Source: a virus
Virus record (IMG/VR): IMGVR_UViG_3300035158_000483
Coordinates: 1 to 52,585 of that record
Reading direction: 5' to 3' (one strand)
DNA length: 52,585 nt
Position numbers and translations under genes: made by a program. This document shows positions 1-52,585 of this stretch, piece after piece. The notes under the pieces were generated by a model, which had not been told where the DNA came from, made no database searches, and was given only the letters and a program-made list of their open reading frames with translations. Within the stretch, counting starts at the first letter, position 1; each line of letters starts with the position of its first letter.

Positions 1-2566
1 CAGCGTACCACTGCGGTGTTGTGCTAGAGGAGTTGTAGCCAGCAATGCGCCCGATCCCGCCATCATTCCAGATACGGGTGCCGGTGAAGTCCGTACCCAC
101 AGTGCCCGTACCCTGCCTCAACTCCCCACTGGTCCCGATCGTCAAGACACCAGCGATGTAAGATTCCAGCCCGAAGCGGATGATCTGTGTGTTGGTACTG
201 TCATAGAGCTGGATACCTGTCGCAGAACTGTAAGTCAACCTTGCGCCGGCGCTCTCCCCAACCCACAGGGTGTCACCATAGAACGCGGTCTGCGTGCCTG
301 AACTGTCGTAGATCCCCAGGCCGGTTGAGGTTAACTGGACTATCGGTTCTCCTGCTCTCCCAAGCGTGATGTCGTTGGCATACTCCGCGTACATATCGCC
401 GCTTGGATCGTAGAACCTGACGTATGAAGGGTCGTGAAGGCTGTAGGCGCCACCGGCCGTATTGCCCAAGTAGATCTGATCTTCCCAGAACGTTAGATAC
501 GGAGTAGTGTCGTTCAGCAACGACAACGATATCCCGTTAACCATCAGGTGCTCGGCATCTTCTGGCCCTACTCGGAAGCTGCCAGAGGTTAGCTTGGCAG
601 CAGGCCCCTCGAAGGTAAAGTTGGTTCCATCAAACTTTGCGTATTCGTCTGCTCCATCTCCCGCGTAGAACCTGCCCGTTGAGTCTCCGCTATTGTACTC
701 AAGCTGAACGCCAGCACTGCCGTAAGCGTTGCTCTCGATAGCAATGCGCTCGTTGTCTGCGTCTAGCCAGATGTTGGACTGGTAAAGTGCCGTGGCCGAG
801 ATGTTCCAGCCGCCGATCTCCCCTGACTCTGCTGTGACCTTCCCGCTAATCTCAAGGCCATCGTCGGGGTCCCAAGTCAGGTATTCTCCGCCCGAGTAGT
901 CACCGAGGCCAATACCGTAGGTGAGCGTGCTGTACGGCCCCCAACCATTCAGGTCGCCCAACCGGACAACCTCTGTGTTAGCATCCCAGGTCGCGCCCTG
1001 CGTGACAACGGACATACGAGGCCCTGCTGTCTGCGCGTCGAACTCGATGCGGCCATCACCAGAGGTCCCCAGGATGACGTAAGCGTGACCTTCCGGCCAG
1101 TCATCCGCACCAGTGCCATCCAAGTCGCGTATTACGTTGTACTCGGTCCCCGCAACCTGACTGTCAACCTTGATATACTCTGTGTTGCCGTTGCCTCTCA
1201 GCAGTACGATGGCGTAGCGTGTCATCGCCTGCCCGAAGTCAATGGTTGTGTCCGCAGCACCGACATCTGAGGGCAGGGTGCCCGATCCGTGCGGCACCAT
1301 CCAGTAACCGCCTGTCACCTGGACGCTGTTCTCGACCCACCGCAAGGTATCTACCTCCGAGACCCACAGCTGGCGGTAGAGGTAGCTGGATGTGCCCAGG
1401 TCGTAAGCATTGTTGGTCTTGGGCCTCACCAGGACGGTTCTGAGCGTGCCCTCCACGTAGAGCTTGTCCAGGGTCAGCTCCCCTGATGCGTTAGATCGGA
1501 GCAACACATTGGGCGTTGTTGCGGCGTCCGAGGTCATCTCGATGTTACCGTAGTGGACGTTGACTGGCTGGCTCTGCGTCCAGTCAATGTGTTCCTGGGG
1601 GACGAAGTTGGTCGTCTCGTTGTGATCCACGTCGCTGTGTTGCAAGGAGATTGTACGGCTCGCCGTGATGTCTCCCCCACCACTGAGGATGCCACCAGAT
1701 AAGATTAAGACTCCGCTGTGGGCTATATGCCTGTCTGCATCGTAATTCAGCGTCTGGTTGTGATCTACATCGCTGTGCGCCAGGGAGATCGCCCTGCTGG
1801 CCGTGATATCACCCCCTCCTGAGAGGATACCACCAGCCGAGATGGACACGCCGGAATGAGCAATGTGCTCGTCCCCCACGTAGTTCAGGAGTGAGTTGTG
1901 ATCCACGCCCCCAGGAATGACGACCGCTGTGATTTCCGGGCCGGAATCAGTGTAGGTGAAGTCAATCGAGCCAGAATCCACCAGGATGGTGCCCACAGCA
2001 TCCTGAGCCTCCTCGTCCGAGTAGGTTGATCCAGTCAGGCCAAGCTCTGCGTAGGTGTAGCTGTACTGCGTGATGGCTGCCTTGGCGATGTTCTCGTCGG
2101 CCACCGGATGCGTCTGAGGTAAGGCCCAATCCCTGTGCTCTGCGGCCACGAATCCGAGCAGATTGTCGTGGTTGATCTCGTCTGTGCCACCGCTTTCGTG
2201 GTATGAGGCGTGTGCCTTGGGCGCGTGCAGATCCGATCCGGAGAGACCAGCGTGCCAGGGGGCTGCGTCCGTGTGGAAGCTCATTGTGTGCGGCGTCATC
2301 CCGCCCCCAGCACCCGCACCGCCCGTCACTGACACGCGCCGCGGGCCTGAGCCAGAGACCGTGGAGTAGGCGTACAACCGCCCATCCTGCTCACGTAGAA
2401 TGACCGAGTGACCAGATCGCATTTGCTGCACGCCACCTACAACCGGTAGGCCGCGTAGCAGTTTGGGGCTGCCGCCCACCTGCACGTCAACGGTGTCACC
2501 GTGGACGTTGATGACGGTAGCTGTGCGAAGAGTCCGGTCAACACGCGGGTTTATCTCTTGTCTCAT
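1..2566 (-). CDS. Tail fibre / receptor-binding protein, 3' end cut by window edge
   Basis: The frame is open from an ATG at 2566 to base 1 with no stop, so at least 855 residues are present and the C-terminus lies outside. The ATG overlaps the stop of the upstream gene (ATGA). The N-terminal part (VHGDTVDVQVGG, then a Gly-rich stretch) looks like an attachment domain. It is followed by two 46-residue repeats of the DHN...NY...HI type common in phage fibres, then Gly/Ser/Thr/Asn-rich beta-structure. Last gene of the tail module, after the tape measure and baseplate genes, which is the usual place for the host-recognition protein. No catalytic motif, chaperone domain or transmembrane segment is visible. 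Function is inferred from repeat type and position. Confidence 0.75.
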   Translation of the reverse strand, partial: MRQEINPRVDRTLRTATVINVHGDTVDVQVGGSPKLLRGLPVVGGVQQMRSGHSVILREQDGRLYAYSTVSGSGPRRVSVTGGAGAGGGMTPHTMSFHTDAAPWHAGLSGSDLHAPKAHASYHESGGTDEINHDNLLGFVAAEHRDWALPQTHPVADENIAKAAITQYSYTYAELGLTGSTYSDEEAQDAVGTILVDSGSIDFTYTDSGPEITAVVIPGGVDHNSLLNYVGDEHIAHSGVSISAGGILSGGGDITASRAISLAHSDVDHNQTLNYDADRHIAHSGVLILSGGILSGGGDITASRTISLQHSDVDHNETTNFVPQEHIDWTQSQPVNVHYGNIEMTSDAATTPNVLLRSNASGELTLDKLYVEGTLRTVLVRPKTNNAYDLGTSSYLYRQLWVSEVDTLRWVENSVQVTGGYWMVPHGSGTLPSDVGAADTTIDFGQAMTRYAIVLLRGNGNTEYIKVDSQVAGTEYNVIRDLDGTGADDWPEGHAYVILGTSGDGRIEFDAQTAGPRMSVVTQGATWDANTEVVRLGDLNGWGPYSTLTYGIGLGDYSGGEYLTWDPDDGLEISGKVTAESGEIGGWNISATALYQSNIWLDADNERIAIESNAYGSAGVQLEYNSGDSTGRFYAGDGADEYAKFDGTNFTFEGPAAKLTSGSFRVGPEDAEHLMVNGISLSLLNDTTPYLTFWEDQIYLGNTAGGAYSLHDPSYVRFYDPSGDMYAEYANDITLGRAGEPIVQLTSTGLGIYDSSGTQTAFYGDTLWVGESAGARLTYSSATGIQLYDSTNTQIIRFGLESYIAGVLTIGTSGELRQGTGTVGTDFTGTRIWNDGGIGRIAGYNSSSTTPQWYA
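1624..1899 (-). repeat. Two tandem 138-bp (46-residue) repeats in the tail fibre gene
   Basis: Matching segments begin at 1624 and 1762, and a third start lies at 1900: an exact 138-bp period. Each unit encodes a DHN...LNY...HIAHSGV...GGILSGGGDITASR...LxHSDV block. The copies have diverged at the DNA level but keep the period exactly, as in fibre shaft repeats. Confidence 0.8.
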
Positions 2567-5415
2567 ACGAACTCCCTCAGATCCGCCTTGGCCACCAGTT
2601 CGGCTCTCTTGAAGCTCATCTGTACGGAATGCACGATGTAGTTACTGTAGACCTCCGGGCCGCCGTCGTGAGGCGTGTAGCGCATCTCAAGCGCATCCTC
2701 CGGCTCCCAGTGCAGTTGAGCAGCCGACGTCGGCTGCCGTGATCCAGCCTGCGACACAGCATCACGCACCATCCTCTGAGCCTCTTTGTAGGCTTCCTCT
2801 TCTTCCAGGCTCGGACAGTGGTAGGCCACAAAGTTGAGGCCGTACCGCTGCGCAGCCTCGTGGTCGATGTAGTCGCAGATCTCGGCGCCGATGATCCGGA
2901 TGTGCGTCGGTATGCGGTCCGTCTGTGTAATCCCATCCTCGTAGATGGACAGGTGCGTGCCGCCGGCGGGGAACTCAGCATCGCCGGCGCGGTGATCCGT
3001 GAACGTGCCAAGCCAGTGCTCCCATCCACTCAACTCCTCCTCGTCGTACTTGAGGGAAGCGTAACCGAAGCGGAGCACTGGCATCGCCTCGCGGTTGCCG
3101 CCCCCATCGGTCACGTACCGGACTGTACTGATGAACTTGATCCTCCTGTCCTCAATCGCGCGTTTCAGGCCGGCCAGGGCGCTGTTTCGGGAGTCTAAGA
3201 TCGTACTGTCCTTGAGCGCCCATAGCTGTGGCTGCGTGACGCGAATGTTGTCGGGGTCGTGGTCGCCGGTGCGAATGCACACGTAGCCGGCCTTGAGCAG
3301 CGCATCCTCCCATCCGTCTGTGTCGTAGCCGTAGACCGGGCCGCAGGCCAAGGTCTGCGCCTGGGCACCGTTGATGTAGGCGGTCACAAAGCGTTCGTGA
3401 GCAACAACGCGCACCGTCTTGCCGAGCATTGATTCGTCCAGCACGGCTTCATCTACCTTGACCCAACCAGAGGTGTCCTGACTCGTCTGCCAGAGCTGCA
3501 CCTTGGGTGTACCGGATACGTTGATGTAGTTGAATGCCAGTGCGGAGACCCCGGATAGTGATGTCCAGTCGCTGACTGACTTGGAACTGACTCGGAAGAT
3601 CACCTGGAATGTGTCATCATCGCCCCACTGGTCCAGCTCCTGGTGTAGCTCGAACGTCAGGTAGAAGTTTTTGACGTACAGGTCCTCGCCATCCACCGTG
3701 GGTATCCAGACGGTATCCCACTCGTTAAACGTGAACTCAGGGACGGTATAGTCCACGGACAGGGCTGTGTCGAAGTCGAGCACGCCGGCCTTGGCCGCGA
3801 TGTCCTTGAGCACCCATTCGAGCGTCTTGTCGTGCTCGTCGTCATAGGCCCACACGCCCTTGAGGACGATCTGATCGTTGTTGTGCTGCCGGACGGTCGT
3901 GCCGCGAGGATGGTCTTCCCCCTTGTCGCTCATTCCGCTACCGCGACTAGACACTTTGAACCCAGGTATCAGGAAGAAGTAGGATGCTCCCACATTGCCA
4001 CCGGACGAGGGCGTCAACGCATCCCAGTCCTCTTCTTTGCAATGACCGATTGTGATCTTGTCTACCCCGCCATCTACTGTCCAGGCAGTAATCTCTTCGG
4101 TAACTCCCAATCCGCCGCCGTCCATCACGCACAAGAGCCAACCGTACCCATCACCATCATTGCTCCAGTTAGAACCAGCAGTCTCTCGGGCAGATTCAGT
4201 CTGGCTTTTGAGGACCTGTCCGGAGACACGCTCTGTCATCATTGAGTAGTGCGAACGCCAATCGCTTTGGGTGACCTGCTCAAGCTCCATCTCCTCCTCA
4301 CCCATATGCAAGGGGGCACCGCCTTCCTCGAACCATTCGTAAGTGTCCTTGTTGGAAAAGCCGGAAGCCTCACCGTGATCGTCCGGCTCCGAGTCGTAGC
4401 TGTCCCAAGGCCCTTCGGTTTCGTCCGGCCACTGCCCCAGGTCCCGCGCTAGATGCCTCTCAGCAGCTCGGACGTGCATCACCTTGGTTTCCGGGACGGA
4501 AATGTTGCAGATGATCCCCACCTTGCCCCGATCGAAGCTCCAACCGCTGTACGCTTCGTCACCGTGGCGCACCATCTTGTGGGGTTGTCCCCACATATGC
4601 TCCAGTCTCGCCAGCTCTGTTCGCGTGGGCGAACCTGAGCTTGCGAAGTGGAACACGGTGGCAATCAACTGGCGACCGCGACGCTTCAGCTTCACCTCGA
4701 ACAGCTCGCCGTGCTTGAGGTTTGAGGTGTCAGACAAAGCCACAGACGCCAGCTCATACCACTTGTTGTTGTCGGCCTTCCCGTATCCGCTGGCGTTCCA
4801 GTCCTCGGCGCCGCGATAGAGCAGGTACAGCTTGCCAGTCACCGCGTCCACCCAGGCCGCGATGACGTTGTACTGGTCGAAGCCACAGCCGACGACGCCG
4901 AAGCCGTGCCCCAGGCGCTGAGGGCCGTGTGTGGGGGAGAGATCGTAGCCCATCCCGAACATCGCCCCACCAGCATCGTTCTCCGGCATAAACCGCGCCT
5001 TGACCGCGAAGTCCTTAGCGTCGAAGGGCTGTGTGGCGAAGGCAATCAGCGGCTTGTTGTAGGTCGCGAAAATCTGCCGGTTGTCCTCTAGCTCCTCTAT
5101 CTCGGTCTGGTCGATCTGCGCGGTCTCACCGTCCTCGCCCTCTACGGTGATCTGCCCCGCACTGACTGAGTACAGCTTGTCCACGAGGCCCAGGTTGTCA
5201 TCGTAGTGCTTGATCTGCGACAGCCACTGCCAGTCCTGGGAGCTGGCCCAGTCCCTGAGCATCCTCCAGATGATGTCCCTGCTCTTGAAGGAGAACTCGC
5301 GTGCTCCTGGTGCGTAGCGTGTGGGGATGGAGTCTATGGCCTCTACGGAGATGATGTCCATCTGCCCGTTGTATCCAGCCTTGCGCCAGAGCCATAGGCC
5401 GGGGAAGATCGCCAT
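2563..5415 (-). CDS. Large tail/baseplate (tail tip) protein
   Basis: 950 residues from the ATG at 5415, in a run of tail genes between tape measure and fibre. No signal peptide or membrane segment; rich in Asp, Trp and Tyr with alternating beta-type sequence, including a region around residues 170-330 that reads like a lectin/laminin-G fold (inference). The ATG has only GGAG two bases upstream, too close for a good ribosome site. The frame is open a further 23 codons upstream, to the TAA of the previous gene, and those codons read like protein (GYLGRYLDADGD). The true N-terminus is therefore uncertain: start at 5415, at the internal ATG 5361, or stop-codon readthrough from the upstream gene. 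Its TGA overlaps the fibre ATG. Confidence 0.7.
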   Translation of the reverse strand: MAIFPGLWLWRKAGYNGQMDIISVEAIDSIPTRYAPGAREFSFKSRDIIWRMLRDWASSQDWQWLSQIKHYDDNLGLVDKLYSVSAGQITVEGEDGETAQIDQTEIEELEDNRQIFATYNKPLIAFATQPFDAKDFAVKARFMPENDAGGAMFGMGYDLSPTHGPQRLGHGFGVVGCGFDQYNVIAAWVDAVTGKLYLLYRGAEDWNASGYGKADNNKWYELASVALSDTSNLKHGELFEVKLKRRGRQLIATVFHFASSGSPTRTELARLEHMWGQPHKMVRHGDEAYSGWSFDRGKVGIICNISVPETKVMHVRAAERHLARDLGQWPDETEGPWDSYDSEPDDHGEASGFSNKDTYEWFEEGGAPLHMGEEEMELEQVTQSDWRSHYSMMTERVSGQVLKSQTESARETAGSNWSNDGDGYGWLLCVMDGGGLGVTEEITAWTVDGGVDKITIGHCKEEDWDALTPSSGGNVGASYFFLIPGFKVSSRGSGMSDKGEDHPRGTTVRQHNNDQIVLKGVWAYDDEHDKTLEWVLKDIAAKAGVLDFDTALSVDYTVPEFTFNEWDTVWIPTVDGEDLYVKNFYLTFELHQELDQWGDDDTFQVIFRVSSKSVSDWTSLSGVSALAFNYINVSGTPKVQLWQTSQDTSGWVKVDEAVLDESMLGKTVRVVAHERFVTAYINGAQAQTLACGPVYGYDTDGWEDALLKAGYVCIRTGDHDPDNIRVTQPQLWALKDSTILDSRNSALAGLKRAIEDRRIKFISTVRYVTDGGGNREAMPVLRFGYASLKYDEEELSGWEHWLGTFTDHRAGDAEFPAGGTHLSIYEDGITQTDRIPTHIRIIGAEICDYIDHEAAQRYGLNFVAYHCPSLEEEEAYKEAQRMVRDAVSQAGSRQPTSAAQLHWEPEDALEMRYTPHDGGPEVYSNYIVHSVQMSFKRAELVAKADLREFV

Positions 5416-5487
5416 ATCTCCATCGGCGTCCAGGTAACGGCCCAGGTAGCCCGTGCTCTCAGTGACTGGGTAGTGCTTGCCGTGTTA
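5416..5487 (-). other. Single in-frame TAA between two tail genes (readthrough candidate)
   Basis: The upstream gene (stop 5485-5487) and the downstream gene (start 5415) share one reading frame. Between them are the TAA and 23 sense codons with no ATG, GTG or TTG and no convincing ribosome site. The spacer encodes plausible protein. This could be readthrough, a recent nonsense mutation or a sequencing error, or simple reinitiation. Confidence 0.5.
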
Positions 5488-7227
5488 TGCGGCCACCTTG
5501 GTTGTACCGCTGTTCTCGCTGCTCGCCGGCGAGAGGTTCCACGTCCACGATAGCAGGTCTAGGTCCGGCTTGATCTCCCTGATGATGTCGTCGTAGTGCC
5601 CGTCACCGATGAACCGGTAGCCGCCCATCAGCCAGGTGCGATGACCCCGCATCACCGTGCTCCCGCCAGGGTAGTAGCAATACTCGCCGTAGACGATGAT
5701 CTTGGAGCGTTGCGAGTCCGAGCAGAGGTATGAGTAGCGGTCCAGGCTCCAATGCACGCCATCCTTGGACCGCAGCGCCACGTCGTGGGCCTGAGCGTAA
5801 GCACCGGTCGTCCCCCCTCGGGAGATGCGCCCTGTGGCCCACATCACGTCCTCACCGGAGATGTCGGGGATGAAGCTCAGGTTGGAGATGCGAATGTAGT
5901 TGTGATCGTCCACGATGTCCAAGGGGACGATGGGCTTCGGGTCCGACCACACGCCGTCCTTATAGTTGATAATCAGGGGGAGACCGTTGGTGCGCGAGTT
6001 GACGACAATCACGTCGTGGTCACCCATCGTCTCGGCGTCGAACCACTGCAGGGCCGAGGCGTTGTAGTCCTCGTCCACCGGTATCTCGTGGGGACAGGGC
6101 TCGACTACGCGAGCCGCGTGGTTGATCCGGATGGTGATCGTGTCCACCTCTGCGACGCCATTGGTGATCTCGGCCAGGACCTGCAGGCGCACTCCGAAGA
6201 AGGAGCTGTTGACGATCTCAGGCGTGAAGGTGCCCTGCCACGTCCCATCACCTACAGGATCATCGAAGGTCAACGTCGTCTCCGTGTCCCATACGGCCCC
6301 ACCACTGGCCCCTGTGCCGATCTGGCCACCAACCCCGATGAAGTGTAGGTCTGACACGGTGATGCTCTGACCGGATCCCTTGCATTCGATCTCAACGCGC
6401 AGACTGGTGATGAAGTGATCCGAAGGGATGGAGAAGCCGAAGTCGGTCACTTCCAGGTAGTCACTGGCCTGAGTGCTCATATCTGGTGTCATACTCGCTG
6501 AGGCATAAGCGTCGTCCGAGCCGTACGTGTTCCCCACGTTCGTCCAGGCCGGCGTGTCCCCACCTGGATCAACGTTGGCGGCCGCTGATGGTGTGGCCGA
6601 GCTGGATGTTTCGTTGACGTGATCGTAGGTGATCTTTTTGAGCTGCAGGTACTTGAACGGGTCGTGCTCGTGCAGAGTTAGTTGGTACAGGTTACGCCAT
6701 CCCGCCGGCGCGAAGGCCACCTTGTCATCGCCCACCCCGTAGGTGTTGCCGAAGCTCTCCCCGCCAGTCAGATTCGTGCCCACCACGTCGTGGGTATACA
6801 CGTTGCCGCCGAGACCGTAGAACATTCGGACCCCGTTGCGCCAGGGCAGCCAGACCAACCCCATCCTCTGAGGAACCGAGGGGTAGAGGCCGCTCTGCCC
6901 ATACTCCCAGGACCAGAAGTTGGAGTTGGCTCCATCGCCCGTTTCCCAGGCCGTGTCCATATAGAAGCCCTGAACAGCATGCAGGTAGTATTTGCCGTTG
7001 ACATCATCGGCCCACACACGGTAGACGTTGTATGAGTCGGATTCGATGTCGAACGGACACTGCGCCACGCCGTCTGCATCGTACAGGGCAGGGAAGCCGG
7101 GTGCCCAGGCCGCGGTCTGCCAGTCTTGATCCAGGCGTATCTGCACGTCGCGTAGGACAATCTCGCTGTCGGGCTCGCGCACCGACTTAGCTTGTTCGGT
7201 CAGGACCTCTGATCGTATGTCTTTCAT
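5485..7227 (-). CDS. Tail tip / baseplate structural protein
   Basis: 580 residues from the ATG at 7227, chosen because it overlaps the previous stop (ATGA); an upstream GTG would add only nine residues inside that gene. Many Trp, Tyr and Gly residues, and no catalytic motif. The middle (residues about 240-380) reads like a beta-sandwich, and the C-terminal third (SKDGVHWS, STVMRGHRTW) resembles beta-propeller-like blades seen in phage tip proteins. Lies between the small minor tail gene and the 950-residue tail gene in the same frame as the latter. Probably part of the distal tail; exact role unknown. Confidence 0.65.
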   Translation of the reverse strand: MKDIRSEVLTEQAKSVREPDSEIVLRDVQIRLDQDWQTAAWAPGFPALYDADGVAQCPFDIESDSYNVYRVWADDVNGKYYLHAVQGFYMDTAWETGDGANSNFWSWEYGQSGLYPSVPQRMGLVWLPWRNGVRMFYGLGGNVYTHDVVGTNLTGGESFGNTYGVGDDKVAFAPAGWRNLYQLTLHEHDPFKYLQLKKITYDHVNETSSSATPSAAANVDPGGDTPAWTNVGNTYGSDDAYASASMTPDMSTQASDYLEVTDFGFSIPSDHFITSLRVEIECKGSGQSITVSDLHFIGVGGQIGTGASGGAVWDTETTLTFDDPVGDGTWQGTFTPEIVNSSFFGVRLQVLAEITNGVAEVDTITIRINHAARVVEPCPHEIPVDEDYNASALQWFDAETMGDHDVIVVNSRTNGLPLIINYKDGVWSDPKPIVPLDIVDDHNYIRISNLSFIPDISGEDVMWATGRISRGGTTGAYAQAHDVALRSKDGVHWSLDRYSYLCSDSQRSKIIVYGEYCYYPGGSTVMRGHRTWLMGGYRFIGDGHYDDIIREIKPDLDLLSWTWNLSPASSENSGTTKVAA

Positions 7228-7631
7228 ACCGCTACGAGCTCCACTTCGGCCCAAAAGACGGCATTGGTGCCGGATAGCATCGGGGATCGGTTCTCAAACT
7301 TCAAGTCCCCAACGAATACCACGTTGTGTGTCTTGCTGTCGTCCGTCTCGGTCAGCGTGAGCACGTTGTTGGGCGGGTTTCCGAGACGGAAGATCGCCTC
7401 CAGATCGGCCTTGGTGCCATAGCTGCCGCCATCCGGATCGGTCTCGTAGACCTTCAGCAGATACTTGAAGCGGTCAAGGACCGGCGCCGATTGCACATCA
7501 ATATGGCCAGTGACCGTCACCCTCACCGTGCTCTTCTTCTCGATGATCGGTCTGTGGCCCTGAGACAGGACCCGGAAGTGCTTCGGGTCTTTGGTCGGTG
7601 CGTCTAGTGTGATGTAGCCGTTGATCGCCAT
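7224..7631 (-). CDS. Small minor tail protein
   Basis: 135 residues, directly behind the tape measure: its ATG overlaps the tape measure TAA (TAATG), and its own TGA overlaps the next ATG. The sequence is all-beta in character (TVRVTVTGHIDVQS, NVVFVGDLKFENR, AVFWAEVELVAV), compatible with the tube-like fold of distal-tail or tail-completion proteins. One copy of the 13-bp TTCCG-CGGAA palindrome lies inside the gene at 7379 in a frame that gives FRLGN rather than SVTE. Role inferred from position. Confidence 0.6.
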   Translation of the reverse strand: MAINGYITLDAPTKDPKHFRVLSQGHRPIIEKKSTVRVTVTGHIDVQSAPVLDRFKYLLKVYETDPDGGSYGTKADLEAIFRLGNPPNNVLTLTETDDSKTHNVVFVGDLKFENRSPMLSGTNAVFWAEVELVAV

Positions 7632-10600
7632 TAGTAGGGTAGCCCCCCTTCACGCGGTGGCAGACCACTTGGCGTGTTGTAGTTGTCCAGGATCGCCCCG
7701 GCCTCTTGCAGCAATTCCACGAGTCCGTCGATGATCTCGTTGTTGAAGTCGGTGGCCATCGTCGCGATAGAGCGTTGGATATTGGTGTAGCGTTCTTGGA
7801 GTTCGCGCATCGCTTCAGCGTGCGCCGCGGACAAACCAGCCTGCCGCTCTTGGAACTCCAACTGCTCCGCCTGGTGCTCGCGCTGCAGGGTCGTGATCTT
7901 CTGCTGATGCTCGTACTCCTCCTGATAGGCCGCCTTCCGCTCCTCTAGCTGCTTCATTCGCAGGGCGTGGGACTCCTGCGCCTGGGAGACACGTAGGGCG
8001 TGCGACTCCTTGGCGTGCTCCTCGCGCATATCGAACTGCTCCAGGCGCAGTTCGTGGAGTTTCTGGTTACGCTCCTTGAGCTCCTCCAGGTTCTCCTTCT
8101 TGCGCTCGAAGTCCTCTTCTTCCCACTCACGGCGTTGCTCCATTCGATCTTTCTCTTCCTGCAGATCCGTGGTCTCCCACTTGCGCCGTACGACGTCGCG
8201 CTCCCGTTGCCGCATCAGCCGCTCACGCTGGTAGCCAGTGGCCCGACGAATGTTCTCGTCGTAGTCCTCCATTCTCCAACCGAACTCGATGGCGGAGCGC
8301 CCGAATTGCTGGTGCCAGTCCTGCATCTTCCAGCCGTAGACCGTCGCGGCGCGCTCGCGCTGTCTTTCCAGATCCTCGAACTTGTCCTCCATATCCTCTT
8401 GTTGGAAGCCCCAACGGGCCATATACATTCGCCTGCTGAGGCCCGTGCTCTCCAGGGTGTGTCGCAAGCTCAGGCCAGCGCTTGCCATCGTGTGCGCCAG
8501 CGACATATTGGCTTGCTGTGCTGAGAAGTTGAAGGCTCCAGTGTAGGCCCTGCCGCTGATCGGGCTGATACCGCCCATCTGCTGCACGTAGTTGAATCGC
8601 CTGCTCACGTCTTGCAGGCCCCACAGACTGTCGGGGCCTGGAGCGGTGGGCGTACCGCCGCCCCAAAGATATCGTCTCTGAGCAGCGATACGCTCCATCT
8701 GCAGGCCGGCTTGGGCCTGGGAATAGCGCGTGTTCTCAGCCGTCATCGCATCCTGGAGGCCCCACAGCGTGTTCATCCCCCAACCGCCGACGTAGTTGCC
8801 GTTGGCTCGTGCCTGAGTCAGCCGCTGCTGCGTCGCCCGTAGGGCTGATCCCCAAGAGGAGATGCTCATACCGCCGAATCCGGGCGTCGGGGCAATCTGG
8901 CCGATCATCCCGATGGCGTTGTTGAGGGCTGTGCCGGAGACGACGGGCAAGCCGCCACTCGCAGCTGCCTCGAAGATCTCGGTACGCCCGACACCCAGGC
9001 GAGTGGCCGCACCCCACCGGCCGGCGATCTCCATACGGCGATTGACCTCAGCCATCTCCAAGCCCTTCATTTGCGAGTAGGCTTTCTGCCAGTCCGTGCC
9101 CAAGTAGCCCATCTGCCCCGCTTGCTGTGACCACCACCGAGGCCCTCGGCCAGTGATTGCGCCGGACTGGATCACGTCGCTTTCCAAGATTTCTCTTGGC
9201 GTCATCTGCCCCACAGCGCCAGGCGTCATCTCGTAATACTCACCGATCATCTCGGCTGCTCGCTCTGCTGTGACACCCTCGGGACGATAGGTCTTCGCAG
9301 CGTACTGGATAGAAGCTGCTCGTTCAGCGGCTGTCATACCTTGGAACCTGCCAGCCTTCAGACGCCTTCCCTTGTAGTACAGCCTGGTGCCTTCGGGGGT
9401 CAGACCGAGTACGTTGGGGTCCTGCATCATAGCGACACGCGGGTCATTCGGCGTCCCCCGGCCAACCTCTGTCGGTACGTCGGCCATTATCGCCCCACCG
9501 ATCCCGCCCATCCCGCCAGCCGTAGCACTCATATGCGTGAGGTTGTAGAACCACCCTCTGTCCTCTCTGGTGCCTGCGACCTGCGGTTGTCTGTAGTATT
9601 TCTCCGTGGCCACGCCGCGCTTGCCCTGAGCGAGATTGAGGGCCATCTGCTCCTGGTCGCCGCGCATACTCTTGATGTAGCTGTAGAGCCCATAGCCACC
9701 AGCGGCCAGCGCAACGGGGAGCCCAACGCCGGTGAAGGAGCCGCCGAGCATCGTGGCCAGCGTGCCAGCTACCGCCCCTGTGCCGAGGGCAGGGAGGCCA
9801 ACGCCAGCCGCCGCACCGCCTGTCTGAGTCGTTAGGAACTGTTGAATGTCACCGTAGGCGCGATAGGCAGCCCTGCCCATTGCAACCTGTCCAGCTTTCT
9901 TCTGAGCTTGCGCCTCCATCAGCCCCATTCCGATCCCGCTTACGGGAGCCGCGCTTACGGGCATCGTGGCCGCGGCCGCGCCCATCATCGTCTGTGCGCT
10001 CTCAGCCGCAACGGGGATATTGCCCATCGCGACGCCACCGGTCATTCCCCATAGCCGGCGCATCATCATCAGCCGCCAACCAGAGGTCAACTGCCCCATC
10101 ACCCTATCCACGCCCTTCATCGGCCCCTCGGCGCCGAAGAACGAGGTCTTGAACCACTCGCCAATGCCCCCGCTAGGAGCTGCCCCTTCCAGGCTACGCG
10201 CCCAGTCATCCTCGCTGGCCTGGATCATCTGCCGGTAGGCGTCCGAGCCTTTCAGCCGCATAGCCGCTGTCGCAAGGCCCACGTCGCCGGTCTCCTGCGC
10301 CTGCTCGAGGGCGCTTCCGGTCACGCTCTGGACCTCCCTGGCCAGGCGCTCTGTCCATTGCTTCTGCGCGTCGCTCAGCTCCTGGGTGTTCTTCACAGCA
10401 GGCCCGACCTGCTTGCCCCAGTCCTCCAGATGATCGGCAAGCGTGCGCATACGCTTGTTGAGAAGCTTCGTGTTGTCGACAACGCCATCCTCTGCTACGC
10501 CGACACCGGCTTCCTCGATCGCAGGTATCATCTGTGCAAGCGACGTCTGCCCGATACCGTGGACGCTGGTGACACCCTTCTTGGTAGCGAATCCAGACGC

Positions 10601-13600
10601 GCCGGGCAGTCTCGCAATCTCCCGCCTGCGCTTGACGATGCGCCCGGCCAGCTTAGAGCCGACTCCCTTGACCTGCTGTAGTTGCTCTGCGGTGGCCGTG
10701 TTCAGGAAGCCGAATCCTGTTGTGGTCAATTCGGGTTCAGGTGGAACGACGCTCTCGAAACGCTGTTGCATCAGATCGGCCTGCGCCGTCGCGGCCATCA
10801 TCGGGATGGCCGAGCCGAGCTCGCCCTCCATATAGGTCTTGGCCGTGGTCACGTACTGTTGCATCTCCTGGTTGTTCGATTCGCCAAACCGTGTTGCGCC
10901 CTTCTGTGCGTGACCGAGCCAGGTGGCCATCTGGTTGGCCATCTGCCGGTAACCTGGCGTGACCTCGCCTTTGTCCTGGGTGATGGCTTGAGAGGCTTCT
11001 AGGAACTGAGGCCCGTACATCTCCAAGCCCTCTACGGCGGTCTTGAACTTGCTCTTCGACACGCCGAAGGCCCACTCCATCGTGTCCTTTAGGTCCTGAC
11101 CGAGCTTGGCCATCCCTTGTGGCACTGAAGGCCCTTCGTCTGGAGGGCTGCCAGGGGGGCCACCTGGAGGAGGGGGTGGGGCGGCCGGTGGAGCACCGGT
11201 CGTCCTTCTTGGCGGTCCTTGGCTCCCTGCGCCTCCAGCAATCGGCTCTGAGGGAAGTGGAGCTTCGCCGCTCTCCATAAACGCCTGCACGCTGTCATAG
11301 CCCTTCTGCTTGGCCATCCGAGACAGCATCACGGTCCGCTGCATTGCCTGCTCACGCGGATCGCCCTGAGACCAGCCGCCGATGCTCCGCGACGTAACCT
11401 CGCCACCGGTGCCTGTGCCGCCCAGGCTGACGCTGGATCCGGACATCATCCTCTCGACGTCCTCTTCGGGCATACCCATCTGACCGAGTATCTCACCAAA
11501 CAACCCGGGTGCTGCGTCCATCCCGGCCTGTACGCGAGCGGCCAGGGGGTCTGCGTCAGCACGCTTGGACAGTGAGGATCGCCAAGCCTTCGCCCTGGAC
11601 CTGATCGTGTTGAAGAGCTTGCGTTGGTACGGGTCAAGGTTGGAGACTATTTCGTTGACGACGTCTTCCTGCCCGCGACCGAGGGCCATCGCTGTGGCCG
11701 TGAGACCGATCGGGGTCTCTGTCTCCCACTCGCCGGTCAACCGAGCGCGTTGACGCGCCAGCTTGGCACGCTCGAAGTCATCCTCTGCACTGCGCCAACG
11801 CTTGACCAGCTCCTCAGCCTCTCCCCAGTTCCGTCTCGGAAACCCTAGCTTTGCGACCAACTTGGGGCTCAAGTGCTTGGCACTCATCAGCGCCGGCATA
11901 AACGCCTCCTGGATGCCGGCAGGACCAGCGGAGACGTTCAAGTTTGAGAAGTCTCCCTGGCCACCTGGGCCGCCCAATAGCTTGTCGAAGTAGGACGCGC
12001 CGCCCTTGTGCAAGGAGAGCGAGTTCAGCATCCCGACGACCTTCTGCAGCTCAGGCGGCAACTCCTTCGGCGTCTGTGTCTGGCCGTGAATCACTCCGAA
12101 GAACTTCTCGGCCTCTTCTCCGAGGCCCATCGAGCGAGCTACGTGCTCCACGTCCTCAAGGGAGGCGTACGTCGGGCCGATGTACTGTCGGAGTTTGTTC
12201 GTCCAGGCCATCGCAGACCCAACTGTCTCGGCGTCGAGCTCGTGAAGATTGCGGGGGTCCATCGCGGCCCTCAGCTCCTCCAGGTTGCGGAACTTGTGTC
12301 CCCTCGACAGATCCTGGCGCTGCATCTCTTCGACGGCGGTCTGCGCTTGCTTTGCGACGAAGCCTTCTGTTGCCCAGGGGATACCAGGCTCCCCACCAGG
12401 CGTCTGCTGGCCAGGGAGCTTGAGCCGGCCTTCTGGATCGACCTCGCCCATCATCAGGTTCCAGAACAGGTCCTCGTCAAAGTCGCGCCCTAGGGCCTCG
12501 GCTAGCTTGGGGTTGATGACCAGACCAGTACCCTCAGATAGCTGCATCCCGCGCTCTTTGGCGACTTCGGGGTGGATGACGTTGAACATACGGCTCAGGG
12601 GCCAGTCACCAGGCATCGGCTGTCCCATCACGATGGAACCGAGCTTCATCCCTTGTTTCCAACGATGCTCGAACTTGTACTCCCTGGTGCCCTCGATGTG
12701 CCGCTGCGATGGGTCCATCCCGTAGGCTCGCATCACGCGCTCAACCGGTGCTGTGATCTCCGTAGAGGCCAACGCAGAGCTGGAAAGCGCGGGACCGCCG
12801 AACGCTTTGGGGATTGGCGTGCCCAGGGCGCGTCTGAGGAACTTGCGGCTTTCAGCGAGCTTGGACTGTGCGCCGAGCGCCCCCTGTAGGGCTTCCCTAC
12901 GGGCCTTAGAGCCGACTTTCTCGGATAGGCCGAGGAGAGCCTTGCCATAGAGCTGCCCGTACGCCGTGGCCTCTTCTGTGGACAGGGAGCCGGACGCCAT
13001 AAAGCGCAGAGCGTGCGCCGGCGCGGCCAGTACGCCTTCCTCAGTAAGCAGCGGCTTCTGTCCCCACTTGGTCTGTGCCGCCTGTTGCATCACCGCACGC
13101 GCAAGCACGGCCTCTGTAGGCTCCTCACCCTCTTCACCAAGGGACATAGCGCGACCAGCCGCGACAGCTTCCTGGACCGCCTTGGGGTCAGGGGCGATAG
13201 CGTTCTTGGGATACCCGTGCGGGCCTCCGGAGATCGACGCTTTGATGATACCGCTGTACGCCTGCTTGAGGTCGTAGCCTTGCTTGCGAATCTCGCTGAA
13301 GTATTCAGCTACGCCAGGATGCTCAGCGAAGCGTTCCTTGGCAACGCGCTCCAGGCGCTGGACCTCGCGGAAGGGTAGGTGGGCAGGCTCTCGGAGCGCC
13401 CAACCGCGCCGGTACATCTGGAAGAACTTCCCCTTGAGGAAGCCCATCGGCTTCTTGCTCTCCAACCGGTAGTAGCCCTCTCCGATCTCAGTGCGGTCGA
13501 ACGTGTCCTCTGGAAACTGCCAGAGCTGAGACTTGTGGACACTGGGGATCGTGACCGGCTTCTCCGTGTAGAGGCCGCCCTCGCTCTCGGGACGCAGCTT

Positions 13601-15451
13601 CTCCTCGACGAAGGCGTTGTAGAGAGGCTCGCTGACATCTTTCCACGTCTTCTGTTTCATCCCCTCCATCGTGAGATCGTCGTACCCGCGCCGGCGCAGC
13701 GTGGACAGCATCTCGTTAGGGTGTGCCATCCAGTAGGAGTAGGCCAACTGTGTCGGCTCCTTGATCTGCGTCATCCCATAGCCCTTCTCGCCGTGGAAGG
13801 CCGAGGGGCTGCCGACGCCGCTCATAAACTTGCTCCAGAACGTCTTTGAGGACAGTCGGGCCGTCTCAGGGGATGCTCCTTGCTCCATCACAGCACGGAG
13901 CACGCGCCGATCCTCATACTCACCCTTGCGCTCGTTGTAGTAGCGAGCGTTGACGACGCTGTAGTCCTTGAGCTTCGCCCAGTCCCAGTTGCGGCCAAGG
14001 CCGATTTTCAACGGAGCCGCGCCCTCGAAAAGCTCAAGCTTCCCACTGTCACCGGTCCACTCCGTCCCGCGCTTGACGACCTTGGGTTCCATCCCTTCGG
14101 GGAGGGGGATATCGTAGGTGTGGGCGCGCCGTACGGAGCCGATCCAGCCCTGCGGCTGCATCTCTATACCCTCTGGCAGCCACTCGCCCAGGGAGATCAT
14201 CTGGTTGGTGATGACGCCACGGTTCCGGCGCATTGCTGTGGAGCCGAGGCGCAGCGGGGACTGTGCGGTGATGTTCTCTCCCGTCTCGGAGTAGTAGTCG
14301 AACATCTTGTAGACGCCCTGGAGCTGCGTGCGCTTGGCGATCTTGATCAGCCTCGAACGGTCCGAAGGGTCGTAGGGGGAGAGAATACTCTCGCCCTTGT
14401 GAGGTCCTGCCCACAGATCGGTGTAGACGCGGCTCGGCCACAAGCGGGATGCGCCTTGGCGCGTTACGTATCCTTCCGGCCAGTCCTCGGGGTCCATCCC
14501 CTCGACTGAGCCCTCGATGCCCAGGTCAGGTCCTGTCAGGCCGGTGCGGTAGCGGATCTGCTTCGCTGCTGGCAGGTACTTCCAGTGACTAGGCCCCTTC
14601 ATCGTGGCCACCACGCCGAGGCCGCCCTCTACGGGCCGGTAGTCAACCGGGGGCATTCCGCCGAACTCAGCGCCCAGGTTCTCCTTGAGGTAGGATGCGG
14701 CCTGGCCGGCGTTGGCACCTGCGAGATTAGCGCCGGCGAGGCGCTGCGAAAGCTCCTGTCTGGTGAGGCCCCATCCCATAAACGCACCGAGCATCTGCTC
14801 GTAGCCCTGTGTCCCAGGCTGTGCGGAAGGGTCGTAGGGGACTTTGCGGTGGACGTGAGCGCCTACTCTAGCGTTAGGGTCTGCAGACCGGACATTCTGC
14901 CGGAAACCGCTCAGGATACCGCTCTGCCGCTCGGCCTCTGCCTGGACCTGCTCAGGCGTCAGACCTCTGACACGTATGGAGCTAGGGGGTACAACCGATC
15001 TGTTGCGCTTGAGGATACGTCCAGCTCGGGACAGATTACCGCGTTGCAGGAAAGCCGTCGGATCTTCGGTCTGATAGCTCTCCGTGGGCGTAGCGGCCGG
15101 TTGCTGCAACCTGGTGGACTGGCCTCTACCGCTGTACACGCCGACGTCCAGAAACGTGGCCCACCGATCGGCGGCAGTCTTCTGTCGCTCGTGCTCGCGC
15201 ATCAGGTCCCGCTCGCGCAAGTCGAGCTCCATATCCAGTTCAGTTTCCGAGACGGAAGACGATGGGGCTGTGGCACGATCTAACGCGGCCTCGAAGGCCG
15301 TGACGCTCTCGCCCTCTTCTGGCGCGAAGTGGTGTCGAGCGCCTTGCGTGCGATCGTACTCTATTCCCTCTGGATCGTCGGGGTCATCGCCTTGGAAATG
15401 ACGGCCCCTGGCGTTCCAGAGCCAGTCGTCTTTTGAGTAGTCTCTCGTCAT
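7631..15451 (-). CDS. Tape measure protein with an RNA-polymerase-like N-terminal region
   Basis: 2606 residues, the longest gene, placed after the two chaperone frames as expected for a tape measure; its ATG overlaps the chaperone-extension TGA. Visible parts: an N-terminal region of about 1400 residues; a Pro/Gly-rich linker at about 1410-1450; a helix-hairpin-helix-like segment (KGVGSKLAGRIVKRR ... VHGIGQTSL) at about 1590-1655; hydrophobic segments near 1790-1990; a long charged coiled coil at about 2330-2565. Residues 943-994 contain GQPMPGDWPL followed by INPKLAEALGRDFDED, with Asp at 990, 992 and 994. This matches the NPxxxPGD...DxDGD pattern of two-barrel RNA polymerases. The tape-measure call is firm; the polymerase-like region is inference. 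Confidence 0.9.
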   Translation of the reverse strand: MTRDYSKDDWLWNARGRHFQGDDPDDPEGIEYDRTQGARHHFAPEEGESVTAFEAALDRATAPSSSVSETELDMELDLRERDLMREHERQKTAADRWATFLDVGVYSGRGQSTRLQQPAATPTESYQTEDPTAFLQRGNLSRAGRILKRNRSVVPPSSIRVRGLTPEQVQAEAERQSGILSGFRQNVRSADPNARVGAHVHRKVPYDPSAQPGTQGYEQMLGAFMGWGLTRQELSQRLAGANLAGANAGQAASYLKENLGAEFGGMPPVDYRPVEGGLGVVATMKGPSHWKYLPAAKQIRYRTGLTGPDLGIEGSVEGMDPEDWPEGYVTRQGASRLWPSRVYTDLWAGPHKGESILSPYDPSDRSRLIKIAKRTQLQGVYKMFDYYSETGENITAQSPLRLGSTAMRRNRGVITNQMISLGEWLPEGIEMQPQGWIGSVRRAHTYDIPLPEGMEPKVVKRGTEWTGDSGKLELFEGAAPLKIGLGRNWDWAKLKDYSVVNARYYNERKGEYEDRRVLRAVMEQGASPETARLSSKTFWSKFMSGVGSPSAFHGEKGYGMTQIKEPTQLAYSYWMAHPNEMLSTLRRRGYDDLTMEGMKQKTWKDVSEPLYNAFVEEKLRPESEGGLYTEKPVTIPSVHKSQLWQFPEDTFDRTEIGEGYYRLESKKPMGFLKGKFFQMYRRGWALREPAHLPFREVQRLERVAKERFAEHPGVAEYFSEIRKQGYDLKQAYSGIIKASISGGPHGYPKNAIAPDPKAVQEAVAAGRAMSLGEEGEEPTEAVLARAVMQQAAQTKWGQKPLLTEEGVLAAPAHALRFMASGSLSTEEATAYGQLYGKALLGLSEKVGSKARREALQGALGAQSKLAESRKFLRRALGTPIPKAFGGPALSSSALASTEITAPVERVMRAYGMDPSQRHIEGTREYKFEHRWKQGMKLGSIVMGQPMPGDWPLSRMFNVIHPEVAKERGMQLSEGTGLVINPKLAEALGRDFDEDLFWNLMMGEVDPEGRLKLPGQQTPGGEPGIPWATEGFVAKQAQTAVEEMQRQDLSRGHKFRNLEELRAAMDPRNLHELDAETVGSAMAWTNKLRQYIGPTYASLEDVEHVARSMGLGEEAEKFFGVIHGQTQTPKELPPELQKVVGMLNSLSLHKGGASYFDKLLGGPGGQGDFSNLNVSAGPAGIQEAFMPALMSAKHLSPKLVAKLGFPRRNWGEAEELVKRWRSAEDDFERAKLARQRARLTGEWETETPIGLTATAMALGRGQEDVVNEIVSNLDPYQRKLFNTIRSRAKAWRSSLSKRADADPLAARVQAGMDAAPGLFGEILGQMGMPEEDVERMMSGSSVSLGGTGTGGEVTSRSIGGWSQGDPREQAMQRTVMLSRMAKQKGYDSVQAFMESGEAPLPSEPIAGGAGSQGPPRRTTGAPPAAPPPPPGGPPGSPPDEGPSVPQGMAKLGQDLKDTMEWAFGVSKSKFKTAVEGLEMYGPQFLEASQAITQDKGEVTPGYRQMANQMATWLGHAQKGATRFGESNNQEMQQYVTTAKTYMEGELGSAIPMMAATAQADLMQQRFESVVPPEPELTTTGFGFLNTATAEQLQQVKGVGSKLAGRIVKRRREIARLPGASGFATKKGVTSVHGIGQTSLAQMIPAIEEAGVGVAEDGVVDNTKLLNKRMRTLADHLEDWGKQVGPAVKNTQELSDAQKQWTERLAREVQSVTGSALEQAQETGDVGLATAAMRLKGSDAYRQMIQASEDDWARSLEGAAPSGGIGEWFKTSFFGAEGPMKGVDRVMGQLTSGWRLMMMRRLWGMTGGVAMGNIPVAAESAQTMMGAAAATMPVSAAPVSGIGMGLMEAQAQKKAGQVAMGRAAYRAYGDIQQFLTTQTGGAAAGVGLPALGTGAVAGTLATMLGGSFTGVGLPVALAAGGYGLYSYIKSMRGDQEQMALNLAQGKRGVATEKYYRQPQVAGTREDRGWFYNLTHMSATAGGMGGIGGAIMADVPTEVGRGTPNDPRVAMMQDPNVLGLTPEGTRLYYKGRRLKAGRFQGMTAAERAASIQYAAKTYRPEGVTAERAAEMIGEYYEMTPGAVGQMTPREILESDVIQSGAITGRGPRWWSQQAGQMGYLGTDWQKAYSQMKGLEMAEVNRRMEIAGRWGAATRLGVGRTEIFEAAASGGLPVVSGTALNNAIGMIGQIAPTPGFGGMSISSWGSALRATQQRLTQARANGNYVGGWGMNTLWGLQDAMTAENTRYSQAQAGLQMERIAAQRRYLWGGGTPTAPGPDSLWGLQDVSRRFNYVQQMGGISPISGRAYTGAFNFSAQQANMSLAHTMASAGLSLRHTLESTGLSRRMYMARWGFQQEDMEDKFEDLERQRERAATVYGWKMQDWHQQFGRSAIEFGWRMEDYDENIRRATGYQRERLMRQRERDVVRRKWETTDLQEEKDRMEQRREWEEEDFERKKENLEELKERNQKLHELRLEQFDMREEHAKESHALRVSQAQESHALRMKQLEERKAAYQEEYEHQQKITTLQREHQAEQLEFQERQAGLSAAHAEAMRELQERYTNIQRSIATMATDFNNEIIDGLVELLQEAGAILDNYNTPSGLPPREGGLPY

Positions 15452-15780
15452 TCTCGGACCTCGGCAAGCTGATTAGTTGCCTGCAAACTCTCGAATCTGT
15501 TGGCTCCCTCTTCCGCCGCCCACACGTCCTGCATATAACCTGCTGGCTGATCAATCCAGCCACCTTCTCGTGGAAGCCCCCACTTCTCGCACTTCTTGAG
15601 CTCCCGATACGCCGGCGGCACGTCCGGCAGGTTGGGTTCTACGTAGATCGTCCTGTGCTGCTGTGCGTCGAAATGCTCCTGAATGGCCGTAAGGTAGTTG
15701 AAAACCTCGTCCGCAATCGCTGCTCTACGGCCTTCAGGCGTCACCCATACCTCGTCTGTGTCGGGGTCTCTAATAACCCC
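15448..15780 (-). CDS. Tail assembly chaperone, frameshift extension (gpT-like)
   Basis: The frame is open from before the stop of the shorter chaperone to a TGA overlapping the tape measure ATG. It has no good start of its own (first in-frame GTG at 15744, no ribosome site). Read as an extension it begins VIRDPDTDEVWVTPEGRRAAIADEV after the shift and adds about 110 residues. A gene in this place, in another frame and lacking a start, is the standard gpG/gpGT layout. The frame is +1 (equivalently -2) relative to the first gene, not the usual -1. Confidence 0.7.
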   Translation of the reverse strand, partial: GVIRDPDTDEVWVTPEGRRAAIADEVFNYLTAIQEHFDAQQHRTIYVEPNLPDVPPAYRELKKCEKWGLPREGGWIDQPAGYMQDVWAAEEGANRFESLQATNQLAEVRE

Positions 15781-16174
15781 GAAACGGATACTGCCAGTCC
15801 GGATTGACTTCGCGGACTAGCATCACCCATTCCTTGATCAGTGAGTCGGGCGGGTTGATCTCTTGAATGCGACTCTTGAACTCCTCGAGGGGCACGTCGT
15901 CCTTCTCGAACAACGGCTGGCCCCCAACGGTCAGGTTCGTCCCTGCGAACGTCAGGGCGATCTCCTCCAACCAGAGCGTGCGGTTGTTCAGTGTGGTATC
16001 AATGCGCAGCGTCCCATCCGGCTCGTACGCCTCGGAGCGTGCTTTGAGGAGCTCGGCTCGGTGGGCGTTCTCGACAAATCCGGCCGGCTCGATGCGTACC
16101 CAGGTGTCACCGTCTTCGTCCCACTGTTCCAGGTACTTGGTCTGAGGCTCTACCGGCTGAATATCTCTAGGCAT
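15770..16174 (-). CDS. Tail assembly chaperone (gpG-like)
   Basis: 134 residues with AAGGAG ahead of the ATG. Acidic, no membrane segment, ends ...PDWQYPFRGY at a TAG. Sits between the tail tube gene and the tape measure. The protein and its frameshifted longer form are expected to coat the tape measure during tail assembly. Assignment rests on size, order and the overlapping second frame. Confidence 0.7.
   Translation of the reverse strand: MPRDIQPVEPQTKYLEQWDEDGDTWVRIEPAGFVENAHRAELLKARSEAYEPDGTLRIDTTLNNRTLWLEEIALTFAGTNLTVGGQPLFEKDDVPLEEFKSRIQEINPPDSLIKEWVMLVREVNPDWQYPFRGY
15772..15786 (-). promoter_or_regulatory. Candidate programmed frameshift site, GGGGTTA
   Basis: On the minus strand the last codons of the chaperone read TTT CGG GGT TAT TAG. 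A -2 slip of the Gly codon GGT onto GGG, or a +1 shift, moves ribosomes into the extension frame just before the stop. Phage Mu is known to use a -2 shift at a GGGG-containing heptamer in the same pair of genes. Direction and exact slip base cannot be fixed from sequence alone. Confidence 0.5.
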
Positions 16175-16193
16175 CGTGTTCTCCTTGTGATAT

Positions 16194-16217
16194 GAGGGGA
16201 GGCGAGTCCCTCCCCTC
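16194..16217 (-). terminator. GC-rich hairpin after the tail tube gene
   Basis: Nine-base stem GAGGGGAGG / CCTCCCCTC with a six-base loop, just downstream of the tail tube stop and upstream of the chaperone ribosome site. No U-run follows, so it may be a processing, stability or partial termination element that sets tube-to-chaperone ratios. Confidence 0.5.
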
Positions 16218-16231
16218 TAACTCGCGTCAGG

Positions 16232-17299
16232 CTACGGGGTCGGCCAGGCGTATGATTCTTGATCGTTGACGACCGTGATCTGGAACGGGTCCCCGCTCGC
16301 TGGCTCCTTCAGCACGCCGACCATCGGACAGTAGAGGATGCTGTTGCCCTGCAGTCGGAGCTGCCCGTCTACGCTCCAGTCAACTTCGGGGGCCGTGATC
16401 TCAATGCTGTAAGGCGTGCTCGTACCCGAGATGTTGTTGGGCGATTCCAGCTTCGCCGCGACGTTGGTGGAGTACACCGAAGGCGTCCACTCCGTGCCGT
16501 CAACGGCGCCGGTGTAGACCTGTTGCCACAGATCGGGATCGGCCCACTTGTAGATGAATCGGAACGCGAGATCGCGCTCGATGGCGACGAGATCGTCGGG
16601 GTGGTAGCTCCCAATGACCATCTCGTCCTGTAGCCGCGCAGCACTCAGCTGATTCATCAGCGTGATCTCAACCGACCTCGCTTCCAGCGCTTCAGCCGAA
16701 AAGTCAGGCAGCTTGAAGTAGCCGCTGTTACCGGTCGGGATGCTCTGCGTGTCCTCGAAGGTGTTCTCGTAGGTCCACCCGGATGGGTTTTCCTCGAACG
16801 AAGGCTCGCGGCCCAACACGCCGACCTGACACGTCAGCGGTGCCATAGCCGCCATCGAAAAGACAGCTTGGGCCACCTTGCAGTCCTGCAGAATCTCCCC
16901 AATCGAGTCGCTGGCCGTAGCCCCAGGGATGAACTTGTGCATCGTCAGCCAGGGCAGGTAGGCGTGATCCGTGGACTTAGGCCGGAAGATATGCGTGTGA
17001 CAGCCAGCTTCCGGCGTGTCGCTGGCGGTCGATACGTCGCCGGTCATCGCGTACAGGAGCCAGCCGAAGACGTTCTTGATCCTGGGCTGGATCGTCGCTG
17101 TGCCGCCCACAAGCGAAGCGGTCTTGCGCTGACCGACATTGAACACGCTCCCACCAACCTCCGGTGCCCACCTCTCGGCTTGCTCAATCGCACCCAGGTT
17201 GATGTCGAGCGTCTTGTGTCGATAGAACGTGGTGGCCAGGGACTTCTTTGCAGTCTGTCCCCCATAGGCCAGCACGCCGTTTCTGGAAGAAACACTCAT
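16232..17299 (-). CDS. Major tail tube protein
   Basis: 355 residues; AAAGGAG lies nine bases before the ATG. Beta-rich with a conserved-looking block GCHTHIFRP...LPWLTMHKFIP and a C-terminal Ig-like or beta-sandwich stretch. Lies directly upstream of the chaperone pair and tape measure, the standard position for the tube protein. A strong ribosome site and the hairpin at its 3' end fit a highly expressed structural protein. A glycosyltransferase gene lies immediately upstream, so this protein is a possible glycosylation target (inference). Confidence 0.75.
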   Translation of the reverse strand: MSVSSRNGVLAYGGQTAKKSLATTFYRHKTLDINLGAIEQAERWAPEVGGSVFNVGQRKTASLVGGTATIQPRIKNVFGWLLYAMTGDVSTASDTPEAGCHTHIFRPKSTDHAYLPWLTMHKFIPGATASDSIGEILQDCKVAQAVFSMAAMAPLTCQVGVLGREPSFEENPSGWTYENTFEDTQSIPTGNSGYFKLPDFSAEALEARSVEITLMNQLSAARLQDEMVIGSYHPDDLVAIERDLAFRFIYKWADPDLWQQVYTGAVDGTEWTPSVYSTNVAAKLESPNNISGTSTPYSIEITAPEVDWSVDGQLRLQGNSILYCPMVGVLKEPASGDPFQITVVNDQESYAWPTP

Positions 17300-17312
17300 C
17301 TGAGACTCTCCT

Positions 17313-18377
17313 TTAGGTTAAGGCGCAGTAGGCGTCTAGCCATTTGCGCCAGTGTTTTTCAGTTGCTCGGTGTTCGATAACCCACTCGTGACCCTGCTTT
17401 TGAAGACGTCGACGCAAGCGCCAGTCCTCGATCAACTTGGCGATCTGTGCGTACCACTCGTCGCTGTCGTAGTGGTCCCTGACGAAAAGGGCGTTGTGAC
17501 GGTTGTTGCACACACGGCGATACACCTTGCAGTTCGTGACGACAGGCACCGCACCTCCGAAGCTTCCGTCACGGAGAGGCCGCTTTGAGGCCATATACTC
17601 CAAAGCCTTGATGCCAGACTTGCTCTTGTTGAAGCGATCATCCGGCTCCAAGGGGGCTAGGCCGATGTCGATCTGGCGGATCAAGGCGGGGTAGCTCTGG
17701 AAAGGCACTTTGGCACCGATCGTCAGGCGGGGCAGCTCCTTGAGATAGTCCGGCACGAAGCCGCCTATGAAGAAGCGCACGTTGGGATGGTCCTCTGCGA
17801 TCTTCCGCAGGGCAGGTCCGACTGGTCGCCAGTCGTCTGCGTGAGTATCTGTGCCGACAATCCCTACGGTGAGCGCGTCGTCCACACGGTGCTCGTCTGG
17901 AGCGAAGGGCTCCCACATCTCCGGTACAATCGTGTTGGGCAGGACAAAGACCTGCTCGTTGTACCGCTCCATCACATCGCGCAGGTAAGGCGTAGAGGCG
18001 GTGCCAGCCGTGCAACGCTCCAGCACGCTGGTCGCTATCCCCTCGCCGGTGACCTCTCTGTGCGAGTTGGTATAGTCGTCATCCCACTCACACACGACAG
18101 CCTTGCCGGCTTTCTGGAGCGTCGCGATGAACGTCTCGGCCTCGCGCTCGTGGCCAAGAGGGGCGATAACCCTGGCCAGCACGAAAACGTCATACGTGGC
18201 TGGGTCTAGGTGCCCCATCTGCGTGGCCCTGAATGCCCGATCAATCGGCATCCAATCAGCCTGATAGCCGTGCTCGCTCAGCTTCCGATACGGAAAGATG
18301 ATGCGATAGGCATCGCAGGCCGTTGGCCCGTTCTTGCGCTCGCCAGCGAACAGCCCCAGCACTCTAGGCTTCGTCAC
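17313..18377 (-). CDS. GT-B type glycosyltransferase
   Basis: 354 residues, GTG start (GGGAGG nine bases upstream), overlapping the 3' end of the preceding gene by 14 bases. Rossmann-like halves are visible. The C-terminal donor-site region DIGLAPLEPDD...KSKSGIKALEYMA is typical of GT-B enzymes that transfer sugars from nucleotide-sugars. It sits inside the head-tail module between connector and tail tube genes, suggesting glycosylation of a virion protein or of the host surface. Substrate unknown. Family confident, role inferred. Confidence 0.75.
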   Translation of the reverse strand: MTKPRVLGLFAGERKNGPTACDAYRIIFPYRKLSEHGYQADWMPIDRAFRATQMGHLDPATYDVFVLARVIAPLGHEREAETFIATLQKAGKAVVCEWDDDYTNSHREVTGEGIATSVLERCTAGTASTPYLRDVMERYNEQVFVLPNTIVPEMWEPFAPDEHRVDDALTVGIVGTDTHADDWRPVGPALRKIAEDHPNVRFFIGGFVPDYLKELPRLTIGAKVPFQSYPALIRQIDIGLAPLEPDDRFNKSKSGIKALEYMASKRPLRDGSFGGAVPVVTNCKVYRRVCNNRHNALFVRDHYDSDEWYAQIAKLIEDWRLRRRLQKQGHEWVIEHRATEKHWRKWLDAYCALT

Positions 18378-18933
18378 AGGTCAGTACCTCCCACTTGATC
18401 CAGCCTTGCCAAATCCAGCTACTAGGCGGTCCGCCACCCTCGACCATATACCCCTCGACAGGCCGCACGATCCCTGCCACACTCTCGCCGAATGAATCGC
18501 GGCAGGTGAGGGCGGTAGGGGACTGGAAGATCGCGTCCTCGACGCGTCTCCGGAACAAGTTGGCGTGCTCACGCGCCTCTTGTCTGGTCAGGTCCAGCGT
18601 TGTGAAGAAGCAACGGAGCTGCGCTGAGCCTCGACGCCACCAATACTGACTGCCGCCGATCTCTGCTGCCCCACCGATGTAGGGCGCGCCTCGCTGCGCC
18701 TCAGTGGTGTGCTGGCGCTCGTCGGCCAGTTCGTGAGGCCATTGCTCGCGCTTGGGCGGGAAGTTGGGGTGCAGCGTGACAGAGTTGATCGGGTCCTGCG
18801 GATCGGACTGCAAGCGGCCAGCACGTATGAGGCCAGCTCGCGAGAGGTCGTCCTCTGGCACGCTGTCCCTGCACTGAGACGTGATATCCGCGACCAGCGC
18901 GTCGATCACCACATCTACGATATCGGTAGTCAT
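18364..18933 (-). CDS. Head-tail connector / neck protein
   Basis: 189 residues; ATG overlaps the previous stop (TAATG). The first half has a helix followed by mixed beta sequence (LTRQEAREHANLFRRRVEDAIFQ is a clear amphipathic helix). Size and order (after adaptor, before tail tube) match head-closure or tail-terminator proteins. No enzymatic motif. Assigned by position only. Confidence 0.5.
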   Translation of the reverse strand: MTTDIVDVVIDALVADITSQCRDSVPEDDLSRAGLIRAGRLQSDPQDPINSVTLHPNFPPKREQWPHELADERQHTTEAQRGAPYIGGAAEIGGSQYWWRRGSAQLRCFFTTLDLTRQEAREHANLFRRRVEDAIFQSPTALTCRDSFGESVAGIVRPVEGYMVEGGGPPSSWIWQGWIKWEVLTCDEA

Positions 18934-19574
18934 TATCTAGTCGGTCTCCAGGTCTGAATCTCTGCGTTCTGCGTGTGCGTATGGACGATCTGGATGTAAC
19001 GTTCCTGGAATGCCTCGGCCATACGCGCCAACGGATTGTGTTCGGGGTTGCCGCTGTCCCATTGCTGGTCCCATTGATCGATAGAGGCCGAGCCAGCAGA
19101 CTTACCGCTCAGGGCCGCGGCCGCTGCGTAGTAAGCCAGCGCCTCCTCTGCCCATCGCGGTGCGTTCGCTGGCGTACCCTCGCTCAATCGGTCGTAGTAG
19201 GCGTCGTAGTGGACTGTGAAGGGGTTCTCGGGTGCTGTGTTGAAGACCAGCAATCCCCCGCGTCTCCGATACGCAAGCTTCGCGTTGGACGCAGGCAGCC
19301 CTACACCAGGCTTTGCGTCGTACTCCTCGATGAAGCCAACGCTGTCCACCTTCACCAGGTCGATGCTGTATACGTTGTCGGGCAGCGGGAAGGTGGCCGT
19401 GCTCCCATCCACCTCATTCGTGTAGTCTACGTCCGAGACAGCGGGGCAGTACGCCGTGAAATCGTTGAGCGCCCAGTTGATGTAGAGCGTCAATTCATCG
19501 TCGGAATACTGGCTCTCGCCGGCGTTGGCCAGTATGGTGCGTGTGGCCTGCTGTAGAGCTGCTAGTGTGATCAC
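18933..19574 (-). CDS. Head-tail adaptor protein
   Basis: 213 residues from a GTG at 19574. The N-terminal helix pattern ITLAALQQATRTILAN...YSDDELTLYINWALNDF, followed by a beta segment and an Ala-rich helix (WAEEALAYYAAAAAL), is typical of adaptors that bind under the portal. First gene after the major capsid protein, separated by a strong hairpin and one TTCCG palindrome copy. The ribosome site is weak, consistent with lower expression than the capsid protein. Confidence 0.6.
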   Translation of the reverse strand: MITLAALQQATRTILANAGESQYSDDELTLYINWALNDFTAYCPAVSDVDYTNEVDGSTATFPLPDNVYSIDLVKVDSVGFIEEYDAKPGVGLPASNAKLAYRRRGGLLVFNTAPENPFTVHYDAYYDRLSEGTPANAPRWAEEALAYYAAAAALSGKSAGSASIDQWDQQWDSGNPEHNPLARMAEAFQERYIQIVHTHTQNAEIQTWRPTR

Positions 19575-19588
19575 GTTAGGGTTATCCT

Positions 19589-19630
19589 TTCCGTCACGGA
19601 AGAGGGTAGGGGGCTAGGCCCCCTCCCTCT
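19589..19630 (-). terminator. Hairpin plus TTCCG palindrome downstream of the capsid gene
   Basis: A stem AGAGGG(T)AGGGGGC / GCCCCCTCCCTCT with a three-base loop (19601-19630) follows the capsid stop at 19644 on the minus strand. A TTCCGTCACGGAA copy (19589-19601) follows it. There is no U-run, so partial terminator or mRNA-stabilising element. Confidence 0.5.
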
Positions 19631-19643
19631 CAGCTAGTCGATC

Positions 19644-20706
19644 CTAGCCACCGGTCGAAGCGCGGCCCTTGAAGCGGACGTTGCCAGCGGAGTAGACAAC
19701 CTCGAAGCGATCCGGGAAGAAAGGCTGGTACTTGATGTACGCATCCCAGGAGAACCGCTTCATCGCCATCGCGTCATCGACCGTGGGCGGGGCGTGTAGG
19801 GTAGGGGGCTGAGTGACGCCAGCCACAATGCCCTTCGCGCCACCCAAGCAGACCGTCGCGTGGACATGCCGGCCGAGCGTGACGTAACCATAGATGCCGG
19901 TGTCAACCTCGGTGTCATAGTCCTTCTGCAGCGGCCGGTCGAAGCTCAAGCGGTCGTCGTCCGTGTTCACGGAGACCAGACGCCGGTTGGTCAGCGAGCC
20001 TTCGGTGTAATCCACACCGTCGCTCACGCCGTAGTCGCTGGTCTTGGTCTTGTGAATCGTGACGATCTCGCCCTCGTGGCCGGAGAACGCGCTCGCCTGC
20101 CCAGTGTCGAGCTGGACGTAGCGGGTGTTGGCCGGCTGACCAGGCGTAATCGTGTCGTCCACCTTCGCAGCAGCGCCCGTACCTGCGGGGGCCGAGGAGA
20201 CGATATCGGCTGTCTGCGTCACAGGACCGCAGTTGTAGAGCGTGCAGCGCGTGGTCTGGATGAACCGCGTGGCCTTGAGGCGACCAACCTCGATATCCAT
20301 CATCAGCTTGCCGAAGTCGCCAGCGTACTCAGCCGCTTCCTTGAACTCCCCACCGGCCTCGTTGCGGATGTCGTAGAGGACACCAGGGGACGTGATTGCG
20401 ATCATATCCCCGGTCGGGCCGGTTGGGTTGTTGGCGAACGGAGCCTCGCGATAGCTCATACCGAGCCAAATCTGATCCAACAGGCTCGGTTCGAAGAGGT
20501 CACCGTTGCCGAGATCGTTGAAACCATCGTTGGAGGCGTCCCCGCAGTAGAGCTCGTAGGGACCCTCGAGGAAGGCGTTGCGAGCCAGGATGTCCATATG
20601 ATCGGCAATGGACCGGGCCATCAGGTCCCGAATGATGGGAATCAGCCCCGCACGACCGCTGTTGCGCCGCCAGTAGTTAACATAATCATCATCGCTTGTG
20701 TTACTA
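19644..20706 (-). CDS. Major capsid protein, exon 2
   Basis: About 354 codons forming the C-terminal three quarters of the major capsid protein. The open frame has no proper start: an in-frame TGA lies just above a GTG inside the intron. Joining exon 1 at 20972 to 20706 gives ...APQGAMAL|SNTSDDDYVNYWRRNSGRAG... and a 470-residue protein with the helix and beta pattern of HK97-fold capsid proteins. Located between scaffold and adaptor. The join is inferred from reading frame and intron structure and may be off by a few bases. Confidence 0.75.
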
Positions 20707-20971
20707 CGCACTCAGTGCGCGGCTAGGTCATTTCTGCCTAGCTCTCACGCTCTCACGTGAGGCCGGACTATATCTTCATCCAATCAGGATGCCGGGTACT
20801 CTAAGTCGGTTCTCCGATAGTCTCTGAACCTTCCCCTGGTCTAGGGGCTCGGCTGCTGATTGCCCAATCCCTGAGATTCTCAAGCCTTCGCGCTCACCGT
20901 TTCCAGTCATCGCTGTGGCTCTCAAGGCTCTAAGGGGGTTCCAGCAATTCACCCGATTGCCCTCTTACGCT
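20707..20971 (-). ncRNA. Group I self-splicing intron in the major capsid gene (IA-like, no endonuclease)
   Basis: Minus-strand core elements, 5' to 3': GAATTGCTGG near 20950 (P element), ATCAGCAGCC at 20851-20860 (Q), GGTTCAGAGACTA around 20818-20830 (R), GAAGATATAGTCC near 20766-20778 (S). R and S pair as P7. A TCGG-AGAA-CCGA hairpin lies between P7 and P3', as in subgroup IA. CGGGT/ACCCG forms P3 and CATCC/GGATG forms P8. Three small hairpins follow before the 3' exon. P1 can form from GCCCT in the exon and AGGGC in the intron. No open frame is present. Unspliced RNA would stop four codons past the junction. Confidence 0.85.
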
Positions 20972-21321
20972 AGGGCCATCGCACCTTGCGGTGCGAGCAA
21001 GCTCGAAATGAACTTGTGCAGCGCGACCTTGCCCATGTGGTGCTCGGTCGTGATCGTCCGCTGGTTGCTGTCGGTGTACATCGCGTGAGCCCACAGATCG
21101 CGCAGGCCGACAGCATCGGTGTTGGGCTCCAGGTCGTAGACCTGCGAGAAGGTCACCTGGTTGGTGTCCCGACCGCGGAGGTCGACGACAGTTGGAACGA
21201 ATCGAGTGAACACATTGCGCGTGCGCCACACGTCCAGCAGCAGCGGGACGTACCACGCTCGCGTCTTCTTCGTGATATCCCCCCAAGGGTTATCACTATA
21301 GGTTCCGGCGAATGTAGCCAT
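20972..21321 (-). CDS. Major capsid protein, exon 1
   Basis: N-terminal 116 codons plus two bases, ATG at 21321 with AGGAG upstream. Sequence (KTRAWYVPLLLDVWRTRNVF, TNQVTFSQVYDLEPNT) resembles the N-terminal arm of HK97-fold capsid proteins. Without splicing it ends at ...GAMALA followed by TAA. The gene follows scaffold and precedes the adaptor. A hairpin (21350-21366) lies in the leader. Confidence 0.8.
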
Positions 21322-21349
21322 TTGTGAGTCTCCTCTGTGTGTGAATCAA

Positions 21350-21366
21350 CCTCGCACCGTGCGAGG
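21350..21366 (-). terminator. Palindromic hairpin between scaffold and capsid genes
   Basis: CCTCGCAC-C-GTGCGAGG, nearly perfectly self-complementary, lies between the scaffold stop and the capsid ribosome site. No U-run. Likely an mRNA processing or stability element that allows much higher capsid expression. Confidence 0.45.
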
Positions 21367-21420
21367 CTATACCGGTCACAAATGGCTCTCCAACGACCTA
21401 GGGAGATATTCAGTTAGTAG

Positions 21421-22164
21421 CTACAAGTCAAAGCCCTCTGCACCTTGCGCGAGATCGCCACTGAGGGTGTCTTCGGACAGCGCGTAACGCTTATCGACTT
21501 CCTCAGCACCGAGCATCGACGCAAACTCGCCTAGCGCCTCGTCAAATTCGTCTGTGCCGGCGAGATCGGACAGCTTCGCAGCAGCATCCTGTATGTCTTC
21601 CCCCAAGGCTGTAGACTCGTCCTGCGCGGCAGGTGGAGTTGGAACAGCGCCTTCACTCAATTGAGCCTTGATCTGCGCTTCACGCTCCTCGACGATGCTC
21701 GACACCGCTTCGTTGAAATCACCCAACGCGGCGTCCAGGTCCTCGGGATCGTCAGCATCTGGCAGGGCCTCAAGCGGGAAGCGGAGCAGGTCCGGGTAGT
21801 TCTTCCGCACCAGGTCCATCTTCGCTTGCTTGGCCGCCAGTTCAGCAGCTTGAGACTTCGCGGTCTGTAGCTCTTCTTCTAGCTCGCTACGGCCGCTCGT
21901 CGTTTGCTCAAGCTCGTGCTGGAGCCGGTCAACCTCGGCCTGCATCTCGTCCATCTGGTTGGACAGGTTAGCTTTCTTCTCCTGTGCCTCCTGGAGGACG
22001 GCCTGCTGGCCAGAGTAGCGGCTCTGCAATTGATCAACTTGCTCTTCGAGTTCCAGGGCTCTCGACTTCCAATCGACCTGCTGCCCAGGGGAATCGTCAG
22101 GGGTAGGAGTACCTGCTGGCGCTTCCTGCTGGTCAGGGGTTTGATTGAGTTCTTCTTCGCCCAT
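21421..22164 (-). CDS. Capsid scaffolding protein
   Basis: 247 residues, AAAGGAG before the ATG. N-terminus Pro/Gln-rich; residues about 30-115 form a long coiled coil (LELEEQVDQLQSRY...LEQTTSGRSELEEELQTAKSQAAELAAKQAKM). The rest is acidic with low aromatic content. Placed between portal and major capsid protein, the usual scaffold position. No protease motif. The acidic coiled-coil composition is the main evidence. Confidence 0.8.
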   Translation of the reverse strand: MGEEELNQTPDQQEAPAGTPTPDDSPGQQVDWKSRALELEEQVDQLQSRYSGQQAVLQEAQEKKANLSNQMDEMQAEVDRLQHELEQTTSGRSELEEELQTAKSQAAELAAKQAKMDLVRKNYPDLLRFPLEALPDADDPEDLDAALGDFNEAVSSIVEEREAQIKAQLSEGAVPTPPAAQDESTALGEDIQDAAAKLSDLAGTDEFDEALGEFASMLGAEEVDKRYALSEDTLSGDLAQGAEGFDL

Positions 22165-22187
22165 CTCAAAAACTCCTTTGTATCCAA

Positions 22188-22205
22188 CCGCTCGGAATCG
22201 AGCGG
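22188..22205 (-). other. Perfect 7-bp hairpin before the scaffold gene
   Basis: CCGCTCG-ATTC-CGAGCGG follows the tRNA-like element on the minus strand, about 25 bases before the scaffold ATG. No U-run. The whole 92-base portal-scaffold gap is structured. Confidence 0.5.
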
Positions 22206-22214
22206 AGAGCCAAA

Positions 22215-22266
22215 TCGAACAGCGGGGACTCGAACCCCACAGCGGCCCCCGACGGGCTACTGCTCG
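22215..22266 (-). ncRNA. tRNA-like mini-structure at the portal 3' end
   Basis: The minus strand carries an exact T-arm (GGGG-TTCGAGT-CCCC with the GGTTCGANTCC box). The following seven bases CTGTTCG pair with CGAGCAG upstream (one G.U) as an acceptor stem, and a GCCC/GGGC hairpin replaces the D and anticodon arms. The portal TAG lies inside. No CCA is encoded and there is no room for a full tRNA. Could act as a structural element, a processing signal or a tRNA mimic, or be a relic. Confidence 0.4.
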
Positions 22267-23867
22267 TTACGCTTGCTATCGTCCTTGTTCTTCTTTTCCG
22301 TCGCGGAAGGCGATGCTTCCGCTTCCATCTTCGTCTGCCACTTCTTGAAGTCCTGGATGCGCTCCTTCTCCAGCTCCGGATCGTCTATGCCACCGAGCAG
22401 CTCGAAGGCTCGCTCAGGGCTCATACGGTCCACGGTCGAGAGCTGGACGACCTCGTCCACGATCTCCTGCCGGTCCTGCGGCATAATGGGCGCGAACTCC
22501 GTGATGATGTCGTGTCTCAGGTGCTCCTTTGTCAGGTCGGCCACACCCTTGCTGATGGCCATCATCGCCAGCTTCTCACCAAAGCTCTGGAAGCCGCTCA
22601 TACTGTGAACCCTGGCCGTCCTGGTCTTGGCTATGAGCTGGTACATTCGGAAGGCCAGCGTCAGCGCCGATCTCTGAGAGCCTTCGTCAATGCCCCATAC
22701 CACGCGGGGCGTGAAGGAGAGGTTCCGCACCAGGTCCTGAAGAATCTCCACGAAGTCGTTGGTGCCGGCGGGGAGATCGGGCGGATCCACCACACCGAGC
22801 TCCGGATCCACGTGGTTGGGGACGCCGATGCCCAGGTTGAGTATCACGCTTGGATCGCGCCGTAATCGCTCAGGAGCCTTCGCCATACCACGCACCCACA
22901 TCTGACGATGGGCATTCTCGGCCACCGTATCCCCGATGTTGGCGAGCTGTAGGTTGATCTCGTCCTGCAGGCCCATTACGGCCTCTATGGGGCAGATCCC
23001 GTAGAACGAGCCTGCAGGAGCACGCCAGGTTGGGATGTACTCAACGGGCAGGAAAGGGCGGTCGGTGATCGGGTCTCTGAACGGGTTAGGGCCGCGCATC
23101 GGCTCGCGGTTGTAAGGAGATCGGGCCAGCTCGTTGTCAATCGTGACTTCGTAACCGCGCTCCGTCCAGTGCTCGACGTACAGCGCCGTGTTGCCGCCTT
23201 TCTCCTCCAGATCGACGTTGTACTTGAGCTCAGCCTCGCGACGGTTGATCTGTCGAGCGAACGTGTACTCCAAGATGCGGTGCGGGTTAGATGAATCCCA
23301 AACTGGGAAGAACTCAGCAGGGGGGATGGCCTCGATGACGATGTTGGTATCGGAGTGAGCGCCCGGATCGAATCGCGCCCGATAGACACACCCGCCGAAA
23401 ATCTGCATCGTGCTCGCCTGCGTCACGATCAAGCCGTCGCGGTCGTTCTCGATGAATAGCTGGTTGATGAAGTCCTGGAGCTCGTCGGCTCGCTCCTTAG
23501 CGGTGTCTGTGCTGTCCTTTGCTTTCACGCGCCAGTTGAGCACGTTGTCATCGTCGTACTCGCCCAAGAGAGCCGCGTGCAGCATAAAGACAATGGGTTG
23601 CACCAGGTTGATCTGGAGCGGGTAGAGCAGCGGCGGCTCGCCATCGTCGGTCTTGACGTCGGCTTTGCGCTCTAGGACCTTGCCAGAGAAGTAGTCCCAC
23701 GCAGCCCGGTACTTGGTTGACTGGGCTGCCCACTTGCTGTTCGGGTAGGCACCAGGATCGCTCAACCCCATACTGGATGCTGAGGATACCGACACATCGC
23801 TGGTATCGCTGATCTGCTCTGGTGTGAGCGTTGGCCCTGAGTTCAGAAGGTCACTGAGAAATGTCAT
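22257..23867 (-). CDS. Portal protein
   Basis: 536 residues from the ATG at 23867. A longer GTG start would lie inside a terminator hairpin, so it was not used. Features of portals: the Trp-rich clip/wing region, LQDEINLQLANIGDTVAENAHRQ stem helix, the SGFQSFGEKLAMMA helix and a charged Lys/Glu/Asn-rich C-terminus. Lies between terminase and scaffold. The ATG has no visible ribosome site, which is odd for a structural gene. The C-terminal ASPSATEK is encoded by a variant TTCCGTCGCGGAA palindrome (22296). Confidence 0.85.
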   Translation of the reverse strand: MTFLSDLLNSGPTLTPEQISDTSDVSVSSASSMGLSDPGAYPNSKWAAQSTKYRAAWDYFSGKVLERKADVKTDDGEPPLLYPLQINLVQPIVFMLHAALLGEYDDDNVLNWRVKAKDSTDTAKERADELQDFINQLFIENDRDGLIVTQASTMQIFGGCVYRARFDPGAHSDTNIVIEAIPPAEFFPVWDSSNPHRILEYTFARQINRREAELKYNVDLEEKGGNTALYVEHWTERGYEVTIDNELARSPYNREPMRGPNPFRDPITDRPFLPVEYIPTWRAPAGSFYGICPIEAVMGLQDEINLQLANIGDTVAENAHRQMWVRGMAKAPERLRRDPSVILNLGIGVPNHVDPELGVVDPPDLPAGTNDFVEILQDLVRNLSFTPRVVWGIDEGSQRSALTLAFRMYQLIAKTRTARVHSMSGFQSFGEKLAMMAISKGVADLTKEHLRHDIITEFAPIMPQDRQEIVDEVVQLSTVDRMSPERAFELLGGIDDPELEKERIQDFKKWQTKMEAEASPSATEKKNKDDSKRNEQ

Positions 23868-23878
23868 CGTTAGAATGC

Positions 23879-23917
23879 AAAAAGCCCCAGTCCGTGGAAG
23901 CACCACGGTCTGAGGCT
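23879..23917 (-). terminator. Rho-independent terminator upstream of the portal gene
   Basis: Minus strand: AGCCTCAG-ACCGTGG-TGCTT-CCACGG-ACTGGGGCT followed by TTTTT. A long GC-rich stem with a U-run, only about 12 bases before the portal ATG. It would end a short transcript from the internal promoter at 24146-24174, or attenuate transcription entering the head genes. Confidence 0.8.
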
Positions 23918-23950
23918 CTGCGGTCTGGCCGTCTGGCCTAAGCTATTCGG

Positions 23951-24208
23951 TTAGTTGAGGCAAATCCTGTCGACTACTGCCCCTATCTCTGCTACTACGG
24001 CCCAAGGGATCACGCGCTCTCTCTTGCTCGCCCGATCCCACACACATATGCCGCGCTGCTGGAACTTGCACAGCAGCGGGCTATGATCGTCCGTCTCGAT
24101 GCGTAGCTCGCCCTCTACAGACAGCACGAGCTTGGCATCACCCGTATTATAGAGCACTACTGAACGTTCGTCAAGTAACCGCTTTCGGGGTTTATCGCCG
24201 CCAACCAT
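23951..24208 (-). CDS. Hypothetical protein between terminase and portal
   Basis: 85 residues if started at the ATG at 24208, which follows a purine-rich GGGGGGCAGAG. The frame is open further up but overlaps the upstream gene. The second half (LVLSVEGELRIETDDHSPLLCKFQQRGICVWDRASKRERVIPW) looks like a small beta barrel. A promoter with operator lies inside the gene, so a shorter product from the GTG at about 24121 is also possible. Followed directly by a terminator. Function unknown. Confidence 0.5.
   Translation of the reverse strand: MVGGDKPRKRLLDERSVVLYNTGDAKLVLSVEGELRIETDDHSPLLCKFQQRGICVWDRASKRERVIPWAVVAEIGAVVDRICLN
24146..24176 (-). promoter_or_regulatory. Leftward promoter with operator, inside a gene
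   Basis: Minus strand TTGACG (24169-24174), 17-base spacer, TATAAT (24146-24151). The operator ACTGAACGTTCGTCAAGT (plus strand, 24159-24176) overlaps the -35 and spacer. The expected transcript runs about 260 nt to the terminator at 23879. Confidence 0.75.
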
Positions 24209-24464
24209 CTCTGCCCCCCGACCTTCTCCAGTCATAGCCGTCGCTGATCTCCAAGACGCTATGCGCTGAAGCGCGTGTGAAAAGTGCTTTGAATTTCTTG
24301 GCCAAGAAATGCCTTCCGCTTTTGCAGAGCCAGTCGCGTAGGGTAGGGCGGCGGAGTTCGACGCCGTTGACCAGCAAGTAGACACCGTCCTGCGTCTCAA
24401 GCCACTCGACATCTTCCGTCACGGAAAGCTCCTCCTCGGTGTAACTGGCTATTTCACGCATCAT
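24192..24464 (-). CDS. Hypothetical small protein after the large terminase
   Basis: 90 residues. The first ATG (24464) overlaps the terminase TGA (ATGA), with AAGGAG just upstream; the second ATG has better spacing. Acidic N-terminus, then a basic C-terminal half (RRPTLRDWLCKSGRHFLAKKFKALF). Contains a TTCCGTCACGGAA copy (24414) that encodes LSVTE. No recognised domain. Confidence 0.5.
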   Translation of the reverse strand: MMREIASYTEEELSVTEDVEWLETQDGVYLLVNGVELRRPTLRDWLCKSGRHFLAKKFKALFTRASAHSVLEISDGYDWRRSGGRDGWRR

Positions 24465-26365
24465 CTTCTCCTTACGTGCAGAGAGCGGCTCCTGTGGAGC
24501 GAATGGCGCATCGAGGGCCTTCTGTCACGGCTCATAGCCAGCAGAGGGATCGTCCAGTGATTCGATTGCTCCCCGGCCATCTCGCCGGTGAAGATGCGCC
24601 GGCGCATCCAACCGCCTGCGATCTGCAGGGCGCTTACGATGTCCTGGGTGAGCTTCTTGTCAGGGAAGGCGTATTGAGCGAGCTGCCGGCGCAGGCCCCG
24701 GATGTAGGGATACTTCAGCAGGCCACGCTGCATAATGAGCTTGATCGCGTTGTGGTAGGCCTGCTTCTTGCCGGTCAGGTTCATCCCCTCGACCAGGATG
24801 CCTTCGCCCACATCGGAGAAGGCGAGCTCGTCCATCGCCTTCTGCGAGCCGGTCGCATCGAACGCGGCGCCGACCGGTTGATAGAGGTTCATCGCGGTCT
24901 TGAAGCTCGACAGGAAGGGGATGTAGGAGCCGCCTCCGTACACCCAGTCGAACATACGGAGCGTTGCCGGATGCTCAGGGAAGCCGGTGATGTCCAGGAC
25001 CAGGACCACGCCGGCGTTGCGTCTAGGCGGTTCGCCCTGGCCAGGATCTCCGACGACCAGATAATCCCGGCCACGGTCAGGCGGCATCATAAGCTGGTGG
25101 CATCCTGCAAGGCTCCTCTCCTCATAAGCGAAGCCGGCCTTACCTTCCTTTATGCCCTGGTGACACAGTCGATTCAGGCTCCGGTCCTCGCACTGCTCGA
25201 TGACAGCACGCGCAAACTCCTCACACGTCCCCATCGGCCTCGCGCCTTGCATCTCGATGGCGCGCAGCTCGGGTGGCAGGGCCTCGCGCATTAGCCTCAC
25301 GTCCCGCTTGGTCAGGGACTCGTTCATACTGGTGGTGATCGTCATCGACAGGTACGTCTCGGGGTCCTTCTTGGCCTTGTCGTAACGCTCCCATAGCCAG
25401 GGGACGTCCGTCGCGGTGGTGATCACCGACAGGCGGCCGAGGCGCGGCCGGTTCGTGGGTCGCTCGCCACGTAGGCGCGTGCGCATAATCTGGACCGTGC
25501 TCGGTGAGTCGATGAAGCCGAACTCGTCACCGTTCATCCAGTCGCCCTCCCAGCCGCGCAGCTTCTCGATCTCGTCAGCCGCGCTCATAAACTCCAGCTT
25601 GCTGTTGTTGTAGAGCTCGATGGTGGGGTAGGGGCGTCGCACAGCACGCTTGATGAACCGTTGATACCGGTTGCCGTCCGCACGCTCGATGATGGCCTGG
25701 TACATCAGCTTGGCCTGCCAGAACGTGGGAGCCACGTTCATAAACTTGAAGTAAGGCGTGAGCGCAGCCCAGGTAGCAGCAGAAAAGGCGACCATAGAGG
25801 TCTTGCCGGAGTTGTGATGGACAAGACCGTGCGCCACATAGTTGTTGTAGATGGGGACGTGAAAGTCGTAGAACTCAGATTGGTCGAGAGCCTCGATAGA
25901 GCTGATGGGGTCCGGCCCGCCTGTGGAGCAGAGAGGCGATCCGACGTGAAGGTCCTCAAGACGGCGATAACCGTTAGGCGTGAGGAATGCGTGCCGGCCA
26001 GTGACCTCGATCTCGCGGCCGCTGGCCATTGTGACGCGGTAGATTTCCTCTACGCCCTTGACGTAGGGTTCACCCGCTTGCGCAGGGGTGAACCCATCTC
26101 CGGTCCACGCAAGGACCGTGTGCGTTCCCTCGATCTCTTCTACGGGCGTCTCTGTGTCTGAGACAGGATCGTAGATCAACGTCCCAGGCGCGAGACAGCC
26201 AACGCCGCCGATAATCGTCACCTCGGGCTGCGACGACACGTGGAGGGGCGTCTGATAGTCGTGAAATGCCCATCCACCGAAGTAGTAGTCGGTGAAGTAG
26301 GAAGGATTCTCCGTGGCCGCCTTCCTGAATATGGCCTTATCGTCCGTGGTCAGCCGGTAGGCCAC
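24461..26365 (-). CDS. terL: Terminase large subunit (intein-containing precursor)
   Basis: 634-residue precursor, 505 after removal of the intein at residues 57-185. Start is a GTG abutting the TAG of the small gene upstream. Walker A is GGVG|SGKTS, split by the intein; Walker B acidic pair is WMNGDE (D280, E281). The RNase H-like nuclease shows D440 (LVVGDPGQG), D503 (AAFDATG) and D575 (LTQDIVSAL). It should package DNA into proheads using ATP and cut genome ends. The putative small subunit lies 16 kb away, which is unusual. Confidence 0.92.
   Translation of the reverse strand: MAYRLTTDDKAIFRKAATENPSYFTDYYFGGWAFHDYQTPLHVSSQPEVTIIGGVGCLAPGTLIYDPVSDTETPVEEIEGTHTVLAWTGDGFTPAQAGEPYVKGVEEIYRVTMASGREIEVTGRHAFLTPNGYRRLEDLHVGSPLCSTGGPDPISSIEALDQSEFYDFHVPIYNNYVAHGLVHHNSGKTSMVAFSAATWAALTPYFKFMNVAPTFWQAKLMYQAIIERADGNRYQRFIKRAVRRPYPTIELYNNSKLEFMSAADEIEKLRGWEGDWMNGDEFGFIDSPSTVQIMRTRLRGERPTNRPRLGRLSVITTATDVPWLWERYDKAKKDPETYLSMTITTSMNESLTKRDVRLMREALPPELRAIEMQGARPMGTCEEFARAVIEQCEDRSLNRLCHQGIKEGKAGFAYEERSLAGCHQLMMPPDRGRDYLVVGDPGQGEPPRRNAGVVLVLDITGFPEHPATLRMFDWVYGGGSYIPFLSSFKTAMNLYQPVGAAFDATGSQKAMDELAFSDVGEGILVEGMNLTGKKQAYHNAIKLIMQRGLLKYPYIRGLRRQLAQYAFPDKKLTQDIVSALQIAGGWMRRRIFTGEMAGEQSNHWTIPLLAMSRDRRPSMRHSLHRSRSLHVRRR
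25811..26197 (-). mobile_element. Mini-intein inserted in the terminase Walker A motif
   Basis: 129 residues from C57 (CLAPGTLIYDP) to N185 (YVAHGLVHHN), followed by Ser as +1 residue. Splicing block A (Cys start), block B (GREIEVTGRHAFLT), block F (EFYDFHVPIYNNYVAHG) and block G (HHN|S) are all present. No homing endonuclease domain fits in this length. Removal restores GGVGSGKTS. The terminase ATPase should be inactive until the intein splices. Confidence 0.93.
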
Positions 26366-26503
26366 CTAGTCTACATCGTCCTCCTCCTCAGCCTCGTCTC
26401 GATCCTGCTCTTCCTCGATCTTCGGCTGAGGCATCTGCCGTAAAGAGTCGGACGAATAGGCTCCGTCCAAGGCTCCGGCAACTTCATCTGGCAATTTGGG
26501 CAT
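26366..26503 (-). CDS. Small acidic protein upstream of terL
   Basis: 45 residues; AAAGGAG lies five bases before the ATG. The C-terminal half is extremely acidic (IEEEQDRDEAEEEDDVD). The stop abuts the GTG start of the terminase, so translation is probably coupled. First gene behind the promoter/operator at 26516-26549. Function unknown. Confidence 0.65.
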   Translation of the reverse strand: MPKLPDEVAGALDGAYSSDSLRQMPQPKIEEEQDRDEAEEEDDVD

Positions 26504-26515
26504 GCATTCTCCTTT

Positions 26516-26549
26516 CCTGAACGTTCGTTAAGTTCGTATAGCCATTATA
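26516..26549 (-). promoter_or_regulatory. Leftward promoter -10 and operator before the packaging genes
   Basis: Minus-strand TATAAT (26544-26549) overlaps the exonuclease stop. The operator CCTGAACGTTCGTTAAGT (26516-26533, plus-strand reading) follows about ten bases downstream, over the expected start of transcription. The -35 is poor (TGGTTG, 16-base spacer). Confidence 0.55.
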
Positions 26550-27135
26550 GGACATCCTGCCTGGACAACCACCACAGCAGTCCCAGGGTCATCCGGCAGT
26601 CATCAACCGCCCTGTGGGCACCACTGATATCAAGACCTGCTTCCTTGGCCGCCTCTGTGAGCTTGACCCACCGATAGCTGCCTCTCTGCGGATCGTAGTC
26701 GCCGTGCCAATAGCTCCAGATTTTCATCGCACACCCTTTGAGCTTTGGGGCAGGGCGGCCGCCGATCTCCGAGTGCCCAATACCAGCGTGGTAGATGATC
26801 TCGCTGTCGTACCCGTAGTTGTAAGCCACAAGCGCCGCGTGCTCCGAGACGGTCGCGTGAAAACTGGTCAACACAGGCCTTGCGGATGGGGCGTCGATGA
26901 CCATCTCGTCGGTGATACCGTGGACATCCGAGGACGCCTGCGGGATAGGGCAGTCAGGCCTCACAAGCGTCTGGTAGACCACATCGCCCAGTCCATTGAT
27001 CACCCCGAGCTCCACAAGCTCTGCATCCTTTGGGTCAGTCCCTGTCGTCTCTGTGTCGAAGATCAGCAGATCCTGCCCGTATCCAAGCAGTTGTCGCGCC
27101 CACTTAACCGCTTGCTTCTTGCTCTTCTCGCTCAC
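26545..27135 (-). CDS. DnaQ-like 3'-5' exonuclease (DEDDh)
   Basis: 196 residues, GTG start with AGGAGG about ten bases upstream. Exo I motif FDTETTG (D27, E29), Exo II NYGYD (D110), Exo III HRAVDD (H174, D179): a complete DEDDh active site. No polymerase domain, so either a proofreading partner or a nuclease for nucleotide recycling or host RNA/DNA degradation. Overlaps the upstream small gene by 32 bases in another frame. Confidence 0.85.
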   Translation of the reverse strand: MSEKSKKQAVKWARQLLGYGQDLLIFDTETTGTDPKDAELVELGVINGLGDVVYQTLVRPDCPIPQASSDVHGITDEMVIDAPSARPVLTSFHATVSEHAALVAYNYGYDSEIIYHAGIGHSEIGGRPAPKLKGCAMKIWSYWHGDYDPQRGSYRWVKLTEAAKEAGLDISGAHRAVDDCRMTLGLLWWLSRQDVL

Positions 27136-27400
27136 GCAGCATTGTCCTCCTGTGTCGTTGGCAGTGGGAACAGCGGTGCAATCCGTCCCAACCCTCTGTG
27201 TTCTCCGTGGTCTCCTCCACGATCTGCACCGTCGCTTCGTCGGTCACAACATAGCCACAGAGGGTCAGCAACGCCCCGTCATAGTGGCGCGAGATCAAAT
27301 GCGCCACCTCGCCAGCGGCACTGGTTCGATAGGCATCTCTCTCCCAATCTGGAACGCGATCAAAGCTCGTTCTCCTGCCTGGCTCACCAGAAAATCTCAT
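27104..27400 (-). CDS. Small protein with CxxC-H motif
   Basis: 98 residues from an ATG preceded by GGGATGGTGG, a weak ribosome site. The C-terminal LHRCSHCQRHRR could bind zinc; the end is highly charged. The stop lies inside the start of the exonuclease gene, and an internal ATG next to AGGAGG (about 27139) is the same ribosome site that serves the exonuclease. Function unknown. Confidence 0.55.
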   Translation of the reverse strand: MRFSGEPGRRTSFDRVPDWERDAYRTSAAGEVAHLISRHYDGALLTLCGYVVTDEATVQIVEETTENTEGWDGLHRCSHCQRHRRTMLREREEQEASG

Positions 27401-27491
27401 CCACCATCCCCGATTTTTGCCTCTGCGGAAACAAGAGGCACGTTTTCCTTGTACAACTCCTAGACCTTATTACCATCAAGTCCTCGATTTC

Positions 27492-27522
27492 AGCCGGGTA
27501 GGGCGGTCAAATCCGGCTTTTT
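27492..27522 (+). terminator. Plus-strand terminator-like hairpin inside the leftward operon
   Basis: AGCCGG ... CCGGCT followed by TTTTT on the plus strand, in the 163-base gap between two minus-strand genes (27401-27563). It faces against the local genes and could stop antisense transcription. Nothing else is recognisable in the gap. Confidence 0.45.
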
Positions 27523-27563
27523 GGGTAAATGGTTCGTATAAAAAGAGTTATCAGAACCATACC

Positions 27564-27977
27564 CTATTCCCCCGCAACGCCCCCGAAAGCGTCTCTCAGG
27601 TCCTCCTCGAAGCCGCTCCAGTCAGTTCCCTGGTCGCTCCTCAGCTCATCGAGACGCTCCTGAAGAACCTCCAACTCCCTGTTGATCTCAGCCTCGCCAG
27701 GCAGAACGTACAGAGATCCCGGCATCGCGTCAGGCGCCATAAAGTGAGCGCTGATCATCCTGTCCGTGAGCAACGTCACGTTCAGGACCTCGAAGGTCTC
27801 ACCGGCAACTGGGCAGGTCTCGGCATCCTGGCACGCCTCGCACATACGCTCGCCGTACCTCTTAGCGACCTCCACAGCCTGCCCAAAAGAGCTGGCCATC
27901 ACAGGGACACTTGCGGCATCTCCAGAATTCTGAATCACGACGTCGAACAACATCGCACGTTTAGGCTCTAAATTCAC
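27564..27977 (-). CDS. Hypothetical protein
   Basis: 137 residues from the GTG at 27977, chosen because GAGGAG lies about eight bases upstream; a TTG start would add eight residues. Has a Cys cluster CEACQDAETC (possible metal site) and a C-terminal helix ending in a Glu/Asp-rich tail. A 12-residue ATG reading frame (27979-28017) ends just before the GTG and could couple translation. No family recognised. Confidence 0.5.
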   Translation of the reverse strand: MNLEPKRAMLFDVVIQNSGDAASVPVMASSFGQAVEVAKRYGERMCEACQDAETCPVAGETFEVLNVTLLTDRMISAHFMAPDAMPGSLYVLPGEAEINRELEVLQERLDELRSDQGTDWSGFEEDLRDAFGGVAGE

Positions 27978-28013
27978 CCTACATTCTCCTCGGTTTCTCA
28001 AACACTACCCGGC

Positions 28014-28112
28014 TCATATATCCACCCCCTCTCGCTCGGTCTCGTTCTGCACCTCGTCGTCCGTCGGAGTGTAGGTGGGCTTTGGTCTGTCGAGTGCTGC
28101 AGGATTGTTCAT
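28014..28112 (-). CDS. Very small protein, 32 residues
   Basis: ATG at 28112 overlaps the sulfotransferase TGA (ATGA), suggesting coupled translation. Short, Pro-rich then acidic (PKPTYTPTDDEVQNETERE). No domain; a real product is supported mainly by the overlap. Confidence 0.4.
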   Translation of the reverse strand: MNNPAALDRPKPTYTPTDDEVQNETEREGVDI

Positions 28113-28903
28113 CGAATCTCTTGTAGGAGCGCCATATACTTACTATGCGAAATGGCCTCTTTCACGTCATCCCAGTTGGCGACCACCTCGCTCATTGGCC
28201 AGGGATTGCTCTTGCGCCGATCCGAGATCAGAGGCCCGTACGGCACTCCCAGGAAGTCGCAGATCTCTCGGACGGTCTCCTCGAGAACGCCTTCTGCGTC
28301 TCGCCCTTCGCCGCCCACGACGTCCCTGTAGGTCAGGTGCAGGACCTCGTTGGGCATATCGTCCAGCAGCCCCCTCATTCGCACCTGGTTTCTATCGTTC
28401 CTCTGCGCTCGCTTCATAAACCAGGTCGGATCGACGTCGAAGTGCGGCATCTCAGGCCGATCATCGCCCTCACAGATATGACCATACCGCGGGTCTTCTG
28501 TGTGCATGTTGACGGCCGCACTGAACGCTAACCGCAGCACGTTATCGCGTGTCAGGTGCATGACCTTCAAGTCGTTGGCGGAAATGAAGTCGAGTACGTG
28601 AGGGCCGACCTGGACGTACGTCACTTTGGCGCAGAGGACGCTCAGGGAGACCTGAGAGTAATAACGAGTCAGAACTTCAGCGTTGTTATCGCCCTTCTCG
28701 CGCCAGGGGGATCCAGGGAGAAGCACCTCGCCGTCGAAGGCTGAAATGTCGCTGTGGCTCCCCAGGCTGTCTATCAGGAACGAGCTGGCGGTGCGCATAT
28801 TGGCCACCACGATCGCGTCGTCGTAGCCGCGCTGTTTACGTGCCGATCTCACACAAGACTCAATCGAATCCAATAACAATCCTCTCTCAGCATCCGACCT
28901 CAA
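28109..28903 (-). CDS. Sulfotransferase-like protein
   Basis: Up to 264 residues. No ATG start: TTG at 28903 (GAGG eight bases upstream) or TTG at 28873 (GAGAGG seven bases upstream, 254 residues). Looks like the PAPS-dependent sulfotransferase fold: a 5'-phosphosulfate-like loop VVANMRTASSFLIDSLG near residue 32, a 3'-phosphate-like segment HLTRDNVLRLAFSAAV (Arg and Ser positions kept) and a C-terminal CDFLGVPYG block. First gene of the leftward transcript. May sulfate a host surface molecule or virion glycan; substrate unknown. Confidence 0.65.
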   Translation of the reverse strand: MRSDAERGLLLDSIESCVRSARKQRGYDDAIVVANMRTASSFLIDSLGSHSDISAFDGEVLLPGSPWREKGDNNAEVLTRYYSQVSLSVLCAKVTYVQVGPHVLDFISANDLKVMHLTRDNVLRLAFSAAVNMHTEDPRYGHICEGDDRPEMPHFDVDPTWFMKRAQRNDRNQVRMRGLLDDMPNEVLHLTYRDVVGGEGRDAEGVLEETVREICDFLGVPYGPLISDRRKSNPWPMSEVVANWDDVKEAISHSKYMALLQEIR

Positions 28904-29044
28904 CTCCCTTGCCTCAGCTCTTCACCACTATGAGAGGCCAGCCCCCTCCCCTGCTGGCCGATTCTTCCACCCTCCGGACTTTCACCGGCTAAGGAGGCAA
29001 CGGAATAGAGGACGCACGAGCGGCAAAACCCGTGCGTGGCAAGG

Positions 29045-29097
29045 ATTGTACCATTCGACTGTACGTTAGTCAAGTACCTACTGTACGCCCGTCAAAT
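29045..29097 (-). promoter_or_regulatory. Main leftward promoter with two operators
   Basis: Minus strand TTGACT (29068-29073), 17-base spacer, TACAAT (29045-29050). Operators: ACTGTACGTTAGTCAAGT (29058-29075) over the -35 and spacer, and ACTGTACGCCCGTCAAAT (29080-29097) just upstream. Likely drives the sulfotransferase, exonuclease and packaging genes. Confidence 0.75.
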
Positions 29098-29130
29098 GGC
29101 CTACCACCTCAGAGATGTGCGTGGGGATCA

Positions 29131-29153
29131 TATTATTTGTACGTTCGTTCAAA
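29131..29153 (+). promoter_or_regulatory. Possible rightward promoter -10 with operator
   Basis: TATTAT (29131-29136) is followed at once by the operator TTTGTACGTTCGTTCAAA (29136-29153). The -35 is poor, so promoter activity is uncertain, but the operator is a good match. Confidence 0.5.
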
Positions 29154-29159
29154 GTGAAC

Positions 29160-29204
29160 GGTGGGGGGGTCTACCCGTCCCCATAGGGGTAGGCCCCCCC
29201 CACC
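29160..29204 (+). promoter_or_regulatory. Very stable hairpin in the leader of the first rightward gene
   Basis: GGTGGGGGGG-T-CTACCC pairs with GGGTAG-G-CCCCCCCACC around a short loop (about 16 bp). It lies about 12 bases before the GGAGG of the next gene and has no U-run. Could protect the mRNA 5' end or limit translation. Confidence 0.55.
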
Positions 29205-29229
29205 CCATCCCCCCACGGAGGTCCCTACG

Positions 29230-29541
29230 ATGAAGGTCTCGACGCACGTCCACGAGAAGGATCAGGTGAAGCGCGTCAAGGACTACGGCTATCCGCTGGT
29301 CCAGGACGCCTTACGCGAGGTCAAGCAGACGTTGATCTCGGAGCTGGAGACTGACTGCCCGGAGAAGAGTATCGCTGTTGCTCTTCGTGACTGGTCGGGC
29401 AAGGCTATTCACAAGACTGGGCATTCCACAGGCACGGACTTGGTGGCCATTGTCCGGCGTGGCGTAGTGCACACGTTCCTCAACGCTGACAACTTGCACA
29501 CGGACGCTCTCAACGTGACCCGCCTGATCTTCGCCCCATAG
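29230..29541 (+). CDS. Hypothetical protein, first gene of the rightward block
   Basis: 103 residues, GGAGG nine bases before the ATG. Mixed alpha/beta: helix KRVKDYGYPLVQDALREVKQTLISELE, then beta strands (SIAVALRDWSG, TDLVAIVRRGVVHTF). No known motif. Lies directly behind the divergent control region, so probably early. Confidence 0.65.
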   Translation: MKVSTHVHEKDQVKRVKDYGYPLVQDALREVKQTLISELETDCPEKSIAVALRDWSGKAIHKTGHSTGTDLVAIVRRGVVHTFLNADNLHTDALNVTRLIFAP

Positions 29542-29548
29542 TCGATAA

Positions 29549-29591
29549 CCAGGGTGCTATGCCCTGGTACGTGTGGTTGGTGACCACGCGC
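29549..29591 (+). terminator. Two hairpins between small genes
   Basis: CCAGGG-TGCTATG-CCCTGG (29549-29567) and CGTGTGG-TTGGTGA-CCACGCG (29571-29591) lie in the 105-base gap after the first rightward gene. No U-run; probably leader or stability structures. Confidence 0.4.
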
Positions 29592-29646
29592 TGATGAGAC
29601 AGCCATAGGGGCGCTCACAGTATCACCCCATTGGAGGTAAATCACA

Positions 29647-30129
29647 ATGGCTACCGCTAACACGATCTTGGAGAACGCTTCCGTTGAGCAGATCGCACAG
29701 GTTGACGGCATTGGTGTGGCTCTGGCGCAGCGGATCAAGGACGGGCTGCCGTACGAGGACTTCTCGCATATGGTGGCCACCGTCAATGGCCTGGGCAACA
29801 AGAACAGCCAGGCCCTGCACGAGGCGCTCTCTGAAGCTACCAAGCGAGAGAACGCCACCTACGACGACAGCCGTGAGTATCGCCGTGGCCAGGGCAGCAC
29901 ACGGTGCTACGCCGTGATCGCTCGCTCGGACAAGGGCACGTTCCTGGTAGAGGCCGTCAAGGCTGACCAGCAGAGCGATGTGGAGGAGAAGCACGCTCAG
30001 GCACGTAAGGCTCTGCTGACCTGGATGGAGGAGCGCCCGGACGTGCGCTTCAGCTTGCGCCAGGTGGCTCTGTCTATGTTCAACAACTGGATCAATCAGG
30101 GTAAGCGCTGCCTGCCCCTGACCAACTGA
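29647..30129 (+). CDS. Helix-hairpin-helix protein of unknown function
   Basis: 160 residues, GGAGG upstream of the ATG. Residues about 12-34 (ASVEQIAQVDGIGVALAQRIKDG) match the ComEA-type helix-hairpin-helix that binds DNA backbone without sequence specificity, with a second weaker copy (MVATVNGLGNKNSQALHEAL). The C-terminal 100 residues are unrecognised. May bind phage or host DNA early in infection. Confidence 0.65.
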   Translation: MATANTILENASVEQIAQVDGIGVALAQRIKDGLPYEDFSHMVATVNGLGNKNSQALHEALSEATKRENATYDDSREYRRGQGSTRCYAVIARSDKGTFLVEAVKADQQSDVEEKHAQARKALLTWMEERPDVRFSLRQVALSMFNNWINQGKRCLPLTN

Positions 30130-30133
30130 GGTA

Positions 30134-30223
30134 ATGATGAATCTACTAGACCTAGGCTCACTCGTTCTGCTCGCCGGCGCAGCGTATGGGCTGTTCTCTC
30201 TATGCAAGGAGGTCTACCGATGA
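30134..30223 (+). CDS. 29-residue single-pass membrane peptide
   Basis: Starts MMNLLDLGSL, then a hydrophobic stretch LVLLAGAAYGLFSL, then a short charged tail. GAGGT lies just upstream. Its TGA overlaps the next ATG, and the next ribosome site AAGGAGG lies inside it. The pair looks like a coupled two-gene membrane unit. Confidence 0.5.
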   Translation: MMNLLDLGSLVLLAGAAYGLFSLCKEVYR

Positions 30224-30321
30224 GAGCCTTCCTCACAGCCCTGGTCCTGCTCACGCTCATAGGCATAGCTGCATACGCCTGTGTCTACGCCCCTACAGTC
30301 TCCAGTCTTGGAGGCTTCTAG
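30220..30321 (+). CDS. 33-residue single-pass membrane peptide
   Basis: Short basic start (MRAF), then one transmembrane helix LTALVLLTLIGIAAYACVY and a short outer tail. AAGGAGG eight bases before the ATG. Overlaps the preceding peptide by four bases. Could be a membrane-acting early peptide or a small holin-type protein; no direct evidence. Confidence 0.5.
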   Translation: MRAFLTALVLLTLIGIAAYACVYAPTVSSLGGF

Positions 30322-30328
30322 CATTCCC

Positions 30329-30356
30329 TTGCACTGAACGTTCGTCAAGTTAGAAT
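30329..30356 (+). promoter_or_regulatory. Rightward promoter with operator in the spacer
   Basis: TTGCAC (30329-30334), 16-base spacer, TAGAAT (30351-30356). The spacer is occupied by the operator ACTGAACGTTCGTCAAGT (30333-30350). Precedes the 70-residue gene. Confidence 0.7.
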
Positions 30357-30371
30357 ACCCCAGGAGGTACG

Positions 30372-30584
30372 ATGTCTTTCTCACGGATCTACTCGTATGA
30401 CAGGCCCTCGAAGTACTACATTTTGGATGGTTTCGTTATCGCTGCTGATGAACTGACCAAGGAAGAAGCCTTCCGCCTAGCCCACGGCGAGGGCGATGGC
30501 CCCTTCAATACGTATGGTGAGGCCGCTGCCGTAGCCCCCCTGCCTGAGACTCAAGAGACCGAATCGAACGCAATCCCGATCTAG
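30372..30584 (+). CDS. Hypothetical 70-residue protein
   Basis: AGGAGG five bases before the ATG, right behind an operator-controlled promoter. N-terminus aromatic (SFSRIYSYDRPSKYYILDGFVIAADE), with a beta-then-helix pattern; C-terminus low-complexity Pro/Glu. No family recognised. Confidence 0.6.
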   Translation: MSFSRIYSYDRPSKYYILDGFVIAADELTKEEAFRLAHGEGDGPFNTYGEAAAVAPLPETQETESNAIPI

Positions 30585-30593
30585 AATCACCCC

Positions 30594-30637
30594 CCCCTGG
30601 CCTCAGTGCCAGGGGCTAGTCTCTTTCCGAGACGGAA
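30594..30637 (+). terminator. Hairpin and TTCCG palindrome upstream of ssb
   Basis: CCCCTGGC-CTCAGT-GCCAGGGG (30594-30615) followed by a TTCCGAGACGGAA copy (30625-30637). There is no U-run, so termination would be incomplete at best. Confidence 0.5.
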
Positions 30638-30698
30638 GGAGGCTGGCCCCTGTCGCGGAGAGTCCGCGCAGGCAATAGACCCCAAGGAGGTCAATACG

Positions 30699-31115
30699 AT
30701 GATTCAGGAAATCACACTGATCGGCCGGCTCGGGCAGGACCCGGAGATGCGCTACACCAAGAACGGAACCGCTGTGACCAACTTCTCGCTGGCCACGTCG
30801 CGCAAGTACACGAGCAACGGCGAGCAGGTCGAAGAGGTCACCTGGTGGAAGGTCACCGTGTGGCGTCGCCAGGCCGAGACGTGCAATGAGTTCCTGCACA
30901 AAGGCGCGATGGTGCGCGTCCGTGGCCGTATGGGCGGCAACCGCGTGAGCAAGAGCGAGGGCAAGTTCTATATCGAGCCCAACATATGGACCGGTCAGGA
31001 CGGTGAGCCGCGTTGCCAGTTCGAGGTCAACGCGCAGCACGTCAAGTTCCTGGACTACAACCCGGACAAGGCCCAAGCACCGCAGAGCAACGGATCTCCG
31101 GAAATCCCCTTCTAG
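30699..31115 (+). CDS. ssb: Single-stranded DNA-binding protein
   Basis: 138 residues, AAGGAGG upstream of the ATG. OB-fold typical of bacterial SSB: N-terminal ITLIGRLGQDPEMRYTKNGTAVTNFSLAT, then WWKVTVWRRQAETCNEFLHKGAMVRVRGR. Short linker and C-terminal tip SPEIPF, the peptide through which SSB recruits replication and repair partners. Monocistronic: hairpins before it and a strong terminator after it. Confidence 0.95.
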   Translation: MIQEITLIGRLGQDPEMRYTKNGTAVTNFSLATSRKYTSNGEQVEEVTWWKVTVWRRQAETCNEFLHKGAMVRVRGRMGGNRVSKSEGKFYIEPNIWTGQDGEPRCQFEVNAQHVKFLDYNPDKAQAPQSNGSPEIPF

Positions 31116-31139
31116 CCGGCCCTAGTCCTCACGCAAGAA

Positions 31140-31169
31140 GCCTCTGGTCTCGCGGCCAGGGGCTTTTTT
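31140..31169 (+). terminator. Rho-independent terminator after ssb
   Basis: GCCTCTGG-TCTCGCGG-CCAGGGGC (one G.U pair) followed by TTTTTT, 25 bases after the ssb stop. Confidence 0.9.
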
Positions 31170-31217
31170 GCATCCTGGGCGTCACCGTGGCGTCCCTTTA
31201 GTCCTATGGAGGTAACG

Positions 31218-32204
31218 ATGCTTATCACCCGCAAAACCGCCCTGGATCGCCTGGCGCACTACTTCGCACCGCCGCAGGAAGAGATGGTGCGCCAAGCCTT
31301 CGCCAACGAGCCGCCCGAGATGATCAAGGACGTGCTCGTGAACAGTGCCAAGGGCGTTCTCGCCGGCGGCACCTGGGTCTCGTCGCCTGAGGAGGCCAGG
31401 CAGGACCTGGCGTGGATCGAGGCCGTGGACTGGTCGGCGTTCGCTTCCGTGACGGAAGAGATGCTGCCGATTCCAGCCCCCTACCCCACCCCCGAGCCGG
31501 ACCTCACACCCATTGTAGAAGCCGTACTCACGCAGCCGGCGCAACCGACCGCGATGACCGATCTCGTCGCCAAGGCCGTGGAGTATCTGTACCTTGAGCT
31601 TGGCCAGGAGGACTGGAGCGTGGAGGAGTGCCTGCAGTTCCACGTCAACCTTGCCCAGGCACAGCGTCTAGCTCTACACGAAGAACACTGGGAGAGCCGT
31701 CTCGATGCCGCCCTCACCTGGATGATCGAGGAAGGCGCTACCGAGGACGATATGAGCGCCTGGTTCGACGTCATTGGCCAGTTCGGCGTCGGCGTCAGCC
31801 GCTATGAGGACAACGAGGACGTCGGCTGGCACCACGTCTTCCGCACCCCCGACCTGCCCCGCGTCGAGATGGAGTACAGCCCCAAGACAGCCGCCAGACT
31901 GGCCGAGCTGCCGGCTGACAAAGGCGGAATCCCCCACCCCGAGCAGCTCTACAACGCCCTCGCCCGCGAACCCGCTTCCGTCACGGAACCCGCCCCGCAG
32001 AACCCCCACGGCCGGCGCTTCGTCGTGCTCTGCAAGTTCAAGGACGGCTACAAGGTCGTCTACGCCGCTAAGACCAAGAGCAAGGCCCAGGAAGCGATGA
32101 AACGCGCTAACCAGCAATGGCACGCCTTCACCAAGATGCGCCCACCCAAGGGCGACGAAGTACAGCGTTGGATGGCCGCCAGAGAGCCCGTAGAGGCCCT
32201 ATAG
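31218..32204 (+). CDS. Hypothetical protein, 328 residues
   Basis: GGAGG six bases before the ATG at 31218, preferred over the ATG at 31206. Helical N-terminal part; Pro-rich stretch (PIPAPYPTPEPD) near residue 85; acidic middle with many Trp and His; a small C-terminal alpha/beta segment (RRFVVLCKFKDGYKVVYAAKTKSKAQEAMKRAN) resembling an SPOR-like or dsRNA-binding-like ribbon. Two TTCCG palindromes (31445 and 31976) both encode ASVTE, in linkers. Function unknown. Confidence 0.6.
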   Translation: MLITRKTALDRLAHYFAPPQEEMVRQAFANEPPEMIKDVLVNSAKGVLAGGTWVSSPEEARQDLAWIEAVDWSAFASVTEEMLPIPAPYPTPEPDLTPIVEAVLTQPAQPTAMTDLVAKAVEYLYLELGQEDWSVEECLQFHVNLAQAQRLALHEEHWESRLDAALTWMIEEGATEDDMSAWFDVIGQFGVGVSRYEDNEDVGWHHVFRTPDLPRVEMEYSPKTAARLAELPADKGGIPHPEQLYNALAREPASVTEPAPQNPHGRRFVVLCKFKDGYKVVYAAKTKSKAQEAMKRANQQWHAFTKMRPPKGDEVQRWMAAREPVEAL

Positions 32205-32205
32205 C

Positions 32206-32284
32206 ACTGTACGAAAGTACAAGCACGACTTGACAAACGTTCAGTAGATTGTATAATGGAGCGCACACTGAACGAACGTTCAAA
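32206..32284 (+). promoter_or_regulatory. Rightward promoter with three operators
   Basis: TTGACA (32230-32235), 16-base spacer, TATAAT (32252-32257). Operators: ACTGTACGAAAGTACAAG (32206-32223), ACTTGACAAACGTTCAGT (32228-32245, covering the -35) and ACTGAACGAACGTTCAAA (32267-32284, at the start of transcription). The densest control site in the window; drives the zinc-ribbon gene cluster. Confidence 0.85.
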
Positions 32285-32365
32285 AAGCACGCGCAGGAAA
32301 TGGCAGATCGAGCGTGTGTGTGCGTGAGACGATAACCACGCAAGCCCCATAGGAGGCAGAATCTG

Positions 32366-32611
32366 ATGTCTAGCCCGATGGCCCGGATGGGCAACCCCTA
32401 CGAGATCACCCCTGTTGACCGTGCTGCAGAGGACTTCCAGGCTTCCGTGACAGACGAGTGGACCGGTAAGGTCTGCCCTGAGTGCGGAGAGCTGACCGAC
32501 TTCGAGATCACCTTCAACCGCATTGGAGCTCACGTCACTTGCCCCGAATGCGGCTATCCCCGCGACGTTGAGCCTTACGAGGCTCCTGCAGTGCTACCCA
32601 GGAGGATTTGA
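32366..32611 (+). CDS. Zinc-ribbon protein
   Basis: 81 residues; CCCCATAGGAGG leader before the ATG. Two CPEC knuckles (KVCPECGEL ... VTCPECGYP) spaced for one zinc site. A partial TTCCGTGACAG palindrome encodes ASVTDE. The TGA overlaps the next ATG. Probably a small nucleic-acid or protein-binding factor. Confidence 0.65.
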   Translation: MSSPMARMGNPYEITPVDRAAEDFQASVTDEWTGKVCPECGELTDFEITFNRIGAHVTCPECGYPRDVEPYEAPAVLPRRI

Positions 32612-32952
32612 TGCCTACAGTCTACTGTGACGAATGCGCTAAGCCGCTCTCCACGTCCGAAGCCTTCCTCACCGAAGGCGGAGGAGCGTTGTGTGCTGAG
32701 CACGCCCCACCCGCTCAGATCGAGATCCAGGTAGACCGATGCCGCCAGCCTCTGTGTCCGCAGTGTGGGACGCCGTTGGAGTGCAACGCGGCTCTCTACT
32801 ACAACGCCCTGATCCTGCACGTTGAAGAGGGCTCGCTGATCCCCTCGCTCTCCTACGAGAAGCCAGACTCTACGCAAGTCCTCACCCTGCAATGCCCAAC
32901 GTGTGATTTCTCCGTTGATCGAGAGGTCACGGATATCGTCTTCACTAGCTAG
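32611..32952 (+). CDS. Protein with several zinc-binding motifs
   Basis: 113 residues; ATG at 32611 overlaps the upstream TGA, with AGGAGG five bases ahead. CDEC...CAEH at the N-terminus, CPQCGTPLEC in the middle and LQCPTC near the end. No enzyme motif. Forms a coupled pair with the preceding zinc ribbon. Confidence 0.6.
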   Translation: MPTVYCDECAKPLSTSEAFLTEGGGALCAEHAPPAQIEIQVDRCRQPLCPQCGTPLECNAALYYNALILHVEEGSLIPSLSYEKPDSTQVLTLQCPTCDFSVDREVTDIVFTS

Positions 32953-32962
32953 GAGGTCAACA

Positions 32963-33403
32963 ATGCCTAAGTTCTCTCTCTTTTCCGTCTCGGAAGATGA
33001 AGGCGGCTACGAGATTCTGCGTGCTCAAGTGGAGTTTCGATGGCCCTTCTACTTCCTGATCGTGGCCCAGTTCGCCACGCCAGCCGATCCCCTGATCGGA
33101 GTCACCAGGCTGTACCACCTTTCGATCACTCGTCACCTACGCTCGATCACGCTCTTGGATGGCCCTGCCTACCAGTACGACGGGCCAGGGACGTTCCTGA
33201 CGCGTTCCAAGAGCTGGTACTTCCGACCCAACGCTTGGTACGATCTCTACTTCGACCGTGAAACCGAGACCGCGATTGCTGTCTGTGGCCACCACGTCGC
33301 AACCCACAACGATCCCGACAAGGCCCACGGCCCCCTTTGGACAGCGTTCAAGGAGGCAGCTTCTCGCGGTTGGTTTGACAGTCTGCCGGAGCTCCCGTTC
33401 TGA
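32963..33403 (+). CDS. Hypothetical protein with SSB-like C-terminal tip
   Basis: 146 residues; AGGAGG before the ATG at 32963, which is better than upstream starts inside the previous gene. Beta-rich with many aromatic residues (WPFYFLIVAQF, SWYFRPNAWYDLYF). Starts MPKFSLFSVSEDE, where SVSED is encoded by a TTCCGTCTCGGAA palindrome. Ends SLPELPF, like the tip of SSB. Function unknown; may bind SSB partners. Confidence 0.6.
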   Translation: MPKFSLFSVSEDEGGYEILRAQVEFRWPFYFLIVAQFATPADPLIGVTRLYHLSITRHLRSITLLDGPAYQYDGPGTFLTRSKSWYFRPNAWYDLYFDRETETAIAVCGHHVATHNDPDKAHGPLWTAFKEAASRGWFDSLPELPF

Positions 33404-33410
33404 CCTGGTC

Positions 33411-33432
33411 GGGGCGGTCGCAAGGCCGCCCC
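33411..33432 (+). terminator. GC-rich hairpin between operon genes
   Basis: GGGGCGG-TCGCAAG-(G)CCGCCCC right after a stop codon; no U-run. Probably an mRNA stability or partial termination element. Confidence 0.45.
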
Positions 33433-33457
33433 ACCCCCCTACCCCATAGGAGGCACG

Positions 33458-33553
33458 ATGTCCGTTCGGCTGCAAGGGTTCCTTGCCTGCGCTGTGGTCG
33501 CACCGGCCGCAGTATGCGTCCTCGCTTTACTCATTGAAAGGATAAGAAGCTAA
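33458..33553 (+). CDS. 31-residue single-pass membrane peptide
   Basis: CCCCATAGGAGG leader six bases before the ATG. Short basic start (MSVRLQGF), transmembrane helix LACAVVAPAAVCVLALLI, basic end (ERIRS). Third tiny membrane protein in this block. Possible inhibitor or holin-type role; no direct evidence. Confidence 0.55.
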   Translation: MSVRLQGFLACAVVAPAAVCVLALLIERIRS

Positions 33554-33556
33554 CCG

Positions 33557-34231
33557 ATGAAAGAGACACTCAAGAAGACGCTCACGCTGATGCTCAGAGC
33601 GCACATACTGGGCACATTCAAGCTCAACCACGCCTACAACCTCGGTGTGGTCCAGGCCTCGAAGATGGTCTTGGAGAGTATGGATATGGAGGAGCGCGTC
33701 GTAGAGACCCTGCTCAACCGCGCCTCGATGTGGGCTAACGACAAGTGCCCCGGCCTTCGCGATGTGCCCAAGACGTGCCAGCCAGGGTGCGATGATTGCA
33801 CCAAGTGGGTCAACGGAGCGGTGGCCACGTACCTCGCCGGCGCGACCAACCTGCCAGTCCCACCCCTCACAGAGCAACTCACTTTCGGCGTCTGGTACAT
33901 AACGCAGTGCCCTGGCCGGCATTGCTTGAAGGAGGACTTTCGCTTCGATCCTGGGATCACGCACCAGAAGGTGAAGGATATCCAGGCCGCGTCGCTCGAT
34001 GACGCCTACCGTAGGATGCAGGGGTACAACTGGTCGCCCAACGGTGAGGCTCGCCCCTTGATCGAGTCCTTGGAGGGCGTTAGCCACACGTCGATGTCTA
34101 TCGGTGACGTGCTCAGGCCGCACGAGTTGGGCAAGATGGCTTTCGTCGCCCTGCCGAGCTTCTCGCAAGACTACTGGCACTGGGCGTCTCCAGCCAGAGT
34201 CCGCGAGCTCGTCCGCACTGACGTACTGTAG
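33557..34231 (+). CDS. Hypothetical protein with Cys/His clusters
   Basis: 224 residues, starting three bases after the preceding peptide with only a weak ribosome site, so probably coupled. Contains CPGLRDVPKTCQPGCDDC near residue 64 and CPGRHC near 118, which could hold zinc or an iron-sulfur cluster. No family recognised. Confidence 0.6.
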   Translation: MKETLKKTLTLMLRAHILGTFKLNHAYNLGVVQASKMVLESMDMEERVVETLLNRASMWANDKCPGLRDVPKTCQPGCDDCTKWVNGAVATYLAGATNLPVPPLTEQLTFGVWYITQCPGRHCLKEDFRFDPGITHQKVKDIQAASLDDAYRRMQGYNWSPNGEARPLIESLEGVSHTSMSIGDVLRPHELGKMAFVALPSFSQDYWHWASPARVRELVRTDVL

Positions 34232-34237
34232 CTAAGT

Positions 34238-34275
34238 CTTCCGTGACGGAAGCTCATACAGTTTCCGTCACGGAA
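34238..34275 (+). repeat. Inverted pair of the TTCCG-CGGAA palindrome
   Basis: TTCCGTGACGGAA (34238-34250) and TTCCGTCACGGAA (34263-34275) are exact reverse complements 12 bases apart, so they can form a 13-bp stem. They occupy the gap before the next ribosome site. Confidence 0.8.
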
Positions 34276-34293
34276 CTACCCCAGGAGGATACC

Positions 34294-34461
34294 GTGAATC
34301 GCTACGGAGTGATCGTTGGTCGCGCCCGCGTTATGACCGTTCACGCTGAAGACGAAGAGGAGGCCAAGGACAAGGCCGATAGCCAATTGAACAAGCCCGG
34401 ACGCCAGCACATTCGGAAACGCTGGCGTCAGCAGGGCAAGAGAGTGAAGGAGATGTCGTGA
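34294..34461 (+). CDS. Small basic protein, 55 residues
   Basis: GTG start at 34294 with AGGAGG five bases upstream; an upstream GTG would translate through the paired palindromes and was rejected. Beta start (RYGVIVGRARVMTVHAEDEEEAK) then a very basic C-terminus (RQHIRKRWRQQGKRVKEM). The stop overlaps the next GTG start. Confidence 0.6.
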   Translation: MNRYGVIVGRARVMTVHAEDEEEAKDKADSQLNKPGRQHIRKRWRQQGKRVKEMS

Positions 34462-34832
34462 AGATAGGCGCTGATGACCAGACCCTGATCCACAAGCCCG
34501 ATGACGAAGATGGCCAGTACATAACCGTCCGAGAGCTGTTCGAGCAGGGTCGGGCGATTGTGACCTTCATTGACGCGTTCCAGCGCTACCTGGTCGTCTT
34601 CCACAACGGGCAGATGCTCACTGGCTTCGAGGCCAAGGAGGAGGTCTTCGACGAGTTCGGTGACGAGGAGGCTCCTATGGCGCTGTGGAAGGTGGGCCTC
34701 TCCATAGCAGCCGCCGTGCTGGTCTCGCAGGTGGCGCTGTACTTCTTGGTTCAGCTTACGGGTTGGCAGTCGATGTGGTGGCGGCCGCTGCTGGCCACCA
34801 CGATTGCGGTGCCGATCCTCTTAGTGATATAG
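34458..34832 (+). CDS. Membrane protein with two C-terminal helices
   Basis: 124 residues, GTG start overlapping the preceding TGA, with AAGGAG upstream. Soluble acidic N-terminal half; then two predicted transmembrane helices (LSIAAAVLVSQVALYFLVQL and LLATTIAVPILLVI). Likely an inner-membrane protein; could be part of superinfection exclusion or lysis, but nothing proves it. Confidence 0.6.
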   Translation: MKIGADDQTLIHKPDDEDGQYITVRELFEQGRAIVTFIDAFQRYLVVFHNGQMLTGFEAKEEVFDEFGDEEAPMALWKVGLSIAAAVLVSQVALYFLVQLTGWQSMWWRPLLATTIAVPILLVI

Positions 34833-34848
34833 CCCCATAGGAGGCAGG

Positions 34849-35328
34849 ATGTACCTGGACGATGCTCTTCTCAAGGCACTCAAGCCGGCGCCCCAGACGT
34901 CGGCCTCACTTGCGGAGGAGATAAACCGCGACAGCCGCAAGGTCGCAGGCCGCTTGCGCTCTCTCCGCAACGACGATCTGGTCACATACAGGGATGGTCT
35001 TTGGAGCCTGACCCCTCGCGGCCGAGAAGCCGCTGAGATTATGGCAGACAATGGGAGCGACAATGGTCGCAATCTCGAAGACCTTCCCAACTACAACGTG
35101 CTCGGAGACCGCCTGGGCCTGATCTGGCCCCCGGATTCCGAGACGGAAGCGAAGCTCGGCGATCCCGGTCTGTGCCGGGTCTGCGGTGCGCGGTGTGTCT
35201 GGCAGAACCTGATCGGTGACGTCTGGATCGGGGCCTGCACGGTCGTTGGTCTAGGCGATCACCGCTCCGAGCACGTCATTACCCAGTCGGAACTCAAGGC
35301 GTACAGCGCAGACAACCCCGCATTCTAA
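34849..35328 (+). CDS. Winged-helix protein with C-terminal Cys motif
   Basis: 159 residues; CCCCATAGGAGG leader. N-terminal winged helix (LLKALKPAPQTSASLAEEINRDSRKVAGRLRSLRNDDLVTYRDGLWSLTPRG) as in MarR-like or archaeal-type regulators, followed by SETEA (encoded by a TTCCGAGACGGAA copy at 35136) and a CRVCGARC motif. A second candidate transcription factor besides the LexA-like protein at 42785. Followed by a palindrome pair. Confidence 0.65.
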   Translation: MYLDDALLKALKPAPQTSASLAEEINRDSRKVAGRLRSLRNDDLVTYRDGLWSLTPRGREAAEIMADNGSDNGRNLEDLPNYNVLGDRLGLIWPPDSETEAKLGDPGLCRVCGARCVWQNLIGDVWIGACTVVGLGDHRSEHVITQSELKAYSADNPAF

Positions 35329-35336
35329 CCTCTCTC

Positions 35337-35370
35337 TTCCGTGACGGAAGCCCTATCTTCCGTCACGGAA
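35337..35370 (+). repeat. Inverted pair of TTCCG palindromes forming a 14-bp stem
   Basis: TTCCGTGACGGAAG (from 35337) and CTTCCGTCACGGAA (to 35370) pair across a six-base loop, just after the stop of the winged-helix gene. Could end or process the transcript; no U-run. Confidence 0.8.
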
Positions 35371-35419
35371 AACTCCCCCTCATAGACGTATCCGACAGTC
35401 TACGATTATCTCCGGTTTC

Positions 35420-35471
35420 ACTTAACGCACGTTCAGTTACGTGGTACAATTGCACTGAACTTTCGTTCAGT
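35420..35471 (+). promoter_or_regulatory. Rightward promoter with two operators
   Basis: TTAACG (35422-35427), 17-base spacer, TACAAT (35445-35450). Operators ACTTAACGCACGTTCAGT (35420-35437) over the -35, and ACTGAACTTTCGTTCAGT (35454-35471) at the transcription start; the latter has a perfect GAAC-N4-GTTC core. Drives the small gene at 35493 and the large helicase operon. Confidence 0.8.
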
Positions 35472-35492
35472 CCATATACAAGGAGGACGACC

Positions 35493-35603
35493 TTGAACGC
35501 TCTCACAGCGTCTGGACAGATCGTGTCTCGCAACTCGATTCCGGCTGATGATGGGTTCCACCAGGCGATACCGAACACTGAAGACCTTGTCTCGTTGAGC
35601 TAA
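35493..35603 (+). CDS. 36-residue leader-type protein
   Basis: TTG start with AGGAGG five bases upstream, directly after the promoter. Product MNALTASGQIVSRNSIPADD... ends SLS. No hydrophobic segment. The rare start and position suggest a small regulatory or structural peptide; otherwise unknown. Confidence 0.5.
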   Translation: MNALTASGQIVSRNSIPADDGFHQAIPNTEDLVSLS

Positions 35604-35626
35604 CCCCATAGGAGGAAAACAGTACG

Positions 35627-36778
35627 ATGTCTGACGATAGGACACTGATCTGGGAACTCTCTCACTGGCAGAAGCGCCGCTTGCCGGATATCCAGAAGGA
35701 GCTGGCTGAGCTGTTGGCGCTCAAGCCTGAGTTTGCTACCGGCAAGAAGCCCTTCCCTGGGATTCCGTACGTTCCCTATGACTGGGCTGATGTCAAGCAC
35801 GACGAAGATCGCAAGCACACGTCCGAGCCGCACCGTTACATAGAGACTGAACACGGTCGCGTCTACCTCTACAACTTCCGCGACGGCGGCCTCACTCGGT
35901 ACGAGGGCTCGTACCGCTACTTCCCCCTGCTGGTGCCGCGCACCAAACAGGGTTGGAAGATGCAGATCCCGCAAGAGGGCTACCTCGAATACGACGTGAT
36001 GTCGGGAGTCACGACGGTCTACGACGAAGAGGACAACGAGCTGGCCGACCTGCAGCTGGAAACAGCGATGGACACCCGCTCCCCGGACACCCTGGCCGAT
36101 ATGGCCAAGGAGCAATTGGCCCTGAAGGGGATTCCGATATGGCCGGCCCAGATGTACGCAGTCAACACGGAGCACTTCCCCTGGCCGATCAAGAAGCGAC
36201 ACCTCGGCTACGCCTATATCAGCAACGACGAGGTGCGCGTCCCCCTGGTCGGTGTGGTCGCTGACCTGGAGACTGAGGAGTATATCTACGTGCATATGGT
36301 CGGTCACGAGTCGAACGTGCGCAGCATTCTGGCCACGTTCAACACGTCGCGTCGGAAGCATATCCGCACGAACACGAGCCTCGGCGGATTGTCCACCTAC
36401 TCCAGCCACAACTACCGCACCTATCACCGGCCAGTAGGAGACCGGCTGATGTCCACGATCCTGGTGGACAACCGGTGCCTGGAGCAGCAGGTGAACGACT
36501 ATGGCTACCTGTTGCGCCGGCGCGACGAAGCCGGCATAGACCCCGGTGAAGCTTTCGCCGCACGCCTCAACTCCGTGCTGACCGTCCCCGTGCTCCGTGA
36601 ATGGGGCGATATCCTTCTCAAAGAAGGCACCAACAGGAAGATCGCACGGCAGATTCACGCGGCCGGTGACGTGCCTGTGGCGTACGCTGTCACCCGCAGC
36701 GAGCGTTGGCAGAAGCTGATTCAGTCTCTACTCGACGAAGGCAAAATCTCAGTCCCCAGCCCCAAGGAGGTAAGCTAA
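35627..36778 (+). CDS. Hypothetical protein, 383 residues
   Basis: CCCCATAGGAGG leader, ATG at 35627. Soluble, rich in Tyr and Arg (HRYIETEHGRVYLYNFRDGGLTRYEGSYRYFPLL). No motif recognised. Its TAA overlaps the ATG of the methyltransferase-helicase gene, and AAGGAGG for that gene lies within its last codons, so the two are made together and may work together. Confidence 0.65.
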   Translation: MSDDRTLIWELSHWQKRRLPDIQKELAELLALKPEFATGKKPFPGIPYVPYDWADVKHDEDRKHTSEPHRYIETEHGRVYLYNFRDGGLTRYEGSYRYFPLLVPRTKQGWKMQIPQEGYLEYDVMSGVTTVYDEEDNELADLQLETAMDTRSPDTLADMAKEQLALKGIPIWPAQMYAVNTEHFPWPIKKRHLGYAYISNDEVRVPLVGVVADLETEEYIYVHMVGHESNVRSILATFNTSRRKHIRTNTSLGGLSTYSSHNYRTYHRPVGDRLMSTILVDNRCLEQQVNDYGYLLRRRDEAGIDPGEAFAARLNSVLTVPVLREWGDILLKEGTNRKIARQIHAAGDVPVAYAVTRSERWQKLIQSLLDEGKISVPSPKEVS

Positions 36779-39700
36779 TGGCACGCCTCGCAGCGCAGGA
36801 GAAGCTTGGCTACTACCCTACCCCTTCCGCTGTCATTCCGCTCATTGCGTCGCACTTGAAGCGCAATGGTAAGCCCTATCGCGTCCTGGATCCCTGTGCC
36901 GGGACAGGCGCAGCACTCGCGCAACTGGAAGAAGAGCTCGGCGGCAACGTCGAAACCCTTGGCGTCGAGCTGAGCCCCAAGAGGGCTGAGAAGCTCAAGC
37001 ACAACGCCGAGAAGGCTCTGCACACGGCTTGGAACGGCGTGCTGATGACGGATGCGTCCGTCGCCCTGCTGTTCCTCAACCCGCCGTACGACCACGCACG
37101 ATGGGCCACGCAGAAGCGCGAAGAGGCTGAGTTCCTACGGCGCACCGTGGAGAAGCTGCAATACGGTGGCGTCTTGGCGTTCCTTATTCCCCAGCACGTC
37201 TTGGCTGATCGAGGGACCGCACGCCTGCTGGCCGGACATTTTGATAACCTGTCCGTCTACAGGTTCCCCGACGAGGAGTACGAAGCTTTCGGCCAGGTCG
37301 TCGTGTTCGGCATTCGCACGGCCTGGAACCCGCCCGATGGCGAGGCGATTGACGCCGTACGCGAGTACGCCGACGCCGATCTCCCTCAGCTCACCAAGGG
37401 CGATGGACAGTACGAGCTCCCCGCGTCACCGGCGAAGATCAACTTCCGCCGTCAGTCGCTCGATGCTCGCTACAAGATCGGCAAGGCAAGCGCCCTGGGT
37501 TGGCCAGACGGCCTCAAGGACGCAATGAAGCCGAAGCCAGAGATCACGATGAAGCCCTTGATCCCGCCGCGCAAGGGCCATATCGCGATGCTCCTGGCCA
37601 GCGGTATGTTCAGGACCACGCCCATTGTCCGCGACGGCGATGTCACGCTCCTGAAGGGTCGCGCAGTCAAGTATCAGGAGAAGACCGAGACCATTGAGGA
37701 CGATACCAGAACCACCAGGATCGTGGACAAGTTCCGCACCACGGTCGGCTTGATCGGACCAGACGGTATCCGCGTCGTGGACAATAACGAGGCGGAGCTG
37801 CGCCGGCTGATGCAGGAGTACGGCGCCGAGATCACGGAGAAAATTCTGGAAACTGAGCCGCTCTACAACTTCGATCCTACGGACGAAGAGTGGGAGATGC
37901 TCGGTACGCTGAGCAAGAACCGTGACCCGCTGCCTGGCCAGGACGAGCCCGGCCTACTGCCCTCTCAGAAGCACCTGGCAATGGCTGGCCTGCGGAGCCT
38001 GCAGGACGACAACACGCTACTCATTCAGGGCGAGATGGGTGTGGGGAAGACCACGATTGCTGCCGCACTCATTGATATGCTCGACGCCTACCCTGCTCTG
38101 GTCCTGGTGCCGGCGCACCTGGTCAAGAAGTGGCGTCGCGAGCTCAAGGAGGTCATTCCCGGCGTCGAGACCTACCACATTGAGCGGATCGGCAAGACGT
38201 CCTCGATGGAGCACGAGGTCAACGACGTACGGGAGTTCTTGGAGCTGTGGCACAGCGGCCAGCTCGGGGACAAGGCCGTGGCCGTGATGAAGACCACGAT
38301 GGCCAAGGCGCACGGCGGTTGGGGCTCCGGCGTGTGGCACAGGTACACGCTCTGGCAGGACAACGGGAGCCAGGCCGAGCAGACTGAGCGCAGGCCGTTC
38401 AACAACACGCTCAAGGTCTACAAGGCGATGCGCGACGACCTGCCCACACGCGCCACGGTCGTCCAAGAGGACTGGTGGAAGGGCGATCTGCCCCGCAACG
38501 AGCGCGAGCAAGAGGTCTACGACGCACGCCAGCAGGTCCTCAAACAGGCGATCAGGTACCCCGTCTGCCCCGTTTGCGGTCAGGCCCAATACGAGACCGT
38601 CGATGGTGTCACGCAGCGCGTGATGAGCTTCAAGACCTTCGAGAAGAACGCGCTCCACTGCGGGGCGCACGTTCGCGATGGCGAACACGTTAGGCGTTGC
38701 CAGTCCGCGCTCTACGACTACGGCAAGTACCGGTACCGTCGATACGCAGCAGCCGACTATATCAAGGATCACGCCGATGGCGAGTTCCAGATGCTGATTG
38801 CGGACGAGGTGCATTACCACAAGGGCCGCTCCGACCGCGGCCGCGCCTTCGCCCGTCTGCTGTGCGCCTCCAAGTACCACGTCGGGCTGACCGGTACGAT
38901 CTTCGGTGGCACGCCGGAGTCGATCTACTGGATACTGCACAGGATGTCGATCAACGGTATCCAGGAGGACTACGACTACAACAGCTCCCTGCGCTTTATG
39001 GAGCGTTACGGCGTGCTGGAGCAGGTGATTGTGGACAAGGGCTACACGAGCCGCTACGGATCCTTCAACGCCTCTCGCCGCGTCCGCAACGACACGAAGA
39101 AGCTCCCTGGCGTCTCGCCGGCGATACTCGAGTACCTGCTCAAAGATGTGCTGTTCGTCAACCTGGATCAGTTAGGCGTCGATCTCCCGCCCTACCAGGA
39201 CCGCGCCGTGCAGGTGTCCGGCACGCCTGAGCAGGCCGACCAGTGGAACAGCCTCAGCGACACGCTGCTGGAGAGAGCCATAGAGGACAAGCGGTATCTG
39301 TCCTTGTGGCTGCAATGGGCACTCGGTCGCCCCAACTCGGCCTTCCGCTCTGAGGAAGCCGTCAAGGAGTGGCGGGACGACGATGGGGAGATTGAGCGGG
39401 TCGAGAAGATTATGGACCTGCCCAAGATCGAGGGCGTGCTCCCGAAGGAGCAATGGCTGGTCGACTTCGTGCGCGACGAGTCGGAGAAGGATCGGGCCGT
39501 GATCGTCTACTGTCGCCAGACAGGGACGAGGGATATCCGCGACCGGATTCGGGACCTGCTGCGCGACGAGGGCTTTGACGTGGCCGTGCTCGACTCCAGC
39601 GTCTCGACGTCGGACCGTGAGGCGTGGATCGAGAGGAACGCGTCAGACGTCGACGTGCTAATCACCAACCCAAGGTTGGTCGAGACGGGGCTGGACTTGA

Positions 39701-40824
39701 TCCAGTTCTGCTCTGTCGTGTTCTACGAGCCCGTCTACAGCCTGTCCACGATGTGGCAGGCTGAGCGCCGCGTGTGGCGTCTCGGCCAGGCGAAGCCGGT
39801 CAAAGTCGTCTACCTGGTCTACCGCGACTCCTGGGAGGAGAACGCGATTGCCCTGATGGGGAAGAAGAAGAGGGCAGCGCAGATGGTCTACGGAGACGAT
39901 ATCGGTGGCGCAATCGTCCCGGAGGCCGACACAGCCGGCTCCTTCAAGGCCGAGATGATGGCGGGCGCTGTGGAAGGCGCGGAGCTTCCCGATCTCGCGG
40001 AGATGTTCAACACGGACGCCTTCGACCTCGATGACACACCGGTCGAGACGCTCGGAAGCATTTCCGAGACGGAAGCTGACGAGCCGGACGACGTGGAGTA
40101 CGAGGGGTACACACCGGCCACGTTCGACACTATCGAGGTCGGCGCCGAGGTCTGCGAGGATCACCCTGAGTACGGCCGAGTGAATGGCGTGATTGAGCAG
40201 ATCAAGGATAAGCACGTCAAGATCAGGTACACCGACACCTACGATATCGGTGAGAACTACGTGGTCTACCAGGAGATGCTCGATGGCATCTACCTGGGTC
40301 ACCGGTCCGAACCCCTCACGATGGCGCAGCTCGCCGCTCGGATGAAGGCGGTGAAACGCAGTAAGAGCAAGCGGCGGAAGGAAGAGGACGACGAAGCCAA
40401 GCAGCTCTCGCTGTTCAGCGAGCCGGAACCAGAGGAAGAAGAGGAGCCGGTCAAGGTGATCAGCACGTACACACCTCAAGACGCTCTCGACGATGGTCTC
40501 TACGTCGATGTCTCCGATATGGCCACGGAGGCCGGTTTCCGCTGGCCGGTCGTGATGACTCGCGGCGTCCATTACACCGTCGAGGACATTCCGCAGAGCC
40601 AGGCGCACCAAGGCTATGACGGTCGGCTTTGGGACCTCTTGAACGTGTTGCGCTACACGCTCAAGAAGACGAACGGCGACTTCCTAGAGCCGGTCAAGTT
40701 CAATATGGTGATGCACCACAAGCCGAACGGCCACGTTCGCAAATGGCTCACGCTGACCGTCGTCGGGCAGTATACAGAGGACGGCGAGCCTATGCTGGTG
40801 GTGATGCACCCCGAGGAGATGTAG
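36778..40824 (+). CDS. Methyltransferase-SF2 helicase fusion (DarB-like layout)
   Basis: 1348 residues, ATG overlapping the previous stop. N-terminal N6-adenine methyltransferase fold: motif I VLDPCAGTGA (38-45) and catalytic NPPY (101-104). Then a Snf2/SF2 ATPase: Walker A GEMGVGKTT (418-425), DEVH box at 676, C-terminal helicase lobe with DVLITNPRLVETGLDL and QAERRVWRLGQ near 990. A Cys cluster (CPVCGQAQ) sits between lobes. The Asp/Glu-rich C-terminal third includes SETEAD from a TTCCGAGACGGAA copy. Fusions of this type (P1 DarB, strawberry-notch-like) protect phage DNA from restriction or remodel DNA; that role is inferred here. Confidence 0.85.
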   Translation: MARLAAQEKLGYYPTPSAVIPLIASHLKRNGKPYRVLDPCAGTGAALAQLEEELGGNVETLGVELSPKRAEKLKHNAEKALHTAWNGVLMTDASVALLFLNPPYDHARWATQKREEAEFLRRTVEKLQYGGVLAFLIPQHVLADRGTARLLAGHFDNLSVYRFPDEEYEAFGQVVVFGIRTAWNPPDGEAIDAVREYADADLPQLTKGDGQYELPASPAKINFRRQSLDARYKIGKASALGWPDGLKDAMKPKPEITMKPLIPPRKGHIAMLLASGMFRTTPIVRDGDVTLLKGRAVKYQEKTETIEDDTRTTRIVDKFRTTVGLIGPDGIRVVDNNEAELRRLMQEYGAEITEKILETEPLYNFDPTDEEWEMLGTLSKNRDPLPGQDEPGLLPSQKHLAMAGLRSLQDDNTLLIQGEMGVGKTTIAAALIDMLDAYPALVLVPAHLVKKWRRELKEVIPGVETYHIERIGKTSSMEHEVNDVREFLELWHSGQLGDKAVAVMKTTMAKAHGGWGSGVWHRYTLWQDNGSQAEQTERRPFNNTLKVYKAMRDDLPTRATVVQEDWWKGDLPRNEREQEVYDARQQVLKQAIRYPVCPVCGQAQYETVDGVTQRVMSFKTFEKNALHCGAHVRDGEHVRRCQSALYDYGKYRYRRYAAADYIKDHADGEFQMLIADEVHYHKGRSDRGRAFARLLCASKYHVGLTGTIFGGTPESIYWILHRMSINGIQEDYDYNSSLRFMERYGVLEQVIVDKGYTSRYGSFNASRRVRNDTKKLPGVSPAILEYLLKDVLFVNLDQLGVDLPPYQDRAVQVSGTPEQADQWNSLSDTLLERAIEDKRYLSLWLQWALGRPNSAFRSEEAVKEWRDDDGEIERVEKIMDLPKIEGVLPKEQWLVDFVRDESEKDRAVIVYCRQTGTRDIRDRIRDLLRDEGFDVAVLDSSVSTSDREAWIERNASDVDVLITNPRLVETGLDLIQFCSVVFYEPVYSLSTMWQAERRVWRLGQAKPVKVVYLVYRDSWEENAIALMGKKKRAAQMVYGDDIGGAIVPEADTAGSFKAEMMAGAVEGAELPDLAEMFNTDAFDLDDTPVETLGSISETEADEPDDVEYEGYTPATFDTIEVGAEVCEDHPEYGRVNGVIEQIKDKHVKIRYTDTYDIGENYVVYQEMLDGIYLGHRSEPLTMAQLAARMKAVKRSKSKRRKEEDDEAKQLSLFSEPEPEEEEEPVKVISTYTPQDALDDGLYVDVSDMATEAGFRWPVVMTRGVHYTVEDIPQSQAHQGYDGRLWDLLNVLRYTLKKTNGDFLEPVKFNMVMHHKPNGHVRKWLTLTVVGQYTEDGEPMLVVMHPEEM

Positions 40825-40845
40825 CGCGAGCTCGGGCGCAGCAGT

Positions 40846-40858
40846 TTCCGTCACGGAA
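40846..40858 (+). repeat. Single TTCCGTCACGGAA palindrome between operons
   Basis: Lies 22 bases after the helicase stop, before the next promoter. Followed by three short GTTACCGC/AAGCGGTAAC-type repeats (about 40863-40911), which also form small hairpins. Confidence 0.7.
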
Positions 40859-40910
40859 GAAAGTTACCGGAGTTACCGCTGTGGTCTGGGAAAGCGGTAA
40901 CTGCGGTAAC

Positions 40911-40968
40911 TTGAAATTATGCTCAAATCACCTATAATAGCACTAGGCCAACTGAACGAACGTACAGC
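40911..40968 (+). promoter_or_regulatory. Rightward promoter with downstream operator
   Basis: TTGAAA (40911-40916), 16-base spacer, TATAAT (40933-40938). The operator ACTGAACGAACGTACAGC (40951-40968) lies at the start of transcription. The gene ribosome site follows at once. Confidence 0.75.
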
Positions 40969-40985
40969 CCCAAAGGAGGCAAACG

Positions 40986-41477
40986 ATGCCCAGAGACGTA
41001 AGGACGCGAACGATACTGAACAGGTCGGTCGCATTCGAACACTGCAACGAAGGCGCAGAGCAGTGGATATTCGATGACCCTGAGATCAACACCTGCTTCG
41101 TCATCCAACGGGTGAACGGCGGGTGGGACAACCGAGTCCACACAGAGCACGGCGAATGGAGGACGGACCTAGACGCCAACGATCCCAAGACGTTGGACGA
41201 GGCGCTGGACGAGATGACCGTGCGTATCCTGATCGAGTGGCTCGGTTGCGATAAGGTCACGCACGAACAAGTCAACCAGCACTACGCAGAGAACGCGGAC
41301 GAGGAGACCCTGCTTGAAGACCTAGCGTGCGTCTACCTCAACGGGACAGGGCACAACCCAGGCTCCTTACAGGCCCTGGCCGAGCGAGGCCTGATCGAGC
41401 GTGATGGACAAGGCTGGTTCCGCCTCACGGCCAAGGGGCACGCCAAGTTGGGGGGTGACGATGCTTCCGCCAATTGA
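40986..41477 (+). CDS. Hypothetical protein with winged-helix-like C-terminus
   Basis: 163 residues, AAAGGAGG before the ATG. N-terminal half beta-rich (NTCFVIQRVNGGWDNRVH); the C-terminal LQALAERGLIERDGQGWFRLTAKGHAKL reads like the wing of a winged helix. Expressed from its own operator-controlled promoter. Overlaps the next gene by 17 bases. Confidence 0.6.
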   Translation: MPRDVRTRTILNRSVAFEHCNEGAEQWIFDDPEINTCFVIQRVNGGWDNRVHTEHGEWRTDLDANDPKTLDEALDEMTVRILIEWLGCDKVTHEQVNQHYAENADEETLLEDLACVYLNGTGHNPGSLQALAERGLIERDGQGWFRLTAKGHAKLGGDDASAN

Positions 41478-41625
41478 CCACCCACCTGGACACGAGATCG
41501 AGAGGCTGAATCGGGAGATCGAGGAGCAGTACGAGGACGACGACACGTTCTTCGACCCGCTCGTAGGGTACACGCGGCGCATAGGTGAATTCAGGGAAGA
41601 GGACGATGGCCAAGACGAAGGCTGA
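41461..41625 (+). CDS. Small acidic protein, 54 residues
   Basis: ATG at 41461 with GGGGGG upstream, inside the end of the preceding gene. Very acidic (EIERLNREIEEQYEDDDTFFD). Overlaps the next gene by 20 bases. No domain recognised. Confidence 0.5.
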   Translation: MLPPIDHPPGHEIERLNREIEEQYEDDDTFFDPLVGYTRRIGEFREEDDGQDEG

Positions 41626-41959
41626 CTTGGAACGGGAGATCGAGACGCTGGAGCAAGAGGTCGAGCACCAGCGCGAACGTGCTGAGTACTACAAGCGCCA
41701 GGCCGAGTTCCAGAAGGAGAAGGTCAGACTGATCCTTGAAGCCTGGAGCGTGGTCCACCCTGTGGATCTGGTCTGGATGGAGGAGAACAGCCCGGACGGA
41801 CAGCACATTGACCTCTACAACCACATAATCTACGAGTTCGGTCGCGCCCTACCCGATGGCCGCACGTCAACGCGTTACAGCAGCTACGAGCTGGCTGAGC
41901 GTTACCGCCGCGAGCAATTTGACAAAGCGGTCGCGGAGATGAAGGAAGCCAAGCTATGA
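41606..41959 (+). CDS. Coiled-coil protein, 117 residues
   Basis: ATG at 41606 with GGAAGAGG upstream. Residues 1-50 form a coiled coil (LEREIETLEQEVEHQRERAEYYKRQAEFQKEKVRL). The rest has no recognised fold. Ends just before a convergent terminator. Confidence 0.6.
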   Translation: MAKTKADLEREIETLEQEVEHQRERAEYYKRQAEFQKEKVRLILEAWSVVHPVDLVWMEENSPDGQHIDLYNHIIYEFGRALPDGRTSTRYSSYELAERYRREQFDKAVAEMKEAKL

Positions 41960-41975
41960 GCGTGAGGGTCTAGGC

Positions 41976-42020
41976 TTCCGTCACGGAAGGCAGGGAGGGG
42001 TTACTCCCCTTCCTGCTTTT
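41976..42020. terminator. Convergent terminator and TTCCG palindrome
   Basis: Palindrome TTCCGTCACGGAA (41976-41988), then GCAGGGAGGGG-TTACT-CCCCTTCCTGC with TTTT on the plus strand (41990-42020). The stop codon of the minus-strand gene lies in the loop, so the element separates convergent transcripts. Confidence 0.75.
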
Positions 42021-42600
42021 CATCATCACCAATGACCGCGTACTCACCGTCAACGGCGTCCTCTATCGACCGGCTCGGGCGCTCCTCTTCCTCGTCGGCC
42101 GCGCCACCCACGATCTGCTGTTGGATGTTCTGCACAACGACCGTGGCCGGCTCGAATTCGGAGTATTGCAGATACTCTTCCGCTGACAACCCCTGAGCGA
42201 TACCCTCCGGGGGATTCTCCATCCCCATCATATCGATGAGCATCGTCGTCAAGGCCCTTAGCTGCGTCGCGGCGTTCGCGTCCTCCAGCTCCCCCAACCC
42301 AATGTCGAGCATATGCTCGATCATCCGATCCGCCTTCTGGAACAGGCGCAGGCGCAGCGCCTCACGCACCTGATCGCGTGTGTTGACTAGCAGGTGGGAG
42401 ATTTTGCCTTCCCGAAGCCAGTCATACCAGGTACTCGAAGGGATGTCCATCTTCTCAAGCGCCCCGTGCAGGGTCATCCCTTGCTCAACGACCAGGGTGA
42501 TCACTTCCTGAGCCTTGGCATCGCGCTGAATGTCTTGAAGGGAGATACCCTGCTCTTCGCAAACGTCTAGCGGATCTCTTTCGGCGAGGTCATTACCCAT
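42001..42600 (-). CDS. Putative terminase small subunit (HTH protein)
   Basis: 199 residues from the ATG at 42600. A GTG at 42642 is rejected because it lies at the expected transcription start of its own promoter. HTH at about 41-65 (GMTLHGALEKMDIPSSTWYDWLREG), helical middle (EALRLRLFQKADRMIEHMLDIG...TQLRALTTMLIDMMG) and acidic C-terminus: the layout of small terminases that recognise phage DNA. It could instead be a regulator. Only minus-strand gene in the right block, 16 kb from terL. Confidence 0.6.
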   Translation of the reverse strand: MGNDLAERDPLDVCEEQGISLQDIQRDAKAQEVITLVVEQGMTLHGALEKMDIPSSTWYDWLREGKISHLLVNTRDQVREALRLRLFQKADRMIEHMLDIGLGELEDANAATQLRALTTMLIDMMGMENPPEGIAQGLSAEEYLQYSEFEPATVVVQNIQQQIVGGAADEEEERPSRSIEDAVDGEYAVIGDDEKQEGE

Positions 42601-42621
42601 AGGGTCAAAGTCTCCAAGGTT

Positions 42622-42674
42622 ACTTGACAATCGTTCAGTCACAAATTATACTTGTCACTGCACGAACGTCAAGG
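42622..42674. promoter_or_regulatory. Overlapping back-to-back promoters with two operators
   Basis: Plus strand: TTGACA (42624-42629), 17 bases, TATACT (42647-42652). Minus strand: TTGACG (42667-42672), 16 bases, TATAAT (42645-42650). The two -10 boxes overlap. Operators ACTTGACAATCGTTCAGT (42622-42639) and ACTGCACGAACGTCAAGG (42657-42674) each cover one -35 and the other start site. RNA polymerase can use only one direction at a time: a candidate switch. Confidence 0.8.
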
Positions 42675-42685
42675 GACAGGTTGCT

Positions 42686-42711
42686 TGCCACCCGTAAGGG
42701 CTTTTTTCACG
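42686..42711 (+). terminator. Weak terminator between tandem promoters
   Basis: CCC-GTAA-GGG followed by CTTTTTT. Short stem, so termination from the first promoter would be partial. Confidence 0.4.
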
Positions 42712-42722
42712 CGTCCGTCGAC

Positions 42723-42770
42723 TTGACGGACGAATTCGCTTTCTATATAATGACTGTACGTTCGTACAGT
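42723..42770 (+). promoter_or_regulatory. Promoter with perfect operator upstream of the LexA-like gene
   Basis: TTGACG (42723-42728), 17-base spacer, TATAAT (42746-42751), then ACTGTACGTTCGTACAGT (42753-42770), a perfect palindrome with 8-bp arms placed across the transcription start. Fits autoregulation of the downstream regulator. Confidence 0.85.
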
Positions 42771-42784
42771 CGAAGGGGGTGAGG

Positions 42785-43147
42785 ATGGTTCCACCCGTAA
42801 ACCTGGATCAGCCTGCGGTGCCTATGTTCTCGATCTATGAGATACGAATCCTTGAGGTCATCTTGGAGCATATGGAGAAGTATCACACGACACCGTCATT
42901 GACGCAGATTGCAGAGAAGGTCTATGACGACTCGACCAAGAAGACTGCAGTACACTATCACGTTGAGGCGCTGCGAGATGCTGGCGTTATCTCTGACGCT
43001 CCTGAATTGCGCGGCAGAATTGCGCTGAACGATCCTGAAGCAGTCAAGCAACAGATCGAGCACGACCGGGCCATCTACGCGGCGGAGGCCGATATGAAAG
43101 CACGCCGGCAAAGGGAGAAGGTGCATGAAGACGACGAAGGAGGATGA
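42785..43147 (+). CDS. LexA-like winged-helix repressor without protease domain
   Basis: 120 residues; ATG at 42785 follows GGGGG. Residues about 18-68 (YEIRILEVILEHMEKYHTTPSLTQIAEKVYDDSTKKTAVHYHVEALRDAGVI) match the LexA DNA-binding domain, including the TAVHYHVEAL recognition helix. The rest is a charged helix; the Ser-Lys autoprotease of LexA is absent, so RecA-dependent self-cleavage is not expected. The best candidate to bind the phage operators, whose GWAC-N4-GTWC core equals the spacing of Gram-positive LexA boxes. Confidence 0.75.
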   Translation: MVPPVNLDQPAVPMFSIYEIRILEVILEHMEKYHTTPSLTQIAEKVYDDSTKKTAVHYHVEALRDAGVISDAPELRGRIALNDPEAVKQQIEHDRAIYAAEADMKARRQREKVHEDDEGG

Positions 43148-43160
43148 CGCAACAAACTGA

Positions 43161-43808
43161 ATGGGATGGAAGGCCGTAGAGAGACGAGTCCTCACCTGGT
43201 TCGGGACTGACCGCCTCGGACCAGTAGGGGAGCATGGCCCTGACGGTCTCACTGATACTCTCTCGATAGAGATCAAAGACCGGAAATCGCTCCCCAAATG
43301 GTTCCTCTCAGCATATAACGAATCCCTAAAGCTTCTGGAGAACGGGTACCAGGTACCTGTCACACGTCTCACCCTCACAGAGACCGGACAGCATTTCGCC
43401 CTGGTCGAGCTCGACTTTCTTCTGAGCGTCCTGGACAAGGCAAGTCTGGCACGTCCACGGAAGGAAGGCATTCCAGATGCAACCAGGTTGACAGGACTCG
43501 CAACGACAACAATGGAGTGGCCCAGGCTTCCCGTCTGGATGGCTAATGGCCTGCAACAAGCCATCGACGGCGCCGAAGACCACAGACTGCCGATCGTTGT
43601 GTTTCACCAGAAACGGAAACACAGCTATCAAGCTCTAATGCCCCTAGAGCACTTTATCTTCCTCATAGAGGTTGGAGGTATACGATGTCCGGAACTGAAG
43701 GCTCCGCACTCACGATCACCAACACAACCCCTGTCACGACAGTCCACGAAGCCAAAGCCCTCGCAGAAAGCCAACCTGGTTGGCTCGTCGGTTACGACCG
43801 CGACGTAG
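43161..43808 (+). CDS. PD-(D/E)xK nuclease, Holliday-junction-resolvase-like
   Basis: 215 residues, ATG at 43161 (TGA just before; no close ribosome site). N-terminal WKAVERRVLTWFG followed by D32 and the catalytic E37-I-K39 (DTLSIEIKD) is the pattern of Hjc-type resolvases and related nucleases. Could resolve branched replication products before packaging. The last 40 residues overlap the next gene by 124 bases in another frame and are low-complexity, so the functional domain probably ends near residue 175. Confidence 0.65.
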   Translation: MGWKAVERRVLTWFGTDRLGPVGEHGPDGLTDTLSIEIKDRKSLPKWFLSAYNESLKLLENGYQVPVTRLTLTETGQHFALVELDFLLSVLDKASLARPRKEGIPDATRLTGLATTTMEWPRLPVWMANGLQQAIDGAEDHRLPIVVFHQKRKHSYQALMPLEHFIFLIEVGGIRCPELKAPHSRSPTQPLSRQSTKPKPSQKANLVGSSVTTAT

Positions 43809-44629
43809 AAGACACCCACGAATACCTAGCCACGCTGACCGCCCACGCTGACGCCCGATTGTGGGCCCGTTTCCACGAAGACGGACAAATGAAGAGCCAG
43901 GGAGGACCTTACGAGCGCGGCTCGGAGGTATGGGCCGGCCTTGTCGCTCAAGAGGTCCTGCGGATGATGAACAACGTCGAGACGGCCAACAAAGCCGCCC
44001 TCAACGCCCTGCTCTCAGAGATCCAACGACGCGCCCTGTACGATCGCGTCTTCGACAGCTACAGCAACCTGCAGGAGATGCTCCTCGATGTAGCCGAGGA
44101 CCTGAGTTCGGCGGGGCAAGCGTCTGAGCACATTGCCGTAGCCGAGATCATTGTCCCTTGGCTGCGGAAGCACCAGGATGATTGTGCCTGCGGTCACCCG
44201 CGCATGGATCACAACAACGGGTGCTCGGCCTGCGACTGCGAAGCGTTCAGCGCCCCACCCCGCCCCGATGAGTTCTGGAAGCCGGGCAACTGGGAGAAGC
44301 TGCGTACGGGCGTCGCCCTGATGAAGGCGATCATTGCCGAGGAAGAGGAGGGCAAGCTCTCTCTCGGTGACGCGATTGAGGGGATGTGGAACGTCGTCAA
44401 CGCCTTCACGGATCCCAACGCCAGGGTCAAGGACTTGCGATGGGAGCTGGCCAAGAAGCGCAACCCGCCGATCCAGTACCAACTGGAACGTGTCGTCCCC
44501 CCTGGCCAGGAGTCACCGAAGGAAGAGCTCAAGTGGAGGCTGGTGTTCCCCGAAGTCACCCGTGCCCAACGCGACCTGATCCTGGGACGATTAGGCGCAC
44601 GGGCTCAACAGTGCAGCGCGACAGCGTAA
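43685..44629 (+). CDS. Hypothetical protein with CxCGH...CxxCxC zinc motif
   Basis: 314 residues, GGAGG before the ATG although the ATG lies inside the nuclease gene. Residues about 162-186 (CACGHPRMDHNNGCSACDCEAF) are a small zinc knuckle frequently seen in phage and bacterial proteins, notably of actinobacteria. Long helices in the N-terminal half. Its TAA overlaps the next ATG. No enzymatic function visible. Confidence 0.65.
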   Translation: MSGTEGSALTITNTTPVTTVHEAKALAESQPGWLVGYDRDVEDTHEYLATLTAHADARLWARFHEDGQMKSQGGPYERGSEVWAGLVAQEVLRMMNNVETANKAALNALLSEIQRRALYDRVFDSYSNLQEMLLDVAEDLSSAGQASEHIAVAEIIVPWLRKHQDDCACGHPRMDHNNGCSACDCEAFSAPPRPDEFWKPGNWEKLRTGVALMKAIIAEEEEGKLSLGDAIEGMWNVVNAFTDPNARVKDLRWELAKKRNPPIQYQLERVVPPGQESPKEELKWRLVFPEVTRAQRDLILGRLGARAQQCSATA

Positions 44630-44994
44630 TGATGAACAAGTATTTGGAGCAGCAACAGGAGCTGAGACAACTAGCGCACGAGATCTTCTCGGCTGCTAAC
44701 AGATTACAGGAAGCCGCAGCAACCATTCTGGATATCCAGAAGCAACGGCGCGACAAGCGCTTGCTACAGGAGATGCTCGACAGGGTTACCGCGGGCAGCG
44801 TGGATATCGAGGACGTTGTTGCGTTCTACCTGGAGAACGATCTGAGCTTAGACGACACGCCGAACGCTTCCGAGACGGAAGCGACTGGCAAGGCGTGTAC
44901 CGTCTCGTTCGACGACGACGGCAAGGAAGGAGGGAAGCGAGTGATCCACGTTGACCGGCCGGACTATCAAGCCCCGGCCGCCTGCGAGGATTGA
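44629..44994 (+). CDS. Coiled-coil protein, 121 residues
   Basis: ATG overlaps the preceding TAA (a second ATG follows at once); no ribosome site, so translation is coupled. Residues 1-60 helical (LEQQQELRQLAHEIFSAANRLQEAAATILDIQKQRRDKRLLQEML), then an acidic stretch and ASETEA from a TTCCGAGACGGAA copy (44868). Followed by a CCGGCC-GTA-GGCCGG hairpin (45008-45022). Confidence 0.55.
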   Translation: MMNKYLEQQQELRQLAHEIFSAANRLQEAAATILDIQKQRRDKRLLQEMLDRVTAGSVDIEDVVAFYLENDLSLDDTPNASETEATGKACTVSFDDDGKEGGKRVIHVDRPDYQAPAACED

Positions 44995-45031
44995 CACTAG
45001 ACTGCGCCGGCCGTAGGCCGGAAAGGAAACG

Positions 45032-45499
45032 ATGATCAACTTGAGTCTATCCGTGATGATGGTGATGACGCCAACTCTCGGAACAGAAGATGTGAATGAG
45101 ATAGCTTCAATCGTCGCCGGGGAGACAATCCCCGGCGTCGATCAAGCACATATGTGGGTCGCCTGTACGATCCTTGACGACCTGGAGCGTGGGTACACCG
45201 TCGCTGGCTTGCACCCTGGGCGCTGGAATGGCCACCGGCCCCCTGCTGAGACGCATATCGCAGCAGTCCAACGAAGTCTCAACGCGGGGTGTACCCACGT
45301 TCCTGAATGCCGCTTCCTCGGGAGCGGCAAGGATCACGACCGACACTGGAGCCACCTGCCCAACAGAGTACACCGGATCCGCTCCGGGCAATGGGAGATG
45401 GTCTGCGTCGAGCGTGAAAACACGACACGAATCACGACACGCAGACGAGAATCACGACATTGGCCGCAGTGGAAGCTGGATGCATTGAAGTACCCATAG
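45032..45499 (+). CDS. Putative cell-wall hydrolase (SleB-like), endolysin candidate
   Basis: 155 residues, AAAGGAAACG before the ATG. Starts with a mildly hydrophobic segment (INLSLSVMMVMTPTLG) that might act as a secretion signal. Residues about 20-110 (EIASIVAGETIPGVDQAHMWVACTILDDL ... FLGSGKDHDRHW) follow the SleB/CwlJ pattern (xxVxGExxxGxxxVAxVIxxR), with E31 in the catalytic position. Basic C-terminus. The only lysis enzyme candidate in the window; similarity is moderate. Confidence 0.45.
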   Translation: MINLSLSVMMVMTPTLGTEDVNEIASIVAGETIPGVDQAHMWVACTILDDLERGYTVAGLHPGRWNGHRPPAETHIAAVQRSLNAGCTHVPECRFLGSGKDHDRHWSHLPNRVHRIRSGQWEMVCVERENTTRITTRRRESRHWPQWKLDALKYP

Positions 45500-45509
45500 A
45501 GGAGGCGCG

Positions 45510-46706
45510 ATGGCCTACCCCAACCTAATACAAACGATGCTGGCCCTAGCCCCAAACGGTGACAATGTAGTCATTGTCGCCAGAGCCTTTGTAGAGTTTA
45601 CTGGCTCTCTTGAAGCCGGCCTGTTCCTCTCGCAGATGCTCTATTGGACGCCCAGGGCCAAGCGGCCCGATGGCTTCATAGCCAAGAGCGACGAAGAGTG
45701 GCAAGAGGAACTGTGCCTGACACGATACGGTGTGCGCAAAGCCCGGAAGACCTTGGAGGAAATGGAAGTTCTGGAAACCAAGCTCAAGAAGTGGGATGGC
45801 GCACCCACCACACACTACCGCCTGGACCAGACCGAGCTGCACAAACAATGGATTGACTGGATTGACACAAACGATTGTCCGAATTCAGACAATCCAACGT
45901 CTGATCCCGAACAATCTTTAACAGAGACTACTCCAGAGACTACCTCAGATACTACTACAGACGATGAGTGTCGCGAGCAAGCTCGCGCCACGCACCGTCC
46001 GAGCAAAGACGAAAACGACTTAGATGCCTGGCAACTGAAGATGGACGGAGCAGACGACGATTACTTCGACGTACCAGAGGAGGAAGAGGAGCCGGAACGC
46101 AGGGCCGTGGCCACCTTCGACCCGTTTGAGTACACCCCTGGGCAGGACCAGGGACCCGCGCCGGAGCTCGGGGACGAGTACAAGGAGTACAAGAAGCGTA
46201 TGGCTCCCAAGGGACGTTTCCAGAAGGCGTTCCTGAAAGCTCTCGGGGACAAGCGCTTCAAGCCAGGTATCAAGTCCAAGCTGAACGCCCTTGCCAGGGC
46301 CATTCAGCGCGGGAAGACCCTGGGCACCGACGTCTACAAGGCGTGTGTGGACGGGCTGGCCGGCCACCCACCCAAGCTTGATCCGCACGCCCTACCCCCG
46401 ATCCCCGAGTCGTGGTGGTTCTTCAAGAGAGAGCACGCCAAGCAGCACGCCAGGCACTGGTCACAGGAGATGTTCATCAGCTCGCTCCTGGACCACGACA
46501 ACATTCTCCAGCACTGCCGTATCCGTATTAGCGAGCTCGGCCTAGAGGAACGCAGGACAATCGCAGAGCGCGACACCGCGCCTAGCCGAGAGCAGGAGAA
46601 GTTCTTCCGCGAGAAGCAGCAGGCCAACGAGGACAGCATTCGTGAGAGGCTTGCACAGCAAGGCATTGACTACGACGAGATTCTGGAAGAGTACGGAGTA
46701 GCATAG
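45510..46706 (+). CDS. Replication initiator / helicase-loader-type winged-helix protein
   Basis: 398 residues; GAGGAGG before the ATG. N-terminal about 100 residues are a winged helix of the phage replisome-organiser type (FLSQMLYWTPRAKRPDGFIAKSDEEWQEELCLTRYGVRKARKTLEEMEVLETKL). A long acidic low-complexity linker (residues 115-220) follows, then a basic helical C-terminal domain. Immediately upstream of the DnaC-like and DnaB-like genes, so it probably binds the phage origin and recruits the helicase loader. Confidence 0.7.
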   Translation: MAYPNLIQTMLALAPNGDNVVIVARAFVEFTGSLEAGLFLSQMLYWTPRAKRPDGFIAKSDEEWQEELCLTRYGVRKARKTLEEMEVLETKLKKWDGAPTTHYRLDQTELHKQWIDWIDTNDCPNSDNPTSDPEQSLTETTPETTSDTTTDDECREQARATHRPSKDENDLDAWQLKMDGADDDYFDVPEEEEEPERRAVATFDPFEYTPGQDQGPAPELGDEYKEYKKRMAPKGRFQKAFLKALGDKRFKPGIKSKLNALARAIQRGKTLGTDVYKACVDGLAGHPPKLDPHALPPIPESWWFFKREHAKQHARHWSQEMFISSLLDHDNILQHCRIRISELGLEERRTIAERDTAPSREQEKFFREKQQANEDSIRERLAQQGIDYDEILEEYGVA

Positions 46707-46716
46707 GGAGGCTACG

Positions 46717-47493
46717 ATGGAGAAGACGCGAGAGCAGATCATTGCAGAAAAGACTTGGACTTGCCCGGACTGCGGCGAGGACGTCGAGCCCCTGATCCTA
46801 GACGATGGCCACGTAATCAAGCGCCGGTTCTGTGACTGCCCGGCTGGCCAGGAGAAGGAAGAGGAGGTCTTCGGCAAGGCGTATCTGCACAGAGCGCAGC
46901 GCAAACGCTGGGTTGGGGATTCGAGGCTTGACCCCAACCTGACGTTCGATAACTACGAGGGGGTCCACAAGGCGCGGGCAATCGGTTACGTCACGTCGCT
47001 ACTGGCTGGAGACGAGGGCTGGTGCTGGATTCACGGCCCTGCCGGCACGCACAAGCGCCACTTGGCCAACGCGATGGGGATGCTGATCCTGAACCAGAGC
47101 AAGCAAGATCCGCGTGTGCAATATCTCGACTGGGCGCACTTCGAGCGCGAGATGAGGAACTCGTGGGACGACAGCGAGAGATCCGACTACCCGCACCAAT
47201 TCCGCCAGGCGCAGAAGGCTCACCTGCTGATCGTCTCCGGCGCGGGGAAGGTGTCGCGTAATGCGTGGGGTGTCCGGCAATTCGTGGACCTGATCTCCTA
47301 CCGCAGTCGAGGGCACAAGCCTACCGTCTTTGTCTCGCACCTGCCGTTCCGAGACGGAAGCGATTCGCTGTACCAGGTGCTGCGGGAGACTGGACTCAGG
47401 GACGTTCACCTGTTCCTCGAGGAGTGGACGGCGATATTCGAGCACGAGATTATGGAGCAGCCAAACGGGCTGATCATATACACCGGGAGGTAG
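46717..47493 (+). CDS. DnaC-like helicase loader with degenerate ATP site
   Basis: 258 residues, GGGAGG before the ATG. N-terminal zinc site CPDCG...CDCPAG as in DnaC-type loaders. The AAA+ core is recognisable, but Walker A reads GPAGTHKRHLA (107-117) instead of GPAGTGKTHLA, and the Walker B region reads LLIVSGAG (170-177) without the usual Asp pair. The fold is probably kept but ATP binding and hydrolysis are doubtful. A TTCCGAGACGGAA copy at 47347 is read as FRDGS. Confidence 0.75.
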   Translation: MEKTREQIIAEKTWTCPDCGEDVEPLILDDGHVIKRRFCDCPAGQEKEEEVFGKAYLHRAQRKRWVGDSRLDPNLTFDNYEGVHKARAIGYVTSLLAGDEGWCWIHGPAGTHKRHLANAMGMLILNQSKQDPRVQYLDWAHFEREMRNSWDDSERSDYPHQFRQAQKAHLLIVSGAGKVSRNAWGVRQFVDLISYRSRGHKPTVFVSHLPFRDGSDSLYQVLRETGLRDVHLFLEEWTAIFEHEIMEQPNGLIIYTGR

Positions 47494-47802
47494 ATGATGG
47501 TTACGTACTTCTACGAACACACCGACGACGATCCACCCTGCGGGGCCAAGGTCTTCCGCGTCAAGCAGAAGATCACCAATCCCCACGTCTTGAAGGCCTG
47601 CCCCGAGTGCGGCGAGCCGGTGCAGAAGGTGATCACCGGCGGCTTTGCCACCCTCTACAAGGGAGAGGGGTGGACGCGCAAGGACCAGGAGAGCGACGAG
47701 CGCGTCGAGGAGCGCCTGCGCAACGGCGATGTCCCGACGACTATAGACACAAGAGAGCTAGGGTACTACCCCGGCCCGTACGAGGGCGCGGTAGGCCCAT
47801 AG
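47494..47802 (+). CDS. FmdB-like zinc-ribbon protein
   Basis: 102 residues starting right after the loader stop, with GGGAGG inside the loader end. The KVFRVKQKITNPHVLKACPECGEPVQKVITGG segment follows the FmdB family zinc-ribbon pattern (second CPECG half and VxKxI); the first Cys pair is missing. Function of the family is poorly known. Confidence 0.6.
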   Translation: MMVTYFYEHTDDDPPCGAKVFRVKQKITNPHVLKACPECGEPVQKVITGGFATLYKGEGWTRKDQESDERVEERLRNGDVPTTIDTRELGYYPGPYEGAVGP

Positions 47803-47812
47803 GAGGTCAAGG

Positions 47813-48250
47813 ATGTCTCAGTGGACAGTGCCCGAGCCGCCGGCGTGGATGGACGATGCTCCGTCCCCGGAGGACAGCGTGCTTGTTTCCGAGACGGAAG
47901 GGTACGGTTGGCAGAGCTACGAGGACTTCCGAGACACCGTAAGAGAATACGCCGATACTGAGCCGAATGGCTACTTTGGGAAGATCGACGAGGACACAGC
48001 GCACAGAATCGCGGCAAAACTGGCCCATATCGTCCGCCCCTGGGTGAAGGCAACACAGCCGATGGGGTCCTGGGAGGATATGACGCGAACGATGCGCTTA
48101 ATCGTCCTCAACGACATTACCGGCCTCAAGCTCTCCAGTACCAAGGACCTGCCGGCTGGATACAGCCACCTGGCGGGCATGCTTGGAGCCCGGACGTGGA
48201 GGCCTGATACCACAGTAGCCGACATTATCCGCGACAAGTTTGGATTCTAG
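47813..48250 (+). CDS. Hypothetical protein, 145 residues
   Basis: CCCATAGGAGG leader. Acidic Pro-rich N-terminus including VSETEG from a TTCCGAGACGGAA copy (47887), then a helical domain (IDEDTAHRIAAKLAHIVRPW ... WEDMTRTMRLIVLNDITGL). Located between loader and helicase genes, so a replication role is possible. No family recognised. Confidence 0.55.
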   Translation: MSQWTVPEPPAWMDDAPSPEDSVLVSETEGYGWQSYEDFRDTVREYADTEPNGYFGKIDEDTAHRIAAKLAHIVRPWVKATQPMGSWEDMTRTMRLIVLNDITGLKLSSTKDLPAGYSHLAGMLGARTWRPDTTVADIIRDKFGF

Positions 48251-48264
48251 TCCAGGAGGATAAC

Positions 48265-49638
48265 GTGAAAGCCCCAGAGAATATGATGCCCCGCACGATC
48301 GAGGCGGAAGAGGCCGTCCTCGGCTCGATTGTCATTGATCCAGCGTGTCTCACGGACACTGAAGTCCTGGAGATCGTAAGCCCTGATGACTTCTACATAC
48401 GCAAGAACGGTTTCATTTTCAAGGCCGTCGTAGAGCTGTTCGAGGCCAACCGAGCGATTGACTTCGTCACCCTCTCCGACAAGCTGGATGCTCAGGGCTT
48501 GTTGGAGGAAATCGGCGGCGCCGCCTACCTCACCAATCTCTTCCAAGCCGTGCCCAGTGCCCTCAATGTCGCTTCCTACGCTGAGGACGTCGCCAGCACG
48601 GCGAAGAAGCGCCGACTGATCCACGCCGGCAGCAAGATCGTAGAGCTGGCAACGAATGAGGAGGACGCGGACGAGGCCGTTGAACAGGCCGAGGCTGCAC
48701 TGTTCAACGTGACAGAGGACGACGATCAAGGCCGGATGGTCGATGCCCAAGAAGCCGCCTCAACGTTCTACGCGCAGTTGGAGGAGCGTCACGAGCGCGG
48801 CAGTGACGTGATCGGCATTGCGACCGGCCTGACGGATCTGGACCGGATGGTCGGCGGGTTCCAGGAGGAGGACCTGATCCTGATCGCCGCCAGGCCCTCG
48901 ATGGGCAAGACCGCCCTGGCCACCACGATTATGAACAACGCGACCAACAACGGGAAGCGTGTCGCGATGTTCAGCCTAGAGATGTCCCACGCTCAGGTGA
49001 TGCAGCGGATCGTCGCCCAACGCACCGGCCTGAACGTACAGGACCTGCGCCTCGGGCGCGTCAAGGACGAGCACTGGCCGATCATTAGCGAGGAGACCGG
49101 CATAATCAGCGAGCTCCCGATGCACATTGACGACACGCCGGCAATCTCCACGGTGATGCTCAAGACCAAGACGCGACGCCTGCAGCGACGCCTTGGGCTG
49201 GACCTGGTGATCGTGGACTATTTGCAGTTGATGCACTACTCGGAGGGGCTGACGCACCGAGCGACGGAGATCACCTACATCTCCCAACAGCTCAAGGCCC
49301 TGGCACGCGACCTGCACGTCCCGATCATTGCTCTGTCGCAGTTGAACCGCGACCTCAAGCACCGCGCCGACAAGCACCCCACCCTAGCGGATCTTCGTGG
49401 GTCGGGCAGTCTGGAGCAGGACGCTGACATTGTGATGTTCCTGACTCGCCTCAACAAGTACGACGAGGACGTGCCCCCGAGCGAGACGCACCTGGATATC
49501 GCCAAGCAACGCAACGGGCCTACTGGGCGCGTCGAGCTTTTCTTCCACGAGGACACCACCCACTTCTCCAACGCGGTTCAGATGGACGATGTGCCGACCG
49601 CGCCCGTACGCACCAGAGAGGAGGGCATACCGTTCTGA
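48265..49638 (+). CDS. dnaB: Replicative DNA helicase, DnaB-like
   Basis: 457 residues, GTG start with AGGAGG upstream. N-terminal DnaB domain (IEAEEAVLGSIVIDP ... FYIRKNGFIFKAVVELF), linker, then RecA-type motor: Walker A RPSMGKTALA (K215), Walker B DLVIVDYLQLM, ALSQLNRDLKHR and the SGSLEQDADIVMFL arginine-finger region. Unwinds the fork as a hexamer. Ends REEGIPF, like the SSB tip. Its TGA overlaps the ATG of the HNH gene. Confidence 0.95.
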   Translation: MKAPENMMPRTIEAEEAVLGSIVIDPACLTDTEVLEIVSPDDFYIRKNGFIFKAVVELFEANRAIDFVTLSDKLDAQGLLEEIGGAAYLTNLFQAVPSALNVASYAEDVASTAKKRRLIHAGSKIVELATNEEDADEAVEQAEAALFNVTEDDDQGRMVDAQEAASTFYAQLEERHERGSDVIGIATGLTDLDRMVGGFQEEDLILIAARPSMGKTALATTIMNNATNNGKRVAMFSLEMSHAQVMQRIVAQRTGLNVQDLRLGRVKDEHWPIISEETGIISELPMHIDDTPAISTVMLKTKTRRLQRRLGLDLVIVDYLQLMHYSEGLTHRATEITYISQQLKALARDLHVPIIALSQLNRDLKHRADKHPTLADLRGSGSLEQDADIVMFLTRLNKYDEDVPPSETHLDIAKQRNGPTGRVELFFHEDTTHFSNAVQMDDVPTAPVRTREEGIPF

Positions 49639-50081
49639 TGACCACGTTGTTCCCCTGGTCGGAGATCGAGCAGCCGCCTGCTGAGAAACGTAGGCGGCTG
49701 CGTGCTGAAGTGTACGCAGAGCGCAGCGACTTCTTCTACCGGCAGGAGCGGTACGTGCCTACGTGCGTCCTGTGTGGCCGGCCGCTGGTAGAGGGCTGTG
49801 GCTTTCACGCCCACGAGACCATAATCACCCGAGCTGACGTTCCCGCAAAACGCTGGCAGGACCTGATTATGGTGAGAGAGAACATTTCGCTCCTCTGCCC
49901 GACGTGCCATATGCGCCGTGGGCACTCCGAAGCTGCAGAGGAGATTATGGTTAGCGTTCTGATTGACCGGTATGGTAAGGGCGCAATACTCGAATGGCTT
50001 GAGTCTCTGCCCTTCAAGGTGGAGCCTATGATTAGCGAGGCGCTATGCAGAGATCTAGGTCTGGAGAAGTGGGGGAGATAA
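49638..50081 (+). CDS. HNH-type zinc protein
   Basis: 147 residues, ATG overlapping the helicase TGA. CVLCGRPLVEGCGFHAHETIITRADVP ... ENISLLCPTCHMRRGH: two Cys pairs and a His-containing centre, as in HNH endonucleases. Could be a free-standing homing-type nuclease or a phage nuclease used in replication. The catalytic His call (HAHE) is tentative. Confidence 0.65.
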   Translation: MTTLFPWSEIEQPPAEKRRRLRAEVYAERSDFFYRQERYVPTCVLCGRPLVEGCGFHAHETIITRADVPAKRWQDLIMVRENISLLCPTCHMRRGHSEAAEEIMVSVLIDRYGKGAILEWLESLPFKVEPMISEALCRDLGLEKWGR

Positions 50082-50117
50082 AAAAAGTTGGAGCGCCGGT
50101 TGGCCCACCGGCGCTCC
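50080..50117 (-). terminator. Strong hairpin, terminator-like only on the minus strand
   Basis: GGAGCGCCGGT / ACCGGCGCTCC (11 bp, six-base loop), with a run of seven A upstream on the plus strand, i.e. a U-run for leftward transcripts. On the plus strand it is a hairpin without a U-run after the HNH gene. Confidence 0.6.
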
Positions 50118-50135
50118 GCCCCATAGAGGTATACG

Positions 50136-50216
50136 ATGCCCGTTAGGGCACGTCCTCACGTCGTTACTATAGCATACCCCCGTATACCTGTCAAGAATTG
50201 GAAAACCTTCACTTGA
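50136..50216 (+). CDS. Possible 26-residue peptide
   Basis: CCCCATAGAGG leader and ATG at 50136; product MPVRARPHVVTIAYP... The stop lies in the -35 of the next promoter. Kept because of the shared leader motif; otherwise weakly supported. Confidence 0.35.
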   Translation: MPVRARPHVVTIAYPRIPVKNWKTFT

Positions 50217-50264
50217 CAAACGTTCAGTAACCTGTATAATATAGTCACTGTACGTTCGTACAGT
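50211..50264 (+). promoter_or_regulatory. Rightward promoter with two operators
   Basis: TTGACA (50213-50218), 16-base spacer, TATAAT (50235-50240). Operators ACTTGACAAACGTTCAGT (50211-50228) over the -35, and the perfect palindrome ACTGTACGTTCGTACAGT (50247-50264) at the transcription start. Same design as the promoter at 32230. Confidence 0.85.
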
Positions 50265-50307
50265 TCTCACGCTCCGAACGGCAGAAAACCCCATAGAGAG
50301 GAGACCA

Positions 50308-50856
50308 ATGGATATCGCAGAACTTCGAGAGACCGAGTTGAGCGACGAAGAGATCTTGGAGCGCTTGCTATTCGCTCTAGCACGCGCCAGAGAGGACGCT
50401 CACCGGATCAAAGGGATGAAAGACGATGCGTACGAAGCGATGCTCCAGACGGTCGAGGGGCAAGAATACCTCACACTCAGCGAGGAGCACAGTGAAGCCA
50501 GGGACGCGGCCAAGCAATTCAAGGCGATGGCCGGCGATCTCGCGGTCGAGCTCTTCGATGGCCAGGACAAGGACGTAGCGCCTGGCGCCAGCATTGCGAT
50601 CTACGCCAACTTCGTACTCCACGAGGACGATGCAGTCCGATGGGCCGTGGACAACGGCCACAGCATTCTACTCCGCCCCGACACCAACGGCTTCAAGAAC
50701 TTGTTGGACCGGTTGCCGGAGGAGATCTACGAGATCGAGGAAGAGCCCCGCGCCAGGATCAGCCGCAAGGATCTGAGCGAGTTGTACCCAGTCGAGACGG
50801 TACCCGCCGCCGCTTCCGTCACGGAAGAAACCGACGACTACGATATCCCCTTCTAG
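50308..50856 (+). CDS. Hypothetical replication-associated protein with SSB-like tip
   Basis: 182 residues; GAGAGGAG before the ATG. N-terminal helical/coiled-coil part (EILERLLFALARAREDAHRIKGMKDDAYEAML), a middle alpha/beta part, then an acidic linker with ASVTEE (TTCCGTCACGGAA copy at 50814) and the tip DDYDIPF, almost identical to bacterial SSB tails. First gene behind a strong controlled promoter. Family unknown. Confidence 0.6.
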   Translation: MDIAELRETELSDEEILERLLFALARAREDAHRIKGMKDDAYEAMLQTVEGQEYLTLSEEHSEARDAAKQFKAMAGDLAVELFDGQDKDVAPGASIAIYANFVLHEDDAVRWAVDNGHSILLRPDTNGFKNLLDRLPEEIYEIEEEPRARISRKDLSELYPVETVPAAASVTEETDDYDIPF

Positions 50857-50858
50857 CG

Positions 50859-51173
50859 ATGATAGTCATTGACCACTGGAACCGGTACTACGGCTTCACG
50901 TCTGAGGAAGAGACCGAGGACACAATCGTCCGACGCCGCGGTCTCAAGCTCAACTACAAGTGCGGTATCTGCAGCGGGACGCTCGTTGAGTACCCGCCTG
51001 GCCAGCACGATGTAGACGAGTGGCACATAGCCTGTGCTCAGTGCGGCAATACGGAAGTCTTCATTCACAGCCACGAGGTAGCGCAGAACAAACACAAGGC
51101 GCAAGAGCTAATCGACGCCCTGGACCCAGAAGCCCAGGGCGATGTGATTAAGATGCTGCAACAAGCCCTATAG
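50859..51173 (+). CDS. Zinc-ribbon protein, 104 residues
   Basis: ATG two bases after the preceding TAG with no ribosome site, so coupled. CGICSGTL ... CAQCGNTEVF is a clear zinc ribbon. Ends in a helix (AQELIDALDPEAQGDVIKMLQQAL). Lies between two genes with SSB-like tips. No enzyme motif. Confidence 0.6.
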   Translation: MIVIDHWNRYYGFTSEEETEDTIVRRRGLKLNYKCGICSGTLVEYPPGQHDVDEWHIACAQCGNTEVFIHSHEVAQNKHKAQELIDALDPEAQGDVIKMLQQAL

Positions 51174-51186
51174 AGGAGGCAAACCG

Positions 51187-52380
51187 ATGCTCACGTCTAT
51201 GCTGCAGCTTCGCAAAGGTGCAGAGAAGCGATCAGACAGCCCTGGCCCAGATCTGTCTTACTTCCGCCCCGTTGCCGAGGAAGGCTTCAAGCACCTCGGC
51301 GTTGTGGATGCGTTCCGAGACACCTATGGCTCCGAACCCCGTACGGTCAAGGCCATTCTCCCTGGTGCCAAGGCCGACGATGTGTGGTCGTGGCGCTACG
51401 AGGAATGGGGAGGCAACAACCTGCTGAAGCACGCCTGCGACGGCGACTACGTTGTCCAGTATTATGACCGAGGGCGACGAAAACACGTGCATATCGGGGA
51501 TGAGATGATAGGGCCAGATGGAGAGGCCAAGACATTCGAATACGGCGATATGCCGTGCCCTTACCACAGCGGTCAGCGCCAGCGCACGCGAAAGCGGCCC
51601 GGATGCCGGCCCAGTGGCCACCTCCAGCTCTTCCTTCCCGATCTGGTCGAGGAGTTGCAGGCGCGTGGCGTGTCCACGGTCGGCGTCGTCACCCTCAAGA
51701 CGACGTCGATCTACGACTGCCTGCACATTACGGAGTTCCTCAAGGCCGTGGAGCAGCAACAGCGAGCTGCCGGCAAGACGCTACTCGGCTTCGAGCTCGT
51801 CGTCCGGCGCGTGGAGAAGGAGATCACCTGCTCCTGGGACGGCGGCCGCAAGCGAGACACAAAGTGGATGATCCAGTTGGCAGAATCCAGCGATTTCGCC
51901 CTGCAGAGGTTGATGCAGGCACGTGAGGCACAGTTGATGGCCGAGGCCGCTGAGGTCGAGGAGCAGTTCGTTGAGCCTGAAACCCCAGAGCCGCCAGGAG
52001 GCGACTTAACGAACGTTCAGGGAGAGGGAAGCCCAACACCCATAGAACCGCCAGAAATCCCAGAAAACGGCCAGGAACGGGCTGAGAAGCCTGCTGAGAG
52101 CCAGGAAGAGGTGCAGACTGGCGATGACTGGCCCGGTGGCGATATCACGGCCTTCTTCAACTGGGCAAACGACGAGCAGGGCATTACGCCGGGCGATGCG
52201 ATGAAGATGCTCGACGTGACCACGATGTCGGAGTTCGTCGGGAGCCCCGAGGACGCTCGGGAGCAAATCCTAAAGGCCCTGGGACCTGACACAGACGCTT
52301 CCGAGACGGAAGAAGCTCCAAGCTACAACCAGGCACTGGACCCCGAAAAGGAACCGGAAGAAGACAAAATCCCCTTCTAA
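51187..52380 (+). CDS. gp3-like protein (recombination directionality factor family)
   Basis: 397 residues; GAGGAGG before the ATG. The first 200 residues follow the pattern of the phiC31 gp3-like family: LQLRKGAEK start, a YG-x-P...LPG segment, LLKHACDGDYVV, Cys pairs (MPCPYHSG...PGCRPSGHL), LFLPDLVEEL and a Thr/Ser-rich core LKTTSIYD. The C-terminal half is a Pro/Glu-rich linker containing ASETEE (52299) and the tip EEDKIPF. With no integrase here, a role with SSB in replication or recombination is more likely than excision (inference). Confidence 0.6.
   Translation: MLTSMLQLRKGAEKRSDSPGPDLSYFRPVAEEGFKHLGVVDAFRDTYGSEPRTVKAILPGAKADDVWSWRYEEWGGNNLLKHACDGDYVVQYYDRGRRKHVHIGDEMIGPDGEAKTFEYGDMPCPYHSGQRQRTRKRPGCRPSGHLQLFLPDLVEELQARGVSTVGVVTLKTTSIYDCLHITEFLKAVEQQQRAAGKTLLGFELVVRRVEKEITCSWDGGRKRDTKWMIQLAESSDFALQRLMQAREAQLMAEAAEVEEQFVEPETPEPPGGDLTNVQGEGSPTPIEPPEIPENGQERAEKPAESQEEVQTGDDWPGGDITAFFNWANDEQGITPGDAMKMLDVTTMSEFVGSPEDAREQILKALGPDTDASETEEAPSYNQALDPEKEPEEDKIPF
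52004..52021 (+). promoter_or_regulatory. Operator copy inside a coding sequence
   Basis: ACTTAACGAACGTTCAGG within the linker of the gp3-like gene. No -10 lies at the right distance, so it is an isolated site: roadblock, silent copy or chance. Confidence 0.5.
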
Positions 52381-52585
52381 CAAGCGACCAGAGTGCTTTC
52401 CGAGCTCTGACTCGCTACCCTGTGCGGGGGGACTGGTGACTGGGCACCTGCTCCCCCCGCTGTAACCATACCCCGTCAACTACCCCACCCCGAGGGGTGG
52501 GGCTTGGGGAGGCAAGACCCTGACTAAGAGTTGACTAGCCTAAGCCCGTTTCCGCAAGGATATAGTCAAGGGCTACGTTACACGG
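52381..52585. other. Structured non-coding right edge
   Basis: No open frame with a ribosome site. Holds an imperfect hairpin GCGGGGGG(A)...(T)CCCCCCGC (52424-52460) with an inner GGTG/CACC, and a perfect stem CCCCACCCC-GA-GGGGTGGGG (52483-52502). No U-run follows either. Could be a terminator region, a small RNA or the leader of the next operon. Confidence 0.45.

Follow-up and report, generated by a model that had tools for sequence, protein, structure and literature searches.

The closest described systems are tape measure proteins (TMPs) that carry a virion RNA polymerase. In Thermus phage P23-45, gp96 is such a fusion; its polymerase activity has been proven experimentally, and, in its authors' proposal, it works at the tape-measure pore during DNA entry (PMC10770324). 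The same arrangement is present in P74-26, G20c and TSP4 (PMC10770324). In the literature covered by our search, which lay outside most subscription papers and all preprints, TMP-fused RNA polymerases are reported for P23-45 and its close relatives only. YonO, QDE-1 and crAss-like gp66 are single-chain enzymes in which an R-x-P block is followed by DxDxD (PMC7824862).

We analyzed an IMG/VR virus record of 52,585 bases (hereafter, the window), in which a long ORF (7631..15451, minus strand) sits in a siphophage structural cluster together with the genes for the tail tube (16232..17299, minus strand; PF18906, phrog_290), major capsid (19644-20711), portal (22257-23906) and terminase (24461-26365). 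The terminase large subunit is split by an intein, as it is in one relative (L007, 14305-16368). The ORF encodes 2606 aa and is located downstream of the tail tube gene, an order also seen in approximately 30 relatives; from its position and length, we infer that the product is the TMP. Its C-terminal region is common to the TMPs of relatives (residues 2277-2596, 7664..8623; BLASTP E-values to 9e-24; this and all further TMP features lie on the minus strand). A Gly/Pro-rich linker, recognized in the sequence at residues ~1401-1446 (11114..11251), lies between the front domain and the tape-measure part; the latter contains a helix-hairpin-helix motif (HHH_3, Pfam PF12836, E = 2.4e-8; residues 1583-1643, 10523..10705) and a hydrophobic segment.

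The sequence-only reading had proposed that an RNA polymerase is built into this protein ahead of the linker. The blocks that it quoted, GQPMPGDW...INPKLAEALGRDFDED, were confirmed at residues 943-994 of the 2606-aa ORF (12470-12625). All three Asp of the DFDED motif (D990, D992 and D994; 12470..12484), which form a proposed magnesium-binding triad, are present, and 40 residues separate them from G943-Q-P945-M-P-G-D949. For the window TMP alone, one DxDxD in residues 600-1200 has a P of approximately 0.01 by shuffling, and from this one sequence a chance motif in an ordinary TMP would be possible.

Because the TMP matched no database family, relatives were sought via the terminase and tail-tube genes. 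Against Pfam, only the helix-hairpin-helix was matched and no polymerase family was found; comparisons with PHROGs, with PDB sequences (no polymerase), with a phage collection by tblastn, and viral and genome scans provided nothing useful. Relatives were gathered by the terminase and a terminase alignment, followed by tube alignments, and in each of them we read the long ORF located downstream of the tube gene. The portal and the single tube protein reached no relatives as search baits, a tblastn search with the tail tube returned only distant Tsukamurella phages, and a DNA pattern search for GRDFDEDLF found no match. Among the relatives are prophages of Anaerolineales (Chloroflexota) on contigs of 1.2-1.5 Mb (L068-L070), all three of which bear RNPASDP...FHPHHVQSQGGDNDSD-type sequences. 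In a further Anaerolineales prophage (L072, MAG H5_CFX7, 11295-17868), the front of the TMP is split over several short frames with the polymerase motif still visible; it appears to be a degraded copy that shares a contig with the intact one of L068. L071 may carry the motif (GYP...RDDDAD), but it obtained no significant support from the family HMM.

We then counted DxDxD within aa 600-1200 of the 27 TMPs with enough sequence, including that of the window. The motif was present at approximately aa 724-1150 in 26 of these divergent proteins, compared with 1.4 expected from within-protein shuffles, and patterns of the same form built from seven other residues were present in 0-3 of the 27. The lone exception was L065, the weakest tube relative. 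In an alignment of 29 sequences with a pairwise identity of approximately 15%, D990, D992, D994 and P945 were invariant (29/29), and the triad was thus kept in every alignable homologue. It is this conservation, rather than the single-protein P of approximately 0.01, that provides the strong evidence for the motif at the sequence level. The counts of 26/27 and 29/29 refute a chance origin, to which we assign practically no probability.

The residues that separate the Asp differ widely among members (DFDED, DYDAD, DNDAD, DWDLD, DDDKD, DMDSD, DVDGD, DLDRD, DIDLD, DTDAD and others). The first block reported in the sequence-only reading held in part: Pro945 was conserved, but its 'PGD' half was not, and the family element is R-x-P (here G943-Q-P945, 12617..12625). 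Two residues before the invariant Pro, Arg was found in 23 of the 29 sequences; the window and four relatives have Gly there, and one sequence has His. In addition, GxxY(N) and YQxxLD motifs are conserved 100-140 residues beyond the triad. The G-x-x-Y motif of the window (residues 1092-1095, 12167..12178; Gly in 28/29, an aromatic residue in 26/28) possibly lies beside a bridge helix.

When the window was left out and an HMM was built from the remaining 28 sequences, it matched residues 719-1125 of the window TMP (12077..13297) with the motif in register (57.8 bits, E = 2.3e-18), whereas the best shuffled sequence reached 1.1 bits. L065 was not reported by this HMM, and gp96 was not significant. 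A separate profile of the Anaerolineales prophages matched the rest of the family over 539 columns (E = 2.5e-17). With this family core in front of the linker, the region that the sequence-only reading had set apart proved to be a separate domain.

We also examined the sequence link to known polymerases. The family HMM matched neither a polymerase nor gp96. Restricted to the barrel slice, a profile aligned in register both with gp96 of P23-45, TSP4 and stolb1 (E = 0.0038; range for gp96, 0.0038 to 0.058) and with rpoC from the Chloroflexota genomes and one further bin (E = 0.008). None of 100 full column shuffles reached the rpoC and gp96 scores, compared with 3 of 100 each for shuffles that kept DFDGD; therefore, the barrel bears a weak resemblance to rpoC and gp96 beyond the motif itself.

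The fold was predicted for residues 410-1429 (11165..14224), which comprise the proposed RNA polymerase domain and its surroundings, from a 26-sequence alignment (A5) of the window and 25 homologues. The AlphaFold2 model had a mean pLDDT of 52, and approximately 50-83 in the barrel. All 50 VIA-align matches listed for this model were RNA polymerase beta' or its plastid equivalent, at Z scores of 6.3-6.8. A second model, of L033 (approximately 14% identical to the window), had a pLDDT of 75 and a pTM of 0.61, and 49 of the 50 VIA-align matches listed for it were RNA polymerase largest subunits, among them the enzymes of phages AR9 and phiKZ (Z 6.0). Z scores of 6-6.8 are middling according to the tool's own note (below 8), many of the rows repeat one fold, and VIA-align only re-ranks Foldseek candidates. 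Foldseek alone gave no significant match for either model in PDB and BFVD. Neither gp96 (8H2M/8H2N), QDE-1 nor crAss gp66 was among the VIA-align matches listed; YonO was also absent from the structural matches listed, and the window domain may be akin to YonO, QDE-1 and gp66 nonetheless.

The compact matches of the window model covered approximately 96 residues at 3.0-3.5 A, and in the alignment with E. coli beta' (model 469-585 with residues 346-464; 96 residues, 3.1 A) they delimit a proposed catalytic double-psi barrel (DPBB-A) at residues 878-994 (12470..12820). The aligned range stopped at model residue 585, which is D994, paired with residue 464 of E. coli, 743 of T. thermophilus and 539 of Mycobacterium, which we take to be the third catalytic Asp of each beta'. 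Some structural alignments extended past DPBB-A, where a bridge helix and trigger loop would be expected, to beta' residues ~1150, at a higher rmsd. With Z below 8 and no significant match by Foldseek alone, we accept the predicted DPBB-A fold around the triad with reservation, and in weighing these models we rely on the register of the Asp and on the agreement of the two predictions. In the models, then, the fold around the triad matches the catalytic barrel of beta', and neither this result nor the conservation of the triad refutes the sequence-only reading.

These results also bear on the possibility that the domain is another metal-binding or nucleic-acid enzyme, or a calcium site, with an incidental DxDxD. 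The motif is also found in calcium loops and other enzymes, and the lack of a significant Foldseek match fits such a reading. However, R-x-P and DxDxD occur in a fixed order, the barrel profile is in register with rpoC and gp96, and a beta'-type barrel with the Asp in register was obtained in two models. On these grounds we regard a non-polymerase domain as very improbable; a calcium loop in particular was rejected on conservation and register.

A two-barrel polymerase would also possess a second barrel (DPBB-B). A K..K pair was found 454-499 residues ahead of the triad in ten members, and in the window it corresponds to K536 and K541 (13829..13846), which are candidates for the second-barrel lysines from their spacing. 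In an hhalign comparison of the candidate second barrel with rpoB, the K..K pair did not align. The proposal of a built-in RNA polymerase was supported for the catalytic barrel and triad, and the interpretation of the sequence-only reading as a whole is partly supported, with the second barrel, a place in the YonO/QDE-1 branch in particular and self-sufficient early transcription as its presumed parts.

Near-perfect sigma70 promoters, matching at 11-12 of 12 positions, were observed in the early region of the window (32228-32257, 40911-40966, 42622-42770 and 50166-50264), with TTGACA-16-TATAAT at 32230 and 50213. Several overlap a palindrome, ACTGAACGAACGTTCAGT, which is repeated and overlaps or adjoins these promoters; its copies look like phage repressor operators. 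An RDF-like gene is also found in the window. Together with the prophage relatives, these features suggest that the phage is temperate, and from the promoters the host RNA polymerase could serve its early genes. Approximately 16 copies of CTTCCG-N3-CGGAAG were also observed (including 30624, 31443, 34237, 35335, 40844, 41974, 44866, 47885, 50812 and 52297); several lie just past gene ends, and they are hairpin-like or operator-like, without a T run. Early genes are preceded by an extended ribosome-binding-site repeat, CCCCATAGGAGG, which exceeds a plain Shine-Dalgarno sequence (32343, 33440, 34831, 35596, 40966 and 47787). One early-region ORF (36706-40824) combines a DUF6094 methyltransferase, a helicase and DUF6573 in a fusion of 1372 aa. 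Two early genes finish, at 50827-50856 and 52351-52380, in an acidic tip before the stop (...DIPF/...DKIPF) that resembles the C-terminus of SSB proteins.

The host-type promoters, the Arg of R-x-P missing in the window and some relatives, and the candidate lysines without rpoB profile support are compatible with a degenerate, polymerase-derived domain, in which the barrel persists in a structural or DNA-guiding role within the TMP and no RNA is made. However, the three Asp are kept in 29/29 sequences, although the intervening residues and almost everything else change, a pattern that argues for selection on metal binding and on catalysis. We therefore consider a non-catalytic domain unlikely.

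These analyses support a conserved Asp triad, a catalytic-barrel fold that is in register with beta', fusion to the TMP, and the family's spread. We consider it probable that the N-terminal part of the TMP is a single-chain, DNA-dependent RNA polymerase of the two-barrel type, which would work as a virion RNA polymerase like gp96 of P23-45. By analogy, a gp96-like mechanism is the most likely one. The polymerase-bearing TMP would be packaged in the virion and housed in the tail tube, would be ejected into the cell envelope at the start of DNA entry, and would there transcribe the leading phage DNA while this emerges. The second barrel and RNA synthesis are presumed in this scheme, as is the choice of the phage's first genes as templates. 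The virion enzyme might serve only the genes that enter first, or it might help to draw the DNA in.

Since the same arrangement is found in approximately 30 very different phages and prophages, a device known so far from a few phages of hot springs is probably much more widespread. If the domain is active, TMP-polymerase fusions are common among uncultured siphophages and are present in Chloroflexota prophages. In that case, approximately 30 natural variants would be at hand to study the passage of an RNA polymerase through a tail tube, and they would bear on the coupling of transcription to genome entry and on the indispensable parts of a two-barrel polymerase. The approach also offers a route to annotating the otherwise featureless fronts, of 1000-1400 aa, of giant tail proteins. 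A bolder proposal, which we put forward tentatively and hold to be somewhat doubtful, is that a large, unrecognised clade of partly temperate siphophages, including the Chloroflexota prophages, carries polymerase-bearing TMPs as a rule, and that the origin or divergence of these TMPs is so old that their sequences have kept hardly any link to gp96 of the Thermus phages. The TMP would then be the phage's only RNA polymerase beside host-type early promoters, and would perhaps act mainly by drawing DNA in through transcription during entry.

Compared with the known systems, the window TMP shares with DPBB-A of beta'/Rpb1 the barrel fold, the Asp register and an NP/HP nine residues before DxDxD (INPKLAEALGRDFDED versus LHPLVCAAFNADFDGD); it differs in being a single chain inside a tail protein, in having Gly in place of the Arg of NRAP, and in a homology undetectable by Pfam. 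YonO, QDE-1 and crAss-like gp66 resemble the window domain as single chains with an R-x-P-type block followed by DxDxD, although they are not TMPs. P23-45 has a second polymerase, gp64, whereas a scan for DxDxD ORFs revealed none in three relatives of 83-91 kb or in the window, which may itself be a fragment. Prophage relatives and sigma70-type early promoters also distinguish the present phage from P23-45. Neither BLAST nor the family HMM linked the window TMP to gp96, the profile link being in register at E = 0.0038 to 0.058, and its triad is at 990 rather than 779, with a longer upstream part. Both proteins nevertheless carry a polymerase-like domain of similar place and size at the TMP N-terminus, with an R-x-P-type block followed by DxDxD (FRNP...DFDGD in gp96, the latter at 779-783). 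The window family is a variant of the gp96-type fusion that is both divergent and much more widespread.

Follow-up and report, generated by a model that had tools for sequence, protein, structure and literature searches.

A phage-type group I intron without an open reading frame in the major capsid gene of a metagenomic virus

In the analysed window, which covers a complete IMG/VR virus record (52,585 bp), a capsid protein is split between two annotated ORFs, and this raises the question of what separates them and whether one protein can be made from both. The initial annotation had proposed a group I intron of about 265 nt at 20707-20971 without naming a strand. The element itself, its core structures and the two halves of the reading frame stood, whereas length and position had to be revised: the intron lies on the minus strand and comprises 319 nt (20693-21011), and the earlier coordinates were wrong at both ends because the ends of the ORFs had been followed. 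With high confidence, the locus is read as a complete, ORF-less, phage-type IA group I intron that interrupts the major capsid gene in the codon of Tyr104, and whose predicted splicing would restore the capsid mRNA.

A covariance search against the Rfam group I model, which had been suggested as a check, agreed with this reading. On the minus strand, cmscan reported RF00028 over the full-length model with 76.3 bits (E 1.1e-17; gathering score 50), and no other RNA was found in the 52,585-bp window at the gathering threshold. A match to RF02440 at 20602-20628 was disregarded, its score being under gathering. In MFE folding, the intron reached a z of -5.25 against dinucleotide shuffles, and 0 of 100 shuffles were equally stable. 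All helices from P1 to P9.2 can be drawn within the 319 nt (Table 1), and the P, Q, R and S elements, the P7 pairing, the P7.1-type hairpin and P8 are all present, as had been noted before. Of the features of group I introns, the locus shows the P3-P8 core with P/Q/R/S, the U-G wobble in P1, the terminal G and a gene restored by exact removal. P10 is weak, with AUGA/UCAU as the best candidate, and the P4-P5 stretch is the part closest in sequence to other phage introns. The assignment to IA is based on P7.1 between P7 and P3' and on the peripheral P9.1 and P9.2 hairpins instead of a subgroup model, and it does not distinguish IA2 from another IA subgroup. An intein or a frameshift in place of an intron was ruled out by the in-frame stops and the RF00028 match.

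Table 1. Features of the interrupted capsid gene and its intron, listed in the direction of transcription.
Feature	Position	Strand	Sequence, pairing or basis
Exon 1, major capsid gene (103 codons and first base of Tyr104)	21012..21321	-	aligns to N-termini of uninterrupted relatives
Group I intron, 319 nt, without ORF	20693..21011	-	RF00028, P1 pairing, empty site in L005
P1	20999..21015	-	exon AAGU^UC (21015-21010) with GAGCUU (21004-20999), U-G wobble at 5' splice site
P2 and P2.1	20959..20995	-	20995-20990/20985-20980, GCAA loop; 20976-20972/20963-20959; also in MFE fold
UAA in exon 1 frame	20965..20967	-	intron nt 45, P2.1 loop, before P3
P3 5' strand	20951..20955	-	CGGGU, partner ACCCG at 20793-20797
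P4, P5 and P5 extension	20853..20947	-	P4 20947-20942/20858-20853, P5 and its extension inside
P6/P6a	20829..20850	-	
P7, P7.1, P3 3' strand, P8, J8/7	20766..20822	-	P7 20822-20818/20770-20766
P7 pairing			GACUA/UAGUC
P7.1	20817-20806	-	UCGG-AGAA-CCGA
P3 3' strand	20797-20793	-	
P8	20791-20787/20781-20777	-	CAUCC/GGAUG
P element			AAUUGCUGGAA
Q element			AAUCAGCAGCC
R element			GUUCAGAGACUA
S element			AAGAUAUAGUC
P9	20744..20761	-	covariation across 40 related introns
P9.1 hairpin	20722..20742	-	GCUAGG-CAGAAAUGA-CCUAGC; outer stem covaries across 40 introns
P9.2 hairpin	20707..20719	-	CGCAC-UGA-GUGCG; sequence
Exon 2, major capsid gene, including stop codon	19644..20692	-	phrog_1357 major head protein, E 8e-7; aligns to relatives

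The 5' splice site was placed after U21012 (21012/21011) according to the P1 pairing in the Rfam alignment. For the 3' splice site, the frame of exon 1 constrains the last intron base to a G at codon position 1 of exon 2. Position 20693 (20693/20692) was chosen because the joined protein then aligns to L005, an uninterrupted relative, without indels, while sites at 20711, 20690, 20687 and 20681 were rejected, since they add or remove residues compared to L005. Exon 1 ends with U and the intron with G20693. Joining U21012 to A20692 turns the two ORFs into a 452-aa protein that is joined in a tyrosine codon (T^AT), reads ...KVALHKYDDYVNYWRR (L005: KVALHKYDDMITYWRQ) and has the peptide VALHKYDDYVNYW across the junction. 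The junction residues are KVALHKYDDYVNYW in the window and KVALHKYDDMITYW in L005 (KVALHKYDD), and the joined DNA CACAAGT^ATGATGAT corresponds to CATAAGT^ATGACGAT. In the predicted spliced RNA, ...CACAAGU is followed directly by AUGAUGAU, with 319 nt removed. The earlier view that the two frames encode the N- and C-terminal parts of one capsid protein is borne out by this alignment, and the annotation of the phage is corrected from two ORFs to one capsid gene.

There is good evidence from PHROG, NCBIfam, fold and gene order that the split gene is a major capsid gene of the P22/N4-gp56-like type. Exon 2 and L005 both match phrog_1357 ('major head protein', E 1.5e-11 for L005), and NCBIfam TIGR04387 (N4-gp56 capsid) matches L005 with 42.5 bits (E 5e-11), under the cut-off of 60. 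An AlphaFold model of L005 built from 16 relatives has low confidence (mean pLDDT 57), and in Foldseek it matches best to the capsid proteins of P22 and N4 and to an N4-gp56 capsid, with E-values of 3e-6 to 5e-5. The protein resembles phage capsids in both sequence and fold, which places it among the HK97-fold major capsid proteins.

Used singly as queries, exon 1, exon 2 and the portal protein retrieved no relatives. A search with TerL retrieved four contigs, from whose capsid genes 19 viral and 4 genomic loci were reached. In 22 distinct relative contigs, a single tblastn segment crosses the intron site without an insertion, and cmscan detected no group I intron in these loci at the gathering threshold. 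Relatives that contain the segment as coding sequence, which would have spoken against an intron, were not found; instead, the segment is missing from these contigs, whose capsid genes read as the joined protein. The insertion is in phase 1 at a tyrosine codon (T^AY) that is mostly conserved among the relatives. The intron has well-defined borders, its site is empty in 22 relative contigs, and it is a sporadic insertion. The capsid gene of L022 (IMGVR_UViG_3300028842_000330, 1657-3939) is split by a separate group I-like intron about 30 codons downstream of the window site, which matches RF00028 only weakly (27.4 bits, E 1.1e-4, under the gathering score). Both introns share the capsid family and the P9.1 loop, but the L022 intron is about 0.93 kb long and contains an antisense ORF of 230 aa with weak endonuclease-like matches, whereas the window intron lacks an ORF. 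Since the two introns occupy different sites, capsid genes of the family were invaded at least twice.

Splicing of group I introns is initiated by guanosine and takes two steps. By the same route, the late transcript of the window phage would fold, and an external guanosine would attack after U21012, which P1 holds in place. Exon 1 would attack next after G20693, and the ligated exons would form the capsid mRNA. We infer this splicing, including its guanosine-dependent self-splicing nature, from sequence. The UAA at intron nt 45 should halt ribosomes coming from exon 1 ahead of P3 and thereby leave the core free to fold; according to a review, in-frame stops of this kind are viewed as an aid to core folding (PMC3984707). 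As the GTG of the exon 2 ORF at 20711 is not preceded by a visible Shine-Dalgarno sequence, capsid production should depend on splicing, and the intact protein should be made only after the intron has been removed.

The proposed dependence on splicing is also what would permit a regulated late-expression checkpoint on capsid production, as the initial annotation had considered. This has only a small chance of being correct, as 22 relative contigs do without the intron, the sequence shows no sign of regulation and the capsid intron of mycobacteriophage LittleE is reported to be efficiently spliced (PMC3706429). A degenerate intron that has lost splicing, with the two ORFs translated as separate capsid fragments, is very unlikely. 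It could draw on the GTG in the exon 2 frame, but that GTG lies within P9.2. Moreover, every core helix and the signatures at both splice sites are preserved, there is no decay in the exon frames, and residues 1 to 104 form part of the conserved capsid protein. Insertion of an unrelated segment into the gene through misassembly or chimera formation can be given practically no credence: although the interrupted gene comes from one metagenomic contig only, the insertion is base-exact, one open frame results from joining and its ends carry group I splice-site signatures.

The preferred reading, a spliced intron, leaves the question of how it arrived and persists. No sizeable ORF is present in the 319-nt intron and Pfam scans found no homing endonuclease family among the 49 proteins of the window, so that the earlier statement that an endonuclease is lacking applies, and the intron does not carry the endonuclease gene of a homing intron. 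It was probably acquired by horizontal transfer and, without an endonuclease of its own, could spread via one encoded elsewhere or by reverse splicing; collaborative homing has been described (PMC3984707). Alternatively, an endonuclease may have been lost in the past, or the intron may persist by vertical inheritance because an essential gene would tolerate only its exact removal.

Group I introns in capsid genes have already been published, and the window intron is a clean new example. For LittleE, splicing of the major capsid intron was shown by RT-PCR and N-terminal protein sequencing (PMC3706429). This probable group I intron likewise interrupts an HK97-type capsid gene, follows an exon ending in U, ends with G and is missing from relatives (PMC3706429), but it has about 819 bp and an antisense LAGLIDADG-type ORF, compared to 319 nt without an ORF in the window, and its capsid family and host are different. 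The intron of BAKA and Optimus is similarly small (265 bp), ORF-less and located in a virion gene, but this is a minor tail gene, and the intron has sequence in common with that of LittleE (PMC3706429). In the Delta and Zeta groups of crAss-like phages, capsid-gene group I introns occur alongside a TerL intein, as in the window; these phages are of another lineage, and their introns were located via their endonuclease domains (PMC7886860). According to a citation in PMC3706429, lactococcal phage Tuc2009 also has a capsid-gene intron, which resembles the window intron in the gene it occupies.

The P9.1 hairpin with the loop CAGAAAUGA falls outside the RF00028 model. As it is common to the window and L022, it was used as a search pattern with fixed loop letters and inner GG/CC, while the outer stem and P9 were left free, resulting in 49 IMG/VR loci (L033-L081). 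Across 40 introns, 99.4% of cells show pairing in the P9 and P9.1 stems; there are 111 double changes, and covariation is 0.612 versus 0.02-0.085 when slid. Among 118 core-pattern matches, the hairpin is present only in L040; a second flagged match, L131, sits in downstream sequence. The hairpin marks a subfamily within the group I introns of phages. A literature search on the P9.1 hairpin of phage introns found nothing relevant.

The intron lies in or abuts a capsid gene in 16 of 39 non-redundant hairpin loci (L033, L034, L035, L040, L043, L052, L054, L057, L058, L060, L063, L067, L069, L070, L071, L076) compared to 8 of 50 controls (L090, L093, L099, L110, L128, L140, L143, L152), an exploratory result (Fisher p = 0.015), as the idea of an enrichment arose on part of the loci that were then counted. 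Capsid genes were assigned by hand with four PHROGs (10, 1357, 283, 2263), both exons being checked in part of the cases; phrog_544 contributed nothing usable, and other capsid families are also present among the controls. It is a tentative and rather doubtful proposal that the subfamily with this P9.1 (GG-CA-GAAA-UG-A-CC with a covarying 4-bp stem) prefers virion genes, above all those for major capsid proteins, in phages that are not related to one another. A 'capsid specialist' lineage as an established fact was rejected, because the enrichment is modest and controls hit capsid genes too. Judging by the controls, introns in uncultivated phages probably often target capsid genes as well. According to a 2025 paper, the group I introns of phages prefer genes for nucleotide synthesis and DNA metabolism (PMC12350094), with which the preference of the subfamily would contrast if true. 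The covarying hairpin may be of wider use as a lead on the gene preference of phage introns. Two copies of the 3' part of an intron, about 313 bp apart, point to tandem introns in L052 (944-1316), and two identical copies 280 bp apart in L073 (1234-1568) may represent tandem introns or perhaps an assembly repeat.

In the left half of the window, the minus strand encodes TerL, portal, a coiled-coil protein at the place of a scaffold gene, the split capsid, a head-tail adaptor, a tail tube and, where a tape-measure gene would lie, a very long ORF. The TerL ORF (24461-26365) holds a 129-aa mini-intein (25811-26197, minus strand; Pfam Intein_splicing) in the Walker A motif, which spans Cys57 to Asn185 and is followed by Ser. 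At this TerL site, L004 carries the C-terminus of an intein, while L002, L003 and L005 are without an intein. On the plus strand, 36706-40824 encodes a 1372-aa protein with DUF6094 methyltransferase-like, helicase and DUF6573 parts. A glycosyltransferase gene (17313-18377, minus strand; phrog_7162, E 3e-23) is located amid the head-tail genes.
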